In this document: piece by piece, positions 1 to 38,134 of the stretch | Layout: the number at the start of each line of letters is the position of its first letter | How positions within the stretch are numbered: the first letter of the stretch is position 1 | DNA from: Deltaproteobacteria bacterium | GTDB lineage: Bacteria > Desulfobacterota > Desulfarculia > Desulfarculales > Desulfarculaceae | DNA length: 38,134 nucleotides | Direction: 5' to 3' | Assembly (NCBI GenBank): GCA_020444205.1 | Contig: JAHLLJ010000024.1 | Location: 1-38,134 of the forward strand | Made by a program: the position numbers and the translations under genes | Notes under the pieces: model-generated | Seen by the model: the letters and a program-made list of their open reading frames with translations, nothing else | Database searches by the model: none | Told to the model about the DNA's origin: nothing

Positions 1-226
1 TGCACATGGAGCAGTCGTTGGTGGGGAAGGTCTTGTCCAACTGGGCCATGTGCCCGCCAATGGTGGGCGCCGCGTCCACCAGATAGACCTTGAAGCCGGC
101 CGTGCCCAGGTCCAGAGCGGCCTGGATGCCGCTGATCCCGCCGCCCACTACCATCACGTCGCCGAATTCGCTGCTTCCGAACCCTTGACAAAGCTGCTGT
201 ATTTGATCGTTGAGCGTGTCACTCAT
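1..226 (-). CDS. hdrA: HdrA-type heterodisulfide reductase subunit A, N-terminal part (runs off the left edge)
   Basis: Only the first 75 codons lie in the window. They give an ADP-binding Rossmann start ([18 protein letters not shown], about residues 24-41) followed by [19 protein letters not shown], the FAD-binding and cysteine signature of HdrA. HdrA is the flavin and iron-sulfur subunit of cytoplasmic heterodisulfide reductases. In sulfate reducers these proteins take part in flavin-based electron bifurcation or in electron transfer with partners such as HdrBC, MvhD or FloxABCD. The NDCSMC motif favours HdrA over QmoA, whose equivalent region differs. The ATG at 226 has a GAGGAAG ribosome-binding site 7-8 bases upstream. 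It lies in the same direction as the kinase and sigma-54 activator at higher coordinates, about 490 bp downstream of the kinase stop, so it may be their target. Family confidence is high; partners are outside the window. Confidence 0.9.
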
Positions 227-716
227 GTTCTGCTTCCTCGGCGGGCTGGCCGCCTGCTTTGGTTCGTGCCGCCCCACGGCCGTTGGCTGAAGTGGGATCA
301 ATGCCTGAAAGGAGCGGCGCCGTTGATGGCCTGGGTCCTGAAAGGAGGTCCGGCCCGGGAGGTGGAGGGAGGATTTAATAAGGCTGGGGGAACGGCCCAT
401 GGATTGGGTTAAGACAGCCTCGGCATTCTCGGTCTACCGTGCCCGGGTAGTGTGGCCCACGGGCGCTCAGGTGAAACCGATGTGAACTGGCATGCCAACC
501 GCCTAGTTGAAGCTACAATATAGCTATATTACAGCGTAAGGAGGCGCCTTTCGTCAAATATTTAATATCGATGAAGTCTAGAAGCAGTTATAGCTTTAAG
601 AAATGGCATCTTGCCCAGGCGGGACGCTGCCAAAATGGGTGTCCTCGTCCTCGCGTTGGGCGGCGGCAGGCAAAAATAAGATTATGATGCAAGACACTTG
701 GCTGCGGGAGGCCACC
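227..716. other. Intergenic region between the kinase stop and hdrA
   Basis: This 490-bp stretch holds no convincing gene. The reading frames across it lack ribosome-binding sites and family features. It must contain the minus-strand promoter of hdrA. The only strong signal I see is the AT-rich palindrome at 512-535 (listed separately). No good sigma-54 -24/-12 element is visible for hdrA; the spacing-correct GG-N10-GC matches are poor elsewhere and are expected by chance in GC-rich DNA. Confidence 0.5.
512..535. promoter_or_regulatory. 24-bp interrupted palindrome upstream of hdrA, candidate operator
   Basis: A perfect 14-bp palindrome, AATATAGCTATATT (517-530), is extended after a 2-bp mismatch on each side by GCT (512-514) and AGC (533-535). 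It sits in an AT-rich patch inside otherwise GC-rich DNA, about 290 bp upstream of the hdrA start. The symmetry suits a dimeric regulator. No T-run follows on either strand, so it is not a terminator. The binding protein is unknown. Confidence 0.4.
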
Positions 717-3700
717 CTAGGTTTTATCCAGCACACCCCTGACCGTTGCCAACAAATCCGACCGCAGGAATGGCTTGGGTACGAAACCGGCCGCGCCGGA
801 GTTCAACACGTCCCTCATCCTCCCATCGGCCCCGTAGCCGCTGGCAATAAGCACCTTGGCCTGAGGGTTGATCTCCAAGATGGTTTTCATGGCCTTGTAT
901 CCGCCCATGCCCGGCATGCTCAGGTCCATGATTAGCAGATCAAAATTTTTTCCTTCATTCAGATAGTCTTCAATCGCCTCTTCACCACTGGAGGCGGTAT
1001 GAACCGTGTAGCCGGCGGTTGTCAGCATCCACTGGCCGACCTTTAGGATGGTCGCCTCATCGTCGATGAGCAATATTTTTTCATTTCCCTCGGAAAGTGG
1101 TTGGGCAGTTGCTCCCTTTGCCGAGGAATCGCTGCTTTGCCGCTCAATAGCCGGGAAAAAGAGGGTGAAGGTGGTGCCGGTGCCTGGCGTGCTTTGGCAA
1201 GAGATATGGCCGCGGTGCCCCTTGACTATCCCATAGACAATGGACAGCCCCAAACCCGTGCCCTTACCAACTTCCTTGGTGGTGTAGAAAGGTTCGAAAA
1301 TGTGCTCCACGGTCTGCTGATCCATGCCCTGACCGGAGTCGGAGATGGATAGCACCACGTGGGGGCCGGAGAAAAACTTGCCGCAGGTAGGGCATGCTTG
1401 ATGCTCCACAAGCATATTTTTGGTCGTAATATTCAACTCCCCACCTTCGGGCATGGCATCAACGGCATTGACGCCAAAGTTCAATATGACCTGGTCCAGT
1501 TGATTGACGTCCGCGTTGATGTTTTGCAGATCACCCTCCAGGTCGATTTCCAACTTGATCATCTTGGGGATGGTTTTTTCCAAGAGCTGAGCGGCCCGCT
1601 CAACCACATTGTTCAAATTCAGCGGCTTAAGGTTGTGGTCGACTTTGCGGCTGAAAGTCAGGATTTGGTGCACCAGTTTTTTGGCTCTGTCCGCGGCTTT
1701 AAGAACTTGCTCCAAATTCTTTTGCGCCGGGTGACTCTGTCTGGTGTCGGCTAAGGCGATTTCCGAGTATCCCATGATGACCGCGAGTATGTTGTTGAAG
1801 TCATGCGCAATGCCACCGGCTAGGGTGCCGACGGCCTCCATCTTTTGGGCGTGCCTAAGCTGGGCCTCCAGCTTGGACCTTTCCTCCTCGGCGCGCTTGT
1901 GCACGGTTATATTGCGGCCAATGCCCAGTACGCTGACCACCTGGCCCTTTTCGTCCAGTTCCGGGATATGGCGAACCTCATAAATTTGCTCATCACTCCC
2001 AAACCGCCAAACCGCCTCACAAGTATTGGGCTCTTTGCTTTCCCAGGCCTGCTTAACCAGAACCAGCAGGCGTTCGCCCTGCTCCTTGTCCTCCGGCATG
2101 GCTTCGGCGATGGTTTTTCCGATTAAATGCTCTAAATTTTGACCGCTGGCCTTGATGACCGAAGGGCTGACGAAAATATGGCGGCCCTCCCGATCGAAGC
2201 GGGCCACCAGGTCGGGCAGGTTGTCCACAAGGCTGCGCAACTCCCGTTCCCTTGCGCGCAAAGCCTGCTCAGCCGCCACGCGTTTGCATTCATGGTTATC
2301 TCTCTGCAGCCTGGCATTGAGAATAGGGGATATATTGTTGACGATTTCCACCAAAAGATCTTTGTCTTGCTCTGTGTAACCCTCTTTTTTGTTGGCCACG
2401 CTGAACAATCCAATGCTCTGCTCCTTGAACAGCACCGGCACCGTTAGGAAATTGTTAATGGTTATGTGACCCGAGGGGGTGTTGAAGGGGGCGTTGGTGT
2501 ACAAGGCTTTTTTTTGGCGTATTGACTTGCCCCAAAGGCTCTGGCCCCAAATATCGGTATGGAAGACCACCGATTTCTCGGGAACCTGGCACTGATCCCA
2601 GACATCCCTGGTAACGCTGGGCACCACCAGGTCTCCTTTGTCGTCCAGGTAGCCGAAGACACCGAATTCGCTTTGCATCACCCGCAGTATTACCGCCAAA
2701 ACCTCCCCATACATGTCTTCATCGGCTACGGTCAGAAAGATATTGGCGATCTGGTTGAAAATGGTTTTCCTTTGCTCGGATAGCCGCACTTCTTCTTCGG
2801 CCCGCGTACGCGCTTCGCGGTTGCGCAGAGCAATGACGCCGAAAGCCAAGTCTTGCACCATTTTGCTTAATAGGCGCTTTTCGTCCGTGGTGAAGGCATC
2901 CGGCTCGGCTGAATAGATGGTCAGGGCCCCGAAGGTTTCTCCCCTTTCGCCTTTTAGAGGTAAGGCCAAAACCGACCGGTAACCACGCTGCAAGGCGGCG
3001 TCGCGCCAAGGCCCAATTTGAGGTTCCGCGGCGAAATCCTGCACGCAAATGTTGCGTCCACTACGGATGGCCTTGGCAGCCGGGCTGTGGCCGCCCTCCG
3101 TGTCGGCCCAGGTAAGGTTGGCTGCGGCCAAATAGCCATCTTCGTGCCCGGCCCGGGCCACCGGACGCACGGTCTTGGAATCGTGATCATCGGTATAGCC
3201 CACCCAAGTGAAGCAGTAGCCGGCCTCCTCGCAGAAAATACGGCAGATCTCCTCCAGCAGGGCGTTCTCGTCAGTCGCCCGTATCATGGCTTGGGTACAG
3301 GTGCTCATGGCCTTTAGTTCGCGATTCAGACGATGCAGGTTTTCCTCGTCCTGCTTACGTTCGGTGAGATCGTGGCCTACCGCCAGCAGGCCACTCACCT
3401 GTCCCTGACGGTCAAATTCCGGGACCAGGGTATACTCCAAGAAGAGTTCCTCTTTCTTGGCATTGACCCAGGAGAATTCCACGGTTTGGGTGGTGCCGGT
3501 TTCCAGCGTCTTGCGAAGCGCGGCCAGGTAATTGTCCGGCACGGCGCGAGGGACGATGGGAACCTTGTAAATAGGTAAGTTAATTACCTGGCGCGCCGTC
3601 AGGCCGCTCTCTCTCTCCCAAGCTGGATTGACCAAGGTTCGCCGTAGCTGTTTGTCGTAACGAACCACGAAGTTGGGAAGGTTGTTGACCAGGGTGCGGT

Positions 3701-5021
3701 ATTCTTCTTCTCGCTGGGTCAGAATCTCCTCGGCCCGTTTGCGCTCGGTGATGTCGATCCCATAGCTTAAATAATAGATGACACCATCAATATTTATGGG
3801 CTGGGCGGACCATAGAACGGTGCGTACCTCGCCGCTATTCAGGCGCACGCTCAACTCCAGATCCCGAATCGCGCCGTACTCGCGCATGCTCTCTATCAGC
3901 TTGTTTTCACGATCACTGGTGCCCCTGAAAAAGCCCATATCACTGGAGGTCCGGCCGACAATCTCCTCCCGCGGCAGGTCCAAAAACCGCTGATAAGCCT
4001 CGTTGACATCGACGTAGCGGCCATCCTCCACAGTGGTCAGGCTGATATAAGCCGGGCTGAACTCGAAAGATCTGCGCCATCTCTCTTCCGACCGGCGCAG
4101 GCGTTGGTCGGTCTGCTTGCGCTTGGTGATGTCGCGGACCAAGGCCACCATCAGCCTGTCTCCGCCGGCTTGCATCAAGCCCAGGCTCACCTCCACCGGG
4201 AACAAGCTTCCATCCTTGCGGCGATGTTGGCTCTCGAAATTAAAGCTCTTGTCAGGGGCCAGTTTTTCCCAGAAGGCCTCTTTGTGCCGGTCCGCCTCCA
4301 CCATGGGGTCCACCTCATGTATGTAAAGGCTCAGCAACTCTTCCCGGGAGTAACCCAGGCTTTGACAGGCCGCTTGGTTTATGTCCCGAATTTTGCCTTG
4401 ATAATCCACTAGGAACAGGGCGTCGGCGGCATGGTCCACCACCGAGCGGTAGCGCTCCTCGCTTTGGCGCAGGCTGCGGTTGGCCAAGAGAATATTCAGG
4501 GCATCGGACAACCGGCGGCCTATCTCTTGGAAAAGCAACTCCTCTTTTGGCGTCCAGGCGCGCGCATAAGAGCATTGGTGCAGCCCAAACTCCCAGGGCT
4601 CGCCTATCTTCGGGTGTAAGGCCATGCCGATAAAGGATTTGAAGCCGAAACGCCGCGCCGCCTCGCCGGGTATGGAGCGGCCGGATTCAGGGTCGAAACG
4701 CAATGGTCCGTCGGCGGCCAGCAGGTCCCGAAAACCACTGGCTACCTCTTGGCGCATGGGGATCTGTTCACCCAGCGCACATGCTCCGGGATACTCCGGT
4801 TTGGTGCACTCCATGGGGACGCCCCAGGAAGAGGCGAGGGGATTGCAGGGATATACCAGCCAGGCTCGGTCGCAATCGAAAATAGCCAACACCTGGGCCA
4901 GGACGTCGCGCATCATTTGGTCGAGGTCGTCTGCTCCTTGAATGGCGCGATTGACCTTATCCATGCCTTCAAGGAACCAGAGATCGGCCGGCCCCTTTTG
5001 TTCGGTGCCGTTTGCTCCCAC
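717..5021 (-). CDS. Large hybrid sensor histidine kinase (GAF-PAS3-GAF2-PAS-HisKA-HATPase-REC)
   Basis: A soluble signal-transduction kinase with no membrane segment. Approximate domains, numbered from the GTG at 5021: GAF 20-180, PAS 190-300, PAS 315-425, PAS 440-560, GAF 585-735, GAF 760-925, PAS 950-1070, HisKA with phospho-accepting His 1073 in AGGIAHDFNNIL, HATPase with N box (NFGVNAVDAM), G1 (DSGQGM) and G2 (GKGTGLGLS), and a C-terminal receiver with Asp 1366 in LLIMDLSMPG. All catalytic residues look intact, so it should autophosphorylate and pass phosphate to its own receiver. An insert with a CPTCG pair lies between the N and G1 boxes. I prefer the GTG at 5021 because GGGAGG stands 9 bases upstream; an in-frame GTG at 5069 adds 16 residues but has no ribosome-binding site. 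It lies downstream of the sigma-54 activator on the same strand. The signal sensed is unknown; GAF and PAS domains suggest a small cytoplasmic ligand or redox state. Confidence 0.9.
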   Translation of the reverse strand: MGANGTEQKGPADLWFLEGMDKVNRAIQGADDLDQMMRDVLAQVLAIFDCDRAWLVYPCNPLASSWGVPMECTKPEYPGACALGEQIPMRQEVASGFRDLLAADGPLRFDPESGRSIPGEAARRFGFKSFIGMALHPKIGEPWEFGLHQCSYARAWTPKEELLFQEIGRRLSDALNILLANRSLRQSEERYRSVVDHAADALFLVDYQGKIRDINQAACQSLGYSREELLSLYIHEVDPMVEADRHKEAFWEKLAPDKSFNFESQHRRKDGSLFPVEVSLGLMQAGGDRLMVALVRDITKRKQTDQRLRRSEERWRRSFEFSPAYISLTTVEDGRYVDVNEAYQRFLDLPREEIVGRTSSDMGFFRGTSDRENKLIESMREYGAIRDLELSVRLNSGEVRTVLWSAQPINIDGVIYYLSYGIDITERKRAEEILTQREEEYRTLVNNLPNFVVRYDKQLRRTLVNPAWERESGLTARQVINLPIYKVPIVPRAVPDNYLAALRKTLETGTTQTVEFSWVNAKKEELFLEYTLVPEFDRQGQVSGLLAVGHDLTERKQDEENLHRLNRELKAMSTCTQAMIRATDENALLEEICRIFCEEAGYCFTWVGYTDDHDSKTVRPVARAGHEDGYLAAANLTWADTEGGHSPAAKAIRSGRNICVQDFAAEPQIGPWRDAALQRGYRSVLALPLKGERGETFGALTIYSAEPDAFTTDEKRLLSKMVQDLAFGVIALRNREARTRAEEEVRLSEQRKTIFNQIANIFLTVADEDMYGEVLAVILRVMQSEFGVFGYLDDKGDLVVPSVTRDVWDQCQVPEKSVVFHTDIWGQSLWGKSIRQKKALYTNAPFNTPSGHITINNFLTVPVLFKEQSIGLFSVANKKEGYTEQDKDLLVEIVNNISPILNARLQRDNHECKRVAAEQALRARERELRSLVDNLPDLVARFDREGRHIFVSPSVIKASGQNLEHLIGKTIAEAMPEDKEQGERLLVLVKQAWESKEPNTCEAVWRFGSDEQIYEVRHIPELDEKGQVVSVLGIGRNITVHKRAEEERSKLEAQLRHAQKMEAVGTLAGGIAHDFNNILAVIMGYSEIALADTRQSHPAQKNLEQVLKAADRAKKLVHQILTFSRKVDHNLKPLNLNNVVERAAQLLEKTIPKMIKLEIDLEGDLQNINADVNQLDQVILNFGVNAVDAMPEGGELNITTKNMLVEHQACPTCGKFFSGPHVVLSISDSGQGMDQQTVEHIFEPFYTTKEVGKGTGLGLSIVYGIVKGHRGHISCQSTPGTGTTFTLFFPAIERQSSDSSAKGATAQPLSEGNEKILLIDDEATILKVGQWMLTTAGYTVHTASSGEEAIEDYLNEGKNFDLLIMDLSMPGMGGYKAMKTILEINPQAKVLIASGYGADGRMRDVLNSGAAGFVPKPFLRSDLLATVRGVLDKT

Positions 5022-5159
5022 GAACTTGTTCCTCCCAGGTGCAGGCAGTGAAAGGATTGAGCCTTCCACTAGAACAGAAATGAAAAATCAAATCTGCTGG
5101 GAGTAAATGGACCGATCGCCGATGGGCAAACTTCTGCCGGTTGGTACGGACGATTCAGG

Positions 5160-5235
5160 CCCAAAAATATGGGGCATTATACAATAACTTTTGGGAAATG
5201 TCTGATTTGCTTGGGCATGACCCCATATTTTTGGG
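5160..5235. repeat. Pair of perfect 15-bp inverted repeats upstream of the kinase gene
   Basis: CCCAAAAATATGGGG (5160-5174) is repeated exactly in inverted orientation as CCCCATATTTTTGGG (5221-5235), separated by 46 bp. Each arm is itself almost palindromic (CCC, eight A/T bases, GGG), so each could be a complete binding site for a dimer, with centres about 61 bp apart. The pair lies between the activator stop (5296) and the kinase start (5021), where the kinase promoter should be. A cruciform or a hairpin with a 46-nt loop is possible, but no T-tract follows for a terminator. Confidence 0.55.
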
Positions 5236-5240
5236 TGATG

Positions 5241-5282
5241 GGGCCTACTGCGGTACCAGGGCGGTTAGGCCCAAGCCGAGCC
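5241..5282 (-). other. Hairpin just downstream of the sigma-54 activator gene
   Basis: GGGCCTA (5241-5247) pairs exactly with TAGGCCC (5276-5282) around a loop that contains GGTACC. It begins 14 bases past the activator stop on the minus strand. There is no U-run after it, so it may protect the mRNA 3' end or weakly attenuate read-through into the kinase rather than act as a true rho-independent terminator. Confidence 0.35.
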
Positions 5283-5295
5283 TTTGGGATAGGAG

Positions 5296-6720
5296 TTAAA
5301 AATCGAAGCGGTCTATCTTGTTGTATAGGGTCCGCCGGCTGATGCCCAACAACTCCGCGGCCCGGCTGCGGTTGCCGCCTGTGTAATCCAGGGTGCGCTT
5401 GACCAACTCGCGCTCCATCTCTTCCAGAGTCGAACCCACGGGTAAACTGACCATGGCCCGGCTGCTTTGCTTGTCGCGCAGCCGGCTGGGCAGGTGCTCC
5501 GGAAGCAGTACGTCGCCCATGCATACCACCATGGCCCGGTTAATCACGTTTTTGAGCTCGCGCACGTTACCCGGCCAGTCGTAGGAGTGCAAACGGGTGA
5601 CGCATTCGGGAGAGATGCCTACCACCGATTTTTCATAGGAGCGGTTGAACTCCTTTAGGAAATAATCAATGAGCAAGGGGACGTCGCCTTCGCGCTGCCT
5701 GAGAGGCGGCAGGTGGATGTGCAGCACGTCCAGGCGGAAGAACAGGTCTTCGCGAAAAAGGCCTCTCTCAACCGAGTCTTCCAAGTCCTCATTGGTCGCG
5801 GCGATCACCCTGGCGTTTACCTTGCGGCCTTTGACCCCACCGATGCGTTGCACCGTGCTGTCCTCCAAAAGGCGCAGCAGGCTTATCTGAATCTTCTCCT
5901 CAACCGTGGATATCTCGTCCAGAAACACCGTGCCCTGGTCGGCAAGCTCAAAGCAGCCCAGCCGCTGCTCCCAGGCCCCGGTGAAGGCGCCTTTTTCATG
6001 ACCGAACAATTCGCTCGCCACCAAGTCCTCGGGCAGCGCCCCCAGGTGAACCGGAACATAGGCCCCATCGTTTCGGCTGGAGAGCTGGTGTATGGCCTGG
6101 CTGGCCAGGTCCTTTCCGGTGCCGGTCTCGCCGGAAAGCAGGACCGGGATATCGGTGGCGGCCGCCTGGCGGATCTGGCGGTAGACCTCGCGCATGGCCA
6201 GGGAGCCGCCTACCATGCTCTCGAAGGTGGGCGGCTTGTCGCTGGATTTCAATAAAAGGTTGGGAGCATAACGGGGCCTCTGCTCCAAAGCCGACTCCAC
6301 CAGCAGCTTGAGCTCCTCGCTGCTCACCGGAAGCTTGGAGTAGTGATAGCTGCCCGCCTTTAGGGCCGAAGCGGCAAGTCTGATTTCCTTGGGGTTGATT
6401 AAAAACAGGATGCGGGTGCCCGGGCTTTTGGCCGAGACCACTTCCAGCAACTCGATTCCCACGCCCTGATTGGAACGCAAGGCGGCGCTGGCGATTACCA
6501 GGACTTCGAAGTCCTCTTTTTCAAAACGCTCCAGCACCCGCCCTATGCTCAACTCCAGGCTCACTCTTGTGGAGCTTTCGGCGAACACATCCTGTAGCTG
6601 GCGGAAGATTTCCCGGCCTGGGTCCACGCACAGAATACTAATGGGTTCGTCTAGATCAGGCATTGGATTCACCGGAGTGGGGTTGTTGGAAAATGGCGGG
6701 ACAGTGGATTTATTGATCAT
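5296..6720 (-). CDS. Sigma-54-dependent transcriptional activator with a degenerate receiver domain
   Basis: An NtrC-family activator of 474 residues. Residues about 27-150 form a receiver-like fold: D33 and K129 are kept, but the phospho-acceptor position (VLVIASAAL, A77) is no longer Asp, so ordinary phosphorylation looks impossible. The AAA+ domain follows at about 165-400, with Walker A GETGTGK (197-203), the sigma-54-contacting GAFTGA (244-249), Walker B FLDEI (266-270) and the FREDLFFRL region. A Fis-type helix-turn-helix (about 447-470) ends the protein. It binds upstream enhancers and opens sigma-54 promoters using ATP. It is transcribed towards the kinase and hdrA. Family knowledge says such pseudo-receivers are usually controlled by protein contact or ligand instead of phosphate. 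The ATG at 6720 has no strong ribosome-binding site, but the protein start fits the family. Confidence 0.9.
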   Translation of the reverse strand: MINKSTVPPFSNNPTPVNPMPDLDEPISILCVDPGREIFRQLQDVFAESSTRVSLELSIGRVLERFEKEDFEVLVIASAALRSNQGVGIELLEVVSAKSPGTRILFLINPKEIRLAASALKAGSYHYSKLPVSSEELKLLVESALEQRPRYAPNLLLKSSDKPPTFESMVGGSLAMREVYRQIRQAAATDIPVLLSGETGTGKDLASQAIHQLSSRNDGAYVPVHLGALPEDLVASELFGHEKGAFTGAWEQRLGCFELADQGTVFLDEISTVEEKIQISLLRLLEDSTVQRIGGVKGRKVNARVIAATNEDLEDSVERGLFREDLFFRLDVLHIHLPPLRQREGDVPLLIDYFLKEFNRSYEKSVVGISPECVTRLHSYDWPGNVRELKNVINRAMVVCMGDVLLPEHLPSRLRDKQSSRAMVSLPVGSTLEEMERELVKRTLDYTGGNRSRAAELLGISRRTLYNKIDRFDF

Positions 6721-6758
6721 CTGTTATAGGAAAACCAAGTATATTGCAAGCTGTATTG

Positions 6759-6775
6759 TGTATAAATATTATACA
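6759..6775 (-). promoter_or_regulatory. Palindrome overlapping a -10 element of the sigma-54 activator gene
   Basis: TGTATAAATATTATACA is a 17-bp palindrome (7-bp arms, 3-bp centre). Read on the minus strand it contains a perfect TATAAT, with a weak CTTGCT about 16 bp upstream. It lies about 40 bp before the ATG at 6720. An operator laid over the -10 box would suit repression or autoregulation of the activator. Assignment rests only on symmetry and position. Confidence 0.45.
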
Positions 6776-6954
6776 AATCGTTTTTATGTAGCAAGCCTTG
6801 CCTTCGCGCGGTCCAGGCGCGAGTCGATTATAAGAATGTTTTCAGGGTGCTAGTTAGAACATATTATAATTTAAAAACAGGTATATTTACTCCGCTCAAT
6901 TGGACCGGCGCCGGCGGCTTGGCTTGGTTGGGTTTAATACCTGCACACCTATGA

Positions 6955-6976
6955 CACAGTCTTGTAAATAACTGTG
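6955..6976. promoter_or_regulatory. Inverted repeat CACAGT-N10-ACTGTG, candidate operator upstream of the metK promoter
   Basis: CACAGT (6955-6960) and ACTGTG (6971-6976) are exact inverted repeats 10 bp apart, so their centres are spaced about 1.5 helical turns. The site is 57 bp upstream of the -35 box of the betaine operon, a usual place for an activator. No known consensus is recognised. Confidence 0.35.
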
Positions 6977-7032
6977 CATATTTTTCCCGCAAAATACATA
7001 TATAGGCGTTGTCACCGCTTCCTCTGGCGGCC

Positions 7033-7061
7033 CTGTCAGAGGCTAAAATAAATAATATAAT
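7033..7061 (+). promoter_or_regulatory. Sigma-70-type promoter of the metK-ahcY-gsmt-sdmt operon
   Basis: CTGTCA (7033-7038) is followed after exactly 17 bp by a perfect TATAAT (7056-7061). Transcription would start near 7068. The -35 box lies inside a small inverted repeat, CCTCTG (7021-7026) with CAGAGG (7037-7042), which could also serve as an operator. Confidence 0.6.
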
Positions 7062-7067
7062 ACATAA

Positions 7068-7301
7068 CAGGTAGTTGTAGCTGCAAACCGTATTTTGGAA
7101 CGGGTCTTGCTTCTCTCAGTGCCATTAAAGCTTGCCAGCTCCAGCAGGCTAAACGCTCACAAGGGAACAGCTCTCCAAACAAACTCCTTTTCCATAACAA
7201 GCAAACTATAACCAGCCTCTTTGCGGAAAACGGGCTTATCGACGCTTATCCGTTGGCTACCGTTGAAGCTGTAACCAGGCAACAGAAAGGAACTAGAAAA
7301 C
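7068..7301 (+). other. Long 5' leader of the betaine operon
   Basis: If the promoter at 7033-7061 is used, the mRNA has about 230 untranslated bases. Two hairpins are visible: one near 7083-7110 (GCAA and CCGT pairing with ACGG and TTGC), and one at 7129-7150 with a 7-bp stem (AGCUUGC with GCAGGCU, one G-U pair) and an 8-nt loop. A metK leader of this length invites a SAM-sensing RNA, but I could not match SAM-I, SAM-II or SAH riboswitch consensus elements. AAAGGA near 7286 is the metK ribosome-binding site. Confidence 0.4.
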
Positions 7302-8501
7302 ATGAGCAAGATTCGTGCTGACCATGTATTCACCTCTGAATCCGTTGGCGAGGGCCACCCGGATAAGGTTTGCGACCAGATCTCGGATGCGGTGCTCGAC
7401 GCATGCCTGGAAAAAGACCCCACAGCACGGGTGGCCTGCGAAACCGCGGTGGCTCATGACACCGTGGTCAACCTGGGAGAAATCACCTGCCACGGATGGA
7501 AAGACATTGACACCGAGGCCATAGCCCGCCAGGTGGTCAAGGACATAGGCTACAACAGCGAAGACCTTCTGTTTTGGGATAAATCCTTCAAGTATCTTTC
7601 TCGCCTGCACGGCCAGTCCCCGGACATCAGCCAGGGGGTCAGCGAGGGTGAAGGTCTGTACGAAGAGCAGGGCGCCGGCGACCAGGGCATGATGTTCGGT
7701 TATGCCACCAACGAAACCGCGGAGATGATGCCCGCGCCCATAGCCTTCAGCCACCGCCTGTTGCATCACCTGACCCTGCTACGCAAGGACGGCACCATCC
7801 CCTACCTGCGCCCGGACGCTAAAAGCCAGGTTTCGGTGCGTTACGTCAAAGGCCAACCCCGCGAGCTGACCTCGGTGGTCATCTCCCACCAAACCGAGGA
7901 CGTGGATCACGCCAAGATCAAAAAAGACCTGATCGCCGCCTCCAAGGATGTGCTGGAACCCACCGGGCTGTTGACCAAAAGGACCAAGTTCTACATCAAC
8001 CCCACCGGTGCCTTTGTACTGGGCGGCCCCTATGCCGACGCCGGCCTGACCGGCCGCAAGATCATCGTGGATACCTACGGTGGCGTGGGAGCCCACGGTG
8101 GCGGCGCCTTCTCGGGCAAGGATCCCTCCAAGGTAGATCGTTCGGCCGCTTATTACGCGCGCTACGCGGCCAAGACCATCGTGGACGCCGGCCTGGCCGA
8201 CCGCTGCGAGATTCAGGTCGCCTATGCTATAGGCGTGGCCGAACCTCTGTCCATCAACGTGGACACTTACGGCACCGGCAAGATGGAAGACGACGCACTG
8301 CAAAAGATCCTGGAATCGGATGCTGTTTTCGACTTCCGCCCCGCCGCCATCATTGACCAACTTAATCTTACCCAGCCCCGCGGCTGGTCCTATCAGCAGA
8401 CATCGGTGTACGGCCACTTCGGCCGCAACATCTTCCCCTGGGAACAGACCCAAAAGGCCCACAAGCTGGCCGAAATCGCCAACGTTAAGGATGCCGCATA
8501 A
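7302..8501 (+). CDS. metK: S-adenosylmethionine synthetase
   Basis: Makes SAM from methionine and ATP in the cytoplasm. The 399-residue protein shows the family landmarks: GEGHPDK (about 16-22) with the catalytic His, [12 protein letters not shown] (124-135), [16 protein letters not shown] (267-281, phosphate-binding loop) and the C-terminal GHFGR region. It is slightly longer than typical bacterial MetK (about 384). One departure stands out: the usual [13 protein letters not shown] is [13 protein letters not shown] (241-253), with Ala for a normally conserved Gly. As first gene of a betaine operon it probably supplies the three SAM per betaine, and could be a second, dedicated copy beside a housekeeping metK elsewhere; the latter is inference. 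ahcY begins 2 bases after its stop. Confidence 0.96.
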
Positions 8502-8503
8502 CC

Positions 8504-9958
8504 ATGAGTGCCAAAACAGCCCAAAACATGTTGAATGATCAAGCAGCCTTATCGGCAGCCGCCGGCGACTATAAAGTAGCCGATATCGGCCTTGCCGGCT
8601 GGGGCCGGCGGGAGATCGAAATCGCGGAAAAAGAAATGCCCGGCCTCATGGCCACCCGCGAAAAATACGGCGCGGACAAGCCTCTGGCCGGGGCGCGCAT
8701 TTCCGGCTCCCTGCACATGACCATTCAGACCGCCGTGCTCATCGAGACCTTGGTGGCCTTGGGGGCTCAGGTGCGCTGGGCTTCGTGCAACATCTACTCC
8801 ACCCAGGACCATGCCGCCGCGGCCATAGCCGAGGCTGGTGTGCCGGTGTACGCCTGGAAGGGCGAGACCCTGGAAGAGTACTGGTGGTGCACCAAGCAGG
8901 CGCTCACCTTCCCCGGTGGCCAAGGGCCCAACCTGGTGGTGGACGACGGCGGCGACGCCACCCTGCTAATCCACCGGGGCCATTCCGCGGAGGATGATCC
9001 GGCCATCTTGGACGAGCCCACCGACAACAAGGAGTTCAAGATAGTCAACGACACCCTCAAGCAGGCGTTGGCCGAGGACAACGGTTTCTGGCACCGGGTG
9101 GTCAAGGACTGGAAGGGGGTCAGCGAGGAGACCACCACCGGGGTGCATCGTCTATATCAGATGCAAAGCCGGGGCGAGCTTCTGGTGCCGGCCATCAACG
9201 TCAACGACTCGGTAACCAAGAGCAAGTTCGACAACATCTACGGCTGCCGGGAGTCGCTGGTGGACGGCATCAAGCGGGCTACCGACGTGATGGTGGCCGG
9301 CAAGACGGCCATGGTTTGCGGCTATGGTGACGTGGGTAAGGGCTCGGCCGAAGCCTTGGCCAGTCACAAGGCCCGGGTGATGATCAGCGAGGTGGACCCC
9401 ATCTGCGCCCTGCAGGCGCTGATGGCCGGCTACAAGGTGGTGACCATGGACGATGCCCTGGCCGAGGCCGACATCTTCGTGACCACCACCGGCAACTGCG
9501 ACGTGATCACCGCCGAGCACATGGCCGGCATGAAGGACCAGGCCATCGTTTGCAATATCGGCCATTTTGACAACGAGATCCAGGTGGACCGCCTTAACCA
9601 GTGGCCCGGGGTCATCAAGACCAACATCAAGCCCCAGGTGGACAAGTTCACCTTTGAGGACGGCCACAGCATCTACCTTTTGGCCGACGGCAGGTTGGTC
9701 AACCTGGGCTGCGCCACCGGACATCCCAGCTTTGTGATGTCCAACTCCTTTACCAACCAGACCCTGGCGCAGATAGACCTGTGGACCAACCACCACGAAA
9801 TCAGCGTCACCACCCTGTCCAAGGAGTTGGATGAAGAGGTGGCCAGGCTGCACCTGGACAAGCTGGGCGCCAAACTGACCAAGCTCAAACCGGAACAGGC
9901 CGAATACATCGGGGTGCCCGTGGATGGCCCCTTCAAGCCTGAGCATTACCGCTATTAG
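8504..9958 (+). CDS. ahcY: S-adenosylhomocysteine hydrolase
   Basis: Splits S-adenosylhomocysteine to homocysteine and adenosine using bound NAD+, removing the strong product inhibitor of SAM methyltransferases. The 484-residue protein has the substrate region [17 protein letters not shown] near the N-terminus, the NAD-binding [10 protein letters not shown] (about 272-281), [10 protein letters not shown] and the canonical C-terminal tail ending KPEHYRY, whose Lys and Tyr touch NAD. It carries the extra segment of about 40 residues common in proteobacterial enzymes. ATG 8504 follows the metK stop by 2 bases with a distant AAGGA at 8487; an in-frame ATG at 8528 is a weaker alternative. Its place between metK and two methyltransferases completes a SAM-to-SAH-to-homocysteine sequence. 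Confidence 0.97.
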
Positions 9959-9999
9959 TCTCGGCCATGAATACAGCTAACCCAAACGAGGAAAAAAAT

Positions 10000-10812
10000 A
10001 TGGCTTTTGCCACCAAACAGAATTTTGGTCTCAACCCGGTGGACGTTCGCGAAAGCGATCACTACCAGGATGAGTACGTAACCACTCTGGCCGACAAATG
10101 GGACGAACTTATCGATTGGAAAGCCAGGGCTGAAAGTGAAGGCGACTTTTTCATCCGCACCCTCAAGGAGCGCGGCGCCAAGAAAATTCTGGACGTGGCC
10201 ACCGGCACCGGCTTCCACTCCGTGCGTCTGCTCACCGAAGGCTTTGACGTAACCAGCGTGGACGGCAGCCCTCAGATGCTGGCCAAGGCCTTTGAGAATG
10301 CCAAGCGTCACGGCTTCATTCTCAATACCTGCTGCGCGGACTGGCGCTTTTTGAACCGCGACGTGCATGGCGAGTTTGACGCCATTATCTGCCTGGGTAA
10401 CTCCTTTACCCACCTGTTCAAGGAGAGGGACCGGCGCAAGGCCCTGGCCGAGTACTACGCCATGCTGGCTCACGACGGCGTGCTGATAATCGACCAGCGC
10501 AACTACGACGCCATGATCGACGACGGTTTCTCCTCCAAGCACAAGTACTACTATTGCGGCGACGGCGTAGTGGCCGAGCCCGAGCACGTGGACGAAGGCT
10601 TGGCCCGTTTCGTCTACCGGTTCAAGGACGGCACCGAGTTCTACTTGAACATGTGCCCCCTGCGCAAGGACTACCTCCGGCGTCTGCTGGGCGAGGTGGG
10701 CTTCCAGCGCATATCCACCTTTGGCGACTTCCAGGAGACCTACCGCGAGGACGATCCGGACTTCTTCGTGCACGTGGCTGAAAAAGAATTCATCGAGGAG
10801 ACCGAGCAGTAG
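10000..10812 (+). CDS. gsmt: Glycine/sarcosine N-methyltransferase
   Basis: Methylates glycine to sarcosine and sarcosine to dimethylglycine with SAM, the first two steps of de novo betaine synthesis. The sequence closely follows, from memory, the Halorhodospira-type enzyme: DHYQDEYV near residue 20, DKWDELIDW, SAM motif I ILDVATGTGFHSVRL (63-77), ICLGNSFTHLF and DQRNYD, ending in FFVHVAEKEF. I place the start at ATG 10000, preceded by GAGG 8 bases upstream, because this aligns with the family N-terminus. An upstream in-frame ATG at 9967 would add 11 residues but has no ribosome-binding site. The next methyltransferase starts 2 bases after the stop. Members of this family are soluble and often salt-tolerant. 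Confidence 0.95.
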   Translation: MAFATKQNFGLNPVDVRESDHYQDEYVTTLADKWDELIDWKARAESEGDFFIRTLKERGAKKILDVATGTGFHSVRLLTEGFDVTSVDGSPQMLAKAFENAKRHGFILNTCCADWRFLNRDVHGEFDAIICLGNSFTHLFKERDRRKALAEYYAMLAHDGVLIIDQRNYDAMIDDGFSSKHKYYYCGDGVVAEPEHVDEGLARFVYRFKDGTEFYLNMCPLRKDYLRRLLGEVGFQRISTFGDFQETYREDDPDFFVHVAEKEFIEETEQ

Positions 10813-10814
10813 AT

Positions 10815-11654
10815 ATGGAGCAGACCGACAATAGCGGTGCGGTAGACGTTGCCCGCGAATACTACAACAGCGGCGACGCCGATAACTTTTACTACTCCAT
10901 CTGGGGCGGCGAGGACATCCACATCGGGCTTTACCGGGACCCGGATGAGGACATCGCCACGGCCAGCCGGCGCACGGTGCTGACCATGGCCTCGCGCCTG
11001 GACGATATAGGCGAAAACACCCGAGTGCTGGACCTGGGTGCCGGTTTTGGCGGGGCCGCCCGCTGGCTGGCCCAAAATTTCGGCTGCCGGGTCACCGCCC
11101 TGAACCTTTCGGAGGTACAAAACCAGCGCGACCGCCAGATGAACCAGGAGCAGGGTTTGGACCACCTGGTCGAGGTGGTTGACGCCAGGTTTGAGGACGT
11201 TCCCCGCCCGGACAACAGCTACGACGTCATCTGGTCCCAGGATGCCATCCTGCACAGCCCCGACCGCACTAGAGTCATGGATGAGGTGCGTCGTGTGCTC
11301 AAGCCGGGGGGGCAGTTCGTTTTCACCGATCCCATGGCTGCCGATGACTGCCCTGAAGAGGTGCTGCAGCCCATCCTGGACCGTATCCATCTGGATAACC
11401 TGGGGTCGCCGGGCTTTTACCAGCAGACCCTGGGCGAACGTGGATTCCAGGACCGTGGCTTTGACGACCATACTGAACAATTGGTCACTCACTACAGCCG
11501 GGTGCTTCAGGAAACCGAAAAACGCCAGGATGAACTGCTGGAGACGGTCAGCCAAGAGTACATCGACAATATGAAAAAGGGGCTGAGGCACTGGGCCGAC
11601 GGCGGTCAAAAAGGCTACCTGGCCTGGGGCATCTTCAGCTACAAGGCTGCCTAA
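10815..11654 (+). CDS. sdmt: Sarcosine/dimethylglycine N-methyltransferase
   Basis: Completes betaine synthesis by methylating sarcosine and dimethylglycine to glycine betaine. The 279-residue protein has the family start AREYYNSGDADNFYYSIWGG, IHIGLY (35-40), SAM motif I VLDLGAGFGG (71-80), SQDAILHSPDR, FTDPMAADDCPEEVLQPILD and the C-terminal block GYLAWGIFSYKA. All match the Halorhodospira/Actinopolyspora-type SDMT rather than a generic class I methyltransferase. It is the last gene of the operon and is followed 25 bases later by a strong hairpin terminator. Together with gsmt it defines the glycine-methylation route, as opposed to choline oxidation. Confidence 0.95.
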   Translation: MEQTDNSGAVDVAREYYNSGDADNFYYSIWGGEDIHIGLYRDPDEDIATASRRTVLTMASRLDDIGENTRVLDLGAGFGGAARWLAQNFGCRVTALNLSEVQNQRDRQMNQEQGLDHLVEVVDARFEDVPRPDNSYDVIWSQDAILHSPDRTRVMDEVRRVLKPGGQFVFTDPMAADDCPEEVLQPILDRIHLDNLGSPGFYQQTLGERGFQDRGFDDHTEQLVTHYSRVLQETEKRQDELLETVSQEYIDNMKKGLRHWADGGQKGYLAWGIFSYKAA

Positions 11655-11679
11655 CCAGCGGGACAACGTGACAGGTAAT

Positions 11680-11710
11680 ATTGGGCCGGCCATGGGGCCG
11701 GCCCAATTTA
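11680..11710 (+). terminator. Rho-independent terminator of the betaine operon
   Basis: ATTGGGCCGGCC (11680-11691) pairs perfectly with GGCCGGCCCAAT (11696-11707) around a 4-base loop, followed by TTATTA. The 12-bp GC-rich stem right after sdmt ends the operon. The U-tract is short, so efficiency may rest mainly on the stem. Confidence 0.75.
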
Positions 11711-12038
11711 TTAACGTCACCATGTGTGAAGCACGGGGTGGATTTATCTGAAGGGGTGGTTTTGATTTTTACTTTGCAGTCTTCACTAAAAATTATTTAC
11801 TTAAAGTAGTGCCGTGCCACCAGGGAGGGTAAAGCTTCAACACCTGGTCTATGCACAAGGTAGCTGCCCGGGTGTGGCGGCCATGGCCGCACGAAAATAA
11901 GATATTTTAGCTGCAAGAATGCCTAATGTTCGTACCTTCGATGGGCTGGCTTGAGCACCACGGCAAAGGCGAGAATTATGCGGCCCGGTTTGTATATACC
12001 GCCTTTTAAAAACGCGGTGATTTGCAAAGTAATATAGG
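11711..12038. other. Convergent intergenic region between sdmt and the TolC-like gene
   Basis: No gene is supported. A 14-bp palindrome, GCGGCCATGGCCGC (11877-11890), and a hairpin-forming segment at 12000-12021 (ACCGC with GCGGT arms around an A/T core), close to the TolC-like stop, are the only structures seen. Neither has a proper T-tract for either strand, though the latter may help end the minus-strand transcript. Confidence 0.4.
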
Positions 12039-13421
12039 CTACTGGTTTCCCTCGGTCTCGAAGCTGCCGCCCAGGGCCAGGTGCAGCTTGACGCGGTTGT
12101 CCAAAACCTGGCGCCGCAGATCCAGCAAGGCGATTTCCGCTCCTGTCCAGCGGCTCTGTAGCTGCAAGACCTCAAACATATCCACCTTGCCCACATCGTA
12201 TTGGATCTTTGACAACTCATAGGCCTTGCGGTCCTCCACGTCCGCTTCGGCCAGATATTTTTCGCGCTGGGCCAGCAGCTTATCATTGGCCAGGGCGTTT
12301 TCCACTTCCTTGAAGGCATTCAGGGCGGCGGCCCCATAGGCGCTGACCGCCTCTTTTTGGGCGGCGGTGGCCTGGGCCATTTGCGCCTCGATTTTGCCGC
12401 CGGTGTAAAGGGGGGCGAAGATGCCCGCGGCCAGACCGGCGATGGCCTGGCCCAGACCGGAGACTCCGCCCGCGCCTTGGATGACGAAACGCGGCAGGCG
12501 CAAGAGCTTGGAGCCTTTTTCCGCGTAAAAGGCAGCGGCCACGCGGTCCTGGGCCGCGATCAAATCAGGCCGGCGGCTGAGCATGGACGAAGGCATGCCC
12601 ACCGGTATGGGGGGAAGGTTGGTGTCGAGCTTGTTCACCGATTTGATGGAAGCCTGGGGATAGCGCCCCAAAAGGACTTCCAGGCTACGCGCCGCCTCCT
12701 GGCGGGCGATTTCCGCCTTGGCGGCGACCGCCTTGGCCGAAGCCAGTTGGGCGCGTATCTGGTGCACGTCCTGCATGGAGACCTTACCGATAAGCTCCCT
12801 TTGCTTGACAATGGCGGACATGCGCTCCAACAGCTTGACCACTTCACCCAGGAAGTTGACCTGCATTTGGGTTTCGCAAACCAGGAACCAGGCCCTGGCC
12901 ACGGCGGCGGCCAGGGATTGGCGGGCAAACTCATAATCCGCCTTTATGGCCTCGGTGGACTCTTCGGAGGCGCGCACCCCCAGCCGCATGCGGCCCCACA
13001 CGTCCGCCTCCCAGGAGACACCGACTCCCAGGCCCTCGGGCCGGGAAGACCAATCAGACCTAGTGGTCTGGGAGAGCTGGGCGCCCAAACCCACCGTGGG
13101 CTTGAGAGAGGCCCTAGCCTGGGCGGTAACGGCCTCGGCTTGCTCTACCCGGGATGCCGCGGCTTGGAGATTGGGGTTTTGGCGCATGGCCTCGTCCACC
13201 AGCTTGTCCAGCACCGGGTCGTGGAAGTTTTTCAGCCATCCGTCTTGCACTTGGCCGGTGTCCTCAACCGGCGAGGACCATTTGGCGCGGCCGCTTGTCT
13301 TATCCGGGGCGACCTGGGCCGTGGCCTGTTCGTGGGTATAGGTCTTGGCGCAGGAGGCCATGACGCACATGGCCGCCGCGAGCACCAGGCATGACAGGGC
13401 TGATAAAGACAATCTAGGCAT
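12039..13421 (-). CDS. TolC/OprM-family outer-membrane efflux lipoprotein
   Basis: An outer-membrane channel of the NodT/OprM type, 460 residues. The N-terminal hydrophobic segment ends in a lipobox-like VMASC (Cys 24), so the mature protein is probably a lipoprotein. Two OEP repeats follow, with WLKNFHDPVLDKLVDEAM and NPNLQAAASRVEQAEA at the start of the first, the RRPDLIAAQDRVAAAFYAEK turn in the middle, and KVDMFEVLQLQSRW near the end of the second, all typical of the family. Its ATG overlaps the stop of the membrane-fusion gene by one base (TAATG), so the two are translationally coupled. It would give the yiaVW-type pair an exit duct across the outer membrane. Confidence 0.9.
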   Translation of the reverse strand: MPRLSLSALSCLVLAAAMCVMASCAKTYTHEQATAQVAPDKTSGRAKWSSPVEDTGQVQDGWLKNFHDPVLDKLVDEAMRQNPNLQAAASRVEQAEAVTAQARASLKPTVGLGAQLSQTTRSDWSSRPEGLGVGVSWEADVWGRMRLGVRASEESTEAIKADYEFARQSLAAAVARAWFLVCETQMQVNFLGEVVKLLERMSAIVKQRELIGKVSMQDVHQIRAQLASAKAVAAKAEIARQEAARSLEVLLGRYPQASIKSVNKLDTNLPPIPVGMPSSMLSRRPDLIAAQDRVAAAFYAEKGSKLLRLPRFVIQGAGGVSGLGQAIAGLAAGIFAPLYTGGKIEAQMAQATAAQKEAVSAYGAAALNAFKEVENALANDKLLAQREKYLAEADVEDRKAYELSKIQYDVGKVDMFEVLQLQSRWTGAEIALLDLRRQVLDNRVKLHLALGGSFETEGNQ

Positions 13422-14374
13422 TACAGCATCTCAAAGCAGACGATGTTTTCCCAGCTGAGCATGCGCAACAGCACCTGGCGCACAATGCTCAGAGACTCCA
13501 GGGTGTGGCTGTAAACAGCCACGTTGGCGCTGCTTCCCAGGGGAAGGTTGTAGGCGCTCATGTCATCGGTGATGTCGATGAAAACCGGCACCCGGCTGGC
13601 GGGAATGTCTTCACCCACCGTGATCAGGTTGCCCGAGGGCTGCAGCTGACCTTCGGCCATGGCGTTGAGCACGGTGGTAACCTTGCCGCGAAACACCCTT
13701 CCCGGCAGGGCCGGAAAGATAACCTCGGCGGTCGCGCCCACCTTGATGTTTTGCAGCGGATTTTGCTTGAACCCCGCCACCAAAAGAGGCTCCTCGGAAT
13801 GGATGAAGGTCATCACCGGGCGCAAGGGCAGGGGCACGGCCATCATGCCCGGCCTGAGCCGCACCTGGGTAACCCAGCCGTCAGTGGGCGCGCGCACCAC
13901 GGTGCTTTGCAAATCAAAGTTGGCCTTGTCCAACTGCGCTTTGATACTGCCCACTTCGCGGCGGTATTTTTCAACATCGTACATACTGCCGGCGGAGTGC
14001 TTGGCCAGCTTCTCGGACTCGGCCAGCCTGCGCTCGGCCAGGACCAGACGGGATTTAAGCTCATCCACCTTGGCCTGATAAGGCGTGGGGTCAATGGTGA
14101 AAAGCTTGTCTCCGGCCTTGAGGGGGGTGTTGGATTGGGCATGCATCTTTATGACCTTGCCCCGCACCTGGGGCATGATGGGCGTGGTCTGGAAATAGAT
14201 GCGCGCCTCTTTGGTAAAGGGGTGGTAATAGGCCATGGACAGAAATATCCCGCCAACCACGAAAACCCCGCCAACCACCGCGGTGGTTACGGTCCATTTG
14301 TTGGCCGGTATTTTAAATATACGAAAGGCCGCGAATACCAGAGCCGCATAGGTGAGTTCAATGAGGATATCCAT
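13421..14374 (-). CDS. yiaV: YiaV-like HlyD-family membrane fusion protein
   Basis: A periplasmic adaptor of 317 residues, anchored by one or two N-terminal membrane segments (about 3-20 and 28-48). It has the split biotinyl-lipoyl-like halves (IMPQVRGKVIKMHAQSNTPLKAGDKLFTID and VVRAPTDGWVTQVRLRPG) around an alpha-helical hairpin at about 100-160, then a beta-barrel domain. In Escherichia coli the homologous YiaV is encoded next to YiaW, as here; the exact substrate is not established. Its stop overlaps the ATG of the TolC-like gene and it starts 1 base after the YiaW-like gene. No transporter of the MFS, RND or ABC type is linked. Confidence 0.85.
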   Translation of the reverse strand: MDILIELTYAALVFAAFRIFKIPANKWTVTTAVVGGVFVVGGIFLSMAYYHPFTKEARIYFQTTPIMPQVRGKVIKMHAQSNTPLKAGDKLFTIDPTPYQAKVDELKSRLVLAERRLAESEKLAKHSAGSMYDVEKYRREVGSIKAQLDKANFDLQSTVVRAPTDGWVTQVRLRPGMMAVPLPLRPVMTFIHSEEPLLVAGFKQNPLQNIKVGATAEVIFPALPGRVFRGKVTTVLNAMAEGQLQPSGNLITVGEDIPASRVPVFIDITDDMSAYNLPLGSSANVAVYSHTLESLSIVRQVLLRMLSWENIVCFEML

Positions 14375-14375
14375 A

Positions 14376-14720
14376 TCAATCCTCCTTTCTCACCGGTTTT
14401 CGCGCGGCATCCCCCGTAGCTGACGCTTCCAATTTTTCACCGGCAATTTCGCGTTCTTTTTCAACAAATTCCTTGTCCTGGGGCAAGTCCGGCTTGTGCA
14501 TCATGGCCCAAATCCACAGCAGGGGCCAGATCACGTGAAGCAGAAACAGGCTGATCCAGCCCGCCACGTGTATGGCGTCCTGGTGAGGATGATTGCGTTT
14601 TTGGGCGATGCGGTGGGGTATGTCGTGAATGTAAATGATGCCGTAGACGATCATGAGAAAGACAAAGATGATCAAGCTTGCCGCAAAGATATTGAGTGCC
14701 TGTGAATGTGTATCGACCAT
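14376..14720 (-). CDS. yiaW: YiaW-like inner-membrane protein (DUF3302)
   Basis: A 114-residue membrane protein with two predicted membrane segments (about 8-30 and 52-73). The stretch GIIYIHDIPHRIAQKRNHPH, followed by DAIHVAGWISLFLLHVIWPLLWIWA, is the DUF3302 signature and matches Escherichia coli YiaW closely. Function is unknown; genes of this family are regularly paired with yiaV-type HlyD proteins. It is the first gene of a three-gene minus-strand operon (spacing 1 base, then a 1-base overlap). AGGGGG lies 8 bases upstream of the ATG. Confidence 0.88.
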   Translation of the reverse strand: MVDTHSQALNIFAASLIIFVFLMIVYGIIYIHDIPHRIAQKRNHPHQDAIHVAGWISLFLLHVIWPLLWIWAMMHKPDLPQDKEFVEKEREIAGEKLEASATGDAARKPVRKED

Positions 14721-14878
14721 GCATTCAACCCCCTGGTTAGGCCTGCTTCAATTTATTTCAAATTTACCCCACATTACACAGGTGATTACTCTACCGCAAT
14801 AAATTAAAAAGATACGGCGATGGTTGTTGGTTTGGCTTTGTCCCATGGTTAGCCGGTGCAGAGGTTTCCCCCAGAAAA

Positions 14879-14909
14879 GGGGAGGCCGGGAAAAGAGGCT
14901 TTCCGCCCC
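14879..14909. other. GC-rich hairpin in the yiaW-mop intergenic region
   Basis: GGGG (14879-14882) pairs with CCCC (14906-14909), and CGGGAAA (14887-14893) pairs with TTTCCG (14900-14905) with one bulged G and a 6-nt loop. No T-run follows. It directly precedes the Fur-like palindrome. Purpose unknown; a short antisense or leader RNA is possible. Confidence 0.3.
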
Positions 14910-14912
14910 AAC

Positions 14913-14931
14913 CGTAATGATAATTATCAGC
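14913..14931. promoter_or_regulatory. Fur-box-like palindrome
   Basis: The perfect 12-bp palindrome TGATAATTATCA (14918-14929) lies in a 19-bp window that matches the classical Fur consensus (three GATAAT-type hexamers) at 14 positions by my count. It lies between yiaW (starts 14720, minus) and mop (15307, plus), so it could act on either. An iron-dependent regulator is plausible for an iron-sulfur enzyme operon, but this is inference. Confidence 0.4.
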
Positions 14932-14970
14932 TGTTCGCCAAAACTCGGCTTGACTTTGGCGCGGACACGA

Positions 14971-15008
14971 GGTCACCATGTCATTAATCACATATGTCAG
15001 ATATGTCA
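14971..15008 (+). promoter_or_regulatory. Direct repeats of ATGTCA upstream of mop, candidate regulator-binding array
   Basis: ATGTCA occurs at 14978-14983, 14994-14999 and 15003-15008; the last two are within exact ATATGTCA octamers 9 bp apart. A related GGTCA (14971-14975) gives TCA steps of 8, 16 and 9 bp. A TTGACT (14950-14955) lies just upstream and may be a -35 box. Regular same-orientation repeats near a promoter suggest cooperative binding by a regulator. For a Mo enzyme a molybdate- or tungstate-responsive factor is one option; I cannot name it from sequence. Confidence 0.4.
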
Positions 15009-15131
15009 TATAGTTCGGTCTAGGCCGGGCTAGGCGCACCTACCCGCATCATTGAAAAAGGCTCTGGTGCTGATGACGATCCTCAAATTCAACCGCGTGA
15101 CCTATCGGCCGGTGTCTGACAAGGGGGGATC

Positions 15132-15149
15132 GCGGCCTGTGAGGGCCGC
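15132..15149 (+). other. Leader hairpin upstream of mop
   Basis: GCGGCC (15132-15137) and GGCCGC (15144-15149) form a perfect stem with loop TGTGAG, probably inside the mop 5' untranslated region. No T-run follows. Confidence 0.35.
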
Positions 15150-15219
15150 TCCAAGATTCTCAGCGGGGGCATCTCAGAACAAATTCAACCAGCCCGCCTC
15201 AAAAACCACCATGGCTTAT

Positions 15220-15256
15220 CCGCGCCTGGCATCCGGTCACAAAAGGCCCGGCGCGG
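15220..15256 (+). other. Second leader hairpin, close to the mop ribosome-binding site
   Basis: CCGCGCC (15220-15226) pairs perfectly with GGCGCGG (15250-15256). It ends about 40 bases before the mop ribosome-binding site, a distance at which folding could affect translation or mRNA life. A molybdenum-cofactor riboswitch was considered but not supported by recognisable consensus blocks. Confidence 0.35.
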
Positions 15257-15306
15257 AGGGGAGACCAAACCAGTAGAGACCCATACCTGACCAAAGGGGG
15301 AGACAG

Positions 15307-18024
15307 ATGCTGAAAAAGACGCTGGAGATCAACGGCCAGAAAAAGACTGTGGTGGCTTATGCCGACGAGTCATTGGCCAATGTGCTCCGGGAGGGCCTGG
15401 GCCTCACCGGCACCAAGGTTGGGTGCGGCGAGGGACAGTGTGGATGTTGCAACGTGATTTTGGATGGCAAACTGGTGCGCTCGTGCGTCACCAAGTTCTC
15501 CAAAGTACCGGAAGGGGCCTCGGTGATGACCATCGAGGGAGTGGGCACTCCCAAGAACCCACATCCCCTGCAGGTGGCCTGGATGGTGCACGGCGGCTCC
15601 CAGTGCGGCTTTTGCACTCCCGGCTTCATAGTCTCGGCCAAGGCCCTTTTGGAGACCAACCACGACCCAACCCGGGATGATATCCGTTCCTGGTTCCAGG
15701 TGCACCGCAACGCCTGCCGCTGCACTGGCTACCGCCAACTGGTGGACGCGGTGACGGACGGGGCCAAGGTCATGCGCGGCGAGATGACCCTGGAGGAACT
15801 TAGCTACAAGCTGCCCGAGGATGGCGTCATTTGGGGGAGCGAATACCCGCGCCCTTCGGCTTTGGCCAAGGTGACCGGCACCCTGGACTACGGGGCGGAT
15901 CTGGGGATCAAGATGCCCCCGGAAACCCTTCAGCTGGCCTTGGTGCAGGCCGAGGTTTCCCATGCCAACATCCTGTCCATCGACACCAGCGAAGCGGAGA
16001 AGATGCCCGGCGTGGTCAAGGTGGTGACCCATAAAGACGTCAAGGGCAAAAACCGCATCACCGGGCTGATCACCTTCCCCACCAACCTGGGCGATGGTTG
16101 GGACCGTCCCATTCTGTGCGATGAAAAGGTTTATCAATACGGCGATGCCATCGCCATCGTATGCGCCCACACCCAGGCCCAGGCCAAGGCCGCCGCGGCC
16201 AAGGTAAAGGTGGAGCTGGAAAAGCTTCCCGCCTACATGAGCGCTCCAGCGGCCATGGCCGAGGATGCCATGGAGATTCACCCCGGCACGCCCAACGTCT
16301 ACTTCACCCAGAAGATCGCCAAGGGCGAGGAGACCGCTCCCATTTTTGAAAAGGCCGACGTGGTGGTGGAGGATGACTTCTACGTAGGCCGCCAGCCCCA
16401 TATGCCCATGGAACCTGACGTTGGTTCCGCCTTTATCAACAAAGAAGGCAAACTCTACGTCCATTCCAAGTCCATCGGTTTGCACCTGCACGCGGCCATG
16501 ATCGCCCCCGGCCTGGGGGTGGAGCTGGAAAACCTGGTCATGGTGCAAAACCCGGCGGGTGGAACCTTTGGCTACAAGTTCAGCCCCACCATGGAGGCCC
16601 TGGTGGGGGCCGCCTGCCTGGCCACCGGGCAGCCGGTGTTTTTGCGCTACGACTACCACCAGCAGATGACCTATACCGGCAAGCGCTCCCCCTTCCTCAT
16701 GAACATGCGCTACGCCGCCGACAAGGAAGGCAAGCTGCTGGCCATGGAGACCGATTGGTCGGTTGACCATGGCCCCTACTCGGAGTTCGGTGACCTCTTA
16801 ACCCTGCGCGGGGCCCAGTTCATGGGTGCGGGCTACGATATACCGGCCATCCGGGGCGAAGGCCGCACCGTGTGCACCAACCACGCTTGGGGCTCGGCCT
16901 TCAGGGCCTATGGTTCGCCTCAGAGCGAGTTCTCCTCCGAGGTGCTCATGGACGAGCTGGCCGAGAAGCTGGGCATGGACCCCTTGGAGCTGCGTTATAA
17001 AAACGTCTACCGCCCCGGCTCTACCACCCCCACCGGCCAGGAGCCCGAGGTCTACTCCCTGCCCGAGATGCTTGATCTGCTGCGGCCCAAGTATGAGGCC
17101 GCCATGGCCAAGGCCAAGGAAAACTCCACCGGCGAGATCAAGCGGGGAGTAGGCATTTCCCTGGGCGTATACGGCTGCGGCCTGGATGGGCCGGACGCTT
17201 CCGAGGTGCGGGTGGAGCTCAACTCCGACGACACGGTGACCGTCTACTCCTGCTGGCAGGACCACGGCCAGGGCGCGGACATGGGCGCCTTGGGCACCGC
17301 CCACCAGGCTCTGCGCCCCCTGGGGTTGGCCCCGGAGCAGATCCGCCAGGTGATGAACGACACCGCCTTGGCCCCCAACAGCGGCCCCTCGGGCGGCAGC
17401 CGCCAGCAGGTGATGACCGGCATGGCCATCAAGGTGGGCTGCGAGGCCCTATTGGACGCCATGCGCAAGGACGACGGCACCTACCGCAGCTTCAGCGAGA
17501 TGATGGGCGAGGGCATTCCCGTTAAATACGACGGCAAGTGGACCGCCCCAGCCACCAACTGCGACGAGAACAGCCAGGGCGAGCCCTTCTCGGTGTACAT
17601 GTACGGCGTGTTCATGGCCGAGGTGGCGGTGGAAATAGCCACCGGCAAGACCACGGTGGAAAAGATGACCCTGGTGGCCGACATTGGGGAGATCAACAAC
17701 CGCCTGGTGACCGACGGCCAGATCTACGGCGGCTTGGCCCAGGGAGTTGGCCTGGCGCTTACCGAGGACTTTGAGGATATCCAAAAACACTCCACCCTGC
17801 GTGGCGGGGGCTTCCCCTATGCCAAGGATGTTCCCGACGACATGGAGGTGCTCTATGTGGAGACTCCACGTCCAGCCGGGCCCTTTGGCGCGGCGGGCGT
17901 GGGAGAGCTTCCCCTGACCACCCCCCATGCCGCCATCATCAACGGCATCTACAACGCCTGCGGAGCACGCATCACCCAGCTTCCGGCCAGGCCGGAAAAG
18001 GTCTTGGCCGCTCTGCAGGGCTAA
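15307..18024 (+). CDS. mop: Molybdenum aldehyde oxidoreductase (Desulfovibrio Mop type)
   Basis: Oxidises aldehydes to carboxylic acids with water as oxygen source. A single-chain xanthine oxidase-family enzyme of 905 residues, like D. gigas Mop (907), without the FAD domain. The first [2Fe-2S] cluster uses C40, C45, C48 and C60; the second uses C100, C103, C137 and C139, the same numbers as in D. gigas. The Mo domains run from about 200 to the end and include the catalytic Glu 867 in GAAGVGELPLTTPHAA. Long stretches such as DVKGKNRITGLITFPTN and QYTGKRSP-like TYTGKRSP match D. gigas from memory. An additional Cys at position 47 (D. gigas Ala) sits inside the first cluster loop. A 10-bp-stem hairpin separates it from the six accessory genes, with which it is conserved in desulfovibrios (DVU_1559 region). 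Electron acceptor in the cell: probably flavodoxin or ferredoxin (family knowledge). Confidence 0.96.
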   Translation: MLKKTLEINGQKKTVVAYADESLANVLREGLGLTGTKVGCGEGQCGCCNVILDGKLVRSCVTKFSKVPEGASVMTIEGVGTPKNPHPLQVAWMVHGGSQCGFCTPGFIVSAKALLETNHDPTRDDIRSWFQVHRNACRCTGYRQLVDAVTDGAKVMRGEMTLEELSYKLPEDGVIWGSEYPRPSALAKVTGTLDYGADLGIKMPPETLQLALVQAEVSHANILSIDTSEAEKMPGVVKVVTHKDVKGKNRITGLITFPTNLGDGWDRPILCDEKVYQYGDAIAIVCAHTQAQAKAAAAKVKVELEKLPAYMSAPAAMAEDAMEIHPGTPNVYFTQKIAKGEETAPIFEKADVVVEDDFYVGRQPHMPMEPDVGSAFINKEGKLYVHSKSIGLHLHAAMIAPGLGVELENLVMVQNPAGGTFGYKFSPTMEALVGAACLATGQPVFLRYDYHQQMTYTGKRSPFLMNMRYAADKEGKLLAMETDWSVDHGPYSEFGDLLTLRGAQFMGAGYDIPAIRGEGRTVCTNHAWGSAFRAYGSPQSEFSSEVLMDELAEKLGMDPLELRYKNVYRPGSTTPTGQEPEVYSLPEMLDLLRPKYEAAMAKAKENSTGEIKRGVGISLGVYGCGLDGPDASEVRVELNSDDTVTVYSCWQDHGQGADMGALGTAHQALRPLGLAPEQIRQVMNDTALAPNSGPSGGSRQQVMTGMAIKVGCEALLDAMRKDDGTYRSFSEMMGEGIPVKYDGKWTAPATNCDENSQGEPFSVYMYGVFMAEVAVEIATGKTTVEKMTLVADIGEINNRLVTDGQIYGGLAQGVGLALTEDFEDIQKHSTLRGGGFPYAKDVPDDMEVLYVETPRPAGPFGAAGVGELPLTTPHAAIINGIYNACGARITQLPARPEKVLAALQG

Positions 18025-18038
18025 ACATACACAAACGC

Positions 18039-18064
18039 GCGGCCGGGGTGAGAGCCCCGGCCGC
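18039..18064 (+). terminator. Intercistronic hairpin after mop (attenuator or mRNA stabiliser)
   Basis: GCGGCCGGGG (18039-18048) pairs perfectly with CCCCGGCCGC (18055-18064) around loop TGAGAG, followed by CGTCTTTCC. The weak T-tract suggests partial termination or 3'-end protection, which would leave much more mop mRNA than mRNA for the downstream accessory genes. Confidence 0.55.
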
Positions 18065-18094
18065 CGTCTTTCCAAGGGAAAACAGTAGGGCCCC

Positions 18095-20386
18095 ATGGAC
18101 CAAAGGCAACTGCGCGAGTTGGAGAGCCGCTGCATCGAGGAGAATCCTCCCTGGTGCATGGCCGCGTGTCCCCTGCATGTGGACGCCAGGAGCCTATGCA
18201 ACCGGGTGGCGGCGGGTGATTGGTCCGGGGCCTGGAAGGTGTTGCTGCGCACCATGCCCCTGCCGGGCATCCTGGGACGCATCTGCGACGCTCCCTGCCG
18301 GGAACGCTGCAAGCGCGGCGAAGCGGGAGAGGCTATCGCCATCAATGAGCTGGAACGGGCCTGCGTGAGCCACGCGCCGCCGGCCCGGCCCAAATCGGTC
18401 ATGCCCGCCCGCCCGGAGCAAACATCGGTGATAGGCAGTGGCATGTCCGGGCTCACCGCTGCTTGGGACCTGGCCCGCAAGGGGTTCAAGGTCACCCTGT
18501 TCGAGCCCGGTCCGGTTTTGGCCGCCGAACTTCGGGAGCGCCTTGCCGAACAGGTTCCCGCTGATGTGTTTGACTCCGAGCTGGCTATGCTCACTCGCGC
18601 CGGAGTGCGGGTGGAGCTTAACGCAGCGATTTATGAAGATGGTTTTCTGGAGAGCTGCCGGTCCGACAGCGCCGCAATGTTTCTCTCACTGGATGCCCTT
18701 GAGCCCGAATCCTGGCCCTTGTTGCAGGGCGCCGTGGCCTCTCCGGCCCAGACCACTGGCCGCGAGGGTATGTTCGCGTGCGGTCTGGAGCATGGCGGCT
18801 CGCCGGTGTGGCTGGCTGCTCAGGGCCGCTGGGGCGCCTCCTCCATGGACCGCTTTCTGCAAGGCGTCTCCCCCAGCGCGGGCCGGGAAAAAGATGGGCC
18901 ATATGAGACTCGCCTGTTCACCAGCCTGGAGGGAATAGATCCCCTGCCCATGGTGCCATTGAGCCCCGAAGGCTATGACGAGACTGCCGCTGCCCAAGAG
19001 GCGGGGCGCTGCTTGCAGTGCCACTGTTTGGAGTGCGTCAAGGTCTGCCCTTACTTGGAAAGCTTTGGGGCTTATCCCAAAAAGTACGCCCGGGAGATTT
19101 ACAACAACCAGTCCTTAGTCATGGGAGCCCGCCAGGCCAACAAGCTCATCGACTCATGCAGTCTGTGTGGCTTGTGCGAGGCGGTGTGTCCTGAGAGCTT
19201 CCCCATGCAGGCCCTTTGCCTAGCCACCCGGCGGGAAATGGTGGCCAAGGGCAAGATGCCGCCCTCTGCCCACGAGTTCGCCCTGTTGGACATGGAGTTC
19301 AGCCTGAGCGAGCATTTCCGCCTGGCCCGCCACCAGCCAGGCCACCAAGCCAGCGCCCAGGTGCTTTTCCCGGGCTGCCAACTGGCCGCCTCGTCCCCCG
19401 GCCAGTTGCGCCGGGTATACGAGCATCTTTGCGCCAACCTGCCTGGCGGAGTGGGCTTGATGCTGGCCTGCTGCGGAGCACCGGCCCATTGGGCCGGTCA
19501 GGAGGCCCGCGGCAACGAGGTCATCGAGACATGGCTTAGGGACTGGCGCGGCCTGGGCTCACCGCCGGTGATCATGGCCTGTTGCTCGTGCCGGGACATT
19601 TTCCGTACCTACTTGTCCGAAGTGGAGCAGGCGTTTTTGTGGGACGCCTTGCGCGACACCAACATTAGAATGGAACAGGCGCCTGACGAGCCCCTGGCCC
19701 TGCACGACCCCTGCACCACCCGCCATGATGCCCAAGCCCAGGCCACCATACGGACCGTACTGGCTCAGGCCGGAGTGGAAGTGGAAGAGCTTGCCCTTGG
19801 CCGGGAGCTGACCGAGTGCTGCGGTTACGGCGGTCTAATGGCCAACGCCAACCCCGAGCTGGCCAAGGAAGTGATCACCCGGCGAGGCGGGCAGAGCCCT
19901 CGCGATTATCTGGCCTACTGCGCGGTATGCCGCGACCGTTTGGCCGCCGTGGGCAAGCGGGCCTTGCACGCCCTGGATCTGTACTTCCCTGAGCCGGGCG
20001 AGCCGGACCCGGCGGCCCGTCCCAACCCCGGCTGGTCCGCTCGACGGGAGAACCGAGCCCGCCTCAAGGATGAGCTTCTGCGCGAGCTGTACAAGGAGGA
20101 GCCCCCGGCCATGGAGGCCTTTCGCCAAATAAAACTGTCGATGGCTCCCGAAGTTGCCGATCTGCTGGAGCGGCGGCGGATTCTTATCGAAGACGTACAG
20201 CAGGTCATCCACCACGCTGAAAACGGCGGCGACAAGCTGACCCACCCTGAAGCCGGCCACTTCCTGGCCTCCTTCCGGCCCTATAAGGCCACCTTCTGGG
20301 TGGAGTACAGCCCTGCGCCGGACGGCTACGAGGTGCACAACGCCTACTCCCACCGCATGACCGTGAAAACGGGAGCACGGCCATGA
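18095..20386 (+). CDS. Pyridine nucleotide-disulfide oxidoreductase-like / dicluster iron-sulfur protein
   Basis: A 763-residue soluble redox fusion. Residues 1-100 resemble the GltD-type N-terminal iron-sulfur domain, with cysteines at 13, 21, 25, 35, 64, 68 and 72. A dinucleotide-binding motif, VIGSGMSGLTAAWDLARKG, is at 112-130. The flavoprotein part is short (about 190 residues before the next cluster), so the NAD(P)H-binding half looks reduced or absent. A ferredoxin-like dicluster domain follows (CLQCHCLECVKVCP near 305; CSLCGLCEAVCP near 352), then HdrB/GlpC-like CCG segments (CCGA, MACCSC, DPCTTRH, CCGYGG near 575), and an uncharacterised C-terminal domain. It corresponds to the DVU_1558-type protein next to Mop in Desulfovibrio. 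A likely role is moving electrons between Mop or its partners and a cellular carrier. The ATG at 18095 has only a weak AGGG nearby. The next gene overlaps its stop by 4 bases. Confidence 0.8.
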   Translation: MDQRQLRELESRCIEENPPWCMAACPLHVDARSLCNRVAAGDWSGAWKVLLRTMPLPGILGRICDAPCRERCKRGEAGEAIAINELERACVSHAPPARPKSVMPARPEQTSVIGSGMSGLTAAWDLARKGFKVTLFEPGPVLAAELRERLAEQVPADVFDSELAMLTRAGVRVELNAAIYEDGFLESCRSDSAAMFLSLDALEPESWPLLQGAVASPAQTTGREGMFACGLEHGGSPVWLAAQGRWGASSMDRFLQGVSPSAGREKDGPYETRLFTSLEGIDPLPMVPLSPEGYDETAAAQEAGRCLQCHCLECVKVCPYLESFGAYPKKYAREIYNNQSLVMGARQANKLIDSCSLCGLCEAVCPESFPMQALCLATRREMVAKGKMPPSAHEFALLDMEFSLSEHFRLARHQPGHQASAQVLFPGCQLAASSPGQLRRVYEHLCANLPGGVGLMLACCGAPAHWAGQEARGNEVIETWLRDWRGLGSPPVIMACCSCRDIFRTYLSEVEQAFLWDALRDTNIRMEQAPDEPLALHDPCTTRHDAQAQATIRTVLAQAGVEVEELALGRELTECCGYGGLMANANPELAKEVITRRGGQSPRDYLAYCAVCRDRLAAVGKRALHALDLYFPEPGEPDPAARPNPGWSARRENRARLKDELLRELYKEEPPAMEAFRQIKLSMAPEVADLLERRRILIEDVQQVIHHAENGGDKLTHPEAGHFLASFRPYKATFWVEYSPAPDGYEVHNAYSHRMTVKTGARP

Positions 20387-20595
20387 ACATGGAAAACATC
20401 CAACCCGGGGACCTTGAATGGCGCTGTGAAAAATGCGGCACCAAGCTGGAGCCGGCCAAGGTAACCGTGGAGTACCTGGGCAACGAGTTCAGCGCTGAGC
20501 TGCCCCGCTGCCCACGCTGCGGCATGGTGATGATCTCCGAATCTCTCGCCCTGGGCAAAATGGCTGAAGTCGAACAGATCCTTGAGGACAAGTAG
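20383..20595 (+). CDS. Small CxxC/CxxC redox or zinc-ribbon protein (DVU_1557-like)
   Basis: A 70-residue protein with two cysteine pairs, WRCEKCG (C15, C18) and PRCPRCG (C43, C46), spaced like a rubredoxin or zinc ribbon but without the aromatic residues I would expect in a standard rubredoxin. One metal ion (Fe or Zn) held by four Cys is the simple reading. The ATG overlaps the previous stop (ATGA), showing translational coupling. It matches the small redox protein found at this position in the Desulfovibrio mop clusters. Its partner could be the dicluster protein upstream or the radical SAM protein downstream; the sequence does not decide. Confidence 0.75.
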   Translation: MNMENIQPGDLEWRCEKCGTKLEPAKVTVEYLGNEFSAELPRCPRCGMVMISESLALGKMAEVEQILEDK

Positions 20596-20598
20596 GCC

Positions 20599-21324
20599 GT
20601 GCGCCAGGCTGCACCATATGAGTCTCCCGGGCTGCGCGAAGTAACCGGCCCGGCCTTGCGGCCCGGCGGCCTGGCACTGACTCAGCGGGCGGTGGAGTTG
20701 TGCGGCTTGGCACCTGGGGAGAGGGTGCTGGACCTCGGCTGTGGCTTGGGGGCCAGCGTCGATTACCTGAACGAGACGCACGGCCTGCGCGCGTTTGGCC
20801 TGGACCTATCCGCCGCGATGCTGGCCCAGGCACGTAGCGATCACCCCGGCCTGGCCCTGGCGCGCGGTGAGGCCTCGGGCCTACCCTTGCGTTCGGCCAG
20901 CTTGCATGGGGTGTTTCTGGAATGCGTGCTCTCCCTGGCCGATGATCCCGGCGCGGTGCTGGCCGAGTGCCGGAGGGTGCTGGGGCCAGGCGGCTGGCTG
21001 GTGCTCAGCGATCTCTACTTGCGCGCACCACATGTGGATGCCATGGCCGCGCAATTGCCCGGTTGCCTGGGCGGAGCGCGTAGCCGCGAAGGATGGCAGG
21101 AGTTAGTGATATCAGCCGGGCTGGAGCTGATGACCTGGGAGGATCACACAGACCACTTGCGACGCTTGGCCGCCCAGCTGGCCTGGTCTCACGGCTCGGC
21201 CACGGCCCTGTGGGGCGGCTGCGATGATGGCGGGGATTGCCAAGACCTGAGCAAAATAATCGCCCAAACGCGGCCCGGCTACTTCCTGCTACTGGGCCGC
21301 AAAAAGGGAGAGCGCCATGAATGA
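20599..21324 (+). CDS. Class I SAM-dependent methyltransferase (DVU_1556/TrsM-like)
   Basis: A 241-residue Rossmann-fold methyltransferase with motif I VLDLGCGLGA (43-52), acidic FGLDLSAAM after the second strand, and post-motif PGGWLVLSDLYLR. A Cys-containing segment near the end (CDDGGDCQDLSKI) is unusual for the superfamily. It starts at a GTG 3 bases after the preceding stop, and its own stop lies within the next gene (8-base overlap). The family regularly occurs with the radical SAM protein TrsS and Mop; the methyl acceptor is not known. It could act on a small product or on a protein or cofactor made by the cluster. Confidence 0.8.
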   Translation: MRQAAPYESPGLREVTGPALRPGGLALTQRAVELCGLAPGERVLDLGCGLGASVDYLNETHGLRAFGLDLSAAMLAQARSDHPGLALARGEASGLPLRSASLHGVFLECVLSLADDPGAVLAECRRVLGPGGWLVLSDLYLRAPHVDAMAAQLPGCLGGARSREGWQELVISAGLELMTWEDHTDHLRRLAAQLAWSHGSATALWGGCDDGGDCQDLSKIIAQTRPGYFLLLGRKKGERHE

Positions 21325-21775
21325 CACTACCATTAGGGTGATGCGCCTGGCCGCCCAAGGTCTGTATTGCAGCCAGATACTCATGGCCCTGGCCCTGGAG
21401 GCAGCCGGCCGCGCCAACCCAGAGCTTATCCGCTCTTTGGCAGGACTGGCTTTTGGCGGTGGCACGGGCAAGGGTTCCTGCGGGGTGCTCACCGGTGGCT
21501 GCTGCGTGCTGGCCCTGTACGCGGGCAAGGCGGGCGCGGGCGAAGAAGAGCATCCCACTCTCATGCCCATGCTGGAGGAGTTCGGCGACTGGTTCGCGGC
21601 CCAGGCCCAGTGCGGCGGCGCGGTAAGCTGCGAAGCCATCATGGGCGACAACGCCCCCCGCCAACCCCAGCAAAAATGCGGGGAGTTGGTGGCCCAGGCC
21701 TTTGACAAGGTCGTTGAGATGCTGGTGGCCAACGGCTTTGACCCGGCCAGCCCCGGCCAGGCTTATGAGTACTGA
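21317..21775 (+). CDS. C_GCAxxG_C_C family protein (DVU_1555-like)
   Basis: A 152-residue helical protein with conserved cysteines: C18 in LYCSQ, then SCGVLTGGCCVLALYAG (54-70), C98 in AQCGG, C104 in SCEAI and C123 in QKCGE. This is the C_GCAxxG_C_C pattern, thought to bind a metal or act in redox transfer; the biochemical role is not established. The central GCAxxG block is varied here to CGVLTGGCC, with a Cys pair. It overlaps the methyltransferase by 8 bases and the radical SAM gene by 11, so all three are probably made together. Confidence 0.8.
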   Translation: MNDTTIRVMRLAAQGLYCSQILMALALEAAGRANPELIRSLAGLAFGGGTGKGSCGVLTGGCCVLALYAGKAGAGEEEHPTLMPMLEEFGDWFAAQAQCGGAVSCEAIMGDNAPRQPQQKCGELVAQAFDKVVEMLVANGFDPASPGQAYEY

Positions 21776-23114
21776 GTCTAGCCACGGCCAGAGCCTGTGC
21801 CCCCATTGCCTGGCTCTGATTCCCGCCCGCTATGAGCACGAGGGCGATCAGGTCTTTCAAGTGAAGCAGTGCCCGGAGCACGGTGTATTCCGCACCGTGG
21901 TTTGGCGGGGGGAACCGGCCTTTGCCTCCTGGCGCAGGCCCAAGATTCCCGCCCAGCTAACCTACCACGCCGCCCCAGCGGAGCGCGGTTGCCCCTTTGA
22001 CTGCGGCCTGTGCCCGGAGCATCGCCAGCGCACCTGCACCGCCATCCTGGAGGTGACCCAGCGCTGCGACCTGGGCTGCCCGGTATGCTATGCCGACTCC
22101 TGCGGGCAGGGAGAAGACCCCAGCCTGGAACAAGTGGAGTCCTGGTATCGCGCGGTGCTGCAAAGCGGCTCGGGTTGCAATATCCAGCTTTCCGGAGGCG
22201 AGCCCACCCTGCGCGACGATTTGCCCCAGCTGGTCGTCCTGGGCCGCGAGCTGGGATTCGGCTTCGTGCAGGTGAACACCAATGGTCTACGTCTGGGCCG
22301 CGAGCCTGATTATCTGCACGCCCTGACCCAGGCGGGCATGGCTTCAATCTTCCTGCAGTTCGACGGGGTGGAAGACCGGGTATATGAAAAGCTGCGGGGC
22401 AGGGCACTGCTGGCGGACAAGCTGCGCGTCCTGGACGCCTGCGCCCGGGCGGGAGTTGGCGTAGTGCTGGTGCCCACCCTGGTGCCGGGGGTGAATCTGG
22501 ATCAGGTCGGCCCCATCCTGGATCTGGCCCAGGAGCGCTCGCCCACGGTGCGCGGGGTACACTTCCAGCCCATGAGCCGTTTTGGCCGCTTTCCCAGCGG
22601 CCTGGGCGATGACCAGCGTCTCACCCTGCCCGAGCTTATCCAGGCCATAGACCAACAGACCAGCGGCCGTTTCCCGGCAGAGTCCTTCCGGCCGCCTGGT
22701 TGCGAAAATTCCCTGTGCTCCTTTCAGGGCAACTTCCTGCTGCATAATGATGGACGGGTACAGTCCTTGAGCCAGGCCCACGATCCGGCCTGCTGCCCCG
22801 CGCCCGAGCCCGCCGAACAGGGCGCCCTGCGCACCATTGCCCGGGTGTCGCGCAACTGGGCCGCGCCCACACCATCAGCCTGCGGCTGCGACGCGCCAAA
22901 AGGCGACGGCCCACTAAGCTTGGACCAGTTCATAGATATGGCCAAGCAGGGTACTCTGTCGGTATCAGCCATGGCCTTTCAAGATGCCTGGAATTTGGAC
23001 CTCGATCGGGTGCGCGATTGCTGCATCCACGTGGTCTCGCCCCAGGGCAAGCTGATTCCCTTTTGCCTGTACAACCTCACCAGCAGCTCAGGAGAGAGGC
23101 TTTACCGGCCATGA
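21765..23114 (+). CDS. Radical SAM protein TrsS (MJ0619/Tes-like architecture)
   Basis: A radical SAM enzyme of 449 residues. The [4Fe-4S]-SAM motif is CDLGCPVC (C101, C105, C108), preceded by GCPFDCGLCPEHRQRTC (75-91) and an N-terminal zinc-ribbon-like CPHC...CPEHG (C12, C15, C36). Downstream are the SAM-contacting SGGEPT and a C-terminal block, RDCCIHVVSPQGKLIPFC (417-434). This layout closely resembles the MJ0619 (methanopterin methylase) and Tes (tetraether lipid synthase) group, which carry extra metal clusters and perform difficult C-C chemistry. NCBI names this subfamily TrsS and notes Cys or selenocysteine forms; here cysteines are present and no in-frame TGA occurs. I choose ATG 21765 inside the previous gene; an upstream in-frame start at 21702 encodes an unlike leader. 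The reaction is unknown. Confidence 0.85.
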   Translation: MSTESSHGQSLCPHCLALIPARYEHEGDQVFQVKQCPEHGVFRTVVWRGEPAFASWRRPKIPAQLTYHAAPAERGCPFDCGLCPEHRQRTCTAILEVTQRCDLGCPVCYADSCGQGEDPSLEQVESWYRAVLQSGSGCNIQLSGGEPTLRDDLPQLVVLGRELGFGFVQVNTNGLRLGREPDYLHALTQAGMASIFLQFDGVEDRVYEKLRGRALLADKLRVLDACARAGVGVVLVPTLVPGVNLDQVGPILDLAQERSPTVRGVHFQPMSRFGRFPSGLGDDQRLTLPELIQAIDQQTSGRFPAESFRPPGCENSLCSFQGNFLLHNDGRVQSLSQAHDPACCPAPEPAEQGALRTIARVSRNWAAPTPSACGCDAPKGDGPLSLDQFIDMAKQGTLSVSAMAFQDAWNLDLDRVRDCCIHVVSPQGKLIPFCLYNLTSSSGERLYRP

Positions 23115-24442
23115 GCGCTTACCCCCGCACCCCGCTGGACCACTGGCTGGAGCGCAAGCTGGGCCTGCCGACCAATACGGCGCCCGATCCCGAGGCCCTG
23201 GCCGATTATCAGCTTGAACGCCTGCGCCAAACCGTGGCTTACTTACGTGAGCATAGCCCCTTTTACCGCAGGCGTCTGGCCGGGTTAGCCGCCGAGCCCC
23301 TGGACAGTCTGGCCGACTTGGCCCGCCGGCCTTTCACCACGGCCCAGGATTTGCGAGAGCATCATCAGGCCATGCTCTGCCTGTCCCAAAGCCGGGTGGC
23401 TCGGGTGGTGACCCTCAATACCTCGGGCACCACTGCCGCGCCCAAGCGGCTCTATTTCAGCGACGATGATTTGGAGCTGACCCTGAACTTTTTTCATCTC
23501 GGCATGTCCACCATGGTGGAACCGGGCGGCCGGGTGCTTATCTTGTTGCCTGGGCGCACGCCGGACAGCGTGGGCGACCTGCTGGCCCGGGCCCTGGCCC
23601 GCATGGAGGTGCAGGGCGTGATCCACGGACCGGTGGCCGACCCCGCAGAAACCCTGGCGCAGGCCTTGGCCGTGGAGGCCGATTGCCTGGTGGGAATACC
23701 GGTGCAGGTCCTGGCCCTGGCCGAGCACCCGGCAGCCCAAAGCCTGTGCGGCAAAATAAAGAGTGTGCTGCTCACCACAGACTACGTGCCTCGAGCCCTG
23801 GCCCGGCGGGTGGAGGCTGCTTGGGGTTGCGAGGTGTTCGAGCACTATGGCATGACCGAGACCGGCCTGGGCGCGGGAGTGGATTGCCGGGCCCACCAAG
23901 GCTATCACTTGCGGGCGGCTGACCTGTACTACGAGGTGGTAAACCCCATGGACGGTGCGCTACTACCGCCGGGCGAAGAGGGCGAGTTGGTGATGACCAC
24001 CCTCACTCGCCAAGCCATGCCCCTGTTGCGCTATCGCACCGGCGACCTGGGCCGCCTGCTGCCCGGGCCCTGCCCCTGTGGCGGTTTTACTCCGCGTTTG
24101 GCGCGCGTGCCCGGCCGCCTGAGCAACCGGCTGGATTTGGGAGGCGGGGTGGGGTTGCCCATGTGGCGCTTGGACGAGGCCCTGTTTGCCCTGCCCGGGC
24201 TGCTGGATTTCCGTGCCGTTTTGAGCGGGGACCGGGGAAAGCGGCGCTTGGAGTTGACCGTGCGCCCTACGCCCGCAATGGCGCACGACTTGGCGGCCAG
24301 GGCGGCACAGGCCGTGAAGGAGCTTCCAGAGCTGGCTGAGCACTTTGCCACTGGCGAGCTGACCCTGGGGCCGGTGCGCTGCATTGACCTTGCCTGGATC
24401 AGCGACGGCACAGCCAAGCGTAGCTTTAGTTTGCCCCGTTGA
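23111..24442 (+). CDS. Adenylate-forming CoA-ligase-like protein (DVU_1553-like)
   Basis: A 443-residue ANL-superfamily enzyme related to phenylacetate-CoA ligase. It has the phosphate loop NTSGTTAAPKRLYF (about 103-116), the adenine-site motif HYGMTETGLGAG (about 245) and YRTGDLGRLL before the hinge; these predict carboxylate + ATP to acyl-adenylate. The C-terminal domain is short, and a CPCGG pair sits just after the hinge. Its ATG overlaps the radical SAM stop (ATGA); the longer frame from 23018 lies within trsS and is rejected. As last gene before the terminator it could activate the acid produced by Mop, or adenylate a precursor during cofactor or metabolite assembly. Substrate unknown. 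Confidence 0.82.
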   Translation: MSAYPRTPLDHWLERKLGLPTNTAPDPEALADYQLERLRQTVAYLREHSPFYRRRLAGLAAEPLDSLADLARRPFTTAQDLREHHQAMLCLSQSRVARVVTLNTSGTTAAPKRLYFSDDDLELTLNFFHLGMSTMVEPGGRVLILLPGRTPDSVGDLLARALARMEVQGVIHGPVADPAETLAQALAVEADCLVGIPVQVLALAEHPAAQSLCGKIKSVLLTTDYVPRALARRVEAAWGCEVFEHYGMTETGLGAGVDCRAHQGYHLRAADLYYEVVNPMDGALLPPGEEGELVMTTLTRQAMPLLRYRTGDLGRLLPGPCPCGGFTPRLARVPGRLSNRLDLGGGVGLPMWRLDEALFALPGLLDFRAVLSGDRGKRRLELTVRPTPAMAHDLAARAAQAVKELPELAEHFATGELTLGPVRCIDLAWISDGTAKRSFSLPR

Positions 24443-24459
24443 TGAGGGACGCCGGCCTT

Positions 24460-24493
24460 TGCCCTGGGCCGTATACGGCTAGGGCAGCTTTTT
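24460..24493 (+). terminator. Rho-independent terminator of the mop cluster
   Basis: TGCCCT (24460-24465) pairs with AGGGCA (24481-24486), enclosing the perfect palindrome GCCGTATACGGC (24468-24479), followed by GCTTTTT. It lies 17 bases after the ligase stop and marks the end of the seven-gene unit. A second small hairpin (GTAGGC 24506-24511 with GCCTAC 24520-24525) overlaps the stop of the opposing dehydrogenase gene. Confidence 0.85.
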
Positions 24494-24521
24494 CCAGGCA
24501 AGCCGGTAGGCCTGGGCCTGC

Positions 24522-25559
24522 CTACTCCCCGGGTTGCCCCTGAGGAGGCTTCCAGCGGTTTACCAGGTTGGGAGGCATACGGCCCTCCAAAACCGCCGCC
24601 AGGTTGCGCACACACAGGAAGCCCACCTCATAGGCGACCTCCACGGTGAAGCTGGCATTGTGGGGGGTGGCGATGACCTGGGGCAGCTTGGCCAGGGGAT
24701 TGTCGCCCACCGGCTCCTCACAAAACACGTCCAGAGCCGCTCCGGCCAGGTGGCCGCTTTGCAGGCTTTCCAGCAAATCCGCCTCGTTGATCAACTCTCC
24801 CCGGCCCAGATTGAGCAGATAGGCCCCGGGTTTCATCATGGCCAGTTGGGGGGCCTGGATCACCCCCTTGGTCTCTGGAGTGCCCGGTAGGTGCAAGGAA
24901 ACAAAGTCGGATTCAGCCAGCAACTCCTCCAGGGAGACCCAGGATATGCCGTGACGGCCGGTGAACTCCCGGTCATGAGTGCGGCCACAGGCCATCAGCT
25001 TCATGCCCAGGCATTTGGCCATGATGGCCACCTCCTTGCCGATCTGGCCCAGGCCCACGATGCCCAAGGTGCGCCCCCCCAGGCGGCAGCCCACCACCGG
25101 GTGCCAGCCGCCTTGCTTCACCAGGCGGTCGGCCTGGGGTATTTGCCGGGCCAGGGCGAAGAGCAAGCCTATGGTGAACTCGGCCACGGACAAGGCGTTG
25201 CCGCCGGGCACGTTGCACACCGCGATACCCAGCTCCTCGGCTGCTTGCACATCAATGTGGTCCACGCCCACGCCATGCACCGCTATGACCTTCAGCCGGG
25301 GAAGGGCCCGCATGATATCTCCGTCAATCTTGGTCATGCCGGGAATCATGCCGTCGCAGTCCTTGAGAAACTCCTTCACCGTCTCTGGGGTCACTTTGAA
25401 ACCACGGGGCCGGATAACCACCTCCCAACCCTTGTCCCGCAGCCATTGGGCCGGCTGGGGGGCATGGCTGCCAAAGGTGGGCCCCAGCGAGCAGACACGC
25501 ATGGTTTTATGGGGGTGGCTTTGGGGAGGAGAGGGGAGTTCGGGCTTGGTGTCGGTCAT
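24522..25559 (-). CDS. D-isomer-specific 2-hydroxyacid dehydrogenase (SerA-like)
   Basis: An NAD-dependent dehydrogenase of 345 residues that interconverts a 2-oxoacid and a D-2-hydroxyacid. It has the Rossmann motif LGIVGLGQIG (165-174) and the catalytic set Arg 253 (NLGRGELI), Glu 282 (DVFCEEP) and His 300 (TPHNAS). Without an ACT regulatory domain it is shorter than long-form SerA; 3-phosphoglycerate, glycerate or another 2-oxoacid are all possible substrates. The ATG at 25559 has AGGA 8 bases upstream; an in-frame ATG 18 bases earlier lacks one. It is transcribed alone, convergent to the mop cluster and divergent from the GntR gene, so the GntR protein might also control it. An oxoacid formed by the nearby aminotransferase could be its substrate (inference). 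Confidence 0.88.
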   Translation of the reverse strand: MTDTKPELPSPPQSHPHKTMRVCSLGPTFGSHAPQPAQWLRDKGWEVVIRPRGFKVTPETVKEFLKDCDGMIPGMTKIDGDIMRALPRLKVIAVHGVGVDHIDVQAAEELGIAVCNVPGGNALSVAEFTIGLLFALARQIPQADRLVKQGGWHPVVGCRLGGRTLGIVGLGQIGKEVAIMAKCLGMKLMACGRTHDREFTGRHGISWVSLEELLAESDFVSLHLPGTPETKGVIQAPQLAMMKPGAYLLNLGRGELINEADLLESLQSGHLAGAALDVFCEEPVGDNPLAKLPQVIATPHNASFTVEVAYEVGFLCVRNLAAVLEGRMPPNLVNRWKPPQGQPGE

Positions 25560-25794
25560 GGTAAATATCCTCATCATCTAAGCGAAAAGCAGAGGCAAGG
25601 TCCTCCAACCGGCTAGATCGTGGAGGGTAATCCTGCCCCACGCGGGACGATCCTGCAACCAGGGCTGGGAGCGCGGCACTCTAAAATGCCTTTACCGTCC
25701 CTGTCCGCCGGCGAACCATGACCGCCTTGCATCTTGGGCATACCTACCATTGGGTTGGATTGTCTATGACATAAATCCAGTCAATACGGGGCAT

Positions 25795-25820
25795 TAGCTT
25801 TATAATAGATTAAAAAGCTA
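25795..25820. promoter_or_regulatory. Inverted repeat TAGCTTT-N12-AAAGCTA
   Basis: TAGCTTT (25795-25801) and AAAGCTA (25814-25820) are exact inverted repeats. On the minus strand a TATTAT lies between the arms and could be a -10 box for the dehydrogenase gene. Symmetry and position suggest an operator; no regulator is known. Confidence 0.3.
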
Positions 25821-26027
25821 CGTAAGGGTAAGTTTTAAGACTTCAGATATACAAAAAAGTCAACAGAGAAAAAATTGCTTCCCTCAAAAAAATTGAGCTG
25901 CTGCGCAAAAAGTGTCCCCTTTTATAGATAAGTACCCATTATATAACGTAAAAAATAAACTTTACCCTGGCATTATCTCCACAGCCTTGGCCTAGGGCGC
26001 ATCATAACTCCGGATATTAACGTTTTG

Positions 26028-26052
26028 TTTAATTAAATAATAAATAATTAAA
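26028..26052. promoter_or_regulatory. AT-only inverted repeat TTTAATTA-N9-TAATTAAA
   Basis: Exact 8-bp arms made only of A and T, 9 bp apart. Could be a regulator site or simply intrinsically bent or easily melted DNA upstream of the GntR operon; low-complexity composition makes chance symmetry more likely. Confidence 0.25.
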
Positions 26053-26258
26053 TTATATCAATATGTTATAATCATTAAGCTGCTTCGGGGAGTAAGAATA
26101 CGCCGATTATTTGAATTGGGAATAAAATTTGCTGTAATAACGATAAATAATAATTAGTTATAGGTAGTGGTCAACGAATAAAACCACCATAATGTATGAT
26201 TTAGGAAAAAATGAAGGAGCCTCAAAAAAACGCGTGACAGCCATTTTTATGTCGAATA

Positions 26259-26272
26259 TCATGTCGACATGA
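26259..26272. promoter_or_regulatory. Palindrome over the GntR start codon, candidate autoregulatory operator
   Basis: TCATGTCGACATGA is a perfect 14-bp palindrome whose right arm contains the ATG at 26269-26271. Its core ATGTCGACAT fits the GT-Nx-AC symmetry typical of GntR-family operators. A second ATGTCGA lies 12 bp upstream (26249-26255). Binding here would block translation or early transcription of the regulator's own gene. Confidence 0.5.
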
Positions 26273-26946
26273 ACAAGCAAAACACCACTAAAAAAGTCTT
26301 TGAGGAAATCAGGCACCGCATTCTTTCCTTCCAGATTTTGCCTGGCGTTAGGCTTTCAGACAACGAGTTGGCCAAGGAATTGGGGATGAGCAGGACGCCG
26401 GTTCGTCAGGCTCTTTTTCAACTTTCCGAAAAGGGTTTGGTGGAAGCCAGACACAACAAGGGCTTTAGGGTCCGGGTATTCACCCTCAGCGATGTGGAAG
26501 ATTTGTATCTCTTTCGGGAGGCGGTGGAGACACTGGCTGTTAAGCGGGCCACTGCCAAAATGAACCAGGAAAGGGCCGCTATTTTAAGGGAGCATATCGC
26601 CGCCTATCCTCAAATTATCCATTCCGGCGACATAATTCAGTTCAACAAAATGGACGCCCGCTTCCACCACTTGATCGCCGAATTTTCCGAAAACCATCTT
26701 CTGGTCAAAACCATAAGCAATTTAAAAGACCAGCTACAGATTATCGTGCGCTACCAGCATTTGGCTCCCCACAGCTACGAGGAAACTCAAGTGGAACATG
26801 GGCTGATCATGGAGCATATCCTGGCCGGCCGCGTGGACGACGCGGTTAAGGCCATGTCTGATCACATACTTACCTCAATGGGTGTTGTCTTGGAAATGAT
26901 GGAGAAATACGGACAGACAGGTGGGACTAATGACCAAGCAGATTAA
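26269..26946 (+). CDS. GntR-family (FadR/FCD) transcriptional regulator
   Basis: A 225-residue ligand-responsive regulator. The N-terminal winged helix-turn-helix is at about 10-72, with LSDNELAKELGMSRTPVRQA as the recognition region. The C-terminal all-helical FCD domain keeps the metal/ligand residues D129, H133, H177 and H199. FCD proteins usually sense a carboxylated metabolite of the pathway they control. It is the first gene of the aminotransferase/transport/amidohydrolase series and overlaps the aminotransferase by 17 bases. There is no ribosome-binding site before the only possible ATG, and a palindrome overlaps that start, pointing to weak, autoregulated expression. Confidence 0.9.
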   Translation: MNKQNTTKKVFEEIRHRILSFQILPGVRLSDNELAKELGMSRTPVRQALFQLSEKGLVEARHNKGFRVRVFTLSDVEDLYLFREAVETLAVKRATAKMNQERAAILREHIAAYPQIIHSGDIIQFNKMDARFHHLIAEFSENHLLVKTISNLKDQLQIIVRYQHLAPHSYEETQVEHGLIMEHILAGRVDDAVKAMSDHILTSMGVVLEMMEKYGQTGGTNDQAD

Positions 26947-28216
26947 CAAAGACACCTACGAGACCTACTTTTCACCCTGTTTGGCCAAGTCCACCGACCT
27001 GGTGATCGAACGGGCGCAAGGGGCCTATATCTACACCCCCGACGGCGAGCAATACCTAGACTTGGTTCAAGGTATCGCGGTCAATGCCTTGGGTCACTCC
27101 GACCCTGGGGTGTTGGCGGCCGCCAAGGGACAGATCGACAAGATCGTCCACGGTTCATTCAACCTGGTTAGCTTCCCCAGCACCCTGGAAATGGCCTCCA
27201 AACTGGCCCGGGTCACGCCCGATGGCCTGGATATGTTCTTTCTCACCAACAGTGGGGCCGAAGCGGTTGAAGGCTGCATGAAGCTGGCCCGCTACGTTAC
27301 CGGCCGCACCAGCTACCTGGCTTTCAAAGGCGGTTTCCACGGCCGGACCATGGGCGCGGCTTCCATCACCACCTCTTCGGTGAAGTTCCGCGAGCACTAT
27401 GCGCCCTTTGTGCCTCAGGTCTACTTTGCCGATTATCCCTACTGCTACCGCTGTCCTTATGGCTGCCAGGAAGCTTCCTGTTCCCTGGAGTGCCTGGCCG
27501 CGCTCAAGGAAAACACCAAGACCATTATTCCTGCCGATGAGATCGCCTGCGCGATTTTCGAGCCGGTCATGGGCGAAGGCGGCTACGTGGTACCCCCCAA
27601 AAAGTACTTGGTCGCTCTGCGCGAGTTCTGCGACGAGCACGGCATTCTGCTGGTCTTTGACGAGGTCCAGACCGGTGTGGGACGCACCGGCAGGTTTTTC
27701 GCCTCGCAGCATTTCGGGGTAACTCCGGATGTGATGTCCATGGGCAAGGCGGTTGGCGGAGGCTTCCCCCTGGGCATCGTGGTTTCCACCAAGGAGTTGA
27801 TGAACCGCTGGTCGGCCGGTGCCCACGGCACCACCTTTGGCGGCCATCCGGTGGCCGCCGCCGCCGCCATGGAGGTGATCGCCCGGGTGTCGGCGCCTGG
27901 TTTCTTGGACCGGGTAGGGGAAATGGGTGAGTATTTCCGGGCCGGTCTGAGCAAGCTCCAGAAAAAGGATTCCCGCATAGGTGATGTGCGCGGGGTAGGT
28001 CTCATGAACGCCATGGAGTTGGTGGGCGAGGGCAAAAAGCCCGATGCACAGTTGGCGGGTGCCATTTTCAATGGGCTCAAAGAGCGCAAAATCCTGGCTC
28101 TGCCCTGCGGACCGGACAAGAACGTGATCCGCTTCATTCCGCCCTTGAATGTTGAAATTGAACTTTTAGATCACTGCTTGGCGGTTCTGGAAGAGGTTTT
28201 GGATTCCTTGAACTGA
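26930..28216 (+). CDS. Class III PLP-dependent aminotransferase (4-aminobutyrate aminotransferase-like)
   Basis: A 428-residue fold-type I transaminase that moves an amino group from an omega-amino or amine substrate to a 2-oxoacid. Landmarks are FLTNSGAEAVEGCMKLAR, FKGGFHGRTMGA, FDEVQTGVGRTG and the PLP Lys 273 in SMGKAVGGGFPLG. A Cys-rich insert, YCYRCPYGCQEASCSLEC, sits about a third of the way in; similar inserts occur in some archaeal and deltaproteobacterial members. I choose ATG 26930 with AGGTGGG just upstream over the GTG at 26921. Linked transport and amidohydrolase genes suggest an amino compound from imported or hydrolysed material. The exact substrate (4-aminobutyrate, beta-alanine, other) is open. 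Confidence 0.9.
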   Translation: MTKQINKDTYETYFSPCLAKSTDLVIERAQGAYIYTPDGEQYLDLVQGIAVNALGHSDPGVLAAAKGQIDKIVHGSFNLVSFPSTLEMASKLARVTPDGLDMFFLTNSGAEAVEGCMKLARYVTGRTSYLAFKGGFHGRTMGAASITTSSVKFREHYAPFVPQVYFADYPYCYRCPYGCQEASCSLECLAALKENTKTIIPADEIACAIFEPVMGEGGYVVPPKKYLVALREFCDEHGILLVFDEVQTGVGRTGRFFASQHFGVTPDVMSMGKAVGGGFPLGIVVSTKELMNRWSAGAHGTTFGGHPVAAAAAMEVIARVSAPGFLDRVGEMGEYFRAGLSKLQKKDSRIGDVRGVGLMNAMELVGEGKKPDAQLAGAIFNGLKERKILALPCGPDKNVIRFIPPLNVEIELLDHCLAVLEEVLDSLN

Positions 28217-28219
28217 AGT

Positions 28220-28250
28220 CCCCCAACCGCTTCTACGCCAAGGCTGGGGG
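28220..28250 (+). terminator. Weak hairpin after the aminotransferase
   Basis: CCCCCA (28220-28225) pairs with TGGGGG (28245-28250) around a 19-base loop 4 bases past the stop; GAGCATTTCC follows. No good T-run, so at most a partial terminator that could separate expression of the aminotransferase from the transporter. Confidence 0.35.
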
Positions 28251-28386
28251 GAGCATTTCCCCAGGCTCGGGGTAAGGGAGCTTTGGCTCGGATTGGGCTT
28301 TGGGAAGATTATGAACCGCGCGTACTTAATGCCGGTGTTGTAGCGCCAAGGACCTTGGCGGCAAACACATTGACGGAGAATGGCGA

Positions 28387-29325
28387 TTGGCCCGGCAAAT
28401 CTTAAATAGACTGATTGTCTCCATACCGGTCATATTCGGTGTGCTGCTGGTTGGCTTCGCCCTGTTGCAGGTGGTTCCCACCGATCCCGCCCATGTGTTG
28501 GCCGGGCCCACGGCCCCTCAGGAAACCATCGAGGCCATACGTCATGACCTTGGCCTGGACAAGCCCTGGTATGTCCAATTCTGGTTGTACCTGGGCCGGG
28601 TGCTCCACGGAGACCTGGGCCGCTCCATTATCAGCAACACCAAGGTGTCCAGTGAGTTGGCCATGGCCATGGGGCCCACCCTGGAGCTCATGTTCGCCAG
28701 CCTTATCTGGGCCATCCCCTCCGGAATCATCATGGGCACCGTGTCCGCGGTATACCGGGGGCGTTGGCTGGACCGGCTTATCATGGGCGTTTCCGTGGCC
28801 GGGGTTTCCATGCCCATCTTTTGGCTGGGTCTGATTCTCATGGAATACGTGGGCATGAAATGGCAACTGCTGCCCTTTTCCGGGCGCACTGGGCCTCTTT
28901 GGACCCTTGAGGGCATACAGGGGATTGCCATGGCCGCTTTTTCCCTGGGCGGAGTTTTTGTGGGCCCGGTGGCCCGCATGACCCGAACCAGCGTCTTGGA
29001 AGTGCTGAACGCGGACTTTGTGCGCACCTCCAGGGCCAAGGGGGTTAGTGAGTTTCGCGTGGTCACCCGCCACGCCCTGCGCAACGCGCTCATTCCGGTG
29101 GTCACCCTAATTGGGCTGCAAGCCGGATACCTGTTGGGCGGGGCGGTGGTCACCGAGACCCTGTTCAGTTGGCCCGGTGTGGGCCGTCTGGCCGTGGGGG
29201 CCATTTTATCCGCCGATTTCCCCTTGGCCCAAGGCGCGATCATCGTGCTGGGAGTCGGCTTTGTGGTCATAAACCTGATGATTGACGTGATCTACAGCTA
29301 TCTTGATCCGAGGACGGGCAAGTGA
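28387..29325 (+). CDS. dppB: ABC transporter permease, DppB/OppB type
   Basis: Inner-membrane subunit of a peptide/opine/nickel-type importer, 312 residues, six membrane segments by eye. The ATPase-contacting EAA loop is ADFVRTSRAKGVSEFRVVTR followed by HALRNALIP, as in the family. It starts at a TTG with GGAG 8 bases upstream; the nearby ATG at 28380 is out of frame. The stop overlaps the next permease (TGATG). The gene symbol marks the transporter class only: the substrate is probably a small nitrogen compound rather than a dipeptide, given the linked amidohydrolases. Confidence 0.9.
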   Translation: MARQILNRLIVSIPVIFGVLLVGFALLQVVPTDPAHVLAGPTAPQETIEAIRHDLGLDKPWYVQFWLYLGRVLHGDLGRSIISNTKVSSELAMAMGPTLELMFASLIWAIPSGIIMGTVSAVYRGRWLDRLIMGVSVAGVSMPIFWLGLILMEYVGMKWQLLPFSGRTGPLWTLEGIQGIAMAAFSLGGVFVGPVARMTRTSVLEVLNADFVRTSRAKGVSEFRVVTRHALRNALIPVVTLIGLQAGYLLGGAVVTETLFSWPGVGRLAVGAILSADFPLAQGAIIVLGVGFVVINLMIDVIYSYLDPRTGK

Positions 29326-30248
29326 TGGGCGCCAAGGCAGTGGCAACCACCCCAGAGGCCGGAACCGCACAACCTAGCGCGGCCATTGAAGGGGCTGAAC
29401 CCAGGCAGGAGCATCGTCCCCAATCGATGTGGCGCCGCTTTGCCAGCGACCGCGTGGCCCTGGGCTCGGGTATTTTCCTTGCCATTGTGGTGCTGGCCGC
29501 CTTGCTGGCGCCCTTGCTGGCGCCCCATGATCCCTTTGCCGGCGAGTTGTCGGATATGCTCAAGCCCATGGGCTCCCCAGGCTTTATCCTGGGCACCGAC
29601 GGACAGGGCCGGGACATCCTGTCGCGCTTGTTGTACGGGACCAGGCTAACCCTGATCATCGGCGTGGTCGGCGTGGCCATAGGCGGGACCCTTGGCGCCT
29701 TCATCGGCCTGTTCTCCACCTATTATCCGGCTCTGGACAAATTTTTCGGCCGGATCACCGACATCATGCTTTCTTTCCCGGCCATCCTGTTCGGCATGGC
29801 CCTGGTGGCGGTCACCGGCCCGGGTGTTTTGTCGGTCATCCTGGCCTTGGCCTTTGCCACGGTTCCCGGCGTAGCGCGCATTTCGCGCTCCAGCGGGATG
29901 GTGGTCATCCGCCAAGAATACATGGAGGCGGGTAGGGCGGTTGGCTTGAGAGATGGGGTGCTGATCTGGCGCTACCTGACCCTCAACTGCATCTCCACCA
30001 TATTCGTCTATCTGAGCTTACGCTTCGGGCAGGTCATCCTTTTGGGCGCGGTGTTTTCCTTCCTGGGCCTGGGGGCCAAGCCTCCGGCCGCGGAGTTGGG
30101 CATGATGGCTTCCCAGGGACGTGACTACCTATTCATGGCGCCTCACGTGGCCACCATCCCCAGCCTGGCCATCTTCCTGATCGTCTTGGCCTTTAACCTG
30201 CTTTCGGATTCGGCTCGTGACGTTTTGGATCCCAGATTGAGGCAGTGA
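29325..30248 (+). CDS. dppC: ABC transporter permease, DppC/OppC type
   Basis: Partner permease of 307 residues. After a polar leader of about 30 residues comes a first membrane segment and the periplasmic motif LGTDGQGRDILSRLLYGTR characteristic of DppC. Five more membrane segments follow, with the EAA loop near EYMEAGRAVGLRDGVLIWRY. The ATG at 29325 shares one base with the previous stop; a GTG directly before it is less likely. It forms the membrane channel with the DppB-type protein, and the binding-protein gene follows 50 bases later. Confidence 0.92.
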   Translation: MGAKAVATTPEAGTAQPSAAIEGAEPRQEHRPQSMWRRFASDRVALGSGIFLAIVVLAALLAPLLAPHDPFAGELSDMLKPMGSPGFILGTDGQGRDILSRLLYGTRLTLIIGVVGVAIGGTLGAFIGLFSTYYPALDKFFGRITDIMLSFPAILFGMALVAVTGPGVLSVILALAFATVPGVARISRSSGMVVIRQEYMEAGRAVGLRDGVLIWRYLTLNCISTIFVYLSLRFGQVILLGAVFSFLGLGAKPPAAELGMMASQGRDYLFMAPHVATIPSLAIFLIVLAFNLLSDSARDVLDPRLRQ

Positions 30249-30298
30249 ATGGCAAACGGATTTAACAACCCTCAAACCAAAAACCAGAGGAGAATTAA

Positions 30299-31891
30299 AT
30301 GAAGCTGCCGAGAGTTCTGTTAGCGGCGGTGCTGGTGCTTGTGGGCATGGCCATGCTCGCCCCGCCCGCATCCGCGACCTCCAAGGACACCCTGACCGTG
30401 CTCAGGATCATCGATTCCAACAACTATGACCCCCAACGGACCGCGGCCCGTAGCGGCGCGGAGGTCATCAACATGTTGGGCGACACCCTGGTCACCCTGG
30501 ACCCGGACATGAAGACCATTCGCCCCGGCTTGGCTGAGTCTTGGGAAATAAAAGACGGGGGCAAGACCTACATTTTCCATCTCAGGAAGGATGTAAAATT
30601 CCACGATGGCAAGCCCTTCACCGCCGCCGACGTGGTCTACACCTTCAAGCGCTGGAAAAACCCCAAGCCAAAGAAACCTTTAGCCTGGAGGGCCGGCCCC
30701 CTGAAGGATATCAAGGCCCTGGACAAGTACACGGTATCCTATGAACTGACCGAGCCTTTCAACGAATTGCTTTACCAGCTTACCCTTTTTTGCGCCACGA
30801 TAATAGACCAAAACAACGTGGAGAAGCTGGGCAAGGACTTCGGCGTAAAGGGCTTCAACGGCACCGGTCCCTACCGCTGGGTTTCCTGGACTCCCCGCAA
30901 CCAGATGGTCCTGGAGGGAAACCCTGATTACAAATGGGGCCCCGAGTTTTATGCCAACAAGGGTCCGGTCAAGGTAAAGAAGCTTATCTGGAAGATAGTG
31001 CCCGAGGAAAGCACCCGGGTGGCCCTGTTGCAGACCGGCCAGGCCGATGTTTCCCAACACTTGCCGCTATGGGCCATTAAGCAGCTCGAGGCCAACCCCA
31101 AGGTCACGGTCCAGGAGTTCAAGCCCTTTGAGTGGACCTATTACTGCGGTATGAAAATCGATAGGCCCATGATGAAAGACCCCAAGGTCCGCCGGGCCAT
31201 CGTGGCCGCGGTCAACCGCGAGGAAATCGCCAACAAGCTCTTCTTCGGCCAGGTGTATCCGGCCTATACCTACTATTCCGAACACGCCATCGATTTCGAT
31301 CCGGCCATCTTGAAGATCATGCCGCGCTACGACCCCGCTCTTTCCAACAAGCTGCTGGACGAGGCTGGTTGGAAGAAGGGCGAGGACGGCTTCCGCTACA
31401 AGGACGGCAAGAAGCTCACGGTCCTGGCTTATATCTTCACCAGCTGGCGCAAGGAGTTCGAGGCGATTCAAGGCTATCTGCGCAAGGTGGGCATCGACTT
31501 CCAAATCCAGGCCTTTGACTCCACGGTGGCCTGGGGCAAGTTCGCCACCCAGGAGTTTGACTGCTGGTCCATGTCCTACCCTTACTTCAGCGTGGGCGAT
31601 GCCTTGAACCTGTACTTCCCCTCCAAGAACATGCCCACTCCCAACCGGTCCAACTGGAACGACCCCTGGACCGACGAGATGCTGGCTAAGGGTAAGTCAG
31701 CCATGGATCCCAAGAAGCGCTATGAGATCTACTCCAAGGTCCAGCGCAAGGTCCACGAGGCCTGCGTCTGGCTGCCGCTTTACCATTGCAAGATGCTGGT
31801 GGCTTCCTCCCAGCGGGTGGGCGGCGTAAAGACCCACGGTATCTACGGCTGCGGACTGTACAAGGGTATTGACCTGGAAATCGTGAAGTAA
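30299..31891 (+). CDS. Periplasmic substrate-binding protein of the ABC importer (SBP family 5)
   Basis: A 530-residue extracytoplasmic solute-binding protein. A Sec signal peptide (MKLPRVLLAAVLVLVGMAML, then APPASA) is probably cut after residue 26; no lipobox Cys is present. The SBP_bac_5 signature is visible around YIFHLRKDVKFHDGKPFTAADV (about 83-104), with FNGTGPYRW and DPKVRRAIVAAVNREEI further on. AGGAG 8 bases before the ATG is the strongest ribosome-binding site of the operon. A stable hairpin follows the gene, as often seen after binding-protein genes to raise their mRNA level. Family 5 proteins bind peptides, nickel, opines, glutathione and similar compounds. Confidence 0.93.
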   Translation: MKLPRVLLAAVLVLVGMAMLAPPASATSKDTLTVLRIIDSNNYDPQRTAARSGAEVINMLGDTLVTLDPDMKTIRPGLAESWEIKDGGKTYIFHLRKDVKFHDGKPFTAADVVYTFKRWKNPKPKKPLAWRAGPLKDIKALDKYTVSYELTEPFNELLYQLTLFCATIIDQNNVEKLGKDFGVKGFNGTGPYRWVSWTPRNQMVLEGNPDYKWGPEFYANKGPVKVKKLIWKIVPEESTRVALLQTGQADVSQHLPLWAIKQLEANPKVTVQEFKPFEWTYYCGMKIDRPMMKDPKVRRAIVAAVNREEIANKLFFGQVYPAYTYYSEHAIDFDPAILKIMPRYDPALSNKLLDEAGWKKGEDGFRYKDGKKLTVLAYIFTSWRKEFEAIQGYLRKVGIDFQIQAFDSTVAWGKFATQEFDCWSMSYPYFSVGDALNLYFPSKNMPTPNRSNWNDPWTDEMLAKGKSAMDPKKRYEIYSKVQRKVHEACVWLPLYHCKMLVASSQRVGGVKTHGIYGCGLYKGIDLEIVK

Positions 31892-31902
31892 ACCTTAATC
31901 AA

Positions 31903-31930
31903 GGACCGGGGCCCCGTTTGGCCCCGGTCC
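31903..31930 (+). terminator. Stable intercistronic hairpin after the binding-protein gene
   Basis: GGACCGGGGCC (31903-31913) pairs perfectly with GGCCCCGGTCC (31920-31930), loop of 6. No T-run follows, so it more likely protects the upstream mRNA than terminates. A second small hairpin, CGGGCC (31984-31989) with GGCCCG (31996-32001), stands just before the next ribosome-binding site. Confidence 0.5.
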
Positions 31931-32018
31931 ACGCCACTTGAGAATTTCGGGCTCCCAAGCCCGCGCGCAAACACCCTAAAGTACGGGCCCGGGAAGGCCC
32001 GCCTAGGAGCAAGGCCCT

Positions 32019-33461
32019 GTGGTAGAGACCACCCTGATACGCAACGCCGCCTGGGTTATAGCCTGGGATGGCGACGCTGGGGAACACCTCTATCTAAATG
32101 ACGCGGATGTTGTCTTTGAAGGCAACCTCATCACCCACGTGGGGCCCGGCTATGCCGGCGAGGCGGACAGGGTCATCCAGGGAAAGGGTCTGTTGGTCAT
32201 GCCGGGATTGGTGGATATCCACTCCCACCCGGCCAACGAGCCCATGAGTCAAGGTATAAACGAGGAGTTGGGCTCTCCGCGACTCTATAATTCCTCGCTA
32301 TATGAGTACATGCCTCTTTTCAAGGCCGACGATGATGGCCTGAAGGCGGCGGCCACGGTGGCTTATGCCGAGCTGCTCATGAGCGGCACCACCACCCTGG
32401 TCGATCTTTCCATCCCATATGATGGCTGGCTGGAGTTGATGGCCCAAAGCGGCCTCAGGGGTGTGCTGTCTCCCATGTATCGCTCGGCCTCCTGGTCCAC
32501 CAGCAACGGCTACACCGTGGAGTACCTTTGGGACCAAGTCGCCGGCCGAGAAGCCATGGCCCAGGCCATGGAGGTGGTGGACAACGCTCTCAAGCATCCT
32601 TCGGCTCGCTTAAGCGGCCAGTTGTGTCCGGCCCAGGTGGATACCTGCACACCCGAGCTGCTCCAAGCATCTCAGGACGAGGCCCGCAAGCGGGGGCTCA
32701 CCATGCAGGTGCATGCCGCCCAGAGCCAGGTGGAGTTCAATGAGATGACCCAGCGCCACGGCGTGACTCCCATCCAGTGGTTGGATGCGCTCGGCGTTTT
32801 GGACCACGACACAACCATAGGCCACGGCATTTACCTGGATCATCACTCCTGTTTGGACTGGTACACCAAAAAAGACCTGGGGATCCTGGCCCGCAACCAG
32901 TGCAGCGTGGCTCACTGCCCCAACGTGTTTTCCCGCCGGGGTATGAAGCTGGAGCATTTTGGCGCTTACCACGACGCTGGAGTGAACCTGGGCATCGGTA
33001 CGGACACCTACCCCCACAACATGATCGAGGAGCTCAGGTCGGCCATCATCTTTGGCCGCCTGGCCAGCGGGGAGATACGGCCCTCCACGGCCGAGGTCTT
33101 CAATGCCGCGACTGTAGGGGGCGCCAAAGCCCTGGGCCGCAAGGACATCGGACGCCTGACCCCTGGCGCCAAGGCGGATGTGGTCTTGGTGGACCTGGAG
33201 CGTCCGGCCATGAAACCTTGCCGTGAGCCTCTGCGCAGTTTGATTTACGTGGCCGCCGAGCGGGCGGTCAGGGATGTATTCGTGGACGGCCGCCAGGTGG
33301 TGCGGCAAGGCCGCGTAATGAATTTGGACTATGCCTCGGCCAAGGATGCACTGGAGCAGGCCCAGAAGAGAAGCCTGGAGGGCATGCAGGCCCTGGATTT
33401 TGCCTCCAGGACGCCCGAGGAAATTTCACCCTTAACCTTCAGCAAAAGAAGCAAGGCCTGA
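32019..33461 (+). CDS. Amidohydrolase of the ATZ/TRZ (cytosine deaminase/chlorohydrolase) type
   Basis: A cytoplasmic metal-dependent hydrolase of 480 residues. The metal and catalytic set is visible: DIHSHP (H68, H70), QVHAAQ (H at about 232), GHGIYLD (H near 269) and LGIGTDTYPHN (Asp near 330). The outer beta-sandwich is built from both ends. Relatives deaminate or dechlorinate N-heterocycles such as guanine, cytosine, S-adenosylhomocysteine/thioadenosine and triazines. A GTG start at 32019 follows AGGAG. It lies between the binding protein and the ATPases of the importer and overlaps the next gene by 1 base, so its substrate is most likely the imported compound or its first product. Confidence 0.88.
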   Translation: MVETTLIRNAAWVIAWDGDAGEHLYLNDADVVFEGNLITHVGPGYAGEADRVIQGKGLLVMPGLVDIHSHPANEPMSQGINEELGSPRLYNSSLYEYMPLFKADDDGLKAAATVAYAELLMSGTTTLVDLSIPYDGWLELMAQSGLRGVLSPMYRSASWSTSNGYTVEYLWDQVAGREAMAQAMEVVDNALKHPSARLSGQLCPAQVDTCTPELLQASQDEARKRGLTMQVHAAQSQVEFNEMTQRHGVTPIQWLDALGVLDHDTTIGHGIYLDHHSCLDWYTKKDLGILARNQCSVAHCPNVFSRRGMKLEHFGAYHDAGVNLGIGTDTYPHNMIEELRSAIIFGRLASGEIRPSTAEVFNAATVGGAKALGRKDIGRLTPGAKADVVLVDLERPAMKPCREPLRSLIYVAAERAVRDVFVDGRQVVRQGRVMNLDYASAKDALEQAQKRSLEGMQALDFASRTPEEISPLTFSKRSKA

Positions 33462-34546
33462 TGGCCCAGCAATATACAGACGAAAAGGCCCGTATTAACG
33501 GCCAAGCGCTACTGTCGGTAAAGAACTTAACCATCGACTTCAAATCCGAAGGCCGGATCGTCAGGGCGGTTGATGGAGTAAGTTTCAAGGTCGACCGGGG
33601 CAAGACCCTTTGTGTGGTCGGCGAAAGCGGCTGCGGCAAAAGCGTGACCTCTTTGGCCATCATGGGGCTTTTGCCCACCCCCCCCGCCATCATAGCCGGG
33701 GATGAGGTCAACCTGGGCGACACCGATCTGCTGGCCTTGGGGCCGGCGGCCATGCGCAGGGTGCGAGGGGATCGCATCGCCATGATCTTTCAAGAGCCCA
33801 TGACCTCCCTTGATCCGGTCTACACCATAGGTGACCAGATCGTGGAGGCTATCAAGGCCCATGAAAACATATCCACCGAAAAGGCCATGGAGCGGGCCTT
33901 GGAGCTTTTGAAAAGAGTCCGTATCCCCGAGCCTAACGAACGCCTGCGTCAGTACCCCCACAATCTGAGCGGCGGTATGCGCCAGCGGGTGATGATCGCC
34001 ATCGCCCTGGCCTGCAACCCCGAACTGCTCATAGCCGACGAGCCCACCACCGCCCTTGACGTGACCATCCAGGCCCAGATTTTGGATTTGATTACCCAAC
34101 TTAAAGACCAGTTGGGAATGGCGCTCATGCTCATAACTCACGATTTGGGCGTGGTGGCCCAGGTGGCCGACGAGGTGGTGGTCATGTACGCGGGTCAGGT
34201 GGTGGAGAAGGCTCCGGCGGAGGGGCTTTTTGATACCCCGCAGCACCCCTACACCCTGGGGCTGCTGGGTTCCATACCCAGGGTGGATGAGCAACGCCCC
34301 GAGTTGGCCACCATCAAGGGCAGGGTGCCTCCGCCTTTTGACATGCCCAAGGGCTGCCGCTTCCACCCCAGGTGTCCATTTGCCCAGGAAAAATGTTTGC
34401 AGCAGCCTGAACTCGCCTTAGTGGGGCAGGACCACTGGGCCGCCTGCTGGCGCAGCCCCTTGGAGCAACACATCCTGGGCTGGCAGCCCACTGATTGCGA
34501 GGCGCGGGCCCCCGGCGGTACTTCCCCAGATTCCCTAGGAGACTAG
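33461..34546 (+). CDS. dppD: ABC transporter ATPase, DppD/OppD type
   Basis: An ATP-hydrolysing subunit of 361 residues. Walker A is GESGCGKS (about 53-60), the signature LSGGMRQR, Walker B LLIADEPT, and the switch His follows in LITHDLG. The C-terminal oligopeptide-transporter extension carries the Cys pattern [15 protein letters not shown] with a further AACW. In this protein class those cysteines can hold an iron-sulfur cluster (family knowledge). The ATG shares one base with the amidohydrolase stop (TGATG). Confidence 0.93.
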
Positions 34547-34550
34547 CCTT

Positions 34551-35651
34551 ATGGCTGAGCCGCGGTTGGCATACAACCAAGAAAGCAAAGAGCCCGTTGC
34601 CAAGGCCAGGCCCAAGCCTCTGCTGCGGGTATATGCCTTGCAAAAGCATTTTCCCATCACCAAGGGATTGATCCGTGCCCGCGAAACCGGAGTGGTCCGG
34701 GCGGTGGACGGAGTGGACTTTGACATGTTTCCCGGAGAGACCTTGGCCGTGGTGGGTGAGAGCGGCTGCGGAAAATCCACCCTGGGCAGGCTGGTGCTTC
34801 GTCTACTGCGGCCCACTAATGGTGAGATAATCTACAATCACGAACGCATCAGCAACCTGAGTGCCGGGCAGATGCGCCGCCTGCGAGGCGAGCTGCAAAT
34901 CATCTTCCAAGACCCCTTTGCCTCACTCAACCCCAGGCTCACGGTGTCGCGGCTGATTAGAGAGCCGCTGGACGTGCACCTGCCCGATTCCCCGGATAAA
35001 AAAGGACGGGTGGCCGAGCTGTTGCGAACCGTGGGTTTGGCCGCCTACCAGGCCAACCGCTATCCCCATGAGTTTTCCGGCGGGCAGCGCCAACGCATAG
35101 GAGTGGCCAGGGCCCTGGCCGCCAACCCCCATCTGGTGGTATGCGACGAACCGGTTTCAGCCCTGGATGTTTCCATCCAAGCCCAGGTGCTCAACCTCAT
35201 CCGGGACCTGCAGCGCCGTTTCAACCTGAGCTATCTATTCATTTCCCATGACCTGGCCGTGGTCAAGCACATCTCCGACCGGGTGGCGGTCATGTATCTG
35301 GGCAAGTTTGTGGAGCTGACCACCAAGGAGGAGCTTTACAGCCGCCCGCTTCATCCTTATTCCCAAGCCCTGCTGGCCGCGGTTCCCATTCCAGACCCCC
35401 ATGCCCGCGGGAGCAAGGTTATCATCAAGGGCGATGTGCCCAGCCCCATCAACCCTCCTTCCGGCTGCCGGTTCCATACCCGCTGCCCCAAGGTTCAAGA
35501 CATCTGCAAACAAGAAGAGCCCATGTTGATTGAAAAGTATCCAGGGCACAAGGTGGCCTGCCACTTCGCGGAGGTCGAGCCGTCCATAACCCAGCAGGGA
35601 CGGCCCGCCAACCAACGCTTTGAAAAATTGGTCCAAGCTTTTTACGCCTAG
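34551..35651 (+). CDS. dppF: ABC transporter ATPase, DppF/OppF type
   Basis: Second ATPase of the importer, 366 residues, pairing with the DppD-type subunit. Walker [13 protein letters not shown], signature FSGGQRQRIGVARAL, Walker B LVVCDEPVSALDVS and switch His in FISHDLAVV are intact. The C-terminal extension again has GCRFHTRCPKVQDIC and a final ACHF. AGGAG lies upstream of the ATG at 34551, 4 bases after the previous stop. With it the importer is complete: two permeases, one binding protein, two ATPases. Confidence 0.93.
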   Translation: MAEPRLAYNQESKEPVAKARPKPLLRVYALQKHFPITKGLIRARETGVVRAVDGVDFDMFPGETLAVVGESGCGKSTLGRLVLRLLRPTNGEIIYNHERISNLSAGQMRRLRGELQIIFQDPFASLNPRLTVSRLIREPLDVHLPDSPDKKGRVAELLRTVGLAAYQANRYPHEFSGGQRQRIGVARALAANPHLVVCDEPVSALDVSIQAQVLNLIRDLQRRFNLSYLFISHDLAVVKHISDRVAVMYLGKFVELTTKEELYSRPLHPYSQALLAAVPIPDPHARGSKVIIKGDVPSPINPPSGCRFHTRCPKVQDICKQEEPMLIEKYPGHKVACHFAEVEPSITQQGRPANQRFEKLVQAFYA

Positions 35652-35710
35652 AATTGAGCAGGGTGGCCAGAGACGCTGCCGGCGCTCTTGGAAATAAAGG
35701 GAAGCCTCAA

Positions 35711-37321
35711 ATGAGCACTTACGCTGATTACCTATTTATCAACGGCAGCGTTATCACCGTGGACCCGGATGATCGGGTATGCCAAGCGGTGGCGGTGAGC
35801 GGAAACCGTATTGCCAATGTGGGCCGCGACGCGGACATGAAGCTGTTCATGGGCCCCAGGACCGAGGTCATAGACCTGCGGGGCCGCACCTTGTTGCCCG
35901 GGTTCGTGGACGCCCATTGCCACACGGATCTTTACGGCCTCAACCAGATGGCCATAGAGTGCACGCCCTACAAGGTGTCTTCCATTGAAGACATAAAGGC
36001 CAAGGTGGCCGAGGCTGCCAAGACCACACCCAAGGGTGGCTGGATAATCTGCTGGGGCTATGACCAGACCGAGCTGGCCGAACAACGCCACCCCAACCGC
36101 CACGACCTGGACGCCGTGGCCCCGGAGCATATGGTGGCGGTAATCCGCACCTGCAGCCATGTGCAGGCGGTGAACTCAGCCGTCTTGCAAGCCGTGGGTT
36201 ATGCCCAAGGAGTCGCCGACCCTGAAGGCGGACATATCGTAAAGGACGAGAAGGGCGAGCCCACGGGCCTGCTTTATGAGACCGCCCGGGACCCGGTGAT
36301 GTCGCTCAACGCCGGTTCGGAAGACGAGTTGACCAAAGGGCTGGAGCTGCTCAACCGGGATTTCCTGGCCTACGGCATCACCTCGGTGCAGGACGCCACT
36401 GGCCGGAGCATCGCCCAGGTCAGGGTGTGGCAAAAGGCCCTGGAGGATGGCCGGCTCAAGCTCAGGACCTACTTCATGCCCCGCCTGTCCGGCGCGGTCA
36501 CCGTGGGCCAAACCTATCTTGAGACCGGCCTGCGCACCGGTTTTGGCAACGACATGCTCAAGCTGGGCCCCTTGAAGCTGATGGTGGACGGCTCGGTGGG
36601 CGGCTCCTCCGCCGCGGTCAGGCAAGCTTTTCCCGCTGACCCCAACAACTTCGGCATACTCTATATGTCCCAAGAGGAGCTGGACCGGCAAATACTAGCC
36701 GGGCACCTGGGCGGCTGGCAATTGGCCGTACACGCCATTGGTGACAAGGCCCTGGAAATGGTGCTCACCTCCTATGAGCGGGCCCTGACGGCCCATCCCA
36801 AAGAAAACCACCGTCACCGCATCGAGCACTTCAGCCTGCCGGACAAGGCCATGGTGGACAAGGCCAAAGAGCTGGGCATCATCCCGGTGTTGGGCGTACC
36901 TTTCATATACCCCCACGGCAACAGTTATCTGCAAATTCTGGGTGAGGAGCGCACCAAGGGTATGCTGCCCTTGAAATCCTTGGTGGAGCGGGGGATGATC
37001 GCCGCGCTCAGCTCTGACGCGCCGATCATCGACCCCAATCCCATGCGAGGCCTCTACGCGGCGGTCACCAGAAAAAGCAAGTTCGGCACCCAAGTAGCCC
37101 CCGAGGAGGCGGTGGACATCAAGACCGCCATCCGAGCTCACACCCTGTGGGGGGCCTACACCAGCTTTGAAGAGGACATCAAAGGCTCCATAGTGCCCGG
37201 CAAGCTGGCCGACCTCACGGTGCTGAGCGGCGATATTCTCAAGGCAGAGGATGAGGAGATATTGGAGTTGAAGGCCGATATGACCATGGTGGACGGCCAG
37301 GTCCAATACCAGCGAGTTTGA
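35711..37321 (+). CDS. YtcJ-like metal-dependent amidohydrolase
   Basis: A 536-residue hydrolase of the YtcJ/LAF3 (Amidohydro_3) type, distinct from the ATZ/TRZ enzyme upstream. Metal motif GFVDAHCHTD (H69, H71); then the family motif LMVDGSVGGSSAA, AVHAIGDKAL (third His), HRIEHF (fourth His) and LSSDAPI (Asp). Members cleave amide bonds in N-acyl or cyclic amide compounds; most have no known substrate. I choose ATG 35711 with AAGGGAAG about 8 bases upstream. A longer frame from a TTG at 35654 would add 19 residues without a ribosome-binding site. It ends the operon. Two different amidohydrolases in one operon suggest two successive C-N bond cleavages. Confidence 0.85.
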   Translation: MSTYADYLFINGSVITVDPDDRVCQAVAVSGNRIANVGRDADMKLFMGPRTEVIDLRGRTLLPGFVDAHCHTDLYGLNQMAIECTPYKVSSIEDIKAKVAEAAKTTPKGGWIICWGYDQTELAEQRHPNRHDLDAVAPEHMVAVIRTCSHVQAVNSAVLQAVGYAQGVADPEGGHIVKDEKGEPTGLLYETARDPVMSLNAGSEDELTKGLELLNRDFLAYGITSVQDATGRSIAQVRVWQKALEDGRLKLRTYFMPRLSGAVTVGQTYLETGLRTGFGNDMLKLGPLKLMVDGSVGGSSAAVRQAFPADPNNFGILYMSQEELDRQILAGHLGGWQLAVHAIGDKALEMVLTSYERALTAHPKENHRHRIEHFSLPDKAMVDKAKELGIIPVLGVPFIYPHGNSYLQILGEERTKGMLPLKSLVERGMIAALSSDAPIIDPNPMRGLYAAVTRKSKFGTQVAPEEAVDIKTAIRAHTLWGAYTSFEEDIKGSIVPGKLADLTVLSGDILKAEDEEILELKADMTMVDGQVQYQRV

Positions 37322-37369
37322 TCCCTGAGCGGTTTTCCCGGCCAAGACAATCAGGTGTTGGGTTCAGCC

Positions 37370-37397
37370 TCGGCTCATATGGGCCGAAGCTTGCTTT
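37370..37397 (+). terminator. Possible weak terminator after the amidohydrolase operon
   Basis: TCGGC (37370-37374) pairs with GCCGA (37383-37387) around an 8-nt loop, followed by AGCTTGCTTTTG. Stem and T-tract are both short, so this is a tentative call. Confidence 0.3.
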
Positions 37398-37508
37398 TGC
37401 CCGGTAGGAAATCCTTGGTGGATTAAAAAAACTAAAGCCGGATGGGTGTTGTGATCCAGCGAGGCACCTTCCCTTATTGTGAAAAGAAGCTTAAACCCAG
37501 GGGACTAG

Positions 37509-37538
37509 TTGACATTACAGGAGCAGATCACCTATAAA
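37509..37538 (+). promoter_or_regulatory. Sigma-70 promoter of the TetR gene
   Basis: A perfect TTGACA (37509-37514) is followed after 18 bp by TATAAA (37533-37538). Transcription would begin near 37545, about 55 bases before the TetR start. This is the closest match to the housekeeping consensus in the window. Confidence 0.65.
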
Positions 37539-37552
37539 TATCATTCACACCA

Positions 37553-37565
37553 TGAATCGCATTCA
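37553..37565. promoter_or_regulatory. Inverted repeat TGAAT-CGC-ATTCA, candidate TetR operator
   Basis: TGAAT and ATTCA flank CGC just downstream of the predicted transcription start. A wider pair, TTCAC (37544-37548) and GTGAA (37566-37570), surrounds it asymmetrically. TetR proteins commonly repress their own promoter from such sites. Confidence 0.4.
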
Positions 37566-37600
37566 GTGAACCCTTTTACGGGAGGCTGTGGCAAAAGACC

Positions 37601-38134
37601 ATGGGAGTGGTGGAGCGCAGGGCGCGGGAAAGGGAGCAACGCCGGGAGACTATCCTGGACGCGGCCAAGCAAGTCTTCTCCCGCAAGGGTTACCAAGGCG
37701 CCACCATGGAGGAGATCGCCGCCCGGGCCGAGCTCAGCCCCGCCACTCTATACCTGTACTTCAACAATAAAAGCGAGCTCTACGGCTCGCTGAACGTAAA
37801 GATGCTGGCTTTTCTCTGCCAAAGGGTGGAGCAGGTGGCCGGCGAAAGCGGGCTAGAGCCGCCGCAAAAGGTGCGCCGCCTGGCCCAAGCCATGCACGAC
37901 GTCTATACCTTCGACCCCCTCATCTTGACCAACGTGCTGCACATGCAGGCCAGCCAGGAGCTCATGGATCTTTCGCCGGAGCTTAAGGAGCAGATCAACT
38001 CCATGGCCGCCCGGGCGCTTAGGCTCATGGCCGGCATTTTCCAACAAGGCATCGAACAAGGGCGGTTCAGGCCCTATCATCCCGTGGCCCTGGCCGACCT
38101 GGTCTGGTCGGTGTTCAGCGGCCTGGTGCTTTGG
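37601..38134 (+). CDS. TetR-family transcriptional regulator, C-terminus cut by the window edge
   Basis: The first 178 residues are present and open at the right edge. The N-terminal helix-turn-helix is clear: RRETILDAAKQVFSRKGYQG, then ATMEEIAARAELSPATLYLYF and NNKSELY (about 14-60). The helical ligand/dimer domain follows. Members repress efflux, lipid or detoxification genes until a ligand binds. ATG 37601 is taken as the start; GGGAGG at 37580 is too far away to serve it well, and GTG codons at 37607 and 37610 are alternatives. It has its own promoter and a likely operator, so it opens a new transcription unit whose target genes lie to the right. Confidence 0.85.
   Translation, partial: MGVVERRAREREQRRETILDAAKQVFSRKGYQGATMEEIAARAELSPATLYLYFNNKSELYGSLNVKMLAFLCQRVEQVAGESGLEPPQKVRRLAQAMHDVYTFDPLILTNVLHMQASQELMDLSPELKEQINSMAARALRLMAGIFQQGIEQGRFRPYHPVALADLVWSVFSGLVLW

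Follow-up and report, generated by a model that had tools for sequence, protein, structure and literature searches.

The window, the whole stretch of 38,134 nucleotides analysed here, carries a set of seven genes that spans positions 15307-24442, all on the + strand. All seven genes named in the earlier note, made from the sequence alone, are there, and in a profile search each product scored above the curated cut-off of its own NCBIfam model. The set begins with mop (15307..18024; NF045668, 1697 bits against a cut-off of 1100, residues 3-904) and continues with DCB (18095..20386; NF045663, 993 bits, cut-off 530), C4 (20383..20595; NF045645, 105 bits, cut-off 60; Pfam PF24292), the methyltransferase gene for TrsM (20599..21324; NF045667, 251 bits, cut-off 155), CGA (21317..21775; NF045669, 156 bits, cut-off 103; PF09719), the gene for TrsS (21765..23114; NF045646, 656 bits, cut-off 490), and LIG (23111..24442; NF045666, 474 bits, cut-off 300). 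The successive junctions from mop to LIG measure 70, -4, 3, -8, -11, and -4 bases; the close packing first described for the whole set therefore applies to the six accessory genes but not to mop, which is separated from DCB by the 70-base gap. At the end of the set lies the terminator noted earlier, a hairpin followed by CTTTTT (about 24461..24493, + strand, -24.5 kcal/mol). The identical gene order occurs in >70 loci from several phyla, which places the set far beyond chance. The protein families are already in the NCBIfam catalogue but their chemistry is not, and none of the sources searched assigns a chemistry to the core families.

The gap between mop and DCB (18025-18094) contains a 10-bp all-GC hairpin on the + strand (18039..18064, GCGGCCGGGG-TGAGAG-CCCCGGCCGC), with a folding energy for the gap of -32.8 kcal/mol and a z-score of -3.5. 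Among relatives with mop near DCB, the gap folds with z < -2 in 61/68. When only the first 135 nt of the gap are considered, z < -2 is reached in 55 of 63 relatives and in 7 of 63 controls of equal length taken upstream of mop (Wilcoxon p 7e-12), with the z-scores calculated against shuffles that kept base composition only, not dinucleotides. The place of the hairpin is conserved among relatives while its sequence varies. From its position we infer that Mop and the accessory genes are likely expressed unequally. Unequal expression of this kind would also fit an accessory role of the core.

The mop product is a predicted molybdopterin aldehyde oxidoreductase of the xanthine-oxidase family without an FAD domain, close to Mop from D. 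gigas (NF045668; PDB 1SIJ/1VLB). It is a full-length relative of that enzyme (1459 bits against 1sij/1vlb) and possesses all eight [2Fe-2S] cysteines (40, 45, 48, 60, 100, 103, 137, and 139) as well as the active-site Glu867, which lies within a GVGELP motif; the roles of these residues are assigned by analogy with D. gigas Mop. That enzyme served early and often as a structural model of the xanthine-oxidase family; as purified, it carries the ordinary pterin cytosine dinucleotide, oxidises aldehydes, and is served by flavodoxin as electron acceptor (PMC10223205). Our literature search found no published role for the genes neighbouring D. gigas mop and no physiological pathway for the enzyme. 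The locus also has a likeness to selenium-dependent molybdenum hydroxylase systems, in that a xanthine-oxidase-family enzyme occurs with XdhC and MocA and, in some relatives, with an EF2568-type PLP enzyme. However, the window Mop scores 446 bits against TIGR03311, below the cut-off of 830, and unlike those systems the window has no EF2568-type gene.

TrsS is a radical SAM enzyme of the Tes type. Beside a rubredoxin-like site and Met403, it has two auxiliary 4Fe-4S sites. Its profile aligns over the whole length to GDGT-MAS, the mj0619 product (PDB 7TOL; 426 bits), and every metal ligand of Tes (PDB 7TOL/7TOM) is retained. In an alignment of 26 TrsS sequences, the Cys3His ligands of the rubredoxin-like site (C12, C15, C36, H39), the ligands of the N-terminal 4Fe-4S cluster with its histidine (C76, C80, C83, H86), the radical SAM CX3CX2C motif (C101, C105, C108), and the ligands of the C-terminal 4Fe-4S cluster (C318, C419, C434, and M403) are all invariant, with M403 aligned with the labile Met439 of Tes. 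TrsS nevertheless differs from Tes in forming its own clade (support 99), in scoring below the cut-off of the Tes family model (336 bits, cut-off 450), and in occurring mostly in bacterial genomes, accompanied by a ligase, a methyltransferase, and Mop. The retained ligands suggest that TrsS performs chemistry similar to that of Tes; if so, this coupling of inert carbons gains a second, bacterial context, with gut clostridia, acetogens, and sulfate reducers among the hosts. The earlier note had treated MJ0619 and Tes as two separate relatives of TrsS and had derived from MJ0619 a possible pterin-directed role. MJ0619 is Tes, a single enzyme, and pterin methylation by it has not been corroborated (PMC9433317), so the analogy fails and we have dropped pterin methylation as a guide to TrsS function. 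The TrsS family is named '(seleno)protein', yet neither the window nor the related loci examined, about 120 in all, have an in-frame TGA within the matched region, and the apparent TGA that made TrsS of genome G695 a candidate selenoprotein is its stop codon.

TrsM is a class I SAM methyltransferase with an ArsM-type cysteine pair, C109/C156. Cys109 is present in 76/76 relatives, and Cys109 and Cys156 occur together in 71 of the 76. When five annotated ArsM proteins are aligned with TrsM, their paired cysteines fall in the columns of these two residues. In ArsM, this pair binds As(III). Control methyltransferases have a cysteine in the Cys109 column in 0/3 cases and in the Cys156 column in 2/3, making the Cys109 column the stronger signal. 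Apart from its own model, TrsM has ArsM-type families among its highest-scoring NCBIfam matches. TrsM also differs from ArsM: it scores 69 bits against the ArsM model (cut-off 263), it has different genomic company, and its alignment contains no conserved cysteine ahead of the SAM motif where the N-terminal ArsM cysteines would be expected. We regard the cysteine pair as a lead, and no more, pointing to a soft methyl acceptor. Pairs of a Tes-superfamily radical SAM protein and a TrsM-like methyltransferase are also found on haloarchaeal and Mycolicibacterium plasmids. The idea that the haloarchaeal pair is directly homologous to the TrsS core was rejected because its radical SAM protein falls outside the TrsS clade in the tree.

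The remaining accessory products are DCB, C4, CGA, and LIG. DCB combines a GltD-like FAD/NAD domain, a 4Fe-4S dicluster, an HdrB-like CCG domain, and a C-terminal domain of 85 aa (Pfam matches Fer4_20, Fer4_17, and CCG). Domain alignment showed that this C-terminal domain is a stand-alone protein in set B, a group of TrsS loci described below. C4 is a small zinc-ribbon-like protein of the DUF7479 family; in four loci (L069, L177, L185, and L173) it forms one protein with the C-terminal domain of DCB. Its description in the earlier note as a four-Cys redox protein is doubtful: the cysteines are absent from two archaeal fused forms (L177 and L173), and therefore a redox role should not be assumed. 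A fold search with the DCB C-terminal domain and C4 gave nothing beyond a weak match resembling RelE (E 0.08). CGA is a C_GCAxxG_C_C protein in which C18, C55, C105, and C121 are invariant in the alignment; its AF2 model is helical (pLDDT 90) and had no match in a fold search against the PDB. LIG is a PaaK-like adenylate-forming ligase that matches PaaK (PDB 2y27), and its catalytic lysine, K436, is conserved among 89 relatives (93% or more). By fold and catalytic lysine it fits the PaaK-type CoA ligase family, with CoA as the putative acceptor.

Phylogenetic profiling ties Mop to this set. The window's phylum was sampled with 395 genomes, of which 43 have TrsS over its cut-off and 34 have Mop over its own; 33 of the 34 Mop genomes also have TrsS, one of them across two contigs (Fisher p about 1e-35). 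The sole exception, G241, has Mop at contig ends only. The association is replicated in Bacillota, where Mop is present in 18/18 TrsS genomes and TrsS in 18/21 Mop genomes. The three Bacillota genomes with Mop and no TrsS are fragmentary at this point: one retains just a piece of Mop where a contig stops (G485), another has its Mop cut short by the edge of the contig (L217), and the last has two copies, the first followed by DCB at a contig end (L215) and the second on a short contig (L216). Among 38 TrsS genomes, LIG is over its cut-off in 33 and TrsM in 35. A functional link between Mop and the six-gene set, as suspected in the earlier note, is thus strongly supported, and the pairing of Mop with TrsS, which is close to obligate, provides a concrete genetic handle on Mop metabolism.

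A scan of species genomes yielded 80 loci, spread over several phyla and including archaeal ones, and this pairing is a property of one part of the TrsS tree. In the tree, which also takes in the loci of the window's phylum, Tes-like proteins branch first, set B next, and clade A, which comprises 104 rows, last. Clade A has a support of 99 in two trees and contains no set-B member, whereas set B may be paraphyletic, with its archaeal members branching first. Not counting the window itself, clade A has 103 rows, and the locus includes Mop in 77 of them, against 0/20 in set B. We followed up clade-A loci without Mop in eight genomes, leaving out several loci on short contigs, and found Mop over its cut-off elsewhere in six genomes and fragments in two. 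Genomes G377, G340, and G296 also have Mop on contigs other than that of the TrsS locus. Genomes G358 and G253, which have a clade-A TrsS and no Mop over cut-off, are the true exceptions so far. In G358, which belongs to the window's genus, an Fdh/PhsA-like enzyme and AsrA and AsrB homologues stand in Mop's place.

The core common to clade A and set B consists of the DCB C-terminal domain, C4, TrsM, TrsS, and the ligase. CGA is present at only 3/20 set-B loci, and two Methanomassiliicoccales genomes have no specific TrsM; at archaeal loci, a URO-D/MtaA-like protein adjoins TrsS. The company of the set-B core is of three kinds. In the first, it includes a TRAP importer, a corrinoid protein, and AcsV, together with TfrAB-like or Fdh-like subunits (L073, L074, L148; L076, L077, L178). 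In the second, the neighbours are double-cubane or HadBC-like proteins (L070, L072, L156), joined in the first two loci by an activase, and in the third, found in archaea, they are an MtaA-like protein and, in three cases, PdxT. An ABC importer lies near the core in L162. The archaeal lipid backbone methylation of Methanomassiliicoccales was considered as a parallel through title and term counts only, which gave no gene link.

The genes that look like, or are, those for the Mo cofactor follow Mop rather than the core. XdhC (NF045664) is found at 36 of 103 clade-A loci, the MocA-HD NTP transferase (NF045665) at 44, and a MoeA-like protein at 32; all three are missing from the 20 set-B loci. Clade A is also accompanied by a CobC-like phosphatase and, in rare cases, by a desulfurase resembling selenocysteine lyase; these appear not at all or once in set B. 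The phosphatase was examined as a sign of cobamide chemistry and rejected, as it tracks Mop and not set B. The same neighbourhood is known from D. vulgaris DVU_1551-1559, a comparison made through the names of NCBIfam models: the accessory genes match models named after DVU_1553, 1555, 1556, and 1557, and in many relatives XdhC and a DVU_1551-type NTP transferase then follow, while in the window genome these two genes lie elsewhere, on contigs C80 (XdhC) and C192 (NTP transferase). In D. vulgaris, the ligase, TrsM, and Mop correspond to DVU_1553, 1556, and 1559, and TrsS, to judge from gene order, to DVU_1554. The literature found on DVU_1551-1559 gave just figures for the abundance of Mop and a listing of TrsS in a table, and the cluster does not appear in the passages found of a paper on the sigma-54 regulon.

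These observations bear on the two readings in the earlier note, in which Mop is either a step in a pathway built from the accessory genes or the recipient of a special cofactor that those genes make or load. We favour the first. In the reading that we prefer, at a probability of about 0.45, the six genes encode a self-contained small-molecule pathway, the Trs core, of which Mop is an enzyme in one clade. Mop would probably oxidise an aldehyde that is either the substrate or an intermediate of the Trs-core pathway, and LIG would convert a carboxylate into an acyl-AMP or acyl-CoA. In TrsS, a 5'-deoxyadenosyl radical would attack an unactivated sp3 carbon, and by analogy with Tes the resulting carbon radical could be held on a sulfide of the C-terminal 4Fe-4S cluster, with Met403 as the labile ligand, before formation of a C-C (or C-S) bond. 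TrsM would methylate a soft, thiolate-held atom by means of C109/C156, and DCB with C4 would provide low-potential electrons. At archaeal loci, the MtaA/URO-D-like protein occupies the position expected for TrsM. Members of that family methylate thiols from corrinoids. Because some clusters include TRAP or ABC importers, we lean towards uptake and breakdown of the compound rather than its synthesis. A more specific version, in which TrsS and TrsM perform a new two-step chemistry of radical bond formation and soft-atom methylation on the ligase-activated acid, and in which the pathway aldehyde is the natural substrate of Mop, is doubtful. Some points run against the pathway reading: type A clusters lack obvious upstream or downstream metabolic enzymes, the near-obligate pairing fits equally a Mop that needs the core product for maturation or as an electron acceptor, and clade-A TrsS persists in the two genomes without Mop over cut-off.

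Alternatively, although this is unlikely, the core could make a diffusible redox cofactor, either a thiol or a small electron carrier, that would serve Mop in clade A and, elsewhere, other oxidoreductases. Mop, with no FAD domain, needs an external electron partner, DCB has its HdrB-like CCG domain, and the redox systems that adjoin set B are varied, with an Fdh-like enzyme and AsrA/AsrB (L069), TfrAB-like subunits (L073), and the double-cubane proteins of L070, L072, and L156 as candidate users. However, those neighbours vary by lineage so that a single user is not apparent, and D. gigas Mop already uses flavodoxin as its acceptor (PMC10223205).

We consider it distinctly unlikely that the core modifies Mop or its Mo cofactor after MCD synthesis, with clade A derived from an older module by repurposing. 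The nearly one-to-one match between Mop and the TrsS of clade A, the sharing of the cluster with XdhC, MocA-HD, MoeA-like, and sometimes desulfurase genes, and a conserved hairpin after mop that fits Mop being made in excess of the accessory enzymes are all consistent with such a role. The accessory genes without Mop in set B, a situation that the earlier note had named as refuting its proposal, count the other way. Moreover, a MoCoBD_1 protein was not found in set-B genomes G212, G131, G075, G108, and G039, which are 85-100% complete. The core thus occurs in genomes without any xanthine-oxidase-family enzyme while the Mo-cofactor maturation genes track Mop, which disfavours a Mo-cofactor kit and with it the special cofactor of the second reading. 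The D. gigas structures show pterin cytosine dinucleotide, and the enzyme purified with this ordinary cofactor is active on aldehydes (PMC10223205). A ligase and a Tes-type radical enzyme would also have no obvious task on MCD.

It is improbable that TrsS and TrsM act in the assembly or breakdown of an organic arsenic, selenium, or sulfur compound, with TrsM acting like ArsM. The cysteine pair and the ArsM-type matches of TrsM, the MtaA/URO-D-like protein at archaeal loci, and the haloarchaeal plasmid on which the radical SAM-methyltransferase pair lies behind an arsenate-reductase-like gene (L231) point in this direction. Against it, TrsM falls far below the ArsM cut-off and has no ArsM N-terminal cysteines, no ars genes lie beside the window's set and none are named in type A clusters, and gut clostridia would be odd hosts for a dedicated arsenic pathway. 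The arsenate reductase neighbour, moreover, was seen once, on a single plasmid whose radical SAM protein is not a member of the TrsS clade. Finally, the chance that the seven genes are mere neighbours with no common function is negligible, for although the hairpin sets mop apart from the rest, this explanation is refuted by gene order and co-occurrence conserved across phyla.

The gap between mop, the molybdopterin aldehyde oxidoreductase gene, and the first accessory gene (window 18025-18094) was compared across 63 related loci, with a hairpin present in most relatives and its sequence varying among them. This hairpin may control how much Mop there is relative to the accessory proteins. Within the Trs cluster, TrsM and CGA are separated in loci L086 (3740-7416) and L184 by ORFs with weak AAA-ATPase matches, which are possibly an insert.

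The window's genome also encodes a second Mop-like protein (G000:C237:4730-7363), whose score of about 820 bits falls short of the 1100-bit cut-off for Mop. Relatives that lack TrsS carry comparable paralogues, likewise below the cut-off. At locus L069, in genome G358 from the window's genus, Mop is replaced beside the TrsS set by an Fdh/PhsA-like molybdoenzyme and homologues of AsrA and AsrB. On haloarchaeal plasmids (L228, L229, L231, L232, and L236) and in Mycolicibacterium (L230), a gene for a Tes-superfamily radical SAM enzyme is paired with one for a TrsM-like methyltransferase that has the ArsM-type cysteines, and these two-gene units lie close to a redoxin, DUF547, DUF3179, or arsenate-reductase-like gene.

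Elsewhere in the window, the consecutive genes metK, ahcY, a glycine/sarcosine N-methyltransferase, and a sarcosine/dimethylglycine-type methyltransferase (7302-11654) look like a set for glycine betaine synthesis and SAM recycling. A D-2-hydroxyacid dehydrogenase gene on the minus strand (24522-25577) converges on the ligase gene, with the terminator between them. The genes at 26269-37321, which encode a GntR regulator, an aminotransferase, a peptide/nickel-type ABC transporter, and amidohydrolases, probably form an unrelated uptake and breakdown cluster.
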